The position numbers were made by a program, and so were the translations under genes. 57,040 nucleotides of DNA from Tateyamaria pelophila. Its GTDB lineage: Bacteria; Pseudomonadota; Alphaproteobacteria; Rhodobacterales; Rhodobacteraceae. The stretch is from NCBI RefSeq assembly GCF_019966495.1, contig NZ_JAIMIA010000025.1:1-57040 (forward strand), given 5' to 3'. Of the stretch, positions 1 to 57,040 are shown piece after piece; the first letter of the stretch is position 1, and every line of letters starts with the position of its first letter. The notes beneath the pieces are model-generated. The model had not been told where the DNA came from, searched no databases, and was given only the letters and a program-made list of their open reading frames with translations.

Positions 1-533
1 TCAAACAGCATCTCGTGGGTTTGCAGCGGGTAAGCCCGCACCAGAAACGCCCGGCTGTGTGACAGCTTGATATGGGCCACCTGGAGCTTGACCCGTTCAC
101 CGCCGATATTGGCCCAGTCTTCGCTCCAATCAAACTGGAATGCCTCGCCGGGCTGAAACACCAACGGCACAAAGGTGCCACGTCCGGTCGTTTGCTCCGC
201 CCGATGTCGATCGGCATGCCACACACGGGCAAAGGCCGCCACACGCCCGTACGAACCATCATAGCCAAGCTTGACCAAGTCAGCATGCATCTGCTTCACG
301 GTTCGACGTTCCTTGCGTGGCCTCCGCGTCTGCGCCAGCAACCAGGCCGACAACCGATCCGCATACGGATCCAGCTTGCTCGGCCGGGATGGCGTCTTGA
401 ACTTCGGCTCCACCGCGCCCTCGCGCAGGTACTTCCTGATGGTGTTGCGAGACAGGCCCGTCCGCCGGGCTATCTCGCGGATTGGCATTTTGTCACGCAA
501 TGCCCAGCGTCGAATAACACTCAAAAATCCCAT
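1..533 (-). CDS. istA: IS21 family transposase IstA, N-terminal part
   Basis: This is the N-terminal part of an IS21 transposase and is cut by the window start. Translation from the ATG at 533 gives an N-terminal helix-turn-helix region (IREIARRTGLSRNTIRKYLR), a linker, and the beginning of the DDE catalytic domain with the typical FQFDWSEDW segment, where the aspartate is the first catalytic residue. The frame stays open to base 1, so at least 177 residues are present. IstA normally works with the ATPase IstB, which would lie further left. No frameshift is seen in the visible part, so the copy may be intact. Confidence 0.9.
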   Translation of the reverse strand, partial: MGFLSVIRRWALRDKMPIREIARRTGLSRNTIRKYLREGAVEPKFKTPSRPSKLDPYADRLSAWLLAQTRRPRKERRTVKQMHADLVKLGYDGSYGRVAAFARVWHADRHRAEQTTGRGTFVPLVFQPGEAFQFDWSEDWANIGGERVKLQVAHIKLSHSRAFLVRAYPLQTHEMLF

Positions 534-586
534 GTCGATCACTCCATATCTCCCCGACCGAATCCGTCAGGGCAATGTGTTCACAT

Positions 587-642
587 GGGTCAGTTCTCAG
601 TGAAAATCTGGGGGGCTACCGGGTCACTTCTCAGCGAAAATC
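587..642. repeat. IS21 subterminal direct repeats
   Basis: Two 22-bp near-identical copies lie 34 bp apart (starts at 587 and 621). Both fit GGGTCAnTTCTCAGnGAAAATC and differ at two positions. IS21-family elements carry such multiple terminal repeats, and these are presumably transposase-binding sites. Confidence 0.75.
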
Positions 643-985
643 AACAGGCATCCTCTGCCAGATCCCACAGCGGGCCGTGACCACCGGGATAAAAGATCGC
701 GTCAAACCCATCGGCATCAATCGATGACAGCACCTTGGTGTCGGCGAGCACCTTTTGTGCGTCCGCGTCAAGCTTGAAACGCTGGGTCGCCTCGGTCTGC
801 GCATCGTCAGTGTCACTGCCGGGATCCAGGGGCGGCTGACCGCCCTTGGGCGAGGCGAGTGTGATGTCAGCGGCTGCGTCCTTGAAGACGTAATAGGGGG
901 CCGCGAATTCCTCGAGCCAGAAGCCGGTCTTCTTGCCGGTGTCGCCAAGTTTGTCGTGCGATGTAAGAACCATCAGAATTTTCAT
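641..985 (-). pseudogene. DJ-1/PfpI-like (type 1 glutamine amidotransferase-like) protein, truncated by IS21
   Basis: The ATG at 985 follows an AAAGGA ribosome site. The product starts MKILMVLTSHDKLG and reaches the family motif FYPGGHGPLWDL at about residue 105. Three codons later the IS21 terminus begins and supplies a Cys codon and then a TGA stop. Family members of this type are usually about 220-230 residues, so roughly half is missing, including the nucleophile-elbow cysteine (AxCHG-type motif). The remaining half cannot form the active site. The distal half should lie beyond the insertion sequence, outside the window. Confidence 0.85.
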
Positions 986-1184
986 GGTCGTAATCCTTTT
1001 ACTGTGTGTTCGGATAAATCTTGCGATCCGCGGACGTGTCACGCTTGGCCAAGATAACAAACGGCGCTGTCTTCCGTTCCGGGAGATCGATCACTTTCCT
1101 TGCAAGCCACGTCCAAATGCGCAGTGCGACCGGATCGACATCGTCCCCGTGATCGTTTGGGACGCTCGCCGAACTTTTAAAAAG

Positions 1185-1415
1185 CTAGGACGTCTTGCGG
1201 CTCATAGCAGCGGCTTCGGACGCGATTCCGGGGATGTCAGATCTGTGGATGCCGATATCCGCCCGTTCCCGGTCAGACATTGCCGAAAGCTCGCGCCATG
1301 TCCGGTCGTAGACGGCTCGTGCCCTGCGCCGTTCAGCGTGATCGGCTCTGAACTGATGGATCGTATCAAGGAATCCCTCGAAGGGATGGACGGTGAGAAT
1401 ATTTTGAAGTGTCAT
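1185..1415 (-). CDS. DUF1127 domain small protein
   Basis: A 76-residue protein starting at the ATG at 1415 (MTLQNILTVHPFEGF). Its C-terminal half has the DUF1127 pattern: RTWRELSAMSDRERADIGIH followed by a short basic tail. DUF1127 proteins are small, arginine-rich proteins common in Alphaproteobacteria; some members are RNA-associated and stress-responsive, but no role can be assigned to this one. The frame continues open upstream to 1637, but the family match starts only here. The ribosome site is weak, so the start is moderately certain. Confidence 0.75.
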   Translation of the reverse strand: MTLQNILTVHPFEGFLDTIHQFRADHAERRRARAVYDRTWRELSAMSDRERADIGIHRSDIPGIASEAAAMSRKTS

Positions 1416-1593
1416 GTCTTCGGTCTTTCGTTTCAAATGGTGGAATTCGATCCACCGCGTATCGCCAAACTGTGAGTTCGGCTCGTTCCGGATGCCGGCG
1501 ATCGGCAAAGGGACGTCAACTCTGTTCAAATCTGACAGTGAACGGTCCCGGACAGACTGCTGCCGCAACTCCTGAGCGAGCAGACGCCAGAGG

Positions 1594-1764
1594 TCAGGCC
1601 GTTGCGTTGTCGATAGGTTTCTGGTGCGTGAGAACACCGCGCAGGTTGGACAAGCCAGCCTTGATGGATTTGGCGAGGTATTCGCTGCGCATCTGGTGCG
1701 CTTGATGGATGATCTTTTCGATTTCAGCCTGCGTCGGCTTTTCGAAATTCATGTGCGTGCTCAT
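1594..1764 (-). CDS. Small RSP_7527-like protein
   Basis: A 56-residue, mostly helical, charged protein (MSTHMNFEKPTQAEIEKIIH...). It resembles, from memory, the short RSP_7527-type proteins of Rhodobacterales; no search was run. The start at 1764 is preferred because AGAAG lies just upstream. An in-frame ATG at 1779 would add five residues (MKEAK) but has no good ribosome site. It lies about 180 bases upstream of the DUF1127 gene on the same strand. Function unknown. Confidence 0.6.
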   Translation of the reverse strand: MSTHMNFEKPTQAEIEKIIHQAHQMRSEYLAKSIKAGLSNLRGVLTHQKPIDNATA

Positions 1765-1779
1765 CTTTGCTTCTTTCAT

Positions 1780-2272
1780 ATTAATGAGGCGTCGTTGGTT
1801 GGCACGAACATATGAGTGAGTTGCCGTTTACCTAACCATAGTCGGTATGCTCTGTTTGCATGGCGATGGGGCGGATCTTGCAATCTTTGAGCGGGTACGG
1901 AGCTTGGCATGCAGGTTCTGAAATACTGCGGTTCAGGTCCGTTTCAGTCTTCGTGAGAATTTGCGTCCTCATGCAAGGACCGAAGATCCGGTCGCGCGCG
2001 AAACGTAACGTTCTGTCCGCCCTCAGGTCCTGCACGGCAGCCTTTATGTCAGCCGACGATGCTTGAACAAAAGGGCGGATGCCGGGCTGAGATGCCGACG
2101 GCCGCGAATTATGTGAAAATGTCCGCTGTTTATGGTAGGTGGGAAGAACGTCCTCTCTGCTGACCAGACAAGACTGAGAATTGCGTGTGGCTTCGCCAGT
2201 TGAATGGTCCAACAGTGACGAAAGACATGACTGGCATTTGGCGGAGCCTTTTGAAAGAAGATAGGAAAATAT
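1780..2272. other. Intergenic stretch without a recognised gene
   Basis: Between the small RSP_7527-like gene (leftward) and the coiled-coil gene (rightward). Open frames exist on both strands, but none has a family signature or a convincing ribosome site. It must hold the divergent promoters of both neighbours. I see no clear repeat or terminator. Confidence 0.4.
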
Positions 2273-2557
2273 ATGATCGACCAGAAAGAGATGAAGGCCA
2301 AAGCTGAGGCCGCGATGAAGGAATGGCAGGCCCAGATTGATAAGCTGTACGCGGAGGCCAAAGCGGCACAGGGCGATGCAGAGGCCAAATATCGTGAGCA
2401 GATCGCGGAACTGGAAAAGAACCGCGATGAAATGCGCACTAAAATGAACGAGGCCATGGATGCTTCGGAGCAGGCTTGGAAAGAAATGCAGGGTGGTTTT
2501 GAAAGCGCGTGGAAATCGATCTCTGACAGCTTTGAAAAAGCGCGGAGGAAGTTTTAG
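2273..2557 (+). CDS. Coiled-coil hypothetical protein
   Basis: A 94-residue protein preceded by AGGA six bases before the ATG. It is almost entirely charged helix: runs such as MKAKAEAAMKEWQAQIDKLY and EKNRDEMRTKMNEAMDASEQ show heptad-like spacing over residues 5-90. There is no signal peptide or membrane segment. Short proteins of this look are often called coiled-coil or general stress-related proteins, but I cannot assign a function. It stands alone between an empty stretch and insertion-sequence debris. Confidence 0.75.
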   Translation: MIDQKEMKAKAEAAMKEWQAQIDKLYAEAKAAQGDAEAKYREQIAELEKNRDEMRTKMNEAMDASEQAWKEMQGGFESAWKSISDSFEKARRKF

Positions 2558-2968
2558 AGCAGGCTGAACGATAGGGCGGCCAGACCGCATCAATGGTTTA
2601 CCTGGGCTCAGGCCTTCGGGAAAGGGACTGCGGCATTCAAGCGATTTTGCGCAATCAAAGTGATCCGCCGAAGCGGTCCTGTCAGCTCTGTTCGTGTTCG
2701 CCCTGCGTTCTTTCGAGGCCTTCGGCTGCGGTCCTTGGGGTACATGCTTCGGTTCGTGGTCAGCGCGGGGGCTGCCAACATGATGCTGGTTCGATGTAAT
2801 TCCGATGTACCCCTCTCGTAGGCGTGCTTGATTAAAGTCAGCAACGGTCCAGACCCCGTCGTCCCTGCGGAACCCCGAAGGCCTGCGATCAAGCAGGCAA
2901 CGGTTAGGGATTAGCGACGCGTTCAGACCATTTTTTTGGCGCGGCTTCAGATTGGTATTCAGAGGTGG
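2558..2968. other. Intergenic stretch, no gene recognised
   Basis: Sequence between the coiled-coil gene and the transposase debris. A long minus-strand open frame crosses it, but only its start, inside the IS110 remnant, resembles a protein family. The rest looks like chance openness of GC-rich DNA. Confidence 0.4.
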
Positions 2969-3106
2969 TCCTCGAACCTGACGCGTGAGATCGCGCGCCC
3001 CCTTGAGGTCAAAGTTCCGGAGCAGACCTCTCAGGGACAGTTCCAACGCGATCATGTTCTGCTGAAGGGCTTGGCGCGCGCCGAATACAGTGCGGGTTAC
3101 AGCATC
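2969..3106 (-). pseudogene. IS110-family transposase fragment
   Basis: The minus-strand frame from about 3106 reads GARQALQQNMIALELSLRGL and then LRNFDLK, the typical central stretch of IS110 transposases (family pattern ARxxLQxxMxxLExxLRGxLRxFGLK). Similarity fades after about 2969, and neither the N-terminal DEDD domain nor the C-terminal serine domain is present. It abuts the IS5 fragment, so the two elements were nested or collapsed together. Confidence 0.6.
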
Positions 3107-3229
3107 TCATCGCCAATATATGAAGAGTGCAGCGAGGGCGATTGCGGATAGGAAGACCTTTGGGCAGCGGTCTTACCGTGTTGCAACACACCGCCGGTTC
3201 TTCAATCTGCCGAACACAATTTCGATCAC
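3107..3229 (-). pseudogene. IS5-family transposase C-terminal fragment
   Basis: The minus-strand translation gives IEIVFGRLKNRRCVATR, a TAA stop, then DRCPKVFLSAIALAALFIYW. This matches the usual IS5-type C-terminus (IExMFGRLKDWRRVATRYDR...FLSAIALAATVIFWL) with a stop in place of the tyrosine. Only the final 40 or so residues survive. A similar but longer remnant on the same strand lies at 30836-31213, so the two bracket the 27-kb block between them. Confidence 0.75.
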
Positions 3230-3371
3230 TTCGATCAGGTCATCGTCGATGACAACGGGCCCATCCAGCAAAGGCACGGTCTGGTCATTTCCGATCTCGG
3301 ATCGCGGGTGTTTTCTGTCGCGGATCATGACGGTTTCGGCTTCGATATCCACGTCATCCCGTCGAAATGGA
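3230..3371 (-). other. Unassigned open frame joined to the IS5 fragment
   Basis: Upstream of the IS5 fragment its minus frame stays open to a stop at about 3365 and encodes an acidic segment that includes MIRDRKHPRSEIGNDQTVPL and then LDGPVVIDDDLIE. Codon third positions look gene-like, so it may be the tail of a host gene truncated by the insertion element. I recognise no family. Confidence 0.3.
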
Positions 3372-4109
3372 TCATATGGTCAGGGTTTCGATCTCGAGCA
3401 CGATATCTGAGCGGGTGCCATCAAATCCAACACGATGCCACACGATGTGGCTATCCATCACCGAAAGTATGGGACACCCTTCGGCGAAGGGTTGGGTCGC
3501 CAGATCAGCAACAACAGAACCGCCCGACTGGCGACCAACGGCGTGAAGGCCGTCAAAAAGCACTCCTATGCCGTCCGGGACGCGCCCGGTGCGCAGAGCC
3601 TCGATCAGTGGCTTTGTCGACGGCTTGTTCCGGCGGCCAATGCCAATCACGGACATCTCGCCAATCGTGACAAGAAGGCCTGCATACATGACGCTGGAAA
3701 AGCGAATGGCCTTTGGGTCGCTGCCGAGGCGCCGTTCCCAAAGCTCGGTGTATTCGGCATGCACGCCAGTTTCGACCATACGTCCTTCAGCATCAAAGCT
3801 TATTTCGCCCACGTCCGGCGCATCTGGCGTGCCGTGAAGGTTGATCTCGCGATGCCAGGTACACTGGTCGCCTCGCAACGTGACATGCCCGGCAAACCCT
3901 TCGGCCTGCGCCAGCTTTATCAGGTCATCTGCGGAAAGAGCATCGAGCGCTGATACATTCGACAGATCTGGACGATCGCGCGGGATGCGCACATCGGCAT
4001 AGTCCAGACCCACCTGCGCCCAATGGACACGTGTGGTATGATCTTCGAAACTTGGGGCTTTTATCCAGTCCCGGATCCAGTGCCCCTGAATGTCGTTTTC
4101 CAGACTCAC
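3372..4109 (-). CDS. Conserved hypothetical protein coupled to a cysteine hydrolase
   Basis: A 245-residue soluble protein with a GTG start at 4109. The GTGA overlaps the TGA stop of the cysteine hydrolase gene by 4 bases, indicating translational coupling and deciding the start. There is no signal peptide or membrane segment. Features seen are an aromatic N-terminal half (HWIRDWIKAP, HWAQVGLDYADV, CTWHREINLHG) and a C-terminal half rich in short hydrophobic strands, which suggests a beta-barrel or calycin-like fold, but I cannot name the family. It is the last gene of the PotABCD-type operon, so it probably acts on, or protects against, the transported amide or amine. Function unknown. Confidence 0.75.
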   Translation of the reverse strand: MSLENDIQGHWIRDWIKAPSFEDHTTRVHWAQVGLDYADVRIPRDRPDLSNVSALDALSADDLIKLAQAEGFAGHVTLRGDQCTWHREINLHGTPDAPDVGEISFDAEGRMVETGVHAEYTELWERRLGSDPKAIRFSSVMYAGLLVTIGEMSVIGIGRRNKPSTKPLIEALRTGRVPDGIGVLFDGLHAVGRQSGGSVVADLATQPFAEGCPILSVMDSHIVWHRVGFDGTRSDIVLEIETLTI

Positions 4110-4720
4110 TCGGCAGCCAGTTTGGCAGAGGTTATGGCATCGATGATCTGATCTGCCGAAAGTACAGAGCCCTCCTGAAGGTATTCCATGGCATTGAGCG
4201 AGGCTTGATGCGCTTCTGGCGAGGTGCCGCCTACGCAGTCGGCGACGACGCGACAATAGTAGTCGTGCTGGTGGCCATCGGCAAAGCTGTAATGGACGCA
4301 TACATCCGTCATGCCGCCGATCATGATCAGTGTTTCGGCCTTCAGACCTTTGAGCAGGATTTCGGTTTCGGTGCCGAAGAACACGGAATAGCGCCGTTTG
4401 TGCACAAAATAGTCGGTTGGTCGCATGTCCATCTCTTCCCTGGCGACCGGCGTGCCCGGCTCACCTTCGAGACAATGGATGTCTTCGGTGCCGTCAAGCT
4501 CGCGGCCATAGTCGATCAGGTCGCGGCGGTGGATTTCCTGAAAGAAGATCACCGGGATGCCCGAGTCATGTGCGGCGTCTACGACGCGTTTGGCGCGCTC
4601 CATGTTGTCGCGGTATCCGGGCATACAGGGAATACCGGCCTTGTGATCCATGAAGGCGGATTTCTGGATGTCGATAACCATCAGCACAGGCTGTCCGACG
4701 AGGGTGGGTTGGCGCGGCAT
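4106..4720 (-). CDS. Cysteine hydrolase, isochorismatase family
   Basis: A 204-residue alpha/beta hydrolase of the isochorismatase-like superfamily, which cleaves amide, ureido or vinyl-ether bonds through a Cys-Asp-Lys triad. The triad is visible: Asp17 in VLMVIDIQ, Lys108 in FVHKRRYS and Cys141 in MIGGMTDVCVHYSF. It is cytoplasmic and of normal length. It lies 11 bases downstream of the PotC-like permease and overlaps the next gene, so it probably processes whatever the transporter imports. The subfamily differs from the two BiuH-like hydrolases at 12.2 and 14.4 kb: it lacks their GDPGPxGxIL stretch. The substrate cannot be read from the sequence. Confidence 0.85.
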   Translation of the reverse strand: MPRQPTLVGQPVLMVIDIQKSAFMDHKAGIPCMPGYRDNMERAKRVVDAAHDSGIPVIFFQEIHRRDLIDYGRELDGTEDIHCLEGEPGTPVAREEMDMRPTDYFVHKRRYSVFFGTETEILLKGLKAETLIMIGGMTDVCVHYSFADGHQHDYYCRVVADCVGGTSPEAHQASLNAMEYLQEGSVLSADQIIDAITSAKLAAE

Positions 4721-4731
4721 TGGACTTCTCC

Positions 4732-5529
4732 TTACTTTCGGGATTGATCGGCGCCCATCAGGCGCGGCAGGTCACCCCAGCGGGCAATGGCGGAAAAAAC
4801 CAGCACCGACACTGCAAGGAAGGTGATGGCAGCGACCGCCATGGTCGGCGTGTAGCCGTTCCGAAGGGAGTTGAAAATTTGCAGAGTGACCGTCGCATAG
4901 GACGACGCCGAGACGAAGAAGATCACGATGAATTCGTTGAACGACAAGACGAGCACAAAGAAGAAGCCGGAGATCGTATAAGGAACTGTCTGCGGCAGAA
5001 CCACGGTCTTGAAGGCCACCTGCTCGGTCGCGCCCATGGTTGCGGCAGCGTCCAGATGCGATCGGTCGATGGATTGCAACCCGATTGAAATGGTCACCAG
5101 CGGCAGCGCCATCAGCAGGATTGCGTGGCTGATGACGCCAGCCCAAAGCGCGCCCAATCCACCGGTGAAGGCCCAGAAAAATCCAAGGCCAACACCAAAC
5201 ACGATCGGCGGCACGGCAAAGGGGAGTGAGCCGAGGCCCGCAAGCGTCTTGGACAGTTTCGAGCCTGTGGACCAGAGCAGATATGCAATCGGCCAAGCCA
5301 TCAGGACCGCGAGCGTCGCTGCACCCACCGCGACGATTATCGAGTTCCACAGCGCGTTGGTCCAGACCGGTTCGGAGACAAAGAACTCGCCAAAACGTGC
5401 CAAGGTTGGGTCTTGGGGCGGAAAGAACATGCTGCGGCCCGAATTCAGCGCAGCTGCGCAAACCACGACGATGGGTAACGCGAGCAGGAGCGCCGAAAGC
5501 CCCATGTAAAAAGCCCCAAATATCCGCAT
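4732..5529 (-). CDS. ABC transporter permease, PotC/spermidine-putrescine type
   Basis: A 265-residue inner-membrane permease with six predicted membrane helices and the cytoplasmic EAA-type loop (HLDAAATMGATEQVAFKTVV, then LPQ). The start at 5529 is chosen because its ATG shares one base with the stop of the upstream permease (TGATG); an earlier in-frame start would overlap that gene further. It forms the channel with the product of 5529-6512, powered by the ATPase at 6509-7561. Systems of this type import polyamines, but also other amines, thiamine precursors or phosphonates, so the substrate is open. Confidence 0.88.
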   Translation of the reverse strand: MRIFGAFYMGLSALLLALPIVVVCAAALNSGRSMFFPPQDPTLARFGEFFVSEPVWTNALWNSIIVAVGAATLAVLMAWPIAYLLWSTGSKLSKTLAGLGSLPFAVPPIVFGVGLGFFWAFTGGLGALWAGVISHAILLMALPLVTISIGLQSIDRSHLDAAATMGATEQVAFKTVVLPQTVPYTISGFFFVLVLSFNEFIVIFFVSASSYATVTLQIFNSLRNGYTPTMAVAAITFLAVSVLVFSAIARWGDLPRLMGADQSRK

Positions 5530-6512
5530 CAGCGCACCTCGGACCGACGATTGAAGACATGCCCGAGGTACAGGCATGCACTCGCAGAGATCAAAAGCAT
5601 TATGGCTTGGGTTGCGCCAAAAGGCGCGTTCAGGTTTGCGCCGCGAATGTTGGAATAGATGGCCACGGCCGTGGTATGCTTGTTTGGCGCGGCAAAGACG
5701 GTGATCGATACATAGGTGCCCAGAAGAAAGACGAAGAGCAGCAGCGTTGTTCCGAAAAGTGGCAGGCGGATCGAGGGTAGCGTTACAGTGCGCGTGACCG
5801 TCCAGCGGCTAGCCCCCATGGTGCGCGCAGCCTCTGACAGAGAGGGATCAAGGCGGGACAATGCAGGATAAAGCAGGATGACCGCATAAGGCCACACAAG
5901 ATAACTCATCGTCAGGATCGTGGCGAAATCAGATGTCTTGAATTTGACGTTGCGCGGATTGGCGAGGCCCCAGTCTCGCAAATGCTGGAACCAGCCCACA
6001 TCCTTCAGCCACTGGGTCAGGCCGGTCTCTTTGAACAGCTTGGGCAAGCCGGAGTTGTTGGATAGAAGGATGTCCCATCCCATCACTATGAAAACTTCCG
6101 ACAGCGACAGCGACGCCATAATGAAAACCAGCCACATCGCCTGTGATGTGCGTTTGAGCCGGGTCAGCTGCAAAGTGAACGGCAGCGCGGTCAACACCGC
6201 CAGCAGCGAGGCGATCACGGCGAAGTAGAACGAAAAGCCAAGTTGCTGAAGGTATAGGAATGTCACCTCGTCGGGCCACAGCACCCCGACAAAGAAGCGC
6301 TGGTAGTTGTCGAATGTAAAATCCCAAACCCATGCCGCGCCATCGACTTTGCGCCCGAAGGAAATCGCGAGCACCAAAAGGAACGGCAAAACGCAGAAAA
6401 CCACGATGATGGATGTCAACAGGCCAAGCAGGATGGTTTTGGCAGGCAACGTGCTGACCCGTCGCTCAGGCCGGTCCGCTCGGGATACGCTTATGTCATC
6501 GGCAATTGTCAC
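5529..6512 (-). CDS. ABC transporter permease, PotB type
   Basis: A 327-residue permease with a GTG start at 6512 that overlaps the ATPase stop (GTGA). It has an N-terminal helix (LLGLLTSIIVVFCVLPFLLVL), five further hydrophobic segments and an EAA loop (SLSEAARTMGASRWTVTRTV, then TLP). A long periplasmic loop between helices 1 and 2 and an extra loop near residues 150-200 make it longer than its partner, as is usual for PotB-like subunits. It is co-transcribed with the ATPase and PotC-like gene. Confidence 0.88.
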   Translation of the reverse strand: MTIADDISVSRADRPERRVSTLPAKTILLGLLTSIIVVFCVLPFLLVLAISFGRKVDGAAWVWDFTFDNYQRFFVGVLWPDEVTFLYLQQLGFSFYFAVIASLLAVLTALPFTLQLTRLKRTSQAMWLVFIMASLSLSEVFIVMGWDILLSNNSGLPKLFKETGLTQWLKDVGWFQHLRDWGLANPRNVKFKTSDFATILTMSYLVWPYAVILLYPALSRLDPSLSEAARTMGASRWTVTRTVTLPSIRLPLFGTTLLLFVFLLGTYVSITVFAAPNKHTTAVAIYSNIRGANLNAPFGATQAIMLLISASACLYLGHVFNRRSEVR

Positions 6513-7561
6513 GCGGCCCTGGCCCCGGGAAACACCTGTAGCGCATCGGGTGGAAGGCGCACGGTGGTCGTATCGCCCTTCACCAGGCTTGGACCGGTTT
6601 CGCCTGCTGCGTATTCAACGATAATCGGCCCGATCTCGGACTGCAGGTGATATTCGCGCAAAGGACCAAGGTCACGAACAAACATGACACGCGCCGGTAT
6701 CCGGTTTTCGCCCGGGTCGTCATCGATACATGTGCGCTCGGGCCGGATTGCCACTCTGACCAGGCTGCCTGACTGAAATCCCGCCTTCGCCTTCAGGCGA
6801 CAATCACCAACCTGTATCGCCCCGTCCCGATAGACACCGTCGAAAAAATTGGCCTTGCCGATGAAATCGGCAACAAATGCGTTGGCTGGCTTATGGTAGA
6901 CGTCCTGCGGTTTGGCGATTTGTTCGACCCGGCCGTTGGACATGACGACAATCTGGTCCGCCATGGTCATCGCCTCGCGTTGATCGTGTGTGACAACAAT
7001 GGTTGTGATCCCCAGACGTTGCTGCAACAGGCGCAGCTCCACCTGCATCTCTTCGCGCAGCTTTGCGTCGAGCGCAGACATCGGTTCATCCAGCAAGAAG
7101 ACCTCAGGCTCCTGCGCAAGTGCCCGCGCGATGGCCACGCGCTGGCGTTGACCGCCCGAAAGCTCGCCGATCCGACGGTCGCCAAACCCCACAAGCTGCA
7201 CTGTCTCAAGAAGCTCGTTTGCTTTTTCGTAGGCTTGAGCCTTTGGAACTCCGTCAATGATCAGGGAATAGGCCACGTTCTCGCGAACGGAGTAATGCGG
7301 GAACAGCGCAAAGCTCTGAAACACCATCCCGAACTTGCGCTTGTGCGCCGTCAATCGGGTGATGTCGGTGTCGCCGAGCAGAATAACTCCCCGGGTCGGT
7401 TCCTCCAGCCCTGCGATCATGCGCAAAAGCGTCGTCTTACCGCATCCCGACGGACCAAGAAGTGCTGTGAGCTCCCCTTTTGCAAAGGTCAGGTCGGTGG
7501 GTTCAACGGCGCGGGTATTTCCAAATGACTTGGAAATACCCTTGAGAACAAGACCCCCCAT
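6509..7561 (-). CDS. ABC transporter ATP-binding protein, PotA type
   Basis: A 350-residue ATPase with Walker A GPSGCGKTT, Q-loop FQSFALFPH, signature LSGGQRQR, Walker B VFLLDEP and a C-terminal TOBE-like regulatory domain (from about residue 240: FIGKANFFDG..., VRVAIRPE). The start at 7561 (MGGLVLKGISKSFG) is used because the family match begins there and it lies 4 bases after the binding-protein gene; the frame is open further upstream, but that would overlap the neighbour. It energises the PotB/PotC-like permeases. Confidence 0.9.
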   Translation of the reverse strand: MGGLVLKGISKSFGNTRAVEPTDLTFAKGELTALLGPSGCGKTTLLRMIAGLEEPTRGVILLGDTDITRLTAHKRKFGMVFQSFALFPHYSVRENVAYSLIIDGVPKAQAYEKANELLETVQLVGFGDRRIGELSGGQRQRVAIARALAQEPEVFLLDEPMSALDAKLREEMQVELRLLQQRLGITTIVVTHDQREAMTMADQIVVMSNGRVEQIAKPQDVYHKPANAFVADFIGKANFFDGVYRDGAIQVGDCRLKAKAGFQSGSLVRVAIRPERTCIDDDPGENRIPARVMFVRDLGPLREYHLQSEIGPIIVEYAAGETGPSLVKGDTTTVRLPPDALQVFPGARAA

Positions 7562-7565
7562 GCGC

Positions 7566-8636
7566 TCAGGACGCAGCCAGCATTTTGTCCCAGCTTTCCT
7601 TGATAAAGGTCTCGTTGTCGAGATACGCCTCGTAGGCGGGTCTGATGGCAGGTGCACCGGAGACAAAGTTGAACTCTTCGTCTGTCAGGTCGGTCATCGA
7701 CTTGTCGACCAGAGGCGCAGTGCCGATTTTACGGCTCATCAGAGCCTGAATGGCAGGATCTGACGAGAAGTTCATAAACTCGGCCGCTTCGGCAGCCTTG
7801 TCCGAGCCTGCCGTCAGGCACCACGAGCCGTAATCCTGTAGATTGCCCTCTTTGGGGAAGGTCGGTTTGATTGGGAAGCCGTCCAGCGCCATCAGATTGG
7901 CCACGTCGAGATAGTATTGCCCGGCAACCACGTCGCCGTTCTTCATGGACTGTTCCATTTGGCTTTCTGCCGTCCACCACAGTGCCACATTTGGCTTCAA
8001 CTCCGCGATTTTTTCGAGGATGGCAATAACCCCGTCGTTGGACATCATCGTTTCTGTGCCGTCAAAGAACGTCGCCGCAGTAAAGTCGAAAAGGCCGGCA
8101 TTATAGTTGCGGCCCATGCCCAATGACGCCTCAAAGCGGTCTGTGTCCCAGAAGTCCGCCCAACTGGTCGGGGTCTCCACCTCGTTCGGGTTGAACACCA
8201 TGGCCGAGAACCAAGACATCGCGCCGACGCCTTGTGGGCCTTCGTTGCCTTCAAAGACAAAATAGCTGTCGAGGTTACTGGCGGCTTTGATCTTGCTCAG
8301 GTCCAGCGGCGCAATCAGTTCGCCGATACGGCTGGCCTTGATCATCGAATCGCGCGCAAACAGCGAGATGTCCGTTGGGATGTTCCCGGCAGCCACGGCC
8401 TGTTGCATCGTCACCAGCCAGTCCGAAGAGTTTGGCTGCGTGATGCTTTCCACCGCGATCCCGGTCGCTTCGGTGAATGCCGGATAGACATGTTCCTTGA
8501 AGCTGTTTTCAAAGTAGCCGCCATAGGATCCGATCCGCACGCTGCGTGATTGCGCAATCAACGGTGATGCAAGTGTCGAGGCGGCCAGCCCTGCGACACC
8601 GGATTTCAAGAGCGTTCGTCTGTTCAGCTTGGACAT
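7566..8636 (-). CDS. ABC transporter substrate-binding protein, PotD/Fe3+-type (SBP family 1), Tat-exported
   Basis: A 356-residue periplasmic binding protein. The start at 8636 follows an AAAGGA site. The N-terminus has a twin-arginine type signal (NRRTLLKSGVAGLAASTLAS) with probable cleavage near AQS at about residue 30. The mature part has the two-lobed fold of the polyamine/iron group (VRIGSYGGYFENSF...). It is the first gene of an operon running binding protein, ATPase, PotB, PotC, cysteine hydrolase, unknown. Regulation may involve the TGCA-type half-site at 8751-8767, 115-131 bases upstream. Confidence 0.88.
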   Translation of the reverse strand: MSKLNRRTLLKSGVAGLAASTLASPLIAQSRSVRIGSYGGYFENSFKEHVYPAFTEATGIAVESITQPNSSDWLVTMQQAVAAGNIPTDISLFARDSMIKASRIGELIAPLDLSKIKAASNLDSYFVFEGNEGPQGVGAMSWFSAMVFNPNEVETPTSWADFWDTDRFEASLGMGRNYNAGLFDFTAATFFDGTETMMSNDGVIAILEKIAELKPNVALWWTAESQMEQSMKNGDVVAGQYYLDVANLMALDGFPIKPTFPKEGNLQDYGSWCLTAGSDKAAEAAEFMNFSSDPAIQALMSRKIGTAPLVDKSMTDLTDEEFNFVSGAPAIRPAYEAYLDNETFIKESWDKMLAAS

Positions 8637-8750
8637 GGTGTTTCCTTTCAACTCCCCACGACTCGGGCCCTTGGATAGGTCGGGCGCGCATTCTGTTTCT
8701 TCAGTGTCAGGAGCGGCCAGTTGGCCCCAATCCGTCAACGCAACTGACCC

Positions 8751-8767
8751 GAAATGCACCATTCGTC
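8751..8767 (-). promoter_or_regulatory. Possible LysR half-site upstream of the PotD-type operon
   Basis: The top strand reads GAAATGCACCATTCGTC. From ATGCA onward it matches 12 of 14 bases of ATGCATCGTTCGTC at 19414-19427 upstream of the BMP operon, in the same orientation and at a similar distance from the start codon (118-131 versus 137-150 bases). Only the right half of the 13-bp dyad is conserved. Weak evidence by itself. Confidence 0.3.
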
Positions 8768-8850
8768 AGGTCGACTGCTTAAAATGAAGGCAAACCGTCC
8801 GGACAAATGATCTTTCTTAGACGCCGCAGAGTCATCGACGACGTGATCAG

Positions 8851-8872
8851 TGCATGCTCCAACTCAATGCAT
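8851..8872. promoter_or_regulatory. Inverted repeat TGCAT-N12-ATGCA before the 2OG oxygenase gene
   Basis: A 5-bp dyad sits 15 bases before the oxygenase start codon, a position where a repressor could block transcription or translation. Short enough to be chance. Confidence 0.25.
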
Positions 8873-8887
8873 GTATGGGGACAAACA

Positions 8888-9964
8888 ATGGCTGAAGCAG
8901 GCAATACAGAACTCAAGGCGCTCACGACAGACGATGCGACTTTGCCCGTCATCGATCTTTCGGGGCTTTTCTCCGGCGATGACGCAGAAAAGGCGCGCGT
9001 TGCCGCCGAGTTGGGCGAAGCTGCACGGACATCGGGATTCTTCTACATCACCGGCCACGGCATTCCGCAGGATCAAATCGACGCGACCTTTGCCGCCTCA
9101 AAGGAGTTCCACGAAAAGCCGCGAAGCTTCAAAATGAAGTATTGGTCAGGCTTCACCACCAACCATCGTGGGTACGTCCCATTCGAAGAAAATGGGACGG
9201 ATTTTCCCAAGGTCATGAATTTCAACGAGGCATGGGACATGTCTTTTGAGGCGCCTGCGGACCATCCCGACTACCTCGCGGGATGGCGTATGACGGGTCC
9301 AAATGTGTGGCCAGACATCCCCGGTTGGCAAAAGACAGTCGCCGGCTACTACGATGCCATTTTCAACCTCGGACTGCGGATGCTTGACGCCCTGGCGCTT
9401 GAACTCGGCGTGCCAACCGAAGACCTGACCCGACAGATCACATGCCCGACATCCCAATTGCGCCTGTTGCGTTACATCAAGAACGAAATGCCGCAGACCA
9501 AGGACATGACAGGTATCTCGGCCCATTCCGATTTCGAGTGCTTCACCATCCTGTTGCAGGGCGCGCCCGGGCTGCAGGTGATGAATGCAGATGACGTGTG
9601 GATCGAAGCACCGCCCATCCCGGGTACCTTTATCGTAAACATCGGCGACATTTTCGAGACGTGGTCCGGTGGTCAGTTCAAGTCAACGCAACACCGGGTC
9701 ATAAACACCGGTAGGGAGCGCTACTCAATGCCGCTCTTTTTTGGCCTCGACTATGACGCGATTGTCGAACCCTTGGAAAAGTTCCGCACGCCTGAAACGG
9801 TCGCAAAATATCCGCCTATGAAGGCAGGTGACCACCTGATGCGCATGTCGCTACACGCGTTCCGCTATATGGCTGACGCCAAAGAAAACGGGATTTTTAC
9901 GCCGGACTACGAGGTGCCTGAAGAGAACCCCTTCAAACGCGAGGCAAAAGAGCCGGCTGAGTAA
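8888..9964 (+). CDS. 2-oxoglutarate/Fe(II)-dependent oxygenase, isopenicillin N synthase family
   Basis: A 358-residue oxygenase. The N-terminal domain (residues 18-110) has the family opening LPVIDLSGLF and GFFYITGHGI. The catalytic double-stranded beta helix shows the iron ligands His213 and Asp215 (GISAHSDFE) and His269 (STQHRVIN), with Arg278 (RYSMPLFFG) for 2-oxoglutarate. The start at 8888 has GGGGAC upstream; a longer frame from 8807 lacks support. Such enzymes hydroxylate or oxidatively cleave small molecules. It heads a three-gene unit with the acetyltransferase-like and metallo-beta-lactamase-fold genes, divergent from the PotD-type operon, which suggests linked substrate modification. 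Confidence 0.88.
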   Translation: MAEAGNTELKALTTDDATLPVIDLSGLFSGDDAEKARVAAELGEAARTSGFFYITGHGIPQDQIDATFAASKEFHEKPRSFKMKYWSGFTTNHRGYVPFEENGTDFPKVMNFNEAWDMSFEAPADHPDYLAGWRMTGPNVWPDIPGWQKTVAGYYDAIFNLGLRMLDALALELGVPTEDLTRQITCPTSQLRLLRYIKNEMPQTKDMTGISAHSDFECFTILLQGAPGLQVMNADDVWIEAPPIPGTFIVNIGDIFETWSGGQFKSTQHRVINTGRERYSMPLFFGLDYDAIVEPLEKFRTPETVAKYPPMKAGDHLMRMSLHAFRYMADAKENGIFTPDYEVPEENPFKREAKEPAE

Positions 9965-9965
9965 T

Positions 9966-10421
9966 ATGGATCCGCACCCTGATTTCGCTGATGTCGTCCT
10001 GCCGCGCGACTTCGCACTCGGCACATATCGCCTGACGCCATTGTCGCCGGACTTCGTGGACGAAGACTTTGACGCTGTAATGGCGGCAGGGCCTTTGATG
10101 ACGGGCATCTTTGGAAGCTGGCCGGAGGGTCTGACGCGCGCGGACAATCTGATCGATCTGGCCTGGCATGAACGCGAATTTACGGCGCGTCGGTCGTTCT
10201 CGTGGATCGTCCGCGACCCATCGGGCGAATACCTCGGCTGCTTTTACGTTTTCCCGACCCTTGGAAGGCGTGGTCATGCCAAGGCCGTTCTCTGGCTATG
10301 TGAAATGCCAGACCGATCAGGCGTGGCCCAAACGTTGCAAGCGGCGTTGAGCGCCTGGCTGGCCGAGACTCTGCCACCGGGCATCGTAATCACCTGGGCA
10401 ATTCGCCCTGAATTGGACTGA
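9966..10421 (+). CDS. GNAT-like N-acetyltransferase
   Basis: A 151-residue protein one base after the oxygenase stop. The central segment (SFSWIVRDPSGEYLGCFYVF) resembles beta strands 2-4 of the GNAT fold, and the rest is about the length of a RimJ-like acetyltransferase. The acetyl-CoA loop (R/QxxGxG/A) is not clear: GRRGHAKAVLW is the nearest match. The call is therefore on overall pattern. It is translationally linked to the oxygenase and the MBL-fold hydrolase. Confidence 0.6.
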   Translation: MDPHPDFADVVLPRDFALGTYRLTPLSPDFVDEDFDAVMAAGPLMTGIFGSWPEGLTRADNLIDLAWHEREFTARRSFSWIVRDPSGEYLGCFYVFPTLGRRGHAKAVLWLCEMPDRSGVAQTLQAALSAWLAETLPPGIVITWAIRPELD

Positions 10422-10425
10422 CATC

Positions 10426-11214
10426 ATGACATTGCCCGTTGCCGACGCCTGGTTCGAAGCTAAAAGAATTGACGCAGATACGACGCTGATCATCGAGCCG
10501 CATATCCATGTGTTGGAACAGGCCAACATGTTTCTTGTCGAAGGCAGCAAGCGCGACATGATTCTCGACACCGGAATGGGGGTGATCCCGTTCAAACCCT
10601 ATCTCGATACGTTGCGCCGGGATCCGGACAAAGAGATCATTTGCGTGTCATCCCACACCCACATCGACCATATCGGCGCGGTGCATGAGTTTGATACACG
10701 TCTTGTCCATCCCGCCGAGGCTAAGGAAATGGCGCAGCCTTCGGGCCTGAACACGCTGTTTCGGCGTGATATGCCGGAACGATTGCTGCAAACATTTCTC
10801 GACGCGGGCTACCCACCCATCGGCGAAACCCTGATCGAAGCGCTGCCGTTTCAGGGGTACGATCCCGAGAGCTACCGCCTGACCGGGGCGCCTGCCACTG
10901 GACTTCTCAACCACGGCGACACGGTCGATCTTGGCAATCATATCTACGACGTGTTGCATCTGCCTGGGCACTCTCCCGGCGGCATCGGATTGTTTGAGAC
11001 GTCGACCGGTGTGCTCTTTGCCGCCGACGCAATTTATGACGGGCCGCTGATCTACGAAGGACCGGGGATGAGCGTGGAGGATTACAGGGCAACGTTCGAT
11101 CTGTTGAAGTCGCTGCCTATCACAATAGTTCACGGCGGGCATGACCCAAGCTTTGACCGCGCCCGCATGCTTGAGATCATTGCGCATTACGAAGCACTTT
11201 GGGACGCAGCCTGA
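10426..11214 (+). CDS. Metallo-beta-lactamase fold metallo-hydrolase
   Basis: A 262-residue MBL-fold hydrolase with the metal motif HTHIDH (His77, His79, Asp81, His82), a second-site histidine in HLPGHSPGG, an aspartate in AADAIYDG and the final histidine in VHGGHDPS. It is cytoplasmic, with no signal peptide. It lies 4 bases after the acetyltransferase-like gene and is the last gene of the set. MBL enzymes of this type open lactones, thioesters or cyclic amides. In this context a cyclic imide or lactam would be a natural substrate, but that is inference. Confidence 0.88.
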   Translation: MTLPVADAWFEAKRIDADTTLIIEPHIHVLEQANMFLVEGSKRDMILDTGMGVIPFKPYLDTLRRDPDKEIICVSSHTHIDHIGAVHEFDTRLVHPAEAKEMAQPSGLNTLFRRDMPERLLQTFLDAGYPPIGETLIEALPFQGYDPESYRLTGAPATGLLNHGDTVDLGNHIYDVLHLPGHSPGGIGLFETSTGVLFAADAIYDGPLIYEGPGMSVEDYRATFDLLKSLPITIVHGGHDPSFDRARMLEIIAHYEALWDAA

Positions 11215-11886
11215 CGGCTCAGATTACCTCCCGACCGCTCGCACAATTCCAGCAGCCTGCTCAGCGGATGCTTTCGGCGCACTGTTCGAAGAACCAACAG
11301 ATCACCCCTCTGGAGTGAAACTCCGGGATATTTGTCGCAAAGTGCGTCGCACAGTCGTGAGTGCTGACAATCCATCAACATTGGCGCATGATTTTGCGCA
11401 GTTGACCTGTGCTCTCTTGCCTCGCGCGGTTTGCGTCCGGATTGCTGATGTCTCGTCAGATCCAGAGTGCGTTGGCCTAAGCAAATTTGCCTTGTCGCGT
11501 CATCTGCCAATCAGCACGATGCTGGTCTGCCCCCTTGCCACGAGGTGGTCTGACAAGAAAAGTTATGGGCAAGTGCCTTCCGATGGCGGGGTGCGAAAAC
11601 CAATCCCAAGGTGCCTAACGGTCTCTGACGGACGACCTAATCAATCTGAGAAGAATACGGTTTGCTTTGGGTTCAAAGAAGGAATTCAGGCTAAAAATAC
11701 CATAACTTCAATGGAGTAGGGGGTGATAGGCATGTAATCTCCACAGACAATTGAACGCTTCTTTTTTGCATGGATATTTGGCTTCTTGTGTCGGTCGAAA
11801 GAAGGCGTCTTACCCACAGCCTGCTCACCGGAACCGCGTAAGCCGATCAAAGACTGAACGAACAGCTGGACCGCTTCAATATGCTC
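11215..11886. other. 672-base stretch without a recognised gene
   Basis: Lies between the convergent ends of the MBL gene and the cupin gene. Open frames occur on both strands but show no family signature, no clear ribosome site and irregular base use. It may be decayed sequence. I see no transposase motif and no strong terminator hairpin. Confidence 0.4.
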
Positions 11887-12219
11887 TCATTCAAGAAACT
11901 CGACGGGACGCTCCCATTGAATAAAGACGGCGCAACCGGACTTGGACCAAACGGAATGAGACGTCCCCTGCGGGTTCAGTATAACCGTTCCCTTTCCGTA
12001 ATCCCCGCGTTCATCTGATTGGATACCTTCAAGAACAAGGATCGTTTCCAGCCCAGTGTGCAAATGCAGAGGCACTTTTGCGCCGGGTGCATAGCGCAAG
12101 ATCGCGACTGCGGGTGAGCCTTGCTGAATGTGATGAATCTCAACCCCTTCGCGAAAGTAGGAAAAGGGCAAGTCCGTCCACGTGTCGATTAATTCGGAGA
12201 GTACGATTGGATTATTCAT
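11887..12219 (-). CDS. Cupin domain protein
   Basis: A 110-residue single-domain cupin. The first metal motif is visible ([17 protein letters not shown], with His52, His54 and Glu58), and a later histidine lies in GTSHSVWSK. It resembles the ChrR-type cupin group. The start at 12219 overlaps the preceding hydrolase by 8 bases, making it the last gene of the BMP-biuH operon. It may be a metal-binding isomerase, an oxygenase, or simply a ligand-binding sensor. Confidence 0.85.
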
Positions 12220-12880
12220 TCAGGGCAACCTCCAGTTCAGCACAAGTTGCAGTCCAGCCGACGATGGCGCCTTGCGCCCGGATCATGTCCAGTGTCGCGG
12301 CTTTGAAGGCGGGAAAATAGCTTTCGGTTGCGTCCTCGATCAGAAGGCTGTCAAAGCCGCGGTCGTTCGCCTCGCGCATTGTCGTTTGCACGCAAACTTC
12401 TGTTGTAACACCTGCAAAGATCAGCGTTTTGGTTCCGAGCTTGGCCAGGTGATCTGAAAGGCCAGTCGCGTAAAACGCGCCCTTTCCCGGCTTGTCGATG
12501 ACCAATTCGCCCACGATGGGATAGACATCGGGGATGATGTCGGCGCCACGCTCTCCGGCGATCAGAATGCGGCCCATCGGTCCGGGATCTCCGATGCGCA
12601 AGTCTGGGTTGCCGCGGTCGCGTTTGGCTGCGGGCAGGTCAGACAAGTCGGGTTTGTGACATTCGCGGGTGTGGATGACGGGTACGCCATGGGCGCGACA
12701 AAGTGCGATCAGGGCGGCCGTGGTCGGCACAATGGATTGCAACAGGCTGACATCATTGCCTAGCGTTTCGCCGAAACCGCCCGGTTCGATAAAGTCGCGC
12801 TGCATGTCAATGACAATGAGCGCGGTGGTGACGGGTTCAAAGTCAAATGCAAAGGGCAGGGCGGTTGCGATCCGAGCCAT
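12212..12880 (-). CDS. Cysteine hydrolase, BiuH-like paralogue
   Basis: A 222-residue isochorismatase-like hydrolase in the same subfamily as the biuret amidohydrolase at 14394-15086. They share [25 protein letters not shown], the [13 protein letters not shown] segment and [13 protein letters not shown]. Triad residues are Asp25, Lys130 and Cys163 ([20 protein letters not shown]), with Gln203 in place. The start ATG shares one base with the ATPase stop (TGATG). As a diverged copy in the same operon it probably acts on a related ureido or amide substrate. Confidence 0.85.
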
Positions 12881-14397
12881 CAGGCGTGTCCGCCCATGTA
12901 GTGCCCGATTGTGGCTATATCGGCCTCCGCGATCGGTGTGTCATGGGCGATGCGCCCCTCAGACATCACAAGAACACGGTCGGACAGTTCCATGATTTCA
13001 TCCAGGTCCTCTGACATGAGTAGTATCGCTGCGTTTTTGTTGCGTGCGCTCATGATGCGGGCGCGAATCTCGCTAACGGCGGAAAAATCAAGGCCAAAAC
13101 AAGGGTTCGAGATCACCAGGAGATCAACCTCGCCCGACAATTCGCGCGCCAGCACCGCGCGTTGGACGTTGCCCCCCGAAAGCGATTGCACCGGGCTGTC
13201 CAGCGAGGCGGTCTTGACCTTGAAGGCTGAGACCAGGTTGGCGGCGCGGTCGCGCATGTCACGCGGTGAAAGCCAGAACCGTTTCGATCCGTCGTGGACG
13301 TCAAAACTGCGAAAGGCAATGTTTTCCGTAACCGACATCCGTGGGGCACAGGCATTTTGCAAAGGTTCTTCTGGCAGGTACCTGACGCGGTTACTGAAGG
13401 CTTCTTTGCGCGAGGCGCCATAGGGCGCGCCCTGAACGAGGACCTGGCCGCTTAGGAGCGCACGTTGGCCGGTCAGGATTTCCATCAATTCCATCTGACC
13501 GTTGCCGGATATCCCCGCGATCCCGACGATTTCACCTGCGTGCACGGTCAGGTTGGCAATTTCGATGCCCTTGTGTCCCGATCTGTCTTGCGCGCGGACG
13601 CCCTGGACTTGCAAAACCGGTGCGCCAGCGCCCCCCGTGCGTTCGCCAGGTTCGGCCAGTGTCGCGTCCCCCATCATCATCGCCGCCATATCCGCGTGGG
13701 TCAGATCGCTCACCTTGCCGCTGCCCACCAACTTGCCGCGCCTCAGGACCGAGACCTCATCGGCATAGGCGGTGACTTCGCGAAACTTGTGCGTGATCAT
13801 CAACACCGAGATGATGCCGTCCTCGCACAGCTTGCGCACATGGCCCAGCACCTCGTCTGCTTCGTCCGGGGTCAACACCGAGGTCGGTTCATCAAGGATC
13901 AGAAAGCGGCGGCCAAGATAGAGCTGTTTTAGGATTTCAAGCTTTTGCTTTTCTCCGGCGGCAAGGGCGCGGACCGGCTGATCCAGTGGCACTTGAAACG
14001 GCATTTTTGCCATGAACGCCTGCAACGCCGCGCGTTCGGCGCGCCAGTTGATCACCTGCGGCGCGTCTTCGCGACTGATCACCAGATTTTCTGCCGCAGT
14101 CAGTGATGGCACCAGCGTAAAATGCTGGTAAACCATGCCAAGGCCGAGGGTATGGGCCGCCTTTGGGTCGGCAATGCGGGCTTCTTTCCTGTTCACCAAC
14201 ATTTCGCCGGACGTGGCGTGATAAAAGCCCATCATGCATTTGACGAGCGTTGACTTGCCTGCGCCGTTTTCGCCCAGCAGGGCATGAAAACTGCCCGGTT
14301 TGATATGGATGGAGCAGTCGTCCAGCGCGGTAAACGCACCGAACCGCATCGTCATATGTAGGGTTTCGACCTCGATGGCGCCGTCGATGTCTGTCAT
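12880..14397 (-). CDS. ABC transporter ATP-binding protein, two-domain nucleoside/BMP type
   Basis: A 505-residue protein with two fused ABC ATPase domains, as in YufO/RbsA-type subunits. Domain 1 is complete: Walker [10 protein letters not shown], signature-like LAAGEKQK, Walker [12 protein letters not shown]. Domain 2 (from about residue 255) has a degenerate Walker A (GISGNGQME), signature LSGGNVQR and a Walker B without the glutamate ([12 protein letters not shown]), as is usual for this class. The ATG at 14397 overlaps the biuH stop (ATGA). It powers the permeases at 16109-18140. Confidence 0.9.
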
Positions 14398-15086
14398 GGC
14401 AATTGGTTCAACAGTGTTTCGCTGTCGCTGACCGCGCCGAACACGCCGCCCTGCATCGTTACCATCTTCAGGGCGGCCTCGTGGTTGCCCTTGTCGGTCG
14501 CCCCGCAGCAATCAGACAGCACAAGGCATTCAAAACCTCGGTCATTGCCTTCGCGCATGGTGGTCGAGACACAGACGTCTGTGGTGATGCCGGTCAGAAT
14601 GATATTTTCAATGCCACGCGTGTGCAGGATCATTTCCAGATCGGTCGCGCAAAAGCTGCCCTTGCCAGGCTTGTCGATGATCGGCTCGCCTACAATCGGG
14701 TAAAGTTCGGGGATGATGTCCCAGCCGGGTTCGCCCCGCACAAGGATTTTGCCGCAAGGGCCGGGATCGCCGATACCTGCGCCGATTTGTCGACTGCGCC
14801 AACGTTTGTTTGCGGGCAGGTCGGCAAGGTCGGGACGGTGGCCTTCGCGGGTGTGGATGATGTGATAGCCCTTCGCGCGCATGGCGGACAGAACGCGTTT
14901 GATCGGTTCAATCGGGGCCTGCGTCATTGACAGATCATAGCCCATCTTGTCGACATAGCCGCCTTCACCGCAAAAGTCGGTCTGCATGTCGATGATGATC
15001 AGCGTGGTGTTTTCAGGGCGCAGATCTCCGTTGTATGGCCACGCATATGGGTCTGCCGTGATGGTGTGAAGGCCCGCATCCTTCAT
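14394..15086 (-). CDS. biuH: Biuret amidohydrolase
   Basis: A 230-residue cysteine hydrolase predicted to convert biuret to allophanate and ammonia. From memory it is close along its whole length to Rhizobium leguminosarum BiuH ([41 protein letters not shown]). Asp33, Lys139, Cys172 and Gln212 fall at a constant offset of three from the known Asp36, Lys142, Cys175 and Gln215. The start at 15086 overlaps the formamidase stop (ATGA). Its product is the substrate of AtzF at 25795, which lies in a different operon. An alternative is a closely related ureido-compound hydrolase. Confidence 0.88.
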
Positions 15087-16099
15087 TCTGCGGCCTCTTG
15101 TTTTGTCATGGTGTAGCTCTGAGTGGACGCGGGAAAGCCAAAGCCCGTGCCATCGGTGACTTTCACTTCGTCTTCCCATGGCAAACGGTACTGCCCGGCG
15201 GCCAGATCGGTCATGTAGGTATAGGGGCAATCCTGCGCCCCGCCCTTGACTGCCACATAGCCGCGATGGCCAAATTGGTAGATATTATTCTCCACCCCCC
15301 AGTTGATCCGCGCCTCGCGCACCAGATCGGGGCGTACTTCGGCAGTTATGATTTCATCCACCCGGCCGGAGGTGCCGTGCGCGATGATGCTGCCGTCAAA
15401 GTTGCAGATCATCCCTTCGCCCATGGAGTCAAAAGTCCCATCAGAGCCGCACATGCAGACATTGGCCGTGACCATGAGGTTGCAGAATGCATTGGATTGA
15501 TTGGTGAACTTCCAACTGTCACGGATGGGTGCGGTGTAGCCTGCCGTGCGCAGCATGATCTCGGCCCCTTTATAGGCCGCCTCCCGCGCCATTTCCGGGA
15601 ACATGCCGTCGTGACAGATGATCAGCGACAGTTTGCAGCCCTTGGGCCCGTCGATCACCGGAATGCCGCCATCGCCCGGCGCCCAGGGCTCTACCGGCAC
15701 CCATGGATGCATTTTGCGATAATACAGCTTTACCTGACCTGTGTTGTCGATGATCAGCCCGGTGTTCCAGGGCATGCCGTCTGGGTTCTTTTCCATGATC
15801 GAAAAGCAGCCCCAGATGTCGTTGTCGATGCAGGCCTGTTTGAAGGCTGCGACCTCGGGGCCGTCCATGCTGCACATGATGTCGGGGTTGATGTCCATCG
15901 ACAGGCCATGCAGCGCATACTCGGGAAAGACGACGAGATCCATCGTGCCCATATTGCGCCGCGCCTTGGCCGTCATCTGAACGATGCGCGCAGTTTGCGC
16001 GGCAAGGTCAGCCGGGGTGACGACCAGCGGCAGTTTCAACTGCACCAAGCCGATGACCACACCGTTGGGTGATTTGTTCAGACCTCCAAGACCGTTCAT
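15083..16099 (-). CDS. amiF: Formamidase, nitrilase superfamily
   Basis: A 338-residue nitrilase-superfamily amidase predicted to hydrolyse formamide to formate and ammonia. The triad is Glu60 ([10 protein letters not shown]), Lys129 (YYRKMHPW) and Cys162 ([10 protein letters not shown]), with Glu137 (PVEPW) as the extra glutamate; the last three are offset by four from Helicobacter pylori AmiF and Glu60 is identical. The C-terminus keeps [13 protein letters not shown] and [13 protein letters not shown], typical of formamidases rather than aliphatic amidases. The ribosome site AGGAG precedes the ATG at 16099. It lies between the permease and biuH, with a 4-base overlap to biuH. Confidence 0.88.
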
Positions 16100-16108
16100 T
16101 TTGTTCTC

Positions 16109-17032
16109 CTATTTGGTTATGCTCAACTCGCCCGGTGCGCCGGTCATGGCGCGCGAGGGGGAGGAGGTTGCGATCAGGACGCCCAGTGTCAGCACGTAGG
16201 GGGCGGCGAAAAACAGATAGTATCCTTCCGAAATCCCGACGGATTGCAGGGTCGGGCCAAGCGCACCTGCGCCGCCAAAGAGCAACGCCGCGCCAAAACA
16301 GGCTATGGGATTCCAGCGCGCGAAAATCACAAGGGCCACAGCCATCAGGCCCTGACCCGAAGAGATCCCTTCATTCCAGCTGCCGGGATAGAACAGAGAC
16401 AGATATGCGCCACCCACACCGGCAAAGGCGCCGCCTGCGGCTGTGGCCAGCGTGCGGATCAGGGCAGGGCGTAGGCCCATGGCGCGCGCCGCGTCGGTGC
16501 TGTCACCTACGACACGTACAATCAGTCCGACCTTGGTCGCGCGGAACATCCACCACATGCCAAAGGCCAGAGCTGCCCCTATCAGGAACAGCACGTTGAC
16601 CCGCAAGGCGGCTTTGACCTGCGGCACATCGGACCACCAGCCAAAGTTGATCGATGGCAGGTCCGGAGCCACAGGCTGGACATAGGGTTTGCCGAAATAG
16701 AACGCGAGACCCATACCGAGGATCATAATGGCGATGCCCACCGCGATGTCATTCACCCTTGGCAAGGAACAGATCAGCCCGTGGGTCAAACCGAAAAACG
16801 CGCCGCCAAGGGCCGCGGCCAAGACGCCAAGCCAAGGGGATCCTGTCAGGTAGGCAATGGCGTAGCCGGACATCGCGCCAAAGACTAACGTGCCTTCCAG
16901 TCCCAGGTTGATGCGACCGGACCGTTCGGTCAGCACTTCGCCGAGGCTCACGAACAGAAACGGGGTCGACACCCGGATCGCGCCCCCAAGAATGGCAAGC
17001 GGGATCACCCAAAGTCCCAGATCATTTTCCAT
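16109..17032 (-). CDS. ABC transporter permease, nucleoside/BMP type (YufQ-like)
   Basis: A 307-residue inner-membrane permease with about eight to nine hydrophobic segments and the family sequence GEVLTERSGRINLGLEGTLV near the N-terminus. It overlaps the upstream permease by 11 bases and is followed 9 bases later by amiF. It pairs with the 17022-18140 product. BMP-type systems import nucleosides or purine-like compounds, but here the linked genes point to biuret or related ureido compounds. Confidence 0.88.
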   Translation of the reverse strand: MENDLGLWVIPLAILGGAIRVSTPFLFVSLGEVLTERSGRINLGLEGTLVFGAMSGYAIAYLTGSPWLGVLAAALGGAFFGLTHGLICSLPRVNDIAVGIAIMILGMGLAFYFGKPYVQPVAPDLPSINFGWWSDVPQVKAALRVNVLFLIGAALAFGMWWMFRATKVGLIVRVVGDSTDAARAMGLRPALIRTLATAAGGAFAGVGGAYLSLFYPGSWNEGISSGQGLMAVALVIFARWNPIACFGAALLFGGAGALGPTLQSVGISEGYYLFFAAPYVLTLGVLIATSSPSRAMTGAPGELSITK

Positions 17033-18140
17033 CGCCGGTCCTCCAGCGTTCGGGGGTAAATATCTTGAACCGGCCGTAAAGCGTATCGCTCATCAGAATC
17101 GACACAAAGACAAAACCTTGCAGGACAAGGGTCGTGGCGTCGGGCAAATCCATCCGCCGTTGGGTCAACCCTGAGGCTGCCTCGAACCCCGCAAGCAGGA
17201 TGGCCACGGGGATGATCGCAAGCGGATTGTGGCGGGCAAGAAAGGCGATCAGGATACCGGTGTAGCCATAGCCCGACGCCAGACTGGCGTTGGCGGATCC
17301 GTGGACAGCGGCGACTTCGAAAAAACCCGCAAGCCCGGCAAGCGCGCCGCCGAGGGCGGTGAAGCCGATGATCAGAGGGCCGACAGCCAGACCCTGCACC
17401 TGTGCGGCGCGCATGTTTCCGCCTGCTATCCGGGCGGCAAAGCCCCATGTCGTCTTGTCGATCAAGACCCAGGCGAGGACGCAGCAGAGCACGCCAAATG
17501 CAAGGCCCCAATGCACCTCCCACCCTGGGATGTCGCCGACACGCAATGGCGTTGGCAAGGGGGCGGTGGAGGGTTTGTTCAGGCTTTCAGGGTCGCGCAA
17601 CGGACCCTCAACAAGGTGGTTCATCAGCGCGATAGCGATATACGCCATCAACAGGCTGGCAATGGTCTCGTTGACACCGCGGTAGTAACGTAAGGCCCCC
17701 ACAGCGCCGATCCACAGACCGCCGATGATCATGGCAAAAGCCGCCATCAGCGGCAAGGCAATCAGACCTATTGCACCGCTGAGTGCCACACCTGCGGCCC
17801 CGGCAGCCACGCCCCCCAGCACCATGGCGCCCTCTCCACCGATGATCACAAGGCCAAGGCGCGCGGGCAGGGCGACACAGAGCGCTGCAAAGAGCAAAGG
17901 CGCGGTGCGCGATAGTGTGTTTTGCCATGAAAACGCGGTGCCAAACCCAGCGCGATAGGTCAGCGCAAAAAAGTCGGCTGGGGATTTGCCCTGTACCAGC
18001 AGAAAGATGCTGAACACAGCAAAGCCGACGAGCAATGCGGCGACGGGAAGTACAACGGCTTCGGCGCGTCGCGCAACCTGGCCCAACACGCGGCTTGACG
18101 CGGGCAGGGCCAGAGGTGCCTGTGCTGCATGATCTGTCAT
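17022..18140 (-). CDS. ABC transporter permease, nucleoside/BMP type (YufP-like)
   Basis: A 372-residue permease. It has an N-terminal cytoplasmic segment of about 30 residues, then roughly ten hydrophobic segments, with the conserved GAMVLGGVAAGAAGVALSGA region and the RYYRGVNETIASLLMAYIAI segment typical of this permease class. It starts 21 bases after the binding-protein stop and forms the heterodimeric channel with the next gene. Confidence 0.88.
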   Translation of the reverse strand: MTDHAAQAPLALPASSRVLGQVARRAEAVVLPVAALLVGFAVFSIFLLVQGKSPADFFALTYRAGFGTAFSWQNTLSRTAPLLFAALCVALPARLGLVIIGGEGAMVLGGVAAGAAGVALSGAIGLIALPLMAAFAMIIGGLWIGAVGALRYYRGVNETIASLLMAYIAIALMNHLVEGPLRDPESLNKPSTAPLPTPLRVGDIPGWEVHWGLAFGVLCCVLAWVLIDKTTWGFAARIAGGNMRAAQVQGLAVGPLIIGFTALGGALAGLAGFFEVAAVHGSANASLASGYGYTGILIAFLARHNPLAIIPVAILLAGFEAASGLTQRRMDLPDATTLVLQGFVFVSILMSDTLYGRFKIFTPERWRTGDGK

Positions 18141-18161
18141 GAGTGCCCCCGGCGCCTGCGA

Positions 18162-19277
18162 TCAGGAGGTTGAGCCGATCACGCCCTCGACCAGATAGTC
18201 CATGCTTTCGAGCGCAATATCGTTTTCGACCAAAGCCTCGCCCGCGCTCAGAAGTGCCGCCCCTGAGTTATCGTTCAGCGGTCCTTTGATGGCTGCAAAG
18301 CCACCTGCCATGATCTCGGCCTTCACGGATTCGAACTGTGCGCGTGATGCGTCGGATACGGCGGGACCCAATGGCGACATCTTGATGAATCCATCGGCCA
18401 GCCCGCCGCGCACAAAATTCCCGATTGTGCCGCCATCCAGCATAGTCTGAACCATGCCGGTGTAAACGCCCGCCCAGTTCCATTCTGCACCTGTCAGGTA
18501 TTTCTCCGGCGCGAGCGGTGACTGATCGGCGTGGTAGCCACAGACAAAACAATCACGTCCCGCGGCGGTTTCCATGACGACCTTGGGCCCATCCACGTGG
18601 CAAGTGATGACGTCACAGCCCGCATCCGCCAGTGCATTTGTTGCCTCGGCCTCTTTGACAGCAAGCGACCATTCGCCGGTAAAGATGACCTGGCAGGTAA
18701 TCTCCGGATCAACCTGCCGCGCGCCCAACAGGAAGGAATTGATGTTGAGCAAAACCTGCGGGATCGGCTTGGCTGCGACAAAGCCGATCTTTTTTGTCGT
18801 TGTGGCGTGCCCTGCGGTGATCCCGTTCAGGTATTGCCCCATGCCGATATAGCCGAAGTATGACCCGACATTGGTTGGCATCCCGTCCGTCCACAGACCG
18901 GCGGCGTGCTGGAACCGCACGTCGGGGTGCCTTGGAGCGACCTCGAGAACATGCGGGTTGAAGTAGCCAAAAGACGTGGGGAAGAGCAGCTTGGCGCTGT
19001 CGAAATTGATCATGGATTCCATCGAGTTCTGGACATCGGTGGTTTCAGCGACGTTTTCTTCTTCTACAACAACGACGCCATCCATGGCCTTTACTGCGGC
19101 TGCCCCTTCAGCATGTGCCTGATTGTAGCCGAAGTCATCCTTTGGTCCGACATATATGAAACCGACGGTCATTGGGGAATGCGCGGCTGCGGTCGCGATT
19201 TGAGGGAGCGCCGTCGCGCTGGCGAGTGCTGCCGTCCCTTTCAGAAATCCCCGGCGAGAAAATGGTGTAATCGGCAT
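18162..19277 (-). CDS. BMP-family ABC transporter substrate-binding protein, Tat-type signal
   Basis: A 371-residue periplasmic binding protein of the BMP/Med family. The start at 19277 follows AAGGAG. The signal reads SRRGFLKGTAALASATALPQ, twin-arginine type. The mature part opens MTVGFIYVGPKDDFGYNQAHAEGAA, the usual BMP strand-loop, and includes the family's aromatic ligand-pocket region (NWAGVYTGMV). It is the first gene of the operon through to the cupin at 11887. The TGC-N7-GCA dyad at 19406-19418 lies 129-141 bases upstream. Confidence 0.9.
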   Translation of the reverse strand: MPITPFSRRGFLKGTAALASATALPQIATAAAHSPMTVGFIYVGPKDDFGYNQAHAEGAAAVKAMDGVVVVEEENVAETTDVQNSMESMINFDSAKLLFPTSFGYFNPHVLEVAPRHPDVRFQHAAGLWTDGMPTNVGSYFGYIGMGQYLNGITAGHATTTKKIGFVAAKPIPQVLLNINSFLLGARQVDPEITCQVIFTGEWSLAVKEAEATNALADAGCDVITCHVDGPKVVMETAAGRDCFVCGYHADQSPLAPEKYLTGAEWNWAGVYTGMVQTMLDGGTIGNFVRGGLADGFIKMSPLGPAVSDASRAQFESVKAEIMAGGFAAIKGPLNDNSGAALLSAGEALVENDIALESMDYLVEGVIGSTS

Positions 19278-19405
19278 GAAGTGCTCCTTTGGCATTGGCT
19301 AAACGCGGCAGCGCTGTTTGGGGCATATCGCCCAACTGCATCTTTGAGGCTGAGCATGACCCCATCCAAGCGTTGTTGTCGTCTGCTAAGATTTCACCGG
19401 AATGG

Positions 19406-19418
19406 TGCAAAAAATGCA
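19406..19418. promoter_or_regulatory. Candidate LysR-type operator, copy 1
   Basis: TGCAAAAAATGCA, a 13-bp near-palindrome (TGC-N7-GCA) that also fits the T-N11-A LysR box. An identical copy lies at 20495-20507 and a 12/13 match at 30619-30631. It sits upstream of the BMP-biuH operon. Confidence 0.6.
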
Positions 19419-19568
19419 TCGTTCGTCGTTTGGCGCTGCACAAGTGCAAACGCGGGGCGATGACGCCAAGGATGCGCGTGGTGCAAGATGGTGATGCAGT
19501 CCGCGTTTCGCCGTTCTGCCGACAGGACCTAATGATGGATTACTGCGTGGGCCGTCTCGCGATCTAGA

Positions 19569-20471
19569 TCAGTGCGCCGCCCGCTGTTCTAACGCGGCAA
19601 CAAGTTGCTGGCCAAACTTGGAGGATGCAACGGGCAGGGTGCGGCCTTTCTTTTGACCCAACAGAAGACGCCCCACCGGAACGTCCCGTTCTGCCAGGGG
19701 CCGATGGGCGATCGTGTCCTGTTTTTCGGCGCTCAGACCAATGGGGATTTGAAATCCGACCGCATCTTCGCAGGTGACGTAGTGACGGATCAGGTCGAAG
19801 GACTCGGTTTCCACAATCGGCGCAAGGCTGCGACCTTTGCGCGCCGCGGCCAGTTCCAGCAAGTGGCGCACGCCGTATGCGGCGGAGGGCAAAACCAGTT
19901 TATGCGCCAAACAATCGTGCAGACGCAATTCGGGCTTGCGCGCCATGGCGTTTTCACGCTGGAAAACGGCGTGAACCGGCTGTGGCAGAGCATACAGAAC
20001 CTCGAAATCAACCAGATGAACGGGTTCGAAAACAAGGGCGAGATCACTGCTGAACGACGCCAGATCCTGCTCTGCCTGGGTGCGGTCGCGTACGTTGACC
20101 GTAAAGCTGACGCCGGGATGCGCGGCCCGATAGATCGCGATCTGGTCAGGCATGAAATAGGGCAGCAGGGCTTGGGAGCAGGCGATAGAGATATGGCCCC
20201 GCCGTTCCCCCGACAGATCGGCGACCTGGGATTGAACGCGTGCCAGATCGGTTCGTTGCAGGCCGATGTGCTGCATCAAAAGCTCGCCTGCCGGGTTCAG
20301 GCGCATGCCGCGCGGCAACCGTTCAAAGATCGGCCAGCCAAACTCCTGCTCGAAGTTCTGGATGCGCCGGTTCAGGGCGGACGCAGTGAGGTGTGTATCT
20401 TCCGCGGCTTTGCGAATTGATCCCGCGCGGACGACGGCTTCGATCAATTCGAACGTCCTGAGATACTTCAT
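19569..20471 (-). CDS. LysR-family transcriptional regulator
   Basis: A 300-residue LysR regulator. Its N-terminal winged helix-turn-helix spans residues 1-60 (FELIEAVVRAGSIRKAAEDT, then HLTASALNRRIQNFEQEFG), and an effector-binding domain begins near residue 92 (RGHISIACSQALLPYFM). The start at 20471 is set by the family N-terminus MKYLRTFELI. It is divergent from the dpp-atzF operon and sits between it and the BMP-biuH operon, with a TGC-N7-GCA dyad 23 bases before its own start. It is therefore the likely regulator of both operons. The inducer is unknown; biuret, allophanate or a nitrile are candidates. Confidence 0.92.
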   Translation of the reverse strand: MKYLRTFELIEAVVRAGSIRKAAEDTHLTASALNRRIQNFEQEFGWPIFERLPRGMRLNPAGELLMQHIGLQRTDLARVQSQVADLSGERRGHISIACSQALLPYFMPDQIAIYRAAHPGVSFTVNVRDRTQAEQDLASFSSDLALVFEPVHLVDFEVLYALPQPVHAVFQRENAMARKPELRLHDCLAHKLVLPSAAYGVRHLLELAAARKGRSLAPIVETESFDLIRHYVTCEDAVGFQIPIGLSAEKQDTIAHRPLAERDVPVGRLLLGQKKGRTLPVASSKFGQQLVAALEQRAAH

Positions 20472-20494
20472 GAGGCAATCCTCCCTGCAAGCGC

Positions 20495-20507
20495 TGCAAA
20501 AAATGCA
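20495..20507. promoter_or_regulatory. Candidate LysR-type operator, copy 2
   Basis: TGCAAAAAATGCA, identical to the copy at 19406. It lies in the divergent lysR/dpp spacer, 24-36 bases before lysR and 108-120 bases before the dppA-like start. That placement fits autorepression of lysR and activation of the dpp-atzF operon. Confidence 0.65.
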
Positions 20508-20614
20508 CCGCGTATGTGATTTTATAGCATTAGAATTTGACGCTTTTCCAGCGCACCGTTGTCGCAACCATCGAATCCCGAAACATTTTAGCCAACATCG
20601 AGAAGGCAGAATTC

Positions 20615-22220
20615 ATGACCGATCAGACCACCCGTCGTAATTTCTTGAAAATGGGGGCCGCCAGCGCCTCTGTCTTGCCGTTCCTGCGCGATGCCCGCTG
20701 CCGCCCAAGGGTCGGACACGTTGGTCGTGGTGTCGGGACAGACAATCAATTCGCTCGATCTGCACCGGTCCGGCACCAGCCGCGCATCCTATCAGGTCGG
20801 GGTCAATTGCTATGACCGGCTGGTATCCTTTGGCACCAAGGAAGCCCCAGGTGGCGGTTACTCGTTTGATTACGGCGTCGTCGAGCCGGAACTCGCCGAA
20901 AGCTGGACAGAATCTGACGACGGTCTGACGCTGACATTCAAGCTGAAGCCTGACGCGAAATTCTGGGACGGGCGCAAGGTCACGGCTGCTGATGTGAAAT
21001 GGTCGTTTGATCGCGCCGTTTCTGTTGGTGGTTTCCCAAGTGTACAGATGAAGGCCGGTGGGTTTGTCCGCCCCGATCAGTTTGAAGCCGTCGATGACGA
21101 GACATTCGTGATCAAGCTGGATTTCCCCTCAAAGCTCTCGATTCCGGATCTGGCAGTGCCTGTTCCCTATATCATCAACTCGGTCGAGGCGCTTGCCAAT
21201 GCCACAGAGGAAGATCCATGGGCGCTGGAGTACTTGCACATGACTCCCGCCGGGTCGGGCGCATTCAAGATCGCTCGATGGACCCCCGGCGAACAGATGG
21301 TTTACGAGCGCAATGATGACTGGGTCGGTGGCCCGTTGCCCGCGCTCAAGCGTGTGGTCGTGCGCGAAGTGCCCAGCCCGGCCACGCGGCGCGCGCTGGT
21401 TGAACGTGGAGACGTACAGGTTGCTTTTGACATTCCAGACAAGGATGCCGCCGAGCTTGCAGAGACGCTGGACGTGTTTTCGACCCCGGTCGTGAACTGC
21501 ATGTTCTGCCTGTGCCCAAACTTTGCCTTCGAGCCATTCCAAGACCCCGACGTGCGCAAGGCGCTTGCCTACGCGATCCCCTATGCGGACATCTTTCAGG
21601 CCGCAGCGTATGGTCGAGGCGTGCCACTTTGGGGCGGTGAGGAAGAGATCAACGACATCGCGTGGCCGCGCAAGTCACAATACTATACCGACCTGGAAAA
21701 GGCCAAGGAACACATGGCCAAGTCAGGCTTTGCGGAAGGCTTCGACGTGCCGCTTTCAATCAGCCTCGATCTTGTGTCCTGGATGGAGCCAACAGCGATT
21801 CTGATACAGGAAGCGCTTGGCCAGATCGGGATCACGGTCGAGATTGAAAAAATCCCGGGTGCGAATTGGCGCACGGCATCTTTGGTTGAAAAGCGTTTGC
21901 CGCTGCACCTGGAAACCTTCGGGGGCTGGCTCGACACGCCGGACTATTATTTCTTCTGGGCATATCAGGATGGCCACCTGTTCAACTCCTCGAACTACCG
22001 GAATGAAGAGATCGAAGAACTGACGAATGCGACATTGCACATGCCGATGGATGATCCTGAATATGCGCCCAAGATCAAACGCATGTTCGAGATCGTGCTG
22101 GATGAATTGCCACGCATCCCGCTCTACCAGCCCGCCCTGAATGTCGCGGCCAATGGTGTCGACGGGTATGAGTTCTGGTTCCATCGTCAGTTGGACATCC
22201 GTCCTTTGAAGACTGTCTGA
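20615..22220 (+). pseudogene. Dipeptide/oligopeptide-type ABC substrate-binding protein, frameshifted at the signal peptide
   Basis: The mature protein (SBP_bac_5 family, about 500 residues: DTLVVVSGQTINSLDLHRSG..., AESWTESDDGLTLTFKLKPD) is open in frame from 20691 to 22220. Its expected Tat signal (TRRNFLKMGAASASVLPFL) lies in another frame, starting at the ATG at 20615 with AGAAGG upstream. One extra base in CTGCGCGATG near 20686-20690 would account for the shift; without it the text would read ...PFLAMPAAAQGSDT. Either the gene is broken for export or the base is a sequencing error. It is the first gene of the dpp-atzF operon. Confidence 0.8.
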
Positions 22221-22223
22221 CCT

Positions 22224-23258
22224 ATGCTTGCCACCTCTCCGCGGCTTCGTGCGACCGGGTTGCGCATAGTCCAGGCCATCCCGGTTGTCATCGGCGTCGT
22301 GGTGATCAGCTTTTTGCTGACACGCGCGCTGCCCGGAGACCCGGCGGTCTACTTTGCAGGGGTGGCTGCAGATGCTGACTCCATTGAACAAACCCGTGTT
22401 GCCATGGGTTTGGACAAACCAATGGCACAGCAATTTCTCATCTACGTGGGTGATTTGTTGCAAGGAGATCTCGGGCAATCGCTTTCAAGCGGTCGATCCG
22501 TTGCTGAGGATTTGGCCAAACGGCTGCCTGCATCTCTTGAATTGACACTGACGGCGTTGTTGCTTGCCATAGCAATTGCCGTCCCGCTTGGTGTTCTGGC
22601 TGCGACCCGACCGGGGACCTGGGTAGACCATCTATGTCGTGTCGTGGTGACAGCGGGTGTTTCTTTGCCCACGTTTTTCACTGGAATCCTGCTGATCTAC
22701 GTTTTCTATTACCTGTTGGGCATCGCGCCTTCACCCTTGGGACGTCTGGATTTCATCTATCTCGACCCGGATCATGTGACGGGCTTTTACCTGATTGACG
22801 CGGCTTTGATGGGAGATTGGGAAACCTGGCGCGGGGCGGCCAAACAACTGATTTTGCCCGCCGGTACTTTGGCCCTGTTCACCTTGGCCCCGATTGCGCG
22901 GATGACGCGAGCTGCGATGCTGAGCGCCCTGTCATCGGATTTCATCCGCACCGCACGTGCCGCTGGACTGTCCAATCGAACAGTCCTTTTCCGCTATGCA
23001 TTTCGCAACGCCTTGCTGCCGGTGGTGACCACGCTGGGGATGGTGTTTTCCTTTGCCCTCGGGGCCAATGTGCTGGTGGAAAAGGTCTTTGCCTGGCCCG
23101 GGATCGGATCCTATGCGGTCGAGGCCCTTGTCGTGTCGGATTACGCAGCGGTGCAAGGTTTTGTGTTGGCGATGGCGCTCTTGTTCGTGGCGCTTAATCT
23201 GGTGATTGACCTGCTCTATACGGCGATTGACCCCCGCATCGGGTTTTCATCCAAATGA
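22224..23258 (+). CDS. ABC transporter permease, DppB type
   Basis: A 344-residue permease with six membrane helices. It has the DppB-like N-terminal segment (VVIGVVVISFLLTRALPGDP) and EAA-type loop (SDFIRTARAAGLSNRTVLFR, then YAFRNALLP). It starts 3 bases after the binding-protein stop and overlaps dppC by 4 bases. A long periplasmic stretch near residues 175-195 is normal for DppB-like subunits. Confidence 0.9.
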   Translation: MLATSPRLRATGLRIVQAIPVVIGVVVISFLLTRALPGDPAVYFAGVAADADSIEQTRVAMGLDKPMAQQFLIYVGDLLQGDLGQSLSSGRSVAEDLAKRLPASLELTLTALLLAIAIAVPLGVLAATRPGTWVDHLCRVVVTAGVSLPTFFTGILLIYVFYYLLGIAPSPLGRLDFIYLDPDHVTGFYLIDAALMGDWETWRGAAKQLILPAGTLALFTLAPIARMTRAAMLSALSSDFIRTARAAGLSNRTVLFRYAFRNALLPVVTTLGMVFSFALGANVLVEKVFAWPGIGSYAVEALVVSDYAAVQGFVLAMALLFVALNLVIDLLYTAIDPRIGFSSK

Positions 23259-24133
23259 CGGAAGTATCGCAACAACAGGCCAGCAAGACGCGCGGGAATT
23301 ACGATCACATTCTATATGTTCTGCGGGCAAACCCGGTGACGTTGATTGCCTTTGGCATGTTTGCCTTGTTGATCTTTTCGGCAGTGTTTGGGCCTATGCT
23401 GGTGCCTTACGATCCGCTGGCGACCAATGCATCCAACGCCCTGCAGCCGCCGTCGGCAGCTCATTGGTTTGGCACCGACAATGTGGGCCGCGATGTGTTC
23501 AGTCGGGTAATCGTGGCCACGCGGCTCGATCTGTCGATCTCGGTTGCGGCGGTTGCCTTGTCCTTTATCGTCGGATCAATTCTGGGCTGCGTCGCGGGCT
23601 ATTGGGGCGGCTGGCTCGATATCATCCTGAATCGTTTTCTCGATACGATCATGGCGTTTCCGTTGTTTGTCCTGGCAATGGGCATTGTCGCGGCGCTGGG
23701 CAATACAATCGAAAACATCATCTACGCGACTGCGATCATCAACATGCCGTTTTACGCTCGACTGGTGCGCGCCGAGGTCAATATCCGCCGCGATGCAGGC
23801 TTTGCGCGTGCCGCCAAGCTGGCGGGCAACTCGGATGTTCGTGTACTGGCGCTCCATATCTTTCCCAACGCCCTGCCGCCAATGATGGTGCAAGTGTCCT
23901 TGAACCTCGGATGGGCAATCCTGAATGCTGCTGGCTTGTCGTTTATCGGTCTGGGGGTAAGCCCGCCAACAGCGGAATGGGGCATCATGGTTGCGGAGGG
24001 GGCGAATTTCATCGTCTCGGGCGAATGGTGGCTCGCCGTCTTTCCCGGCCTGTGGCTGATGATTGCGGTCTTTACCTTCAACCTTCTGGGGGACGGCCTG
24101 CGCGACATCGTCGATCCGCGCAAGCGGACATGA
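23255..24133 (+). CDS. ABC transporter permease, DppC type
   Basis: A 292-residue permease. It has an N-terminal helix (NPVTLIAFGMFALLIFSAVF), the DppC motif HWFGTDNVGRDVFSR near residue 70, four to five more helices and the EAA loop around RDAGFARAAKLAGN. ATGA overlaps on both sides couple it to dppB and the ATPase gene. Confidence 0.9.
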   Translation: MTEVSQQQASKTRGNYDHILYVLRANPVTLIAFGMFALLIFSAVFGPMLVPYDPLATNASNALQPPSAAHWFGTDNVGRDVFSRVIVATRLDLSISVAAVALSFIVGSILGCVAGYWGGWLDIILNRFLDTIMAFPLFVLAMGIVAALGNTIENIIYATAIINMPFYARLVRAEVNIRRDAGFARAAKLAGNSDVRVLALHIFPNALPPMMVQVSLNLGWAILNAAGLSFIGLGVSPPTAEWGIMVAEGANFIVSGEWWLAVFPGLWLMIAVFTFNLLGDGLRDIVDPRKRT

Positions 24134-25770
24134 GCGCGATGTTGTCTGTCAGGGACCTTGCCGTCTCGTTTAACACCCGGCGCGGCGTCGTGGATGCAGT
24201 GCGCGGGATCAGTTTTGACGTGTCCAAGGGGGAGATCCTGGGCGTTGTTGGTGAAAGCGGATCCGGCAAATCGGTCACCTCCTATGCTTTGATGCGTATC
24301 CTCGACGCCGGGGGAGTGATCAAGGCAGGTGAGGCGACGTATTCCGGCGTCGATTTACGCCGTGCGGCTGAACGTGACATGCGCGACATCCGTGGGCGCG
24401 AGATATCCATGATCTTCCAGAACCCGCGTGCCGCCTTGAATCCGATCCGCAAAGTCGGCCACCAGATTGAAGACGTGCTGCGCCATCATGCGCGCGCCAC
24501 CCGGTTTGATGCGCGCGAAAAGGCGATTGCTGCGCTCGAGGCGGTCAAGATCAACGATGCCTCGGCCCGCTATAACGCCTATCCGTTCGAACTGTCAGGT
24601 GGCATGTGTCAACGCATTGTTTGTGCGATTGCGTTGGCCTGTGATCCGCGCCTTCTGATTGCCGACGAGCCCACCACGGGTTTGGATATCACGACCCAAA
24701 AGGCAGTCATGGACCTTGTGCGCGACCTGATCCGCGAGCGCGACATGAGCAGCATCCTGATCACGCATGACCTTGGCCTCGCCGCGCAATACTGCGACCG
24801 GATCCTGGTGATGAAGGACGGCGTGATCGTCGAACAAGGAGACCCGGCGCAGATTTTCAGTGACCCGCAGCACCCCTATAGCCGCAAGCTTGTGGATGCG
24901 ACGCCGCGTGCTGGCACTGACGTGCGCAGCCTGTTGCCGCCGCAAGAGCGGGGTACAATGGTGACCCCAAAAATCAGCGATCAACCGTTGCTGGAGGTTC
25001 GCAACCTGACCAAGACCTATATGGGCAAATCCGGTCCGGTCCATGCGGTCAAAGGCATATCTTTCAAGATCAACGAGGGCCAGTGCGTGGGACTTGTGGG
25101 CGAAAGCGGGTGTGGTAAATCCACGACCTCGGAAATTCTGGTGCGGCTCATGGACGCCACCAGCGGCGAGATCATTTTTGATGGCGAAGACATCGCGACC
25201 GCGCCGGCCCGTGGCTTTGCCGGAGATGCGAGGCGCGCAGACATTCAAATGGTGTTTCAGGACGCCACCGACAGCCTGAACCCCCGCCACTCCGCGCGCC
25301 AGACCATTGCGGAACCATTGCGCCGATTGGGCCGTATGCGCGGTGCCGAACTGGCCACGCGGATCGAAGAACTGGCGACGTTGGTCGGTTTGCCGCTGTC
25401 CTTGCTGGACCGATTTCCACATCAGCTGTCAGGCGGCCAGAAGGCACGGGTTGGCATTGCGCGGGCAGTCGCGCTTGAGCCAAGATTCCTCATCCTTGAT
25501 GAGCCCACGGCAGCGCTTGATGTGTCCATTCAGGCGGTTGTTTTGAACCTGCTCGTGGATCTGCGGATCAAACTGGGTCTCAGCTATCTGTTCGTCAGTC
25601 ATGACCTACACGTCGTGCGGTTGCTCTGCGATCATGTGATCGTCATGAAAGATGGTGAAATCGTGGAGCAAGGTGCCGCACAAAACGTCATGTCCAACCC
25701 AAGAAGCGATTATACCAAAATGTTGCTGGCGGCAGCGCCCGCACCGCCACAACGACGCAAGACAAACTAA
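24130..25770 (+). CDS. ABC transporter ATP-binding protein, fused DppD-DppF type
   Basis: A 546-residue protein carrying both ATPase domains of a peptide-type transporter in one chain. Domain 1 has GESGSGKSV, signature LSGGMCQR and Walker B LLIADEPTTGLD. Domain 2 (from about residue 285) has GESGCGKST, LSGGQKAR and [12 protein letters not shown]. Domain 1 has Met-Cys where most family members have Met-Arg/Gln in LSGGM(R/Q)QR, a mild deviation. The start at 24130 is fixed by the ATGA overlap with dppC; the frame is open further upstream, but only as an overlap with dppC. Confidence 0.9.
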   Translation: MSAMLSVRDLAVSFNTRRGVVDAVRGISFDVSKGEILGVVGESGSGKSVTSYALMRILDAGGVIKAGEATYSGVDLRRAAERDMRDIRGREISMIFQNPRAALNPIRKVGHQIEDVLRHHARATRFDAREKAIAALEAVKINDASARYNAYPFELSGGMCQRIVCAIALACDPRLLIADEPTTGLDITTQKAVMDLVRDLIRERDMSSILITHDLGLAAQYCDRILVMKDGVIVEQGDPAQIFSDPQHPYSRKLVDATPRAGTDVRSLLPPQERGTMVTPKISDQPLLEVRNLTKTYMGKSGPVHAVKGISFKINEGQCVGLVGESGCGKSTTSEILVRLMDATSGEIIFDGEDIATAPARGFAGDARRADIQMVFQDATDSLNPRHSARQTIAEPLRRLGRMRGAELATRIEELATLVGLPLSLLDRFPHQLSGGQKARVGIARAVALEPRFLILDEPTAALDVSIQAVVLNLLVDLRIKLGLSYLFVSHDLHVVRLLCDHVIVMKDGEIVEQGAAQNVMSNPRSDYTKMLLAAAPAPPQRRKTN

Positions 25771-25794
25771 CTGCACCTACGCGGAGAAGACCCC

Positions 25795-27600
25795 ATGCTG
25801 ACCAACCTGCCATTCACGCTTGCTGCACTTCGTGGCGCTTATGCCGCTGGCACAAAGCCTGCTGCCGTCATTGATGAGATCTTTGCGCGCCTGGATGCGG
25901 CGAATGACCCCGGGATTTTCATCCACTTGTGCGACCGCGAGACCCTGCGCGCCGAGGCCGAGGGCCTTGGAGCTTATGACCCCGATATGCCGCTGTGGGG
26001 CATTCCCTATGCGGTAAAGGACAACATCGACGTCGCAAGCATTGAAACTACGGCGGGCTGTCCCGCATATGCTTACATGCCTGATACCGACGCCTTTGTG
26101 GTTGCCAAGCTGCGGGCGGCGGGCGCGCTGATGATTGGAAAGACCAATCTTGATCAATTTGCGACGGGTCTTGTCGGCGTGCGCACGCCTTATGGTGCGC
26201 CATTGAATTCAGTGGATCCTTTAATTGTGCCAGGCGGCTCGTCGGGCGGCTCTGGCGTGATTGTCGGGCACGGAATCGTCACGTTCTCTTTGGGTACGGA
26301 TACGGCCGGCTCGGGCCGAGTGCCCGCAGCACTCAACAACATTGTTGGGCTCAAGCCCACATTGGGGGCTTTGTCGGCCAGCGGAGTTGTCCCGGCCTGT
26401 CGAACGCTGGACACCATCTCGATTTTTGCATTGACCGTTGATGACGCTTATGCGGCCTTTGCCGTGGCGCGGGGGTTTGATCCGGCAGATGCATATTCGA
26501 AACCTTTGACGCATCAAGAACTGACAGCGCCGCGAATGCCTTTGCGGGTAGGGGTGCCGAATGCCGATACCATCGAGTTCTTCGGTGATGATGTTCAAAA
26601 AGACGCGTTTGATCGGGACGTCGCGTTGCTGGCGGCAACAGGTGCCACCATCGAGACGATCGACTTTGAGCCTCTCTATGCCATTGCCCGCATGCTTTAT
26701 GAAGGTGCATGGGTGGCAGAGCGCTACACAGTCATCGACGCGTTGTTGGCCAGCAATCCAGACGCGATCCATCCGGTGACGCGTAAGATCATCACCCATG
26801 CCGAAAGCATGTCGGCTGCCGATGCGTTCAATGGGATCTACCGTCTCGCTGATCTGAAACGTGCGGCAGAGCCAATGTTGGAACATCTGGACATGCTTTG
26901 TGTCCCGACGATCCCGACGTTCTATTCAGTTGCGGATCTGGACGCAGATCCCATCACGCCCAATTCCAACAACGGGACCTACACCAACTTTGTGAACCTC
27001 TTGGATATGTGTGGCATTGCTGTGCCGACGGCACCGCGCAGCGATGGCAGACCGGGCAGCGTCACGCTGCTGGCCGCGGCGGGCAACGACGCCGCGGTGG
27101 CCGCCGTTGCGCGTGGCTTTGAAGAGGATTGCCCTCGCAACATGGGGGCAACCGCCCATCGGGTACCCAGTCCAACGCCGCTCCCGAACGCGCCATCCGA
27201 CCAGATGGAGCTTGCGGTCTGTGGCGCTCATATGACGAGCCTACCGCTGAATTGGCAACTGACCGATTTGGGGGCGACGTTTGTGCGCAAGGCGCAGAGT
27301 GCGGCCAACTACAAATTCTATGCCCTCGCAGGTGGTCCACCGGAACGGCCTGGAATGGTGCGATCTGATGGCGCCGATACAGGCGCAATTGCGCTCGAAA
27401 TATGGTCGCTGCCTACGGCCGCCTTTGGGTCATTTATGGCCAGGATCCCTGCGCCGTTGGGGATCGGCACGATCGAATTGTCGGATGGGGCTTCTGTGAA
27501 AGGGTTCATTTGCGAAGCGAGTGGCACCAAAGGGGCCACAGACATCACCGCACTCGGCGATTGGCGGACATACCTTGCGCAAACGTCAGTCCCGGCATGA
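25795..27600 (+). CDS. atzF: Allophanate hydrolase
   Basis: A 601-residue amidase-signature enzyme with a C-terminal extension, predicted to hydrolyse allophanate to ammonia and CO2. The amidase domain carries Lys75 (GIPYAVKDNIDV), cis-Ser149 (PGGSSGGSG) and nucleophile Ser173 (GTDTAGSGRVPA), with the same spacing (74 and 24) as the known AtzF triad Lys91, Ser165, Ser189. The C-terminal domain (from about residue 470, MELAVCGAHMTSLPLNWQLT) is the AtzF-like domain. There is no biotin-dependent urea carboxylase beside it, so the allophanate probably comes from BiuH. It lies 24 bases after the transporter ATPase. Confidence 0.93.
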   Translation: MLTNLPFTLAALRGAYAAGTKPAAVIDEIFARLDAANDPGIFIHLCDRETLRAEAEGLGAYDPDMPLWGIPYAVKDNIDVASIETTAGCPAYAYMPDTDAFVVAKLRAAGALMIGKTNLDQFATGLVGVRTPYGAPLNSVDPLIVPGGSSGGSGVIVGHGIVTFSLGTDTAGSGRVPAALNNIVGLKPTLGALSASGVVPACRTLDTISIFALTVDDAYAAFAVARGFDPADAYSKPLTHQELTAPRMPLRVGVPNADTIEFFGDDVQKDAFDRDVALLAATGATIETIDFEPLYAIARMLYEGAWVAERYTVIDALLASNPDAIHPVTRKIITHAESMSAADAFNGIYRLADLKRAAEPMLEHLDMLCVPTIPTFYSVADLDADPITPNSNNGTYTNFVNLLDMCGIAVPTAPRSDGRPGSVTLLAAAGNDAAVAAVARGFEEDCPRNMGATAHRVPSPTPLPNAPSDQMELAVCGAHMTSLPLNWQLTDLGATFVRKAQSAANYKFYALAGGPPERPGMVRSDGADTGAIALEIWSLPTAAFGSFMARIPAPLGIGTIELSDGASVKGFICEASGTKGATDITALGDWRTYLAQTSVPA

Positions 27601-28070
27601 CGTCGGATGCCGAAAAAAAGCTGATTGATCTTGGTCTGGAGCTGCCGCCTGACTGGACGCCTCGGGGTCAGTTCCTGCCGTTTCGCAAGGACGGGGCGGT
27701 TGTCTATCTATCCGGCCAGATCTGCGAGTGGGGCGGTGAGGTCACGCATAGAGGGCCTGTCGAGGACACCCCTGAAGGAATTGAGGACGCTCGCGCGGCT
27801 GCACAGATTTGCGCGCTGAACCTGATCTATCGGCTGCGCGAAGCTTGCGACGGTGATCTGGATCGCGTGGATGTCATTCTCAGGCTCGGTGGTTTCGTGA
27901 ATTGTCAGTCCGGATTTCCAAACAGTCCCGCAGTCATCAATGGCGCGACCGAGGTTTTCATTGCTCTGTTCGGGGATCGGGGCTGGCACGCGCGTACGGC
28001 CGTTGGCGTCTCTGGCCTGCCGGGAAATGCTTCCGTCGAAGTTGACGCGACAGTACGGCTCAGGGTCTAG
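27597..28070 (+). CDS. RidA (YjgF/YER057c/UK114) family protein
   Basis: A 157-residue RidA-family protein starting at 27597 through an ATGA overlap with atzF. Family features are YLSGQICEWGGEV in the middle and WHARTAVGVSGLPGNASVEV near the C-terminus. The arginine in HART aligns with the catalytic arginine of RidA, so imine or enamine deaminase activity is possible. Coupling to AtzF suggests work on an unstable ureido or carbamoyl intermediate, but this is inference. It converges with the amidase gene, overlapping it by 4 bases. Confidence 0.85.
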   Translation: MTSDAEKKLIDLGLELPPDWTPRGQFLPFRKDGAVVYLSGQICEWGGEVTHRGPVEDTPEGIEDARAAAQICALNLIYRLREACDGDLDRVDVILRLGGFVNCQSGFPNSPAVINGATEVFIALFGDRGWHARTAVGVSGLPGNASVEVDATVRLRV

Positions 28071-29317
28071 CGGCGTGGTAATTGGGGCAGGGGGCGCGAC
28101 GGGCCCAGGGCTTCCAACTTAGCGGCAATCGATAACAACTGTGCATCCTGTCCCGGCCGCGCTGCAAGCATGACAGAGCGCGGTCTTTTCAGCCTATCCA
28201 GTCCCCATGGCAGACAAATCAGCGGGCCGCCAAAGACGGTCCAGGGCGTCAACCAGTCTTGATATCCGGTGGTGCCGTCAATAAGCGGCGGCCCGTCCGG
28301 TACAGGTAGAGTCAACACCACATCAACACCAGCAAGGCCTGCCCAAAATGCTCGCTTCGCCTCGGCCAGGTACTCTGCCGCACGCGCGGCCGCGTCAGAT
28401 GAAATCGCAGTTCCGGACCGCAAGCCTGCCGCGAATTTCGGCTTCAGCAGATCAGCCCGCGCATCAGACAGTATCGCCCCATGTGCCATGGCAGCCTCGT
28501 AGGTCATGACTGTCCTGTGCGCTGTGACGATCTGCTCGACATCTGCCTGCAAAGTGGTTTGTTCAGTCCCCAAGCCGAGGGTCGCGAGTACTGTCGCCGC
28601 ATCATTAAACGCAGCCAATGTATCGGCGTAAGGGACGACGCTGGTGTTCCAAAGACCACAGATCGCCGTTACGGACGACATATCATGCGTTTGAACCGTT
28701 GACGTGGTCATCGCAGCAAAAGCAGACCGCGCCAGTTCGACTGTTCCTGCGATAATGCCCACACTGTCAAAACTGGGAGACAGCGGTGTAACGCCAATAG
28801 TGGACAATAAGGCGTAAGATGGCTTGAAGCCAACAACCCCACAGTAGGCCGCAGGGCGACACAGCGACCCTGCGGTCTGCGTTCCGAGGCCGATATCGAC
28901 CAGACCTGCGGCGACAGCGGCGCCAGAACCGCTGCTTGACCCGCCGGGCGTGCGGTTCAGATCAAATGGATTGCGGCAGGCCGTGGGATCGGTGAATGCG
29001 AATTCCGTCGTCGTCGTCTTGGCCACGATCCGCGCACCGGCTGCGCGCAAGGATGCAACGACGCTGGCATCTTTGGTGGCCGGGGGGGCATCTTTGCACG
29101 CATCACTGCCATTACGCGTCGCAACGCCGACAACGTCGATGATATCCTTCACGCCGACTGTGACGCCAGCCAACGGGCCGTGGACGCTGTGGGTTTTGCC
29201 CTCATCTGTGTCGCACAGGGCGACCAGAGCGTGGATACGATGCTCCCACAGGTCAGCCTGTTGGCGGAACCGCTCAAGGTCCGTCTCGTTTCCTTGTCTT
29301 GCGCGAATTATGCTCAT
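28067..29317 (-). CDS. Amidase, amidase-signature family
   Basis: A 416-residue amidase with the Ser-cisSer-Lys triad Lys57 (GVTVGVKDII), Ser127 (TPGGSSSGSG) and Ser151 (GTQTAGSLCRPA). The start at 29317 shares one base with the stop of the nitrile hydratase alpha gene (TGATG); a GTG one codon earlier is also possible. It is shorter than GatA-type enzymes and lacks the AtzF C-terminal domain. Downstream of a nitrile-hydratase-like enzyme it would convert the amide product to acid and ammonia, the common nitrile hydratase/amidase arrangement. Confidence 0.88.
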   Translation of the reverse strand: MSIIRARQGNETDLERFRQQADLWEHRIHALVALCDTDEGKTHSVHGPLAGVTVGVKDIIDVVGVATRNGSDACKDAPPATKDASVVASLRAAGARIVAKTTTTEFAFTDPTACRNPFDLNRTPGGSSSGSGAAVAAGLVDIGLGTQTAGSLCRPAAYCGVVGFKPSYALLSTIGVTPLSPSFDSVGIIAGTVELARSAFAAMTTSTVQTHDMSSVTAICGLWNTSVVPYADTLAAFNDAATVLATLGLGTEQTTLQADVEQIVTAHRTVMTYEAAMAHGAILSDARADLLKPKFAAGLRSGTAISSDAAARAAEYLAEAKRAFWAGLAGVDVVLTLPVPDGPPLIDGTTGYQDWLTPWTVFGGPLICLPWGLDRLKRPRSVMLAARPGQDAQLLSIAAKLEALGPSRPLPQLPRR

Positions 29318-29937
29318 CACACATCCCGCGCGACGCCAATGAGGTGATCCCGCGAGATGCGTGCCTCCAGATCGTCAATCGTGCACTGATCCACGCCGTC
29401 AGGCGGTTGAGGCAACACCAGATAGCGCATGTCGGCATTGCTATCATGCACAATGAGTTGAGTGCTTTCGGGCAAATGCAGCCCGAACTCCGCCAATACA
29501 CGGCGTGGTTCGCGTACGGATCGGGCCCTATAGGCCTTGGAGATATACCACGACGGAGGTTGCCCGAGAATGGACCTGGGGTAACAGGAACAGAGCGTGC
29601 AGGTGATCAGATTGTCCACGTTTTCTGTATTCTCGACGACGATGATGCGGGCTTCGGTTACCGGAATATCAAGCTCTTGCACCGCCGCGCGCCCGTCAGA
29701 CAAAAGGCGATCCCTATAAGCGGGTTCGGTCCACGCTTTGGCGATAATCCTCGCACCAAGGTGAACCCCCGGGCTTTCCAGTTTTGCAATTGATGCGGTG
29801 ACTTCATGCGCCGTTAGCAGGCCCTTGGCGATCAATACCTCTTGCAGCGCGTCAACGATGATCTGCGCTTCGATGTTTCCCGCGTCGTCCTCGATGGCGA
29901 TGGCTTCATGTTCTCCGTGGCCATGATCATGGGGCAT
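29317..29937 (-). CDS. Nitrile hydratase alpha / thiocyanate hydrolase gamma subunit
   Basis: A 206-residue metal-bearing subunit of the nitrile hydratase family. The metal site is Cys113-Thr-Leu-Cys116-Ser-Cys118 (ITCTLCSCYP), the cobalt-type sequence; iron types have CSLCSC. The next stretch, SILGQPPSWYISKAYRARSV and VLAEFGLHLP, looks closer to thiocyanate hydrolase gamma and toyocamycin nitrile hydratase than to classical two-subunit enzymes. There is a His-rich N-terminus (MPHDHGHGEHE). It overlaps the beta-C gene by 11 bases. It could hydrate nitriles, cyanamides or thiocyanate; the amidase next door favours nitriles. Confidence 0.88.
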   Translation of the reverse strand: MPHDHGHGEHEAIAIEDDAGNIEAQIIVDALQEVLIAKGLLTAHEVTASIAKLESPGVHLGARIIAKAWTEPAYRDRLLSDGRAAVQELDIPVTEARIIVVENTENVDNLITCTLCSCYPRSILGQPPSWYISKAYRARSVREPRRVLAEFGLHLPESTQLIVHDSNADMRYLVLPQPPDGVDQCTIDDLEARISRDHLIGVARDV

Positions 29938-30229
29938 GGGTGGTCTCCTCTACGCTTGTCAGCCAGTGGTCATAGATTTCGATGACCAGTGTGTCGTGTT
30001 CCGGGATGTCCGCGTCCCGCCACAGTCGCGCTTGTGAAAACGACACCCTGTAGAGATCAACCGCACGCCTTGAGGTTATGCCGATGGCCAGATCCTCAGA
30101 GTTCAGATACGTCCCGCAATACTGGACGATGTGCCCAATTTGCTGTCTGATGTAGTGTGGGATGCGGACATGCCCGGCCTTGCCAAGCGCCAGAACCCGA
30201 ACGCGATCTCCGGGCGAAAACCGTGTCAC
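29927..30229 (-). CDS. Nitrile hydratase beta C-terminal domain / thiocyanate hydrolase alpha-type subunit
   Basis: A 100-residue subunit equal to the C-terminal SH3-like domain of nitrile hydratase beta: FSPGDRVRVLALGKAGHVRI and then PHYIRQQIGHIV at the start, LYRVSFSQARLW in the middle and IEIYDHWL at the end. The terminal YxHWL pattern is typical of the three-subunit enzymes. The GTG start at 30229 is set by a GTGA overlap with the upstream gene; a TTG at 30253 would be an unlikely longer start. It is a stand-alone subunit rather than part of a fused beta chain. Confidence 0.82.
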   Translation of the reverse strand: MTRFSPGDRVRVLALGKAGHVRIPHYIRQQIGHIVQYCGTYLNSEDLAIGITSRRAVDLYRVSFSQARLWRDADIPEHDTLVIEIYDHWLTSVEETTHAP

Positions 30230-30567
30230 GTCTTGGTATCCACATCGTTCCAACGCGCCTTTCCGGCTTCAATCGCGGCGTCAAGTTCCGCGCGGGAAAG
30301 AATGCCCTTCTCGATCAAAATATCGGTCATGGCCTCCATGCGGCGCCTGTAGAAAGAAAGAGTGTCGTACTTTTCCACACCAAAACTCTCGAAACCGCGC
30401 CGCACTTCATCAAGGGATACGATCCGGCGTGTGCCGTCGCCAAGAAGACCGCGAATGGCTTCGACTTGCTTTTCCCAATGCAACCAAGGGAGTTCAATCA
30501 TCGGAATGTCGCCAGCCTGATCTCCGCCAATGTCATGGTAGCCTTTAGGTCCTTTCGTGTCTTGCAT
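30226..30567 (-). CDS. Nitrile hydratase beta N-terminal domain / thiocyanate hydrolase beta-type subunit
   Basis: A 113-residue subunit matching the N-terminal helical part of nitrile hydratase beta. It has the HDIGG motif near residue 11 (GYHDIGGDQAGDIP), PWLHWEKQVEAIRGLL, and LSFYRRRMEAMTDILIEKGI near the C-terminus. The ribosome site AGGAGG lies before the ATG at 30567. It is the first gene of the operon beta-N, beta-C, alpha, amidase. An alternative is a P14K/NhlE-type accessory protein, which is homologous, but the HDIGG motif favours a true structural subunit. Confidence 0.8.
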   Translation of the reverse strand: MQDTKGPKGYHDIGGDQAGDIPMIELPWLHWEKQVEAIRGLLGDGTRRIVSLDEVRRGFESFGVEKYDTLSFYRRRMEAMTDILIEKGILSRAELDAAIEAGKARWNDVDTKT

Positions 30568-30618
30568 AAGCGCCCTCCTGACCCAAAAACCATTGCAGCA
30601 GCCAATGTCGTTTACCAT

Positions 30619-30631
30619 TGCTTTTTTTGCA
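30619..30631. promoter_or_regulatory. Candidate LysR-type operator, copy 3
   Basis: On the minus strand it reads TGCAAAAAAAGCA, 12 of 13 bases identical to copies 1 and 2 and itself fitting TGC-N7-GCA. It lies 52-64 bases upstream of the nitrile hydratase operon start. Confidence 0.55.
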
Positions 30632-30835
30632 GCAAACCTATGCGAATAAAGGTGCAAGATCGGTGATGTTTGGCACGTTCCTATGTGTCGTGACCGGTCG
30701 ATGGGATATGCGTTTGAAGACAGAAACGGGAGTTAACTTTGCGTCACACTATGGGGTTTCTAGCAACCAGAATGGTCTCCTGACCTTGCAGGGCGAAATC
30801 GGACCTTCGCTTTTGGCTTGTCTTAGGCTCAGCAC

Positions 30836-31213
30836 TCATAACCAGAATATGACGGTTGCTGCGAGAGCGATAGCGGAGAGGAAGACGGTTGCGGTTCTGT
30901 CTTGGCGGCTTGCGACCCTGCGCCGGTCCTTGATCTTGCCGAACATGCTCTCAATCCTGTTGCGTCTTTTGTAGCGGCGCGTGTCATTGTTGACTGTCTT
31001 ATTTTGAGACTTGCGTCCCGATATGCGGGGCTTCGTTCCGTTGTTTCTAAGGGTATTGCGGAACCAGTCGGCATTATGCTCTCGACCAGCGAGGAGCCAC
31101 CGGGCCTCTGGCAACCCATTCATCAAACCTGCTGCTCCGGTGTAATCGCTGACTTGCCCAGCGGTGATAAAAAGGCGGAATGGGCGCCCAATGGTATCGG
31201 TATTGCCGACCCT
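30836..31213 (-). pseudogene. IS5-family transposase C-terminal remnant
   Basis: The minus frame starts abruptly at about 31213 (VGNTDTIGRPFRLFITAGQV), passes LPEARWLLAGREHNADWFRN and ends with IESMFGKIKD...FLSAIALAATVIFWL. The family has LLADRGYDADWFR, so the catalytic aspartate is Gly here. The glutamate in RNRIESMF remains. The N-terminal half with the first catalytic Asp is absent. It is an inactive copy, on the same strand as the fragment at 3107-3229. Confidence 0.82.
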
Positions 31214-31590
31214 AGATCTCTTGACATAAGACAGACTCTGCGTAGGTCAGACGGCGTCTACCAGTAAACCTCGAAGCCAGAATTGATCGCAGTGATTTTT
31301 TTTGAGCTTGTATCCACATGATCAGCGATGGAAGTGGATTGGATGTAATCTAGAAACAATAAGTTAGGTGATGGCTTGCACGTAAGTAGCACAGGGGGTT
31401 TCTGAGACTTGTTGAAAGCTCATGCTCGCAACCGGCTGCGGTCGGAGTAAGCCGCCCTGTTTGCCAAACCTACGCAATCACCGCCGATTGCAGGTCTTCA
31501 GTCTCGGGGGGCTAGACTGCCCCAATTCGTGTGCAGTATGTGTGCAACATGGTCCCGAAAACCGTAACTGCGACCATAGGAGAGCGAAGA
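31214..31590. other. Intergenic stretch upstream of dusA
   Basis: No gene or RNA recognised. It probably holds the missing side of the decayed IS5 copy and the dusA promoter. No clear hairpin or repeat was seen. Confidence 0.4.
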
Positions 31591-32601
31591 ATGCCCACCA
31601 ACGCCGCCACTGCGGCAGCGAAATTGTCTACTGCGCCCATGATGGATTGGACCGATCGGCATTGCCGGTTCATTCACCGTCAATTGAGCAGGCAGACGTT
31701 GCTTTACACCGAGATGGTGACCGCGCCTGCGCTTGTTCGGGGTGGGGCTTTGCACTTGCTGGCTCATGATCCGGCGGAACACCCGGTGGCCTTGCAGTTG
31801 GGCGGATCTGATCCCAAGGAACTTGCGAAAGCGGCCCGTCTTGGAGAGGCGGCGGGGTATCCCGAGATCAATTTGAATTGCGGGTGCCCCTCGGACCGGG
31901 TGCAGTCAGGCACATTTGGAGCCGTGCTGATGCGTGATCCGGCGCTGGTTGCAGACTGCGTGGCGGCCATGCGCGCTGCGGTGGATGCAGAGATTACGGT
32001 CAAATGCCGCATTGGTGTCGACGATCAGAACCCGAACGTGGTTTTGCCCGAGTTTCTGGCGCGGATCGTTGCAGCAGGCTGTGAACGTGTGACCATTCAT
32101 GCGCGCAAAGCGTGGCTGAAGGGCCTGAGCCCAAAGGAAAACCGCGACGTTCCGCCGTTGGATTACCCGCTCGTGATGCAGATGAAGGAATATTTTCCGA
32201 ACCTGCATATCTCGATCAACGGGGGCATCACATCGCTGGATCAGGCAGAGCAGCTGCTTGAGGCGGGGCTGGACGGCGTGATGATCGGCCGGGCCGCATA
32301 TCATCAACCTGCCGATATACTCTGCACGGCCGACCGGCGGATCTTTGGCTCTGGTCCTGATACCTCGGCCGAGGATGCCGTCAGGACCATGCTACCTTAT
32401 ATCGAAGCGCACCTGCGCGCAGGGGGGCGCCTGCATCAGATTACGCGCCATATGCTCGGTCTGTTTGCCGGGCGGCCGGGTGCGCGCGGCTGGCGCCGAA
32501 CACTGAGCGAGGGGGCGACGAAGCCCGGTGCCGGGCCTGAACTGGTCCACGCGGCCTTGTTGCAAGTCACGGCACTGGCATCCGACGCCAAAGCGGTGTA
32601 G
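31591..32601 (+). CDS. dusA: tRNA dihydrouridine synthase A
   Basis: A 336-residue flavin enzyme that reduces uridines (U20/U20a in the D-loop) of tRNA. The TIM-barrel start TAPMMDWTDRHCRF and YTEMVTA is typical of DusA. The catalytic cysteine is Cys99 in NLNCGCPSDRVQSG, and FMN/tRNA-contact motifs KCRIGVDD and HARKAWLKGLSPKENR follow. The start at 31591 has TAGGAGAG upstream; the frame is open to 31531, but without a ribosome site. It is the first gene of the chromosomal backbone after the accessory block. Confidence 0.93.
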   Translation: MPTNAATAAAKLSTAPMMDWTDRHCRFIHRQLSRQTLLYTEMVTAPALVRGGALHLLAHDPAEHPVALQLGGSDPKELAKAARLGEAAGYPEINLNCGCPSDRVQSGTFGAVLMRDPALVADCVAAMRAAVDAEITVKCRIGVDDQNPNVVLPEFLARIVAAGCERVTIHARKAWLKGLSPKENRDVPPLDYPLVMQMKEYFPNLHISINGGITSLDQAEQLLEAGLDGVMIGRAAYHQPADILCTADRRIFGSGPDTSAEDAVRTMLPYIEAHLRAGGRLHQITRHMLGLFAGRPGARGWRRTLSEGATKPGAGPELVHAALLQVTALASDAKAV

Positions 32602-32630
32602 CGCAACGCCAAGCGCGAAGGATGCCGTAG

Positions 32631-33452
32631 ATGCCCGATATTTACCTGTTGCTTCAGATGTTTGTCCTGCTCTGCGTCATCGGAGCCATTGCCGGTATCT
32701 TGGCGGGGCTGTTGGGGGTCGGCGGTGGCGTCGTATTGGTTCTGGCCTTTTTCTACGCGTTTCAGAGCCTCGGGTATGATAATCCGCAGTTGATGCAGAT
32801 GTGTCTCGCGACCTCTCTGGCCACGATCATCGTCACGTCCGTGCGTTCTGTTCTGAGCCACAACAAAAAAGGTGCGGTGGAATGGGACATTCTGAAGACC
32901 TGGGCGCCGGGCATTGCGGTTGGTGCGGTTCTGGGCGTTTTGCTGGTCGCGCAATTGCGATCGACGACCTTGCAGATCATCTTTGGCGTTCTGGCCTTCC
33001 TTGTAGGGATCTACATGGCCTTTGGTCGGTCCTCCTGGCGGCTGGGTGAGACAATGCCCGTTGGACTGGCGCGGACCGTTTTTTCGCCGATCGTCGGCTT
33101 CTTGTCGGTACTGATGGGCATCGGGGGCGGCAGCTTTGGTGTGCCATTGATGACGCTGTATGGCGTGCCGATCCATCGTGCCGTGGCCACCGCCGCCGGG
33201 TTTGGCGTATTGATCGCGGTGCCGTCCGTCATCGGGTTCTTGTTCTTGGACGTAAGCGAACCCGTTCCGCCTCTCACAATCGGGGCGGTGAATCTTGTGG
33301 CCTTTGGCGTGATTATTGCAATGACGCTGATGACGACCCCGATTGGGGTGTGGCTGGCCCACAAGATGAATCCGGCGCCGCTCAAGCGGGTGTTCGCAAC
33401 CTTCCTGATCCTGGTGGCGCTGAACATGCTCTACAAGGTGATTTCTGGATGA
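32631..33452 (+). CDS. Sulfite exporter TauE/SafE family protein
   Basis: A 273-residue inner-membrane protein with about eight helices and the duplicated family motif: GLLGVGGGVVLV near residue 30 and LMGIGGGSFGVPLMTLYGV near residue 160. The family exports organosulfur or sulfite-type anions; the substrate here is unknown. It lies 29 bases after dusA and overlaps the next gene by 4 bases. Confidence 0.9.
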   Translation: MPDIYLLLQMFVLLCVIGAIAGILAGLLGVGGGVVLVLAFFYAFQSLGYDNPQLMQMCLATSLATIIVTSVRSVLSHNKKGAVEWDILKTWAPGIAVGAVLGVLLVAQLRSTTLQIIFGVLAFLVGIYMAFGRSSWRLGETMPVGLARTVFSPIVGFLSVLMGIGGGSFGVPLMTLYGVPIHRAVATAAGFGVLIAVPSVIGFLFLDVSEPVPPLTIGAVNLVAFGVIIAMTLMTTPIGVWLAHKMNPAPLKRVFATFLILVALNMLYKVISG

Positions 33453-34183
33453 TGGAGGAGGACGGGTTCGTCCTGTTCGATGCTGATCCGCGCGTTGCGG
33501 CCTGGGCGGCGGTTGCACGCCGTGTCGCCGAACCCATTGTGTCAGATCACAGCATGCGGGTCGCCAACCTGCGGCACGGCAAGACCTGGTTTGTCGGGGT
33601 GGATGTGTTGTCCAACGATCCGGGTGGCAGGGTTGCCGGGGTCTCGCTGAGCGGCCCGTGGGAGCGCGACGTTCCAAGACTGCCACAGCACCGGGCGCAG
33701 GTCTCCATCATCTATCCGGGCTATCCGCTGCAGGACCCTGACGAAAGCGACGCCAATCACCGGTTCCGTATCAATCGCTGTGCGGCCCATGTGGATGGGT
33801 TATTGCCCGAAGGGCCTGCGCGGCGCAGGTATGCGCGTGAATTTCACGCCTATATTCTCGGATTGCCTTTGAACGACGTGGCCTCTGCGCCGACGGTCGT
33901 GTGGCGTGGCAGTCACCGCATCATGCGGGCAGCTTTGGCGGAGGCGGTCGGGACACAGGCCATAGGGTCCGTGGATCTGACAGACGCTTACCATGCCGCA
34001 CGGCGGAGGGTGTTCGAGATCTGCGAGAGGGTGCCTTTGCGCGCCACGCCGGGGCAAAGCTACCTCATTCATCGCTTTGCGTTGCATGGCACCGCGCCTT
34101 GGGAGGGGCCGGACGGACCCGGGCGTATGGTTGCGTTCTTCCGACCGGAGTTCCCCGATCCTGCGGATTGGCTCGCGGCGTGA
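33449..34183 (+). CDS. Putative 2OG-Fe(II) dioxygenase-like protein
   Basis: A 244-residue protein whose ATGA start overlaps the TauE/SafE gene. I do not recognise a named family with certainty. A possible iron triad is His114-x-Asp116 (CAAHVDGLLP) with His208 or His213 (YLIHRFALHG), followed by an arginine (GPGRMVAFFRPEF) where 2-oxoglutarate would bind, as in phytanoyl-CoA dioxygenase-like proteins. There is no signal peptide. The translational coupling suggests a shared role with the exporter. Confidence 0.65.
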   Translation: MMEEDGFVLFDADPRVAAWAAVARRVAEPIVSDHSMRVANLRHGKTWFVGVDVLSNDPGGRVAGVSLSGPWERDVPRLPQHRAQVSIIYPGYPLQDPDESDANHRFRINRCAAHVDGLLPEGPARRRYAREFHAYILGLPLNDVASAPTVVWRGSHRIMRAALAEAVGTQAIGSVDLTDAYHAARRRVFEICERVPLRATPGQSYLIHRFALHGTAPWEGPDGPGRMVAFFRPEFPDPADWLAA

Positions 34184-34187
34184 CTGC

Positions 34188-34433
34188 TTAACGCTTCAGA
34201 CGGGCATTCCGACCGCCGCGCCGGGTCTTGGGCGCAGGCTCACGGCCTGGAAGTTCAGCCATGATCGCGCGCCTTTCGTCGTGGGTCATCCGGCTCCAGG
34301 CGCCGATCTCGTCAATGGATCTGGCGCAGCCTGCACACAGACGTGTTTCGGGATGAATCACACAGATTTGGACGCAGGGGCTTTCGATTTCCTGCCGCGT
34401 CCAGACCAGATTGTTGGGAACCGTCTCTGTCAT
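34188..34433 (-). CDS. DUF1289 domain protein
   Basis: An 81-residue protein with the DUF1289 cysteine pattern: SPCVQICVIHPETRLCAGCA (Cys19, Cys23, Cys31, Cys34 region), then a tryptophan-serine-arginine segment (IGAWSRMTHDERRAIM) and a basic tail. The four cysteines suggest a metal or Fe-S site. It overlaps ruvX by 4 bases and is convergent with the preceding dioxygenase-like gene. Function unknown. Confidence 0.85.
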   Translation of the reverse strand: MTETVPNNLVWTRQEIESPCVQICVIHPETRLCAGCARSIDEIGAWSRMTHDERRAIMAELPGREPAPKTRRGGRNARLKR

Positions 34434-34906
34434 TCCTGCCTCGCCATGACTGCCAGCCGATCCAGCAGTCCTTGCAGGATATATCCAGCCGCCACGTGGT
34501 CAATGACTTCTGCGCGACGTTTGCGTGTCGTATCCGCCTCAAGCAGCGCTTTTTCAGCGGCCACCGTGCTCAGCCGTTCATCCCAAAAGGTGATGGGTCC
34601 ATCCCAGAGCCCTGCAAAATTGCGGGCAAAGGCGCGTGTGGATTGGCACCTTGGCCCTTCAGAGCCATCCATGTTGCGTGGCAATCCCAGCACCAGACCC
34701 CCGACAGAGCGTTCCGCGATCAAGGCCAGAAGGCGCGCCGCATCCACGCCGAATTTCTTGCGCCTGACGGTTTCCAGCGGGGTCGCAACGGATCGGTAAG
34801 TATCGGAGACCGAAACACCAATCGTCTTGTCGCCAAGGTCCAGCCCCATCAAAGGCCGCAACGCAGGCAGCGCTGCGATGAATTCCTGGGTGTCGTCGGT
34901 GATCAT
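34430..34906 (-). CDS. ruvX: Putative pre-16S rRNA nuclease / Holliday junction resolvase RuvX (YqgF)
   Basis: A 158-residue RNase H-fold nuclease implicated in 16S rRNA 5-prime maturation. Motifs are LMGLDLGDKTIGVSVSD (catalytic Asp), GLVLGLPRNMDGSEG, WDERLSTVAAEKAL (Asp-Glu) and a C-terminal DHVAAGYILQGLLD (Asp). The start at 34906 overlaps the ccmI stop (ATGA), which decides against the longer open frame upstream. Confidence 0.92.
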   Translation of the reverse strand: MITDDTQEFIAALPALRPLMGLDLGDKTIGVSVSDTYRSVATPLETVRRKKFGVDAARLLALIAERSVGGLVLGLPRNMDGSEGPRCQSTRAFARNFAGLWDGPITFWDERLSTVAAEKALLEADTTRKRRAEVIDHVAAGYILQGLLDRLAVMARQE

Positions 34907-36123
34907 TGTAAACCAACCCGATCCGCCGCTTCGTTCAGGATGTCGGCGGCACGCGGGTCGCCCTCGAAGGCGACTTTTGCATTCTCGAAAACGGACCGCG
35001 CCTGACCCATCTGACCCAGAACACCAAGCGCAGAGATCAGCCGCGCCCAATCCTCGACCGGGCCGCCCTCGGTGGCCAGTCGGTCGCTGAGGCCCGAAAC
35101 CATACCCTGGATCATCTCCATCCGTTCCGCCGGAGACATCTCTCCTGCCGCTTCGATATCTTCCGCAGACGGTCCGCGCCCTGTGCCGATCGTCGGGCGG
35201 GCATAATTCACGCCAGCGCGCACCGCGATATCCTCGATCTGAGCTTCGATGGGGGGGATCCACGGCGCGTCGGGCGGACCCGCACGCAACAACTGATCCC
35301 AGACCCGCAAGGCTGTGTCGGGTCGCCCGGTCTGCGCCATCATGAGGCCGAAGTAGTAGCTGGCCGTGCCATTGGTCGGGTCCATCGCAAGGGCGCGCTC
35401 CAGCACCGCCTCGGCCGCGGGCGAGACATAGCCGCCGGCCGCAAGGATCAGCAGATCTGCGTAATCCGAGAAATCCGTGGCCGTGGCTGACGCGCCTTTC
35501 AATTCGATCACGCGCGCTTTTGCCGCATGCGCGGCCGCAAAGTTGCCAAGCTGGGCCTCCGACTGCACCAACAGTATATGTCCTTGCAGATCGTTGGGGC
35601 GGGTTGCCACCGTTTCGCGCAGCTGTTCAACGAGGGCAACGTAATCCGGAGACGCTGGCGCGGCGCCTGTCATGCTCGGAGGCAATCCAGCTTCGGCGGT
35701 CTCCTGACTGGGACGCTCCGCGCGCAAAACCTCAGCGCGCTCGATGCGGTCCGCCAGCGCCAGATCGCCGTACCCCGGCGCACCAAGCTCCAGATAAAGA
35801 AAATAAGCTCCGCCTGCGACCAGGAGCGATGTCAGACCTGCAGTCACCAGCCCGCCACGGGTGCGCACCATGCTGTTTTCTGCACCAAGAGCGGCGTCTG
35901 CGGCCAGAATGCGCCGCGACACTTCGGTGCGCGCCCGCTCGGCGTCCGCTTCGGATACCACGCCGCGCGCCAGATCACGCTCCACTTCCTTGAGCTGATC
36001 ACGGTAGACGTCCAGATCATAGGACGCAGGCGGCCGACCCTCCTTGCGCCCCCGCAGCAAGGTGACAGACAAGGTTCCCGCGACGAGCAATGTCAGTACC
36101 GCGGTCAAACTCCAAAACAGCAT
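34903..36123 (-). CDS. ccmI: c-type cytochrome biogenesis protein CcmI
   Basis: A 406-residue inner-membrane protein that presents apocytochrome c to the heme ligation complex. Helix 1 is residues 1-22 (MLFWSLTAVLTLLVAGTLSV) and helix 2 about residues 92-112 (LVTAGLTSLLVAGGAYFLYL), with a cytoplasmic loop between them (YRDQLKEVERDLARGVVSE) and a long periplasmic TPR domain after. The start at 36123 has AGAGG upstream. The ccmI-ruvX-DUF1289 string is translationally coupled throughout. Confidence 0.9.
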   Translation of the reverse strand: MLFWSLTAVLTLLVAGTLSVTLLRGRKEGRPPASYDLDVYRDQLKEVERDLARGVVSEADAERARTEVSRRILAADAALGAENSMVRTRGGLVTAGLTSLLVAGGAYFLYLELGAPGYGDLALADRIERAEVLRAERPSQETAEAGLPPSMTGAAPASPDYVALVEQLRETVATRPNDLQGHILLVQSEAQLGNFAAAHAAKARVIELKGASATATDFSDYADLLILAAGGYVSPAAEAVLERALAMDPTNGTASYYFGLMMAQTGRPDTALRVWDQLLRAGPPDAPWIPPIEAQIEDIAVRAGVNYARPTIGTGRGPSAEDIEAAGEMSPAERMEMIQGMVSGLSDRLATEGGPVEDWARLISALGVLGQMGQARSVFENAKVAFEGDPRAADILNEAADRVGLQ

Positions 36124-36365
36124 TTTGCCTCTAAATCTTGCATCTTTGTGCTCATGTAACCTCTGCAACGGGATTGCAAAAGAGACAAACCCGCGCGCCT
36201 GCTACACAGCTGCGTCAGGGCAGGGGGTTGCTTTGCCAGCATCCAAAAGACAACGTGTCGCAAAACCGCGAGAAAGTGCCGCCAGTGCGGGCCTTTTTCT
36301 TTGGTCGAACGGCCATTAAAACTCAAAGCTCAAGCTCTTTCGATTCCAGCTCCGGACAAACGCTC

Positions 36366-37610
36366 ATGAAACGCTATTCCGCCTTTGCCATCGCCCGTGA
36401 GGCCATGCGTCACCATACCGGTTGGGAGCGGGCGTGGCGCGCGCCCGAGCCAAAGGCAAGGTACGATGTGATCATCATCGGTGCCGGCGGGCACGGCCTT
36501 GCGACCGCGTATTACCTGGGCAAGAATTTTGGCATCACCAATGTGGCGATCCTTGAAAAAGGGTGGCTTGGCGGCGGTAACACCGGACGGAACACGACGA
36601 TCATCCGGTCGAACTACCTTCAGGATCCATCGGCGGCGATTTATGAAAAGTCCCGCTCGCTATACGAGACGATGAGTCAGGACTTGAACTACAACGTCAT
36701 GTTCAGTCCGCGGGGCGTGATCATGCTGGCGCAAACCCAGCACGAAATCCGCGGTTATCAGCGGACCGCGCATGCCAACGCGCTGCAAGGGGTGACAACC
36801 GAGTTCATCGGCCCGGAAAAGGTCAAGGAACTGGTGCCGATCATCAACATCAACGGCCCACGCTACCCCGTCCTTGGAGGCTTGTGGCAAGCGCGTGGTG
36901 GTACGGCGCGCCACGATGCGGTGGCCTGGGGTTATGCGCGGGCCTGTTCCGATATGGGCATGGATGTGATCCAGCAATGCGAAGTCACAGGCATACGGCG
37001 CGACGGGGGCAAGGTCGTGGGCGTCGATACGAGCAAGGGCGCGATAGAGTGCGACAAGCTTGGCATGGTCGTTGCGGGGCATTCGGGGCATCTGGCCGAA
37101 ATGGCGGGTTTTCGGTTGCCGATCGAATCGGTCGCCTTGCAGGCGCTGGTCAGCGAACCCATCAAACCTTGCATGGATGTTGTGGTGATGGCCAACACTG
37201 TCCACGGCTACATGAGCCAGTCCGACAAGGGCGAGATGGTGATAGGTGGCGGTACCGACGGCTACAACAACTACACCCAGCGCGGGTCGTTCCATCATAT
37301 CGAAGAAACCGTGCGTGCGCTGATCGAGACATTCCCGATGATCAGCCGTCTCAAGATGTTGCGGCAATGGGGCGGGATCGTGGATGTCACCGGCGACCGC
37401 TCACCGATCCTGTCCAAGACGCCGGTCGACGGTGTGTTTATCAACTGCGGCTGGGGTACGGGCGGATTCAAGGCGATCCCGGGATCGGGCTGGGCCATGG
37501 CGGAACTGATCGCAAAAGGGCATTCGCCTCTGACCGAAGAATTCTCGCTTGATCGGTTCCGGGCCGGCAAGTTCATCGACGAAAGCGTCGCGGCCGGGGT
37601 GGCGCATTAA
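36366..37610 (+). CDS. soxB: Sarcosine oxidase beta subunit
   Basis: A 414-residue flavoprotein subunit of heterotetrameric sarcosine oxidase, which oxidises sarcosine to glycine, H2O2 and, with tetrahydrofolate, methylene-THF. The FAD-binding GxGxxG lies at about residue 39 (VIIIGAGGHGLATAYYLGKN), and the C-terminal FAD-contact region GWGTGGFKAIPGSGW is intact. The N-terminus MKRYSAFAIAREAMRHHTGW is typical of soxB. The frame is open upstream of 36366, but the family start is here. It is separated from soxD by 1.2 kb, unlike the usual contiguous soxBDAG. Confidence 0.93.
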   Translation: MKRYSAFAIAREAMRHHTGWERAWRAPEPKARYDVIIIGAGGHGLATAYYLGKNFGITNVAILEKGWLGGGNTGRNTTIIRSNYLQDPSAAIYEKSRSLYETMSQDLNYNVMFSPRGVIMLAQTQHEIRGYQRTAHANALQGVTTEFIGPEKVKELVPIININGPRYPVLGGLWQARGGTARHDAVAWGYARACSDMGMDVIQQCEVTGIRRDGGKVVGVDTSKGAIECDKLGMVVAGHSGHLAEMAGFRLPIESVALQALVSEPIKPCMDVVVMANTVHGYMSQSDKGEMVIGGGTDGYNNYTQRGSFHHIEETVRALIETFPMISRLKMLRQWGGIVDVTGDRSPILSKTPVDGVFINCGWGTGGFKAIPGSGWAMAELIAKGHSPLTEEFSLDRFRAGKFIDESVAAGVAH

Positions 37611-37611
37611 A

Positions 37612-38067
37612 GTGCTGACCTCGCGCTATATCCTGCGGCGTTTCGGACGTCTTGCGGCCTTTACCGGGCTGACGATCTGGGCGCTCGGCACCATTTTCAT
37701 GCTGTTGCGTGGCAATGCCGAGCTGTTTCAACGGTTCGGTGCACTGGGTGCTGCGGCGTCTATTCTGTTCTTTACCGACCGGTTGACCAAGATCGAACTG
37801 GGGCGGCAAAAAACAGTCGAAAAGCTTTTGCATGAATATGGCATTGAACTCATGGCCATCAAACAGGGCAAACCGCCTACGGAGATCCCTCAAGAAGGGT
37901 ATGCCGTTGATTTCCTGACCGAAGAGCGCAATTTCGATCAACTCCGGACGCAAGCGGAAATGTTCAACTTCCTGAACGTGATGTTGCTGACCGTGGCGAC
38001 CTTGCAATGGGGATTCGGCGATCGGATCGTCCACAGATTCATGGCCTGCGGGGAATGGGTATGCTGA
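37612..38067 (+). CDS. Hypothetical membrane protein downstream of soxB
   Basis: A 151-residue protein with a GTG start one base after the soxB stop. It has two membrane helices near the N-terminus (AFTGLTIWALGTIFMLL and FGALGAAASILFFT), a hydrophilic middle with basic-acidic helix, and a weak hydrophobic stretch near the end (FLNVMLLTVATLQWGFG). No family recognised. Position suggests co-transcription with soxB. Confidence 0.65.
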   Translation: MLTSRYILRRFGRLAAFTGLTIWALGTIFMLLRGNAELFQRFGALGAAASILFFTDRLTKIELGRQKTVEKLLHEYGIELMAIKQGKPPTEIPQEGYAVDFLTEERNFDQLRTQAEMFNFLNVMLLTVATLQWGFGDRIVHRFMACGEWVC

Positions 38068-38153
38068 CCGGTCTGCCATCCTGGCGGCTGCCCTCGAGGG
38101 CAGGCGGAAATCTGTATTGCAAGGCTGCGCAGATGCTCGATAAAGGGATGGAA

Positions 38154-38345
38154 CTACTTCGGGGTCTTGGTCTTTTCGCCTTCGCCCGCCGCAGAGCCAA
38201 AGGCAATCAGGTTGCTGACATCGATCTCGCGCCCTCCGCGCGCCTCTTTGCGTTTGGCGACACCGCGACGTTCCGCAGCGAACATCACAAGCGCAATAAC
38301 GATGATTGCGCCAAAGACCAAAACGGCCCCCATCTCTTTGCTCAT
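38154..38345 (-). CDS. Small single-pass membrane protein, opposite strand
   Basis: A 63-residue protein on the minus strand, with AGGAG six bases before the ATG at 38345. It has one N-terminal helix (MGAVLVFGAIIVIALVMFAA) followed by a basic cytoplasmic tail. No family recognised. It lies against the direction of the flanking sox genes and so breaks the operon. Confidence 0.6.
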   Translation of the reverse strand: MSKEMGAVLVFGAIIVIALVMFAAERRGVAKRKEARGGREIDVSNLIAFGSAAGEGEKTKTPK

Positions 38346-38560
38346 GCCATTCTCCTGTCAACTAAAGTTTACACTTACATGGCATATCCCGATGCGTCAC
38401 GCAAAAATATCGCGGCGCGCTGCGGTCATTTGGCGGGACGCAGCCAATCGAGCTTGTCGATATTGGCCGACATTGGCCGCTTTCGGCATCAGCGCAGCGG
38501 CGATATTGTGCAACGCGCGGGCTGTGCTCTGATGAAGGCTCACAATTTGGAGGTTTCATC

Positions 38561-38749
38561 ATGTCAGACCACTCAAACCTTAACCTGCACAGGGGCGACG
38601 GCGTCAGTCGGCGCGGCGTCATCGTGGCGCTTGTTGTCGTTCTGGGCATCGTCGTGCTGCTGGCCATGGGCGGTACCGGGGATGGCACCGCGCCCGCTGG
38701 TGACGTCATCGCGCCCGTTGCGGAAACAGCACCCGTCGCAACCGAATAA
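38561..38749 (+). CDS. Small single-pass membrane protein
   Basis: A 62-residue protein with a good ribosome site (GGAGG, 7 bases before the ATG). It has a short charged N-terminus, one helix (GVIVALVVVLGIVVLLAMGG) and a Pro/Ala/Val-rich acidic tail, probably periplasmic. No family recognised. It lies 88 bases before soxD. Confidence 0.6.
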   Translation: MSDHSNLNLHRGDGVSRRGVIVALVVVLGIVVLLAMGGTGDGTAPAGDVIAPVAETAPVATE

Positions 38750-38837
38750 CGTCCACTCACATCCACCCACAACGACAGGCAGGCGTTTTCGGACGTCTGC
38801 CTTTTGCGTGTCCGCCCCCCCCGATCGGAGCCTGCCC

Positions 38838-39167
38838 ATGTTGATCCTGACCTGCCCATGTTGCGGGCAAACCGGTGAAGAAACCGAATTCCACGCCGGT
38901 GGCGAGGCACATCTGAAACGGTTCGGGCCGGGCTCGTCCGATGATGACTTCCAGGGCTACCTGTTCATGCGCGAAAACCCCAAAGGTGTGCATTTCGAAC
39001 GGTGGCGGCATGTCTATGGCTGCGGCAAGTGGTTCCACGCGGCGCGCTGCACGATGACGCTCGAAATCTTCGGCACATATCCCGCCCAGACGCTGGAGCC
39101 GCCCAAGGACCTTTGCGACAAGATCAGCGGAAAAAGGCCCGGTTGGTCCTGGAGGACCTTCTCATGA
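38838..39167 (+). CDS. soxD: Sarcosine oxidase delta subunit
   Basis: A 109-residue zinc-binding subunit of heterotetrameric sarcosine oxidase. The zinc ligands are visible: Cys6 and Cys9 (LTCPCCGQ), His58 and Cys62 (WRHVYGCGKWF). The remaining SoxD landmarks EEYLFMR-like (FQGYLFMRENPKG) and C-terminal KPGWSW-like (KRPGWSWRTFS) are present. Start ATG at 38838. SoxA begins 73 bases after its stop. Confidence 0.93.
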   Translation: MLILTCPCCGQTGEETEFHAGGEAHLKRFGPGSSDDDFQGYLFMRENPKGVHFERWRHVYGCGKWFHAARCTMTLEIFGTYPAQTLEPPKDLCDKISGKRPGWSWRTFS

Positions 39168-39240
39168 TCCCACTTCATCTTGCCCGAAAAACTCCCGCCG
39201 GAGGCTCCTACCTCTCCGCCAGCGTTGAGGCCCGATTCCC

Positions 39241-42200
39241 ATGAGTACACGTCTCGCCACACATGGCCGCCTGCTGAACAAGGACCGGGCGATCCGGTTC
39301 ACCTTCAACGGCAAACAGCTCAAGGGTTTTGAAGGGGACACATTGGCTTCGGCCCTGCTGGCCAATGACCAGATGCTGGTGGGCCGCTCATTCAAATATC
39401 ACCGGCCCCGCGGGATCGTTGCCGCGGGCGTCGAAGAGCCCAACGCGTTGGTCAACCTCGGGGTCGAGGGCCATTTCGAACCAAACCAGAGGGCTACGAC
39501 CACTGAACTCTTCGAAGGGCTGCTTGCCACCAGCCAGAACCACTGGCCGAGCCTCGAATTCGACGTGGGCGCAATCAATGCCAAGCTCTCGCGCTTTATG
39601 CCTGCGGGCTTTTACTACAAGATGTTCATTCATCCCCGTCCGCTCTGGAAACACGTCTACGAGCCGTTCATTCGTCAAGCGGCAGGCTTGGGGCAGGCCC
39701 CGAAAGGGCGTGATTTTGACAGCTACGAACACTTCTATCCGTTCTGCGATGTGCTGGTCATCGGCGGAGGGATTGCGGGTCTGCATGCGGCCAAAGCGGC
39801 CGCACAGTCCGGCGCAAAGGTGATCGTTCTGGAGCAGACAGCCCATTGGGGCGGACGCGCGCCCGTCGACGGTGGCGAGGTGGATGGCAAACCTGTGGAT
39901 AACGTCGTGGATGAACTCATCGCTGAGTTGTCCGAGATGGAAAATGTCACGCTCCGCGCGCGCACCATGGGCGCAGGTGTCTATGACCACGGGTATGTGT
40001 TGGGCTACGAGCGGCTGACCGACCATCAACCCGACGCAGACGGCCCGCGCCATCGTTTGTGGCGGATCCGGGCCGGACAAGTGGTGACGGCGACCGGTGC
40101 GATCGAACGTCCCCTGAGCTTTGCAGGCAACGATATTCCGGGGGTGATGCTGGCATCAGCCGTGCGGGATTATGTGGTGAATTACGGTGTCTGCGCCGGG
40201 GATCGTACCGTGGTCGTCACCAACAATGATGATGCGTATCGGACTGCAATTGTTCTGAAAAACGCCGGTCTGACGGTGCCTGTCATTCTGGATGCACGCA
40301 GCTTGTCCGAAGACAGCGCACTGGTCGCCGAAGCCAAGGCGGCCGGTATCCGCGTGATGATGGGGCATGGCGTGTCCAAGGTGTTGGGCGGCAAGCGTGT
40401 GACCGGTGTGGCGATCTGCGCGCAGGCCGGTGAAGGCGCTGTGCTGGAAGAAGTTGCCTGCGACGCGGTGGCGATGTCGGGGGGCTGGTCTCCGGTTGTG
40501 CACCTGTGGTCGCATTGCGGGGGCAAGCTGATATGGGACAATAACTTTGCCATGTTCCGCCCGGATGTGGACAAAGCGCCCAAAGGTGCCGACGGCGCGC
40601 CATTCGTAAGCCCCGCTGGTGCCGCCAACGGTCATTTCGGGCTGATGGAACTGCTCGGCGATGCCCACGCGATGGGGCAGGGCGCCGCCAAAGCCGCGGG
40701 GTTCGAACCCAAAAGGGCCAGCGCACCCGAAGGCTCTTGCGTGGATCAGGCCCCGATGGCCCCTGTCTGGCTGATGCCGCAGGGTGCAAGTGTCGCGCTG
40801 CGCTCGAAATCATGGCTGGATTATCAGAACGACGTCAAAGTGAGCGACGTGCAACTGGCCGCGCAGGAAGGTTTCGAAAGCGTCGAGCACGCCAAGCGAT
40901 ATACCACCTTGGGCATGGCTACGGATCAAGGCAAGATGAGCAATATCAACGGCCTCGCGATCCTGTCGGATGCCCTGAACCAGCCGATACCGCAAACCGG
41001 TACGACGACCTTCCGCCCGCCGTATACGCCGATTTCCATGGGTGCCATCGGCGGCGAAGCGCGCGGTGACGTATTTCAACCCATCCGGCGCACGCCCATG
41101 CATGACTGGCATGATGCCAACGGGGCCGATTGGGAACCGGTCGGCCAATGGCGGCGACCATACGCTTTCGTTCGTTCTGGCGAGCGAGTGCATGATGCCG
41201 TCATGCGTGAGGTCAGGAACACCCGTGAACACCTTGGCCTGCTCGACGCCTCGACCCTGGGCAAGATCATCGTCAAGGGGCCGGACGCGGGCAAGTTCCT
41301 CGACATGCTCTACACCAATGTGATGAGTACGCTGAAGCCGGGCAAATGCCGCTATGGGCTGATGTGCAGCGAAAACGGGTTCCTGGTCGATGACGGGGTC
41401 GTCGCGCGGATCGACGAGGACACGTTCCTGTGCCACACCACGACGGGCGGTGCGGAAAGCATCCATGCCCATATGGAAGAATGGCTGCAGACCGAATGGT
41501 GGGAGTGGAAGGTCTACGTTGCCAATGTAACCGAACAATACGCGCAAATCGCTGTTGTTGGCCCCAATGCCCGCAAGGCGCTCGAGACACTGGGCGGCAT
41601 GGACGTGTCCAAAGAGGCGCTCGGCTTCATGGAGTGGGCGGATGGCTCCCTTGGTGGCTTTGACGTGCGGGTCTATCGGATCTCGTTCTCGGGTGAATTG
41701 AGCTATGAGATCGCGGTGCGCGCCTCCGAAGGGCAGGCATTCTGGGATGCCTTGATGGCGGCGGGGGAAGATCTGGGTGTGATGCCATACGGGACCGAAG
41801 CCTTGCACATCCTGCGGGCCGAAAAGGGCTTTATCATGATCGGGGACGAGACGGACGGCACCGTTATTCCTCAGGACCTCGGACTGCATTGGGCGCTTTC
41901 CAAAAAGAAAGAGGATTATCTGGGCAAACGCGCCCATACCCGGACCCATATGTCCGATCCGGAGCGATGGCAGCTGGTCGGACTAGAAACGCTTGACGGG
42001 TCCGTGCTGCCGGATGGCGCCTACGCGGTTGCCGCAGGCACCAATGCAAACGGGCAGAAAAATGTGCAAGGCCGCGTCACGTCTTCCTACCACTCCCCCA
42101 ATCTGGACAAGGGGATTGCGATGGGGCTGGTGCTGCATGGGCCGGACCGGATGGGTGAAGTCATTGATTTCCCCGGCACCGATGGAAAGACCTATCAGGC

Positions 42201-42255
42201 CAAGATCGTAAGCGCCGTCTTTTATGACCCGGAAGGGGAGAAGCAGAATGTCTAA
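39241..42255 (+). CDS. soxA: Sarcosine oxidase alpha subunit
   Basis: A 1004-residue subunit of normal length. Domains in order are an N-terminal ferredoxin-like segment (residues 1-100, FTFNGKQLKGFEGDTLASAL), an NAD-binding Rossmann domain (VIGGGIAGLHAAKAA near residue 177), a pyridine-nucleotide oxidoreductase-like region, and from about residue 610 a GcvT-like folate-binding domain (GKIIVKGPDAGKFLD..., GELSYEIAVRASEG). The folate domain transfers the methyl-derived carbon to THF. It overlaps soxG by 8 bases. Confidence 0.94.
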   Translation: MSTRLATHGRLLNKDRAIRFTFNGKQLKGFEGDTLASALLANDQMLVGRSFKYHRPRGIVAAGVEEPNALVNLGVEGHFEPNQRATTTELFEGLLATSQNHWPSLEFDVGAINAKLSRFMPAGFYYKMFIHPRPLWKHVYEPFIRQAAGLGQAPKGRDFDSYEHFYPFCDVLVIGGGIAGLHAAKAAAQSGAKVIVLEQTAHWGGRAPVDGGEVDGKPVDNVVDELIAELSEMENVTLRARTMGAGVYDHGYVLGYERLTDHQPDADGPRHRLWRIRAGQVVTATGAIERPLSFAGNDIPGVMLASAVRDYVVNYGVCAGDRTVVVTNNDDAYRTAIVLKNAGLTVPVILDARSLSEDSALVAEAKAAGIRVMMGHGVSKVLGGKRVTGVAICAQAGEGAVLEEVACDAVAMSGGWSPVVHLWSHCGGKLIWDNNFAMFRPDVDKAPKGADGAPFVSPAGAANGHFGLMELLGDAHAMGQGAAKAAGFEPKRASAPEGSCVDQAPMAPVWLMPQGASVALRSKSWLDYQNDVKVSDVQLAAQEGFESVEHAKRYTTLGMATDQGKMSNINGLAILSDALNQPIPQTGTTTFRPPYTPISMGAIGGEARGDVFQPIRRTPMHDWHDANGADWEPVGQWRRPYAFVRSGERVHDAVMREVRNTREHLGLLDASTLGKIIVKGPDAGKFLDMLYTNVMSTLKPGKCRYGLMCSENGFLVDDGVVARIDEDTFLCHTTTGGAESIHAHMEEWLQTEWWEWKVYVANVTEQYAQIAVVGPNARKALETLGGMDVSKEALGFMEWADGSLGGFDVRVYRISFSGELSYEIAVRASEGQAFWDALMAAGEDLGVMPYGTEALHILRAEKGFIMIGDETDGTVIPQDLGLHWALSKKKEDYLGKRAHTRTHMSDPERWQLVGLETLDGSVLPDGAYAVAAGTNANGQKNVQGRVTSSYHSPNLDKGIAMGLVLHGPDRMGEVIDFPGTDGKTYQAKIVSAVFYDPEGEKQNV

Positions 42256-42817
42256 CGCTGTATCCGCGATGCACGGAGCAACATGGTCTGACGGCATTGC
42301 CGACATCGCCGAAGCGCCCTTGCAAGGCATGATCACCTTGCGGGCCGATATGAAAGACAAGGCCGTGAAAAAGGCTATCGCAGCCGCGACAAAGGTCGAG
42401 ATGCCCGGCCCGGGGCAGGCCAACGGTGTGGGCGATCGGGGTCTGTGCTGGATGTCACCAGACGAATTTCTGCTGCTGTGCCCCTACGACACGGTCGCGG
42501 CAGACCTGGCCAGGATTCAGACCGCGCTGGCCAAGACCCACGCTCTGGCGGTCAATGTCTCTGATGCGCGGGCCCTGTTCCGTGTGTCGGGCCCGGCGGC
42601 GCGCGATGTCATGGCCAAACTGGCTCCGGTCGACCTCAGCCCGGCCGTGTTTCAGCCAGGGATGTTCCGACGTACCAGACTGGCCCAGGTCGCGGCCGCG
42701 TTCTGGATGCCCAATGCAGATACGTTTCAGATCGTCTGTTTTCGGAGTCACGCGCAATACATGTTTGACTTGCTGAAAACGGCGGCCCGAAAAGGCAGCA
42801 AGGTTGGCGCCTTTTAA
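42248..42817 (+). CDS. soxG: Sarcosine oxidase gamma subunit
   Basis: A 189-residue subunit related to the GcvT C-terminal fold, closing the tetramer. Features are RGLCWMSPDEFLLLCP, VSDARALFRVSGPAARDVMA and the C-terminal FQIVCFRSHAQYMFDLLKTA. The ATG at 42248 overlaps the soxA stop by 8 bases, and translation is probably coupled. No sox terminator is obvious after it. Confidence 0.92.
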   Translation: MSNAVSAMHGATWSDGIADIAEAPLQGMITLRADMKDKAVKKAIAAATKVEMPGPGQANGVGDRGLCWMSPDEFLLLCPYDTVAADLARIQTALAKTHALAVNVSDARALFRVSGPAARDVMAKLAPVDLSPAVFQPGMFRRTRLAQVAAAFWMPNADTFQIVCFRSHAQYMFDLLKTAARKGSKVGAF

Positions 42818-43061
42818 ACGAAAGGTGTCATGGTCCGGTCGACGGTGCCGCGCGTTCTGCTCTGAGGTGCCATGCAGCCAGTTCGGGACATATCCAGCAT
42901 CCGTCTCATGAGATTTGCGTGGGTGGCACTGGTGCCATCGATCATCCTTTGTCCGTCGATTTGGGCGTCTGACACCGGTCTTTTAAATGCGGCTGCCCTT
43001 GACCTCGTTGGGGCCGCGCCGCATGTATCACGGGAACGCAATTCAAAAACGAGGATCCACA

Positions 43062-43661
43062 ATGGCTTTTGAACTTCCCGATCTTCCCTATGCCCATGAT
43101 GCGCTTGCATCCAAAGGCATGTCCGCAGAAACCATGGAATATCACCATGATCTGCACCACAACGCTTATGTGACCAATGGCAACAAGGCGATTGAAGGCA
43201 CGGAGTGGGCAGGCAAATCTCTCGAAGAGATCATCAAGGGCACTTATGACGCCTCTTCCGTCGCCCAAAACGGTATCTTCAACAACATCAGCCAGCTTTG
43301 GAACCACAATCAGTTCTGGGAAATGATGGGTCCGGGCGACAGCGCCATGCCCGGCGAGCTTGAAAAAGCGATTGTCGAGAGCTTTGGCTCGGTCGACAAG
43401 TTCAAGGAAGATTTCTCTGCGGCGGGCGCAGGTCAGTTCGGGTCCGGTTGGGCGTGGTTGGTCAAGGATGCCGATGGCAGCCTGAAAGTCACCAAGACCG
43501 AGAATGGCGTGAACCCGCTGTGTTTCGGTCAGACGGCGCTGTTGGGCTGTGATGTCTGGGAGCATTCCTACTACATCGATTTCCGCAACAAACGTCCGGC
43601 CTACCTCACCAACTTCCTCGACAATCTGGTGAACTGGGAAAACGTCGCCTCGCGCATGTGA
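43062..43661 (+). CDS. sodB: Superoxide dismutase, Fe type
   Basis: A 199-residue cytoplasmic superoxide dismutase. Metal ligands are His28 (MEYHHDLHH), a second His in LWNHNQFWEMM, and Asp and His in DVWEHSYYIDF. The glutamine in NISQLWNH, and the absence of a Gln at the position Mn enzymes use (TENGVNPL here), indicate the Fe type. The ribosome site GAGG lies before the ATG at 43062. A strong terminator follows. Confidence 0.93.
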   Translation: MAFELPDLPYAHDALASKGMSAETMEYHHDLHHNAYVTNGNKAIEGTEWAGKSLEEIIKGTYDASSVAQNGIFNNISQLWNHNQFWEMMGPGDSAMPGELEKAIVESFGSVDKFKEDFSAAGAGQFGSGWAWLVKDADGSLKVTKTENGVNPLCFGQTALLGCDVWEHSYYIDFRNKRPAYLTNFLDNLVNWENVASRM

Positions 43662-43727
43662 TCGCCGACATACACCGCCTGTGGCTCGCCGTTCAACGCA
43701 TCCCGTCACGGTGGAAGATATGAAAGA

Positions 43728-43766
43728 AGCCCCCGCAAGGATGAAACCCTGCGGGGGCTTTTTTTT
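43728..43766 (+). terminator. Intrinsic terminator after sodB
   Basis: A 10-bp GC-rich stem (AGCCCCCGCA paired with TGCGGGGGCT), a 12-base loop and a T-run. It ends sodB transcription; the opposite-strand LOG gene ends 14 bases to the right, and the stem could serve it too. Confidence 0.9.
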
Positions 43767-43779
43767 GAACAGCCCGTCG

Positions 43780-44325
43780 TTACGCGTCCGACAGGATTGC
43801 CATGACCTGCTCCGGGTCGTCCGCGATGGTCAGGTATTCCAGCAATGACGCATCGGCAAAGCCCTGATCGACCACATGGTGCAGCAAGGCCATCAGCGGA
43901 TCCCAATAGCCGTTTGTATTCATCACGACGACATGCTTCTCGTGCAGACCCAACTGCCGCCATGTCAACACTTCGAACAGTTCGTCCAGCGATCCCGCCC
44001 CACCGGGCAGCACGACCACCGCATCGCAGTTCATGAACATGACCTTTTTGCGTTCGTGCATGGTTTCGGTCACGATGTAGCGGGTCAGATCGACTTTTCC
44101 GACCTCCCACTCGACCAGATGTTTGGGGATCACCCCGAACGTATCGGCCCCCGCCGCCTGCGCCGCGCGCGCGACAGCGCCCATGAGCCCAACGTCGCCT
44201 GCGCCGTACACCAAACGCCAATCCCTCGCGGCCAGAGCCTTACCCAGTGTTTCGGCCCCGGCCATATAAGCCGGGTCAACCCCGGTGCGTGAACCGCAAT
44301 AGACGCAAACAGATTTTTGAGGCAT
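43780..44325 (-). CDS. LOG family protein (TIGR00730 type)
   Basis: A 181-residue Rossmann-fold protein of the LOG/lysine-decarboxylase-like family, which releases cytokinin-type bases or hydrolyses nucleoside 5-prime-monophosphates. The N-terminal VCVYCGSRTG and VYGAGDVGLMG are present, followed by MHERKKVMFMNCDAVVVLPGGAGSLDELFE; the usual PGGxGTxxE has Ser for Thr. Convergent with sodB across a shared hairpin. Confidence 0.9.
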   Translation of the reverse strand: MPQKSVCVYCGSRTGVDPAYMAGAETLGKALAARDWRLVYGAGDVGLMGAVARAAQAAGADTFGVIPKHLVEWEVGKVDLTRYIVTETMHERKKVMFMNCDAVVVLPGGAGSLDELFEVLTWRQLGLHEKHVVVMNTNGYWDPLMALLHHVVDQGFADASLLEYLTIADDPEQVMAILSDA

Positions 44326-44450
44326 GGAGTGGTCCTTGACATGCGATGGGGGATGGTTGGTGTGAACAGCGGTGTTTTGACCCTTTTATCGTCGCCTGCT
44401 AAGGAAGCGCAACACGGCCCACGCCAAAGCGGGGCATAGGAAGGACGACG

Positions 44451-45797
44451 ATGTCGAAATGGGCTGCATTGGTAGGCTCCAACACTGCGATGGTCGTGTC
44501 AGCGACCGTTTTCGCCGTGGCAGCGATCGGCGCGGGATTGTACATCAACAGCCGCATCGCAGCCGGGCCAGACGCGGCCGTTGAAATCTCCGCACCCGCG
44601 CCCGAAGTTTCGCCGCCGACCGACGAGGCAGAGGACATGACGGCCACTGCGACCGACCCTCAGACTGCGGTTGCCGAAACACCGCCATCTATCGACGAAG
44701 TGCGTGTTGAGCCGGACGGGTTGACCATCGTGGCGGGCCGCGCCTCTCCGGGCAGCAAGGTATTCGTTCTGTTGGACGGCGTCGAAAATACCAGTGTCAC
44801 CACGGATGCGGGCGGCGGTTTTGCGGCGATCACGATGATCGAGCCAAAAACAACCGCGCAGGTGCTGACCATTGTGCAGCGGTCGGGCGATACGACGCTC
44901 ACGTCGCCTGACGAAATCATTCTGGCGCCGTCCTCTGTGCCCCAAGCCGTGGCCGAAGCGCTTCCCGCCACCAGCACCGAAACCAACACCCGCCCGAATG
45001 CCTCAGCCGCCATTGAGACGCCCGAGGCGCCGACAATCGTCGCCGGGATATCGCCTGAGGTGGAACCGTCGGCAGAACCTGATGTTGTCGAAGCCGCTCC
45101 AGCGGCCCGTCAGGATGATGAAGTTGCCGTCGAAAACCGGCCGCCGATCACCGATGGTGGCGTTGTGTCCAGCCCAACGTCCGGGCCGACCGAAACCCTA
45201 CAATCCGCAATGGCGCAAGATTCTGACCAGCAATTGGCTGCGACCTCGTCTGACGTACCGGCGACGCAGCAACAGATCACGGTCTTGAAATCCACCTCGG
45301 AAGGTGTCGAGGTTCTGAGGCCGCGACTTGGGGCGTCGGAGAGTATGTCCATCGACACCATCAGTTATTCGGACACAGGCGGTGTGCAACTCTCCGGCAG
45401 GGCAAAATCTGATGCGCAGGTCGTGCGGGTCTATGTGAACAACCGGCCCGTGGCGGAGTTGCGTGTGGATGCGCAGGGCCGCTGGCGCGGTGATCTGCCG
45501 GATATCGATACGGGTGTGTATACGCTGCGCTTGGATGAGGTCGATGCATCCGGCGACGTGCTCAGCCGCGTGGAAACACCCTTCCGGCGCGAGGACCCGC
45601 AGGTGCTGATCGGGTTGGAAGCTGACCCGAAAACGGCAAAGCGGATCACGGTTCAGACGGGTTCGACACTGTGGGCGATTGCGCGCGAGCGCTACGGCGA
45701 GGGGTCGCTCTATGTCCAGATCTATGATGCCAATCGGAACAGGATCGTTGATCCGGACCTGATTTATCCGGGTCAGATATTCGCATTGCCGGATTGA
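44451..45797 (+). CDS. LysM domain protein with N-terminal membrane anchor
   Basis: A 448-residue protein. An N-terminal helix (VVSATVFAVAAIGAGLYI, residues 15-32) is followed by about 350 residues of low-complexity Ala/Pro/Thr/Glu-rich sequence with two beta-rich repeats (DGLTIVAGRASPGSKVFVLL and TGGVQLSGRAKSDAQVVRVY). A C-terminal LysM domain follows (ITVQTGSTLWAIARERYGEG..., LIYPGQIFALPD). LysM binds peptidoglycan, so the protein probably spans the periplasm. The function is unclear; it is of a type common in Rhodobacterales. Confidence 0.85.
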   Translation: MSKWAALVGSNTAMVVSATVFAVAAIGAGLYINSRIAAGPDAAVEISAPAPEVSPPTDEAEDMTATATDPQTAVAETPPSIDEVRVEPDGLTIVAGRASPGSKVFVLLDGVENTSVTTDAGGGFAAITMIEPKTTAQVLTIVQRSGDTTLTSPDEIILAPSSVPQAVAEALPATSTETNTRPNASAAIETPEAPTIVAGISPEVEPSAEPDVVEAAPAARQDDEVAVENRPPITDGGVVSSPTSGPTETLQSAMAQDSDQQLAATSSDVPATQQQITVLKSTSEGVEVLRPRLGASESMSIDTISYSDTGGVQLSGRAKSDAQVVRVYVNNRPVAELRVDAQGRWRGDLPDIDTGVYTLRLDEVDASGDVLSRVETPFRREDPQVLIGLEADPKTAKRITVQTGSTLWAIARERYGEGSLYVQIYDANRNRIVDPDLIYPGQIFALPD

Positions 45798-45879
45798 GCT
45801 GATCGCGCCGCTGCACGCACTGGCAACTCCGGGTGCAGTGCCCTATGTTACAAGCCTGTAGAAACAGGACACTTTCCCT

Positions 45880-47736
45880 ATGCCCGCTGATACGACCGCT
45901 GCCGCGGACAAGGCCGATCCGGCCAATCCAAAGCCTGACCCGGCCAACAAGAACGACGCCTCAGAGCATAACTCTGGCATGCGCACGATCCGCAAGGTCG
46001 CGCCATATCTTTGGCCGGATGACATGCCTTGGGTGAAAAAGCGCGTCGTACTGGCCATGATCGCGCTGGTCTTTTCCAAGCTAGTGTCTGTCGGAACTCC
46101 GATCCTGTATCGCGATGCGGTGGATGTTCTGGCGGGCGAAGGTGTGCCGACGCTGGCTTTGGGCGCGATTGGTCTGACGGTTGCCTACGGGATTGCCCGG
46201 TTGATGAATGTCGGGTTTCAACAGTTGCGGGATGCGATTTTCGCCCGGGTGGGGCAACGTGCGCTGCGGATGTTGGCGCTGGAGACCTTTGAACACATTC
46301 ACCGCCTGTCGATGCGTTATCACATCACCCGAAAGACAGGCGGGTTGAGCCGGATCATCGAGCGTGGCGTCAAAGGCGTCGATTTCCTATTGCGGTTCCT
46401 GCTGTTTTCCATCGGTCCATTGGTGCTGGAACTGGTCCTGATCGGGATCGTGCTGACGATCATGTTCGACGTCAGTTATCTGTTCGTCGTCACAGGCACG
46501 ATTGCCCTTTATGTCTGGTTCACGTTCGCGGTGACTGAATGGCGGGTGAAGCTGCGCCGCCAGATGAACGACCAGGACACCGATGCCAACCAAAAGGCCA
46601 TCGACAGCTTGCTGAACTTTGAAACCGTCAAGTATTTCGGGGCCGAAAAACGCGAAGCTGCCCGTTATGACAGCGCCATGGAAGGCTATGAGGCTGCGGC
46701 CCTGAAAACCAGCTATTCACTGGCGTTTCTGAATTTCGGTCAATCCGTGATCATCACGGCGGGCCTCGTTGGTGTCATGGTCATGGCCGCGATTGGCGTT
46801 CAGAACGGCACGCTGACCGTCGGGGATTTCGTGATGGTCAACGCCTATATGATCCAGATCACCATGCCGCTGAACTTTCTCGGGACGGTCTACCGCGAGA
46901 TCCGTCAGGCTCTTGTGGACATGGGTGAGATGTTCGATCTGCTTGAACAACCGTCTGAAGTCGTTGATGCGCCGGATGCCAAACCGTTGCAGGTCAAGGG
47001 CGGTCGGGTTGAACTGGATGACGTGCATTTCGGCTACGATGCGGCGCGGCCCATTCTCAAAGGCGTGTCAGTGGTGGCGGAACCGGGCGAGATGGTGGCG
47101 ATTGTCGGCTCGACCGGGTCGGGCAAATCTACCATCGGCCGTCTGCTGTTCCGCTTTTACGATGTGGGCGGGGGGGCGCTGCGCATTGATGGGCAGGATA
47201 TCCGCGACGTGACCCAGGACAGCCTGCACGCGGCGATCGGTGTGGTGCCGCAGGATACGGTGCTGTTCAACGATACGATCCGCTACAACATTGCTTATGG
47301 CCGCGATGGGGCGATCCCGTCGGAGATCATTGAGGCTGCAAAGGCGGCTCAAATTCACGAATTCATCGAACAGCTGCCCGATGGCTATGACACCACCGTC
47401 GGCGAACGCGGTCTGAAATTGTCGGGCGGAGAGAAGCAGCGCGTCGGGATTGCCCGGACCTTGCTGAAAAACCCGCCGATCCTTTTGCTGGACGAGGCGA
47501 CAAGCGCGCTGGACAGCGAGACCGAACAGGACATCAAGGACGCTTTGGTGCGGGCAGGAGAAGGCCGGACCGTGCTGACCATTGCCCATCGCCTGAGTAC
47601 GATTGCCGAAGCCGATCGCATTGTGGTGCTGGAACAGGGTGAGATTGTGGAAACCGGGACCCATGAGGCTTTGTTGGCCAAGGATGGGCGCTATGCGCAA
47701 TTGTGGTACCGCCAGCAATCCGACGAGACGCTGTGA
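45880..47736 (+). CDS. ABC transporter ATP-binding/permease, Atm1/HMT1 type
   Basis: A 618-residue half-transporter. A hydrophilic N-terminus of about 45 residues is followed by six helices in a type-1 exporter domain (residues 50-350, with NEDT-like NDQDTDANQKAIDSLLNFET typical of Atm1/HMT1). The ATPase domain has Walker A GSTGSGKST, signature LSGGEKQRVGIART and Walker B ILLLDEATSALD. The family exports glutathione-linked or iron-sulfur-related compounds; this is inferred from the family. Confidence 0.9.
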   Translation: MPADTTAAADKADPANPKPDPANKNDASEHNSGMRTIRKVAPYLWPDDMPWVKKRVVLAMIALVFSKLVSVGTPILYRDAVDVLAGEGVPTLALGAIGLTVAYGIARLMNVGFQQLRDAIFARVGQRALRMLALETFEHIHRLSMRYHITRKTGGLSRIIERGVKGVDFLLRFLLFSIGPLVLELVLIGIVLTIMFDVSYLFVVTGTIALYVWFTFAVTEWRVKLRRQMNDQDTDANQKAIDSLLNFETVKYFGAEKREAARYDSAMEGYEAAALKTSYSLAFLNFGQSVIITAGLVGVMVMAAIGVQNGTLTVGDFVMVNAYMIQITMPLNFLGTVYREIRQALVDMGEMFDLLEQPSEVVDAPDAKPLQVKGGRVELDDVHFGYDAARPILKGVSVVAEPGEMVAIVGSTGSGKSTIGRLLFRFYDVGGGALRIDGQDIRDVTQDSLHAAIGVVPQDTVLFNDTIRYNIAYGRDGAIPSEIIEAAKAAQIHEFIEQLPDGYDTTVGERGLKLSGGEKQRVGIARTLLKNPPILLLDEATSALDSETEQDIKDALVRAGEGRTVLTIAHRLSTIAEADRIVVLEQGEIVETGTHEALLAKDGRYAQLWYRQQSDETL

Positions 47737-47806
47737 CGACGAACGGCGCTCTTTGACGGCTGCGCCGCAAAGACGCCCCGCCCGCCGTCCCAGAGTGCGC
47801 TAAAAT

Positions 47807-47845
47807 ACCAAAGGCCGGGGCGGGTGCTCCGGCCTTTGGTCTTTC
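47807..47845. terminator. Bidirectional terminator between Atm1-type and RND genes
   Basis: A perfect 12-bp stem (ACCAAAGGCCGG with CCGGCCTTTGGT) with an 11-base loop, followed by CTTTCT on one side and preceded by TAAAAT on the other. It separates two convergent genes. Confidence 0.85.
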
Positions 47846-47864
47846 TGGACCCAAAAAGGTGGCT

Positions 47865-50800
47865 TTATTCCGCGGCCCTGAGCGGTGCGGTCGGCAGTGT
47901 CGGTTCCTGGGTTTGACTTTGGGGTGGGTCCACCTCGTCGAAATCCCAAACGATTTCGCGATTTTCCATCACGCTTGCCTTGCGGACCAAAGCCCAATCG
48001 CGGGATGCGGTGCTGGCACGTCCGAGCGACAGTTTGGCCAGAAGGCGGCTGGTCCACAGCGCGTAGGTCACGACCCAGACCCGCATGGCCAGCAGCGACG
48101 GTGTGACGAGGAGTGTCAGCGCCGTCGCGATTCCGAGGCCAAAGACCACGGCTGTTGCGAGTTGTTTCCACCAAAGCGCCGTGGGGCTGTCGACCGTATA
48201 GCCGCCATCGCCGAAATCGAGGCTCAGGCCGAACATCATCGGCGCCAGACCCGCCATCGTCGTGATCGTGGTCAGCAGCACGGGGCGAATACGATCCTGG
48301 GCCGTGCGAATGATTGCTTCGATCCTCGGCATATATTTCTCGTACTCCTGATAGGTGTCGATCAGCACGATGTTGTTGTTCACGACAATACCGGCGAGCG
48401 CGACGATCCCGGTGCCGGTCATGATGATAGAGAAAGGCTGTTCCATGACCAGCATGCCGATCAGGACACCTGCCGTTGACAAAACAACCGCGCCCAACAC
48501 CAGCAAGGCGTTATAGACACTGTTGAATTGCGCCAGCAGGATGATGAACATCAGGCCCAAAGCACCGGCAAAGGCCTTCATCAGGAAGGCGCCTGATTCT
48601 GCCTGATCTTCCTGATCGCCGGTCCATTCGGTTTCAAAGCCCGGGCCGAAAGGATTGGTGTCGAGCCATTTGTTCAAATGTGCAATCCGTTCGTTGGCGT
48701 TTACGGGCAGCATCCGAAGCGTGCCGCTTGCCAACTCGGACGCGAGGTCGCGACCTGTTGTGCCGTTTTCGAGGGCCAGCACATCATAGCGTTCCTGGCT
48801 GTCCGCGACGATTGTTCCGTCGGGTGAGGGTCGCAATGTGGCAACGATCTGTTCAACGTCGACCCCGTCGACCTCAACGGTTTCGACAAGCTTTTGCAGG
48901 CCTGCTGCCACGTCGGCTTTGACATCGAAATACCGCTTCTGATCCACCCGGTTGATCTGGGCCAGTTCGGCTACGGGGGTCCGGGTTATGAAGTTGGCCA
49001 GCGGTACCAGCCCGTCGCCTGTGCGCACCTTGAGCGTATCCAGCGTCGACAAAACGCGGTCTTCTTCGGGCAGGCGCACGCGGATCTCGATCTCTTCATC
49101 CGAACTGTCGACGCGCATCGTGTCCAGCAGCAAGCCGCGTGTGACCAGTTGGACCATCGCGCCCACGGTTGCCACGTCAGCGCCGTAGCGGCCCGCCTTT
49201 TCGACGTCCACGTCAATCTGCCAGTCGATGCCGGGCAGGGGACGGGTGTCTTCGATCTTGATCAGGCCGGGGGTCGCTTCAAATTTGCTGCGGGCCTGGC
49301 CTGCGACGTCGACCAATTGTTCGAAGTTGTCGCCCTTGATGCGCAGATGCACGGGTTTGCCGCTGGCCGGGCCACGGCTGAGATTGAGCACTTCGGTCTT
49401 GATGCCCGGTATCTGGGCCAACGCGGCGGTCAATTCGTCCATGATGGTGTCGCCATCGAAAGTCTCGGCTTTGACCTTGTGCATCACCGTGTAATTGACG
49501 ATCGGAATTGTGAACCACGGCTGGTTCGAGTCGGGCCGGTCTTCCCACGGGATGGTTTCGAGTTGGATCTGTCCAACTGCATCTTTGGGGGACGAGGCGC
49601 CGCCGGTGTTGGCGTTCAGCCCGCCGCTGCCTGCAAAGGCAAAGACGCTCGATATGCCGGGGTGATCGATAACGACCTGTTCGGCCTGCCGCAGCAAGGC
49701 GTCCTTTTCATCGAGGCTGAGGTTACCGCGCGCCAGAACGTATACGATGGCTTCTTCCGGCTCCGTGTCGACAAAGAACTCCACGCCGTTGTTGTTGTTC
49801 ATGAAATAGATCAGGGTTGTGCCGACAAAGACAAACACGGCCCCTATCATGACCATCGGCATGACGGGGTTGCCGACAATGCCCTGAACGAAATAGCCAA
49901 AGCCCGAGCGTTGATAGCCGGATGTGACATGTCCCTCACGTCTGCCGAACACCTTGCGCCCCGCCCATAATCCGGCCCATCCCAGTCGCAGGAAGACCGC
50001 TGTGATCGAAAGCAACACCATGATCACGCCGGTCAAGGCAAGCCCGACCAATGCGGTCATGCCGAGCCCATTCGCAAAGACGCTCGTCAGGCTGGGCAGA
50101 ACGGATCCCCAAGTGTCCTGTTGATCCATCGTTGCAAATACCGTCGTAATGTTCGCCTGTAGCGGTCCCAACCCTGCGGCGGATGCAATGAACAGCGCGG
50201 ACAATGGAAACAGCATCAGATGCGCAAGAAAGGGCAATCTGGCGATCCGGAGGTTTTGCGTGGAGAACCAGTTCATGATGCGCCCAAGCACACCCCCCAT
50301 TACAGGCAGATAGATCAGGGCCACGATCAGGGAGGCGGAAAGGACGAAGATCAGCGTCACAGGCAACATGCCCATGAACTGGCCCGGCACGCCCGGCCAG
50401 AACAGCATCGGCAGGAAGGCGCAGAGCGTCGTGGCGGTCGACGACACAACCGGCCAGAACATGCGCTTGGCCGCATCCACATAGGACTGCATCGGCCCGA
50501 CGCCCTGTTGTTGCCGTTTGTCGGCATATTCGACGACCACGATCGCACCGTCCACCAGCATCCCCACCGACAGGATCAGGCCGAACATCACGATATTCGA
50601 GATCGAGATGCCCATGATGGCCAAGAGCACAAAGCACAGAAGGAAAGACGTCGGGATCGCAAAGCCCACCAAGAGCGATGCGCGGGGTCCCAGCGCTGCG
50701 AGCGACACCAGCATCACAAGCGCGATCGCGGTAAAGACCGACCCCTGCAATTGTTTGACCATGGAATCGACGACCCGGCTTTGGTCATTCGAGGTGCCAA

Positions 50801-51755
50801 CCTCTACCGCAGCCTGCAAGCCATCGGGCCACTCGGCCGCGCGTTCCGAAACGAGTGCCTTCACGGCCGTGGCCGTGTCGATCAGGTTGAAGCCCTTCCG
50901 CTTGACCACCTGAAGCGCGACCGTATCAACGCCGTCGAACCGTGCAGTGGACAACTTGTCCTCAAATGTCAGATTGATCTCTGCCACATCACCAAGGGTG
51001 ACCACCCGATCACCATTGGTTTTGACGGGCAGTCTGTAGATATCGCGCGTTTCATTGAACGAGGACGGTATCTTGACCGCGAAAGCCCCCTGGGCCGTTT
51101 CAACCTCACCCGCGGCGATCAGCTGGTTGTTGTTTTGAACGACGGTGATCAACTCACCGGCGGTGACGTTGTAGGCCTCAAGCCGCAACGGGTCGATGAT
51201 GACCTCAACCATCTCGTCGCGGCTGCCGACGATGCTGGCCTCGAGCACGGCATCCAGGGATTCAATGTCGTCCTGCAAGTCCTTGGCAACGCGCGTGATC
51301 GTGCGTTCCGGCACGGGACCGGTCAGGTTGACGATGATGATCGGGAATTCGGAGAAATTGAATTCGTCCAGCGTGTATTGCTCAAAGCCCGAGGGAAAAT
51401 CCGATTGGGCACCGTCCATCGCATCGCGGACATCGGCCATGACCTTGGTCTTGTCCCAGCCAAATTCAAATTCCAGAACGATGTTCGCGTAGCCTTCGGC
51501 GGCCGTCGCGGTCATTTTTTTCAATCCGTCGAGGTCGGACAGTTCCGTCTCCATCGGTTGGATCAACAACGTTTCGCTATCAGCCGCCGAAATCCCGGGG
51601 AAGGGGACGGAGATGATGAGGGTCGGTATTTCGATGTCTGGCTCACCCTCTTTGGGCAAGCTGATATAGGCTGCGGCGCCGACGACCAGCGACAGCACGA
51701 TAAAGGCCAGAACCATCCGCGCCCTTGAGGCGGCCCAATCAACGACGCCGGTCAT
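47865..51755 (-). CDS. RND-family efflux transporter permease
   Basis: A 1296-residue inner-membrane proton-driven efflux pump of the AcrB/HAE-like class. Helix 1 (ARMVLAFIVLSLVVGAAAYI) and a periplasmic porter domain (GISAADSETLLIQPMETELS) are followed by helices 2-6 with the GMLVDGAIVVVEY motif carrying the proton-relay aspartate, and a second half repeating the layout with GIVVNNNIVLIDTYQEY. It is about 200-250 residues longer than AcrB; the extra length is a hydrophobic stretch between the halves (near residues 505-640). It overlaps the adaptor gene by 4 bases. Confidence 0.92.
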   Translation of the reverse strand: MTGVVDWAASRARMVLAFIVLSLVVGAAAYISLPKEGEPDIEIPTLIISVPFPGISAADSETLLIQPMETELSDLDGLKKMTATAAEGYANIVLEFEFGWDKTKVMADVRDAMDGAQSDFPSGFEQYTLDEFNFSEFPIIIVNLTGPVPERTITRVAKDLQDDIESLDAVLEASIVGSRDEMVEVIIDPLRLEAYNVTAGELITVVQNNNQLIAAGEVETAQGAFAVKIPSSFNETRDIYRLPVKTNGDRVVTLGDVAEINLTFEDKLSTARFDGVDTVALQVVKRKGFNLIDTATAVKALVSERAAEWPDGLQAAVEVGTSNDQSRVVDSMVKQLQGSVFTAIALVMLVSLAALGPRASLLVGFAIPTSFLLCFVLLAIMGISISNIVMFGLILSVGMLVDGAIVVVEYADKRQQQGVGPMQSYVDAAKRMFWPVVSSTATTLCAFLPMLFWPGVPGQFMGMLPVTLIFVLSASLIVALIYLPVMGGVLGRIMNWFSTQNLRIARLPFLAHLMLFPLSALFIASAAGLGPLQANITTVFATMDQQDTWGSVLPSLTSVFANGLGMTALVGLALTGVIMVLLSITAVFLRLGWAGLWAGRKVFGRREGHVTSGYQRSGFGYFVQGIVGNPVMPMVMIGAVFVFVGTTLIYFMNNNNGVEFFVDTEPEEAIVYVLARGNLSLDEKDALLRQAEQVVIDHPGISSVFAFAGSGGLNANTGGASSPKDAVGQIQLETIPWEDRPDSNQPWFTIPIVNYTVMHKVKAETFDGDTIMDELTAALAQIPGIKTEVLNLSRGPASGKPVHLRIKGDNFEQLVDVAGQARSKFEATPGLIKIEDTRPLPGIDWQIDVDVEKAGRYGADVATVGAMVQLVTRGLLLDTMRVDSSDEEIEIRVRLPEEDRVLSTLDTLKVRTGDGLVPLANFITRTPVAELAQINRVDQKRYFDVKADVAAGLQKLVETVEVDGVDVEQIVATLRPSPDGTIVADSQERYDVLALENGTTGRDLASELASGTLRMLPVNANERIAHLNKWLDTNPFGPGFETEWTGDQEDQAESGAFLMKAFAGALGLMFIILLAQFNSVYNALLVLGAVVLSTAGVLIGMLVMEQPFSIIMTGTGIVALAGIVVNNNIVLIDTYQEYEKYMPRIEAIIRTAQDRIRPVLLTTITTMAGLAPMMFGLSLDFGDGGYTVDSPTALWWKQLATAVVFGLGIATALTLLVTPSLLAMRVWVVTYALWTSRLLAKLSLGRASTASRDWALVRKASVMENREIVWDFDEVDPPQSQTQEPTLPTAPLRAAE

Positions 51756-53056
51756 TGGGTCTGCTCCTGATAGGTCGGAGCGACGGTTACGCCTGCGGTC
51801 ACGAATTCCTGTCCGACGACGATCACGTTGATCTCATCGGGCAGTCCGGTCAGCCAAACGCCCTGTACCGTATCGCGCATGACCTTCACAGGCGTGAAGG
51901 CGACGACGTCGCTGTCCGAAATGGTGCGCAGCCCGATCTGTCCGTCCTCGTTCAGGGTCAATGCGGATGCGGGTAGCAGATGTGCCCTAGCGCCATCGGC
52001 TGCAATGAGAATTTCGGCGGTCTGGCCATCGCGGATCGCAAGGTCAGGATTTGGCACTTCGATCTCGACGAGGAAGGTGCGTGTCGTCGGATCAGAAGAG
52101 CGGCTGAGGAAGGTCACGACACCTGTAACCGTGCCACCGCCCGCGGCCAGCGATGCAGAGGCTTGCGCACCGACATGCACCCGGTTCACTTCGGTTTCCG
52201 GGACGTAGGCGGACAGTTTGATTGGATCAAGCTGGATGATCGTCGCACAGAGCGAGCCCTCTTGAAGCAGGCTGCCCAACTCGGCCGTGTCACTTTCCAA
52301 AAGACCCGCGAAGGGGGCGTGAATCTCCAGCCGTTCCAGTTCAATCTCGGCAGCGGCGACCCCGGCGATGGCGCTTTCGATCGACGCCTGGGCCGATTCG
52401 ATGCCCGATTTCGCACCAATCACACCAGCGCGCGCGGCTTCCAAGGCGGCTTCTGCGGCGGCGAAAAGTGCCTGGCTGTTCTTCAAGCGGGTTTGCGATG
52501 CAAATCCGCCCGCACTCAGGCTTGTGGCTGCGGTTTGGTTTACACGCGCCTCTTCCAGAAGCGCCTGCGCTTCGGCGACACGGGCCTGGCTTTCGGGAAC
52601 ACGGCTCTCGGCTTCGGTTTTGCGTGCCACCGCTTCGGCCACACGTGCGCGGGCTTCCGCCAGGGATGACGCCCGCGCGCCCGGGTCAAGGCGGCACAGC
52701 AGTTGCCCTTCCTCGACGAAAGTCCCTTTGCGCAAGGGTGGCGACAAAACAGTCGATGAGGTCTCCGCGCGCACGGCGACCTGGCGGATGGCCTGAGTCT
52801 GGCCGCGCAGGATCACAGCGCTGTCAATTTCACGTGCAATGGAACGTCGGGCGACCACCTTTATCAGGTTGTCTGCGTCGGGAGCGACCTCGGCTACTGT
52901 CTCCGCCTCGGGTTCAGCGGTTTCTGAAGCGGCCTCAACGGCTTCGGCGCTGCCAGAACGCTCGGCGAAAAAGGCCTGCGTGCTGTCTCGCTCGATCACC
53001 CAAAGATAAGTTCCCACTGCCGCAATGATGGCAAGGATAAACGATACAATACGCAT
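51752..53056 (-). CDS. RND efflux periplasmic adaptor (HlyD/MFP family)
   Basis: A 434-residue membrane-fusion protein. It has an N-terminal anchor (MRIVSFILAIIAAVGTYLWV), an acidic linker, a barrel-sandwich start (VLSPPLRKGTFVEEGQLLCR), a long alpha-hairpin coiled coil (residues 130-240, ARVAEAVARKTEAESRVPES...) and beta-barrel and membrane-proximal domains. First gene of the two-gene pump operon, with a palindromic operator-like site at 53128-53145. No outer-membrane factor gene is adjacent. Confidence 0.9.
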   Translation of the reverse strand: MRIVSFILAIIAAVGTYLWVIERDSTQAFFAERSGSAEAVEAASETAEPEAETVAEVAPDADNLIKVVARRSIAREIDSAVILRGQTQAIRQVAVRAETSSTVLSPPLRKGTFVEEGQLLCRLDPGARASSLAEARARVAEAVARKTEAESRVPESQARVAEAQALLEEARVNQTAATSLSAGGFASQTRLKNSQALFAAAEAALEAARAGVIGAKSGIESAQASIESAIAGVAAAEIELERLEIHAPFAGLLESDTAELGSLLQEGSLCATIIQLDPIKLSAYVPETEVNRVHVGAQASASLAAGGGTVTGVVTFLSRSSDPTTRTFLVEIEVPNPDLAIRDGQTAEILIAADGARAHLLPASALTLNEDGQIGLRTISDSDVVAFTPVKVMRDTVQGVWLTGLPDEINVIVVGQEFVTAGVTVAPTYQEQTQ

Positions 53057-53127
53057 TTACGCTCTTTCTTGACAGAATCGATTGCCACCCAAGGCAGCCT
53101 ATCAACTTTATTTAGGACGTTTTTTTA

Positions 53128-53145
53128 CTGAACTAACCAGTTCAG
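53128..53145. promoter_or_regulatory. Palindromic operator-like site upstream of the RND operon
   Basis: CTGAACT-AACC-AGTTCAG, a perfect 7-bp inverted repeat with a 4-bp spacer, flanked by T-rich DNA, 72-89 bases before the adaptor start. The form resembles TetR-family operators of efflux pumps. No TetR gene is in the window. Confidence 0.55.
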
Positions 53146-53297
53146 AATACTTTTTTTGCGAGTATTCTGCAATGGTCCCCAAATGTCGCAGTGGCCATGT
53201 GTTTTTGTTGCCCTTGGCTTGACCGCGCCGGCGCTATAAGAGGGTCGCGAATTCGAGCGTGAGGCCTGAAATATGGCCCAGTATGAGGAGCGCAGGC

Positions 53298-53978
53298 GTG
53301 AGCGACAGCGACAGCTTTATCCAAGAGGTCAACGAAGAGGTGCGCCGGGACCGGCTCTATGGCTATCTGTGGCGTTATGGGTGGATCGCTGTTCTGTTCA
53401 TCGTGCTGGTTGTTGGGGCTGCGGGCTTCAACGAATACCGTCGCGCGCAAGCTACCGCACAAGCCGAGGCTCTCGGAGATGCAATGCTCGCCGGTCTCAG
53501 CATTGATGACGATGAAGGTCGCGCCGCAGCACTTGCCGCAGCGCAAGCGGATACTCCACAAGGAGCGGCGATCCTGGCTTTCATGACCGCAGGGGTGCAG
53601 ACCGAAGCGGGCGAGACCGAGGCCGCTGTCGAGACGTTGAATGGGGTGTCCCTCAACCCTGATATTCCATTGATCTATCGGCAGGTCGCCACCTTCAAGG
53701 CGTTGACGCTTCAGTCCGACACGCTGGATGCAGAGGCGCGCCGCGCCGCGTTCGAATCTCTGGCCGTACCGGGCGTTTCGTTGCGGGTCCTTGCCGAAGA
53801 ACAGCTGGCGTTGATCGACATCGAAACGGGCAATACTGACGCGGCCATTGAACGGTTCCGGATGATCATGGACGATGCAGAAGCGACCACGGGCTTGCAA
53901 CGTCGTGCCCTTCAGGCAATTGTGGCGCTGGGGGGCGCGCTGACGGTGGATGGTACGGCAGACACGCCCGATGAATAA
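53298..53978 (+). CDS. YfgM-like tetratricopeptide membrane protein
   Basis: A 226-residue protein with a GTG start at 53298 preceded by AGGAG at 7 bases. This decides against ATG codons at 53283 and 53259. It has one N-terminal helix (WIAVLFIVLVVGAAGFNEYR, residues 27-46) with a helical periplasmic domain of TPR-like repeats (AEEQLALIDIETGNTDAAIE). The order with bamB and der matches the E. coli yfgM-bamB-der cluster, supporting a role in envelope protein handling at the Sec translocon. Confidence 0.8.
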   Translation: MSDSDSFIQEVNEEVRRDRLYGYLWRYGWIAVLFIVLVVGAAGFNEYRRAQATAQAEALGDAMLAGLSIDDDEGRAAALAAAQADTPQGAAILAFMTAGVQTEAGETEAAVETLNGVSLNPDIPLIYRQVATFKALTLQSDTLDAEARRAAFESLAVPGVSLRVLAEEQLALIDIETGNTDAAIERFRMIMDDAEATTGLQRRALQAIVALGGALTVDGTADTPDE

Positions 53979-53988
53979 GGGCTGCAAC

Positions 53989-55377
53989 ATGGCTGAAACA
54001 CGTATTCGGACAGCACCTGAGCTGAACGCGACTGGTCGAGTGCGACGCGGGTATGTTGCGGTGGGTGCATTTGCGGTTTTGGCTACAATCCTGTCGGCTT
54101 GTACGGAACCTGATGTCATTCTGCCTGGCAAACGCGAGCCGATCACGGCTGTCTTTTCGAGCAGCGAAGCCGAAGAAGCCACACAGATTGTCCGACCCGT
54201 CAACGCGGCACCAGATATCCGGTTGCCCGCACAGGTCGCCAATGCGGACGCGGCCCAAAACCGCGGAACCCAGGCGTTCCGTACCGACAACCCAAGGCTT
54301 TCCACGTCCCTGACACCGGTTTGGAGCGTCGGTATCGGCGAGGGCGACAGCCGCAGGCACCGCATCGTCGCCGACCCGGTCGTGTCGGGAGGGCGAGTCT
54401 TTACGCTCGACGCGCTGACTCTCGTTTCTGCGATTTCCACGTCGGGCGGTGTGATCTGGCAGCGCAATGTCCTGCCGGATGGGGCCGATGAGGCGGACGC
54501 AACAGGCGGTGGGTTGGCCGTCGAAGGGAACGTTCTCTACGTGGCGAGCGGTTTTGGTGCGGTGTCCGCGCTGGACGCAACCACAGGCGCGACCCTCTGG
54601 ACGCAGGACCTCGAAACGACGGGCGCAGGCGCGCCGATGATTTACGGCGATCTGCTCTATGTGATCGCCGGGGACATGACCGGATGGGCCATCGACAAAA
54701 GGACGGGGCGCATGCAGTGGCAGATAACGGGCGCTGCAAGTGCATCCAATGTGTTGGGCGCCCCCACTCCGGTGCTGGCCGGTGATCTGGTCGTATTCGC
54801 TTTCGGATCGGGTGAGATGCAGGCGGTGTTCCGCAAGGGCGGGTTGCAGCGCTGGGGCGCGACCGTGGTCGGCGAGCGCAGAGGTCGGGCGCTGGCCAAC
54901 ATCGGTGATGTAACAGGCCAGCCGATCGAGGCGAACGGCGTGATCTATGCTGGTAACCAGTCGGGTCGGGTGGTCGCTGTGAACGCCGCCAGCGGAGCCC
55001 GGATCTGGAGCGCGAAAGAAGGCGCGATCGGACGCGTTGTTCCGGTGGGCGGCAGCGTGTTCTTTATCAGCGATCGTAACGAATTGCTGCGCCTGAACGC
55101 ACAGGATGGCTCCCGGATCTGGGGCGTTCCATTGCCAAATTTCGTCAAGGACCGGCCCAGAAGGGTTGCCGAGGTTTTCGCAAATCATGGGCCCATACTG
55201 GCCGGGGGGCGCTTGATTGTGGCGTCATCCGACGGGGTAATCCGAAGTTTTGACCCCAAATCCGGCGCGCTGTTGGGCAGGACGGAAATTGCCAGCGGTG
55301 CGACGACGGCGCCGGTTGTGGCGGGACAAACCCTTTATATCGTCTCGCGGGATGGTCGGCTTGTGGCGTATCGCTGA
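53989..55377 (+). CDS. bamB: Outer membrane assembly lipoprotein BamB-like, PQQ-type beta-propeller
   Basis: A 462-residue lipoprotein. The signal peptide is FAVLATILSAC with lipobox cysteine Cys38. The propeller shows repeated GxVxALDxxTGxxxW blades, for example VSALDATTGATLWTQDLET, WAIDKRTGRMQWQITGA, and VVAVNAASGARIWSAK. BamB scaffolds the BAM complex for outer-membrane proteins. The start at 53989 (MAETRI) has AAGGG upstream; MNKGCN at 53971 is possible but overlaps the preceding gene. There is an about 20-residue basic N-terminus before the hydrophobic core. Confidence 0.88.
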   Translation: MAETRIRTAPELNATGRVRRGYVAVGAFAVLATILSACTEPDVILPGKREPITAVFSSSEAEEATQIVRPVNAAPDIRLPAQVANADAAQNRGTQAFRTDNPRLSTSLTPVWSVGIGEGDSRRHRIVADPVVSGGRVFTLDALTLVSAISTSGGVIWQRNVLPDGADEADATGGGLAVEGNVLYVASGFGAVSALDATTGATLWTQDLETTGAGAPMIYGDLLYVIAGDMTGWAIDKRTGRMQWQITGAASASNVLGAPTPVLAGDLVVFAFGSGEMQAVFRKGGLQRWGATVVGERRGRALANIGDVTGQPIEANGVIYAGNQSGRVVAVNAASGARIWSAKEGAIGRVVPVGGSVFFISDRNELLRLNAQDGSRIWGVPLPNFVKDRPRRVAEVFANHGPILAGGRLIVASSDGVIRSFDPKSGALLGRTEIASGATTAPVVAGQTLYIVSRDGRLVAYR

Positions 55378-55458
55378 ATCGCACCTTGCGTTTCGGTCCT
55401 TTCCGTTTGGCGGCAGATGGTCTATGTGCCGCGCTTGATCTGATTTCCGGTACGCACA

Positions 55459-56910
55459 ATGTCCATGACCCTCGCCATCGTCGGACGGCCCAATGTGGGC
55501 AAGTCGACACTCTTCAATCGCCTCGTTGGCAAACGCCTTGCATTGGTCGATGACCAGCCCGGCGTCACGCGTGATTTGCGCGAAGGCGCTGCCCGACTGG
55601 CGGACCTGAAATTCACCGTGATCGACACGGCCGGACTGGAAGAAGCCACGGATGAAAGCCTGCAAGGCCGGATGCGCCGCCTGACGGAACGGGCCGTCGA
55701 CATGGCCGACGTGTGCCTGTTCATGATTGATGCCCGTGCTGGCGTCACGCCCACCGATCAGGTTTTTGCCGAAATCCTGCGCAAACGTGCGGATCATGTC
55801 TTGCTGGCCGCGAACAAGGCTGAGGGGTCCGCCGCGGACGCGGGCATGATCGAAGCCTACTCGCTGGGTCTGGGCGAACCGATCCGTCTCTCTGCGGAAC
55901 ATGGCGAAGGCCTCAACGATCTCTACGCCCAGCTACAGCCTTTGGCCGACAAGTTCGCCGAACGTGCCACAGGTGACGCTCCGGAGGTTGATGTGATCGT
56001 GGACGAAGACGACGAGGATGTCGTGCCGGTGCCCACACATGCCAAACCCTTGCAGGTGGCGGTCGTCGGTCGGCCGAATGCGGGCAAATCCACGCTGATC
56101 AACCAGATCGTCGGCGAAGAACGTCTGCTGACCGGCCCAGAAGCGGGCATAACACGCGATGCGATTTCCCTGCGCACGACCTGGGGGGAAACCCCGATGC
56201 GCATTTTTGACACGGCAGGCATGCGCAAAAAGGCCAAGGTACAGGAAAAGCTCGAAAAGCTCAGCGTGGGTGACGGGCTGCGCGCCGTGAAGTTTGCCGA
56301 GGTTGTTGTTGTGCTGTTGGACGCAGCGATTCCCTTTGAACAACAGGATCTGCGCATCGCAGACCTGGCCGAACGTGAGGGCAGGGCTGTCGTCATCGCG
56401 GTCAACAAATGGGACATCGAGGATGACAAGCAGGTCAAGCTGCGAGATCTGAAGGAAAGCTTCGAGCGGCTTTTGCCACAGCTGCGCGGGGCACCTCTGG
56501 TGACGGTTTCAGCCAAGACAGGCCGTGGCCTCGATCGTCTGCATGATGCCATCCTGCGCGCCTACGACGTGTGGAATCGTCGCGTGACAACGGCGCAATT
56601 GAACCGCTGGCTTGTGGGCATGGTCGAAGCGCACCCGCCTCCGGCACCGCAAGGCAAGCGGATCAAGCTGCGTTATATGACTCAGGCCAAAACCCGTCCG
56701 CCTGGGTTTGTTGTCATGTGCTCGCATCCCGACAAAGTGCCGGAAAGCTATAGCCGCTATCTGGTCAATGCGTTGCGGGTGGATTTTGATATGCCGGGCA
56801 CACCAATACGGCTGTACATGCGAGGGCAAAACGACGCGAACCCCTACAAGGGCCGCAAGAAGGCACCACCCTCCAAGTTGCGTAAACATACCGACGGCCG
56901 CCGCATCTAA
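55459..56910 (+). CDS. der: Ribosome biogenesis GTPase Der (EngA)
   Basis: A 483-residue protein with tandem GTPase domains. Domain 1 has GRPNVGKST (residues 9-17) and DTAGLEE, with NKAE at the G4 position rather than NKxD. An acidic linker (DEDDEDVVP) leads to domain 2 with [17 protein letters not shown] and NKWD. A C-terminal KH-like domain follows ([20 protein letters not shown]). Acts in 50S subunit assembly. The ATG at 55459 begins directly before the first strand. Confidence 0.95.
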
Positions 56911-56962
56911 TCTTTTTCTGGCGCGGAAAAGGGCTGAAAAACGGCGCGTTTTCCCGAAAAGC

Positions 56963-57040
56963 CTAGGCAGCGGACTCATAAAACTCGATCCACAGCCTGA
57001 CGGATGCCAGTTTGATCATCGACAGGAAATTGCGTGATGT
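56963..57040 (-). CDS. IS5-family transposase, C-terminal end
   Basis: The minus strand from the window edge reads TSRNFLSMIKLASVRLWIEF and ends YESAA-stop (TAG at 56965), the usual closing sequence of IS5-type transposases. The rest lies beyond the window. It belongs to a different subgroup from the remnants at 3.1 and 30.9 kb, which end in AIALAATVIFWL. Confidence 0.75.
   Translation of the reverse strand, partial: TSRNFLSMIKLASVRLWIEFYESAA

Follow-up and report, generated by a model that had tools for sequence, protein, structure and literature searches.

The 57,040-nucleotide stretch of Tateyamaria pelophila DNA analysed here (contig NZ_JAIMIA010000025.1; the window) carries operons for biuret import and hydrolysis, allophanate hydrolysis and nitrile hydration, and a gene for a LysR-type regulator lies among them, raising the question of whether this protein controls all three. 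The original prediction was that it does, through a 13-bp dyad repeated in three promoter regions. The evidence from genome-wide specificity, promoter conservation and linkage to LysR favours a single regulon, although the three copies are not equivalent.

Occurrence of the dyad in the window and the genome

A scan of the window located TGCAAAAAATGCA exactly at 19406-19418 and 20495-20507 and, on the minus strand at 30619-30631, a third copy that differs at one position (TGCAAAAAAAGCA), as had been claimed. All three have the promoter placement ascribed to them, preceding the BMP operon (minus strand), occupying the lysR/dpp spacer and preceding the nitrile hydratase operon (minus strand, first ATG at 30567), respectively, and TGC-N7-GCA does fit the T-N11-A form of a LysR box. 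With up to one mismatch allowed, the chance expectation for TGCAAAAAATGCA in the window is 0.12, and none of 100 shuffles gave three copies. The whole 5.65 Mb genome contains two exact matches, both within the window; at up to one mismatch there are 15 places, 12 of them outside the window, against three for a reversed control pattern. Given these 12 other places, the one-mismatch match does little by itself to establish the third site; comparative data (see below) support the 30619 site as the putative other half of the operator, here termed box B.

Gene content of the three operons

The minus-strand operon downstream of the first copy begins with a BMP-family periplasmic binding protein (18162-19277; start set by eye from a ribosome-binding site and a Tat signal), which is homologous to the BMP protein of plasmid pADP-1 and to PDB 6pi5, an atrazine periplasmic binding protein. 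It continues with two ABC permeases (17022-18140 and 16109-17032), a formamidase-family C-N hydrolase (15083-16099; NF009803 above cut-off), the biuret hydrolase BiuH (14394-15230, an ORF whose start is overlong), an ABC ATPase with two ABC_tran stretches (12880-14511) and a homologue of the triuret hydrolase TrtA (12212-12880). BiuH matches PDB 6azo, 5bk6 and 6xjm and scores 419.5 bits with the equivalog model NF050097 against a cut-off of 370. The TrtA homologue falls below that cut-off, matches Herbaspirillum TrtA best (6xix/6xj4), and is nearer to it (6xix, 1.7e-83) than to the best BiuH-type chain (6azo, 1.8e-57). Judged by these family assignments, the products of the operon include BiuH and a TrtA-like enzyme, so that its earlier description as a BMP-biuH operon was right as to biuH but incomplete, the triuret hydrolase homologue being present as well.

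On the plus strand, the Dpp-type ABC transporter operon (20615-25770) comprises a family-5 binding protein (ORF 20691-22220) with permease and ATPase domains, and is followed by the allophanate hydrolase gene atzF (25795-27600; TIGR02713 above cut-off). The third operon, on the minus strand, encodes a nitrile hydratase whose beta subunit is split into an N-terminal half (30226-30567) and a C-terminal half (29927-30253), each with its own gene, followed by the alpha subunit (29317-29937) and an amidase-signature hydrolase (28067-29320) that lies under the cut-off of every NCBIfam family listed (25 of 26). The best solved matches of the alpha subunit are cobalt enzymes, and it contains CTLCSC, which we take to be the cobalt-type motif.

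The LysR-type regulator and its relationship to AtzR

The product of 19569-20471 (minus strand) is indeed a LysR protein, with PF00126 (HTH) and PF03466 (substrate-binding) both above the gathering cut-off. It shares 120 of 289 residues (42%; E 9e-73) with a regulator of Pseudomonas sp. ADP plasmid pADP-1 that is recorded as LysR family only and was taken as AtzR because its gene lies between atzD and the BMP transporter. In both pADP-1 (atzDGEHF-atzRSTUVW) and the window, the regulator gene diverges from an operon whose last gene is atzF and is followed by a BMP-family transporter, the two binding proteins being 36% identical. pADP-1 has T-N11-A dyads in the atzR-atzD interval and also downstream of atzR, matching those of the window in geometry and place; the pADP-1 dyad is TGCC-N5-GGCA, however, and that of the window TGCA-N5-TGCA, which differs in the inner base pair. 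Since the same operator is not present here, the regulator is classed as AtzR-type rather than as AtzR. In this single case the recognition helix differs as well (VAASAVNRR in pADP-1, LTASALNRR here), and a box B of the type described below is not recognisable in pADP-1 (PWM scores of -9.4 and -15.8). Two remoter plasmid homologues, from Azospirillum (L194, 41%) and Novosphingobium (L196, 37%), have no matching site.

AtzR is reported to respond to cyanuric acid and to control both pADP-1 operons (PMC6834077). A family search for the cyanuric acid hydrolase AtzD found no member in the T. pelophila genome, and the control genomes were likewise without a match. In contrast to the pADP-1 AtzR system, the enzymes here are those for triuret and biuret, and the regulon would include a nitrile hydratase. 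We read the system as an AtzR-type ureide regulon to which a split-beta nitrile hydratase has probably been added, and infer the binding, the direction of control and the inducer.

A composite operator conserved in relatives

Comparison of promoters in relatives showed the operator to have two parts, box A (TGC-N7-GCA) and box B (usually TGA...TAGCA), the latter lying 22 bp nearer the target gene. The 13-bp dyad originally described is thus the upstream half, whereas the whole operator is a composite of about 35 bp. In the lysR/dpp-atzF spacer, box A (20495-20507, plus strand) is RBS-like, has the form TGCA-N5-TGCA and lies 24 bp upstream of the lysR start codon, and box B (20517-20529, plus strand; TGATTTTATAGCA) is ABS-like and lies 22 bp downstream towards dpp-atzF. 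The BMP-biuH-trtA promoter has the same arrangement on the minus strand, with box A at 19406-19418 and box B (TGAAATCTTAGCA) 22 bp downstream at 19384-19396. The arrangement of a LysR-type operator, a T-N11-A dyad with RBS and ABS, is therefore seen in the sequence, the conserved second element lying 22 bp downstream of the dyad.

Conservation in orthologous promoters, named in the original prediction as a check, is strong at the lysR, BMP and nitrile hydratase loci. TGC-N7-GCA precedes 54 of 59 distinct lysR homologues (within 70 bp) and 27 of 28 BMP genes (within 200 bp); among 832 dyads compared, the next was the nested GCA-N5-TGC (39 lysR, 19 BMP), followed by dyads found at most 17 and 16 times. 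It is missing at five lysR homologues (L023, L025, L028, L035, L064), and a stricter test for the composite failed in 12 of the 59 lysR and nine of the 28 BMP stretches. Beside the 61% identical LysR of L025 there is another dyad, GGTTC-N7-GAACC, for which the HTH of that protein offers no clear reason. Covariation of the recognition helix with the box gave no clear result, the helix being highly conserved.

A composite-site model of 46 columns, built without window sequences and with invariant bases that stem from the regular expression used for site collection, gave two strong matches in the genome, at 41.6 and 38.5 bits, which are the 19406 and 20495 sites. The best unrelated match reached 13.1 bits (E 0.58), and no further full sites emerged from this genome-wide search, which scored 150 out of 1701 first-look candidates; to this extent the expected specificity was confirmed. 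In a set of 248 genomes the site goes together with the LysR: it was detected in 15 of 16 LysR-positive genomes outside the training set at E≤0.01 (11 of 16 at 1e-4), but in only eight of 209 LysR-negative genomes (one at 1e-4). Furthermore, all 25 genomes with a BMP protein at least 70% identical contain the LysR.

The nitrile hydratase promoter

When orthologous nitrile hydratase promoters are aligned, the third copy falls in the register of box B, and the treatment of the three copies as equivalent elements was rejected. Box B here (30619-30631, minus strand) lies 52 bp upstream of the ATG at 30567, and 22 bp further upstream there is a weak, degenerate box A (30641-30653, minus strand; ACCTTTATTCGCA) that has kept the right arm GCA and lost the left; in the ten orthologues, too, the left arm reads TTC or CCC instead of TGC. 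The third copy can nevertheless be upheld as a candidate regulon site, the composite being the top PWM match, on the correct strand, in 10 of 10 orthologous loci.

It could be argued that the regulon consists of the dpp and BMP promoters only, and that at the nitrile hydratase operon an A-tract resembles the operator by chance. In T. pelophila the site is weak by the composite model (7.9 bits, the opposite reading being slightly higher at 9.1) and was not reported genome-wide among the 150 of 1701 candidates scored; by PWM it scores 12.7 against 2.5 for the opposite reading, with a chance expectation of about 0.2 such sites per genome. Within the orthologous set, TGC-N7-GCA leads other dyads by only seven to six and is absent in three of ten loci, and at one locus (L079) the composite model reports the opposite reading only (6.8 bits). 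Because the orthologues are closely related, the agreement of the ten loci is partly due to shared ancestry. Against this, the composite model, which was never trained on nitrile hydratase promoters, gave E≤0.04 in nine of the ten orthologous loci but did not reach E≤0.1 in any of 18 loci of remote homologues (41-48%), and GCA-N9-TG-N8-GCA is retained in all ten orthologues. We consider restriction to two promoters unlikely.

A reading of the boxes as sites of a general nitrogen regulator, or as a sigma-54 promoter, is less probable still. The sigma-54 consensus comprises a -24 GG and a -12 element, with the spacing GG-N10-GC. TTTTTTGCA resembles a -12 element, and the second copy, which reads CGGTGCATTTTTTGCA on the minus strand, fits GG-N10-GC on the lysR strand; the base preceding TGCA varies in an alignment of 52 sites, however, and is A in the first copy, and because the GG is not conserved the -24/-12 reading was rejected. 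General nitrogen regulators are, to our knowledge, near-universal, and the lack of a site at E≤0.01 in 201 of the 209 family genomes without the LysR speaks against one. There is equally little to favour a LysR that controls itself only, with the operons under another factor using the same spacer. The distance of box A from the lysR start codon is as in autoregulation, but a composite facing its target is also found upstream of operons remote from lysR, namely BMP operons on a different contig from lysR (G017 and G216) and a separate SBP5 operon (G149), as well as upstream of the nitrile hydratase operon, some 10 kb away in T. pelophila.

Proposed mechanism

Taking together the directly observed sequence, geometry, conservation and orientation of the sites and their co-occurrence with the LysR, the motif is most probably the operator through which the protein encoded at 19569-20471 would activate the three operons; binding, activation, inducer and promoter positions are predicted. 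A LysR tetramer would hold box A (RBS), the half that it recognises, and make contact with box B, the ABS, two helical turns downstream and at about the expected -35 element. Binding of a ureide-type inducer would alter its grip on box B and lead to activation of dpp-atzF (plus strand), BMP-formamidase-biuH-trtA and the split-beta nitrile hydratase-amidase operon (both minus strand). Since box A adjoins the lysR start, the protein may regulate itself too.

Related systems and implications

The cyanobacterial LysR activator of nitrite assimilation, NtcB, has an operator described as TGCA-N5-TGCA, the form also seen here; a search of the openly licensed literature found nothing combining NtcB, LysR and TGCA. 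In five relatives, LysR homologues (about 40% identical) that have a TGCA-N5-TGCA operator face a nitrite reductase-type gene, and in another (G150) the gene is of the urea carboxylase type and the dyad is altered. Hydration of cyanourea yields biuret. It is conceivable, if rather doubtful, that a single LysR subfamily, its TGC-N7-GCA operator nearly fixed, has come to serve different nitrogen sources (triuret/biuret and nitrile hydratase here, urea carboxylase-type and nitrite reductase-type genes in these relatives, cyanuric acid in pADP-1), and that the split-beta nitrile hydratase belongs to the ureide pathway in this bacterium, forming biuret by hydration of an N-cyano compound (cyanourea, for example), and is not a general nitrile hydratase.

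BiuH, TrtA and AtzF are homologous to those of the triuret/biuret pathway of Herbaspirillum sp. BH-1 and related bacteria. There, trtA is reported to cluster with biuH (PMC7948467), and in ammonia oxidisers a BMP-type transporter adjoins atzF, biuH and trtA (PMC12625717). Neither paper contains the word LysR; a synteny legend in the latter names a GntR-type regulator, and nitrile hydratase is mentioned with no link to biuH in the passages concerned. Among the openly licensed matches listed, mostly titles and the beginnings of abstracts, none was found to describe a LysR-controlled biuret or triuret regulon, nor a LysR regulon that includes nitrile hydratase.

It is very likely, judging from these comparisons, that in marine Roseobacter-type bacteria an AtzR-related LysR turns on nitrile hydratase jointly with the genes that take up and break down biuret and triuret. 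This would provide a regulator, an operator and a gene list for marine Rhodobacteraceae that obtain nitrogen from biuret and triuret, and would tie nitrile hydratase to that pathway; the AtzR system, familiar from herbicide breakdown, is seen to have close relatives beside triuret and biuret genes.

A predicted composite operator shared by three operons

The original prediction held that a 13-bp dyad of the form TGC-N7-GCA places three operons under one LysR-type regulator, encoded at 19569-20471 on the - strand. Exact copies of the 13-mer are indeed found at 19406 and 20495, and these proved to be the only two in the genome; up to one mismatch is tolerated at 15 places (12 outside the window), and a reversed control pattern gave 3 matches. 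The copies lie before the BMP operon and inside the lysR/dpp spacer, with a third, imperfect one before the nitrile hydratase operon.

The BMP operon (below 19277, - strand) encodes a BMP-family binding protein resembling PDB 6pi5, two permeases, a formamidase-family hydrolase, BiuH, whose NF050097 score exceeds the cut-off and which also has PDB matches, an ABC ATPase, and a TrtA homologue whose nearest structure is 6xix, given as TrtA in PMC7948467. The divergent operon (+ strand) comprises a dpp-type transporter and AtzF. By eye, the dpp binding protein gene begins with a Tat-type signal peptide (20615-20691, ATG at 20615) that is out of frame with the remaining reading frame (20691-22220), which is either a frameshift or a sequencing error. 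In the nitrile hydratase operon the beta subunit is divided into two genes and an amidase follows; at 30830-31400, at least about 170 bp upstream of its operator, is what by eye, from its motif, resembles an IS5-type transposase remnant. A similar stretch, GGTGCAAGAT(C)GGTGATG, is present on the + strand at both 19480-19497 and 30651-30668, preceding the BMP and nitrile hydratase operons, both on the - strand.

Conservation among relatives was examined in two sets of loci, 33 taken from named LysR-carrying genomes and 30 (one being the window's own) obtained by surveying 248 genomes of the family; gene order around lysR is widely kept. The spacer adjacent to lysR has a recurrent TGCA-N5-TGCA (box A) followed 22 bp on by TGa-N6-TAGCA (box B), and BMP promoters carry the same pair oriented towards BMP. 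When all 832 trinucleotide dyads (64 arms x 13 spacings) were counted, TGC-N7-GCA ranked top, occurring in 54/59 lysR-proximal stretches and 27/28 BMP promoters, so that the expected conservation in orthologous promoters was borne out; in nitrile hydratase promoters it led narrowly (7/10, runner-up 6/10). The five lysR stretches lacking it were L023, L025, L028, L035, and L064, of which L028 has it with one mismatch. A stricter test of the composite, based on the box A right arm, 9 bases and TG-N8-GCA, was passed by 47/59 lysR, 19/28 BMP, and 10/10 nitrile hydratase stretches.

The site also accompanies the operon where genes have been separated. BMP retains an upstream site in two genomes that have it and lysR on different contigs (G017 and G216), a separate dpp-type operon in G149 has its own, and the separated BMP operons of G112 and G219 have weaker sites, scoring 20.6 and 18.9 with a weight matrix (PWM) for the composite. 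The Granulosicoccus locus (L064) lacks a site in the stretch upstream of lysR but has one roughly 200 bp ahead of its SBP5 gene.

Specificity and co-occurrence with the regulator

An operator model, R1, was trained on 52 sites, with the window and the nitrile hydratase promoters left out. Its two top matches were 20490-20534 (+), with 41.6 bits, and 19379-19421 (-), with 38.5 bits; among the 150 of 1701 first-look candidates scored in this genome, six other matches reached at most 16.3 bits. Two of these six came from the palindromic box A read in reverse, and the top unrelated match had 13.1 bits. Each of sixteen further LysR genomes gave a match; lysR, BMP, and nitrile hydratase promoters are among the places matched.

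Across the 248 genomes, LysR was detected in 39 (E<=1e-40) and the site in 46 (E<=0.01, with tightened filters and 25 candidates per genome scored). The site was present in 38/39 LysR-positive against 8/209 LysR-negative genomes, and in 15/16 LysR-positive genomes once training genomes were removed; at E<=1e-4 the figures were 11/16 non-training LysR-positive and 1/209 LysR-negative genomes. In the single LysR-positive genome missed (G083), the site was found by PWM (33.5), and the top site among LysR-negative genomes (G209) adjoins another, remote LysR (24% identity). At L179:5375-5420, in a genome without the studied LysR, the site TGCAAAAAATGCACCG adjoins an unrelated LysR (24%) and an NMT1-type transporter. 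The BMP protein (E<=1e-100) occurs in 27/248 genomes, two of them without LysR (G013 and G242), where identity is only 49-52%; BiuH (E<=1e-60) occurs in 29/248, one without LysR (G242). Both G013 and G242 fall outside the 46 genomes in which R1 found a site.

The nitrile hydratase promoter

The third copy, at 30619, differs from the 13-mer by one mismatch and aligns with box B and not with box A, which is degenerate here (30641-30653). Orthologous promoters have the composite, with box A lacking its left arm and box B often a full TGC-N7-GCA. In each of ten orthologous loci (L079-L088) the composite was the top PWM match (9.7, 29.1, 26.6, 16.8, 29.4, 15.7, 28.5, 32.6, 34.6, and 31.2, in order), and R1 detected it on the correct strand in nine (E<=0.04), L079 being the exception; none of 18 loci with remotely homologous nitrile hydratases (41-48% identity) gave an R1 match at E<=0.1. 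This genome itself offers the weakest evidence for the site: its PWM score is 12.7, for which about 0.2 sites per genome are expected by chance (a figure derived from simulated sequence, 2 matches in 113 Mb), and R1 gave 7.9 bits versus 9.1 for the opposite reading.

Proposed mechanism and relation to AtzR

It is common for LysR tetramers to combine a high-affinity RBS with weaker ABS sites, and they are thought to move between the ABS sites upon activation (PMC4730206). Box A would correspond to the RBS and box B to the ABS, 22 bp apart and oriented towards the target gene, and the position of box A, 24 bp from the lysR start, would fit autoregulation. A partly conserved block beyond box B suggests a -10 element some 20 bp past it, which would put box B over the -35 region. 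The proposal of one LysR regulon is well supported and the finding real.

The system is, judged from sequence, probably an AtzR-type LysR regulon. Its LysR is identical at 120/289 positions to that of pADP-1 (L192), which we take to be AtzR because it lies between atzD and the BMP transporter. On pADP-1, TGCC-N5-GGCA is found between atzR and atzD (L192 about 5902-5914) and again downstream of atzR, ahead of the transporter genes (L192:6955-6967); the dyad geometry is common to both systems, whereas the inner base differs. AtzR is described as responding to cyanuric acid and governing both pADP-1 operons (PMC6834077). The novelty lies in the set of target operons, above all the one for nitrile hydratase, and in the composite form of the operator.

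In the wider LysR family the operator lies beside other genes. In five genomes (G003, G060, G061, G089, and G103; loci L180-L184) it adjoins lysR homologues of ~40% identity and in all five faces a divergent nitrite reductase-type gene, assigned by Pfam in two, the other three being 77-81% identical to the first. A second site in G061 separates a molybdopterin oxidoreductase gene from ABC transporter genes; in G060, G089, and G103, homologues of this oxidoreductase are encoded close to the nitrite reductase gene. In G150, a 61% LysR homologue and a urea carboxylase-type gene face each other across an altered dyad, GGTTC-N7-GAACC (L189:9812-9857). These arrangements suggest that a single operator type may serve several nitrogen sources.
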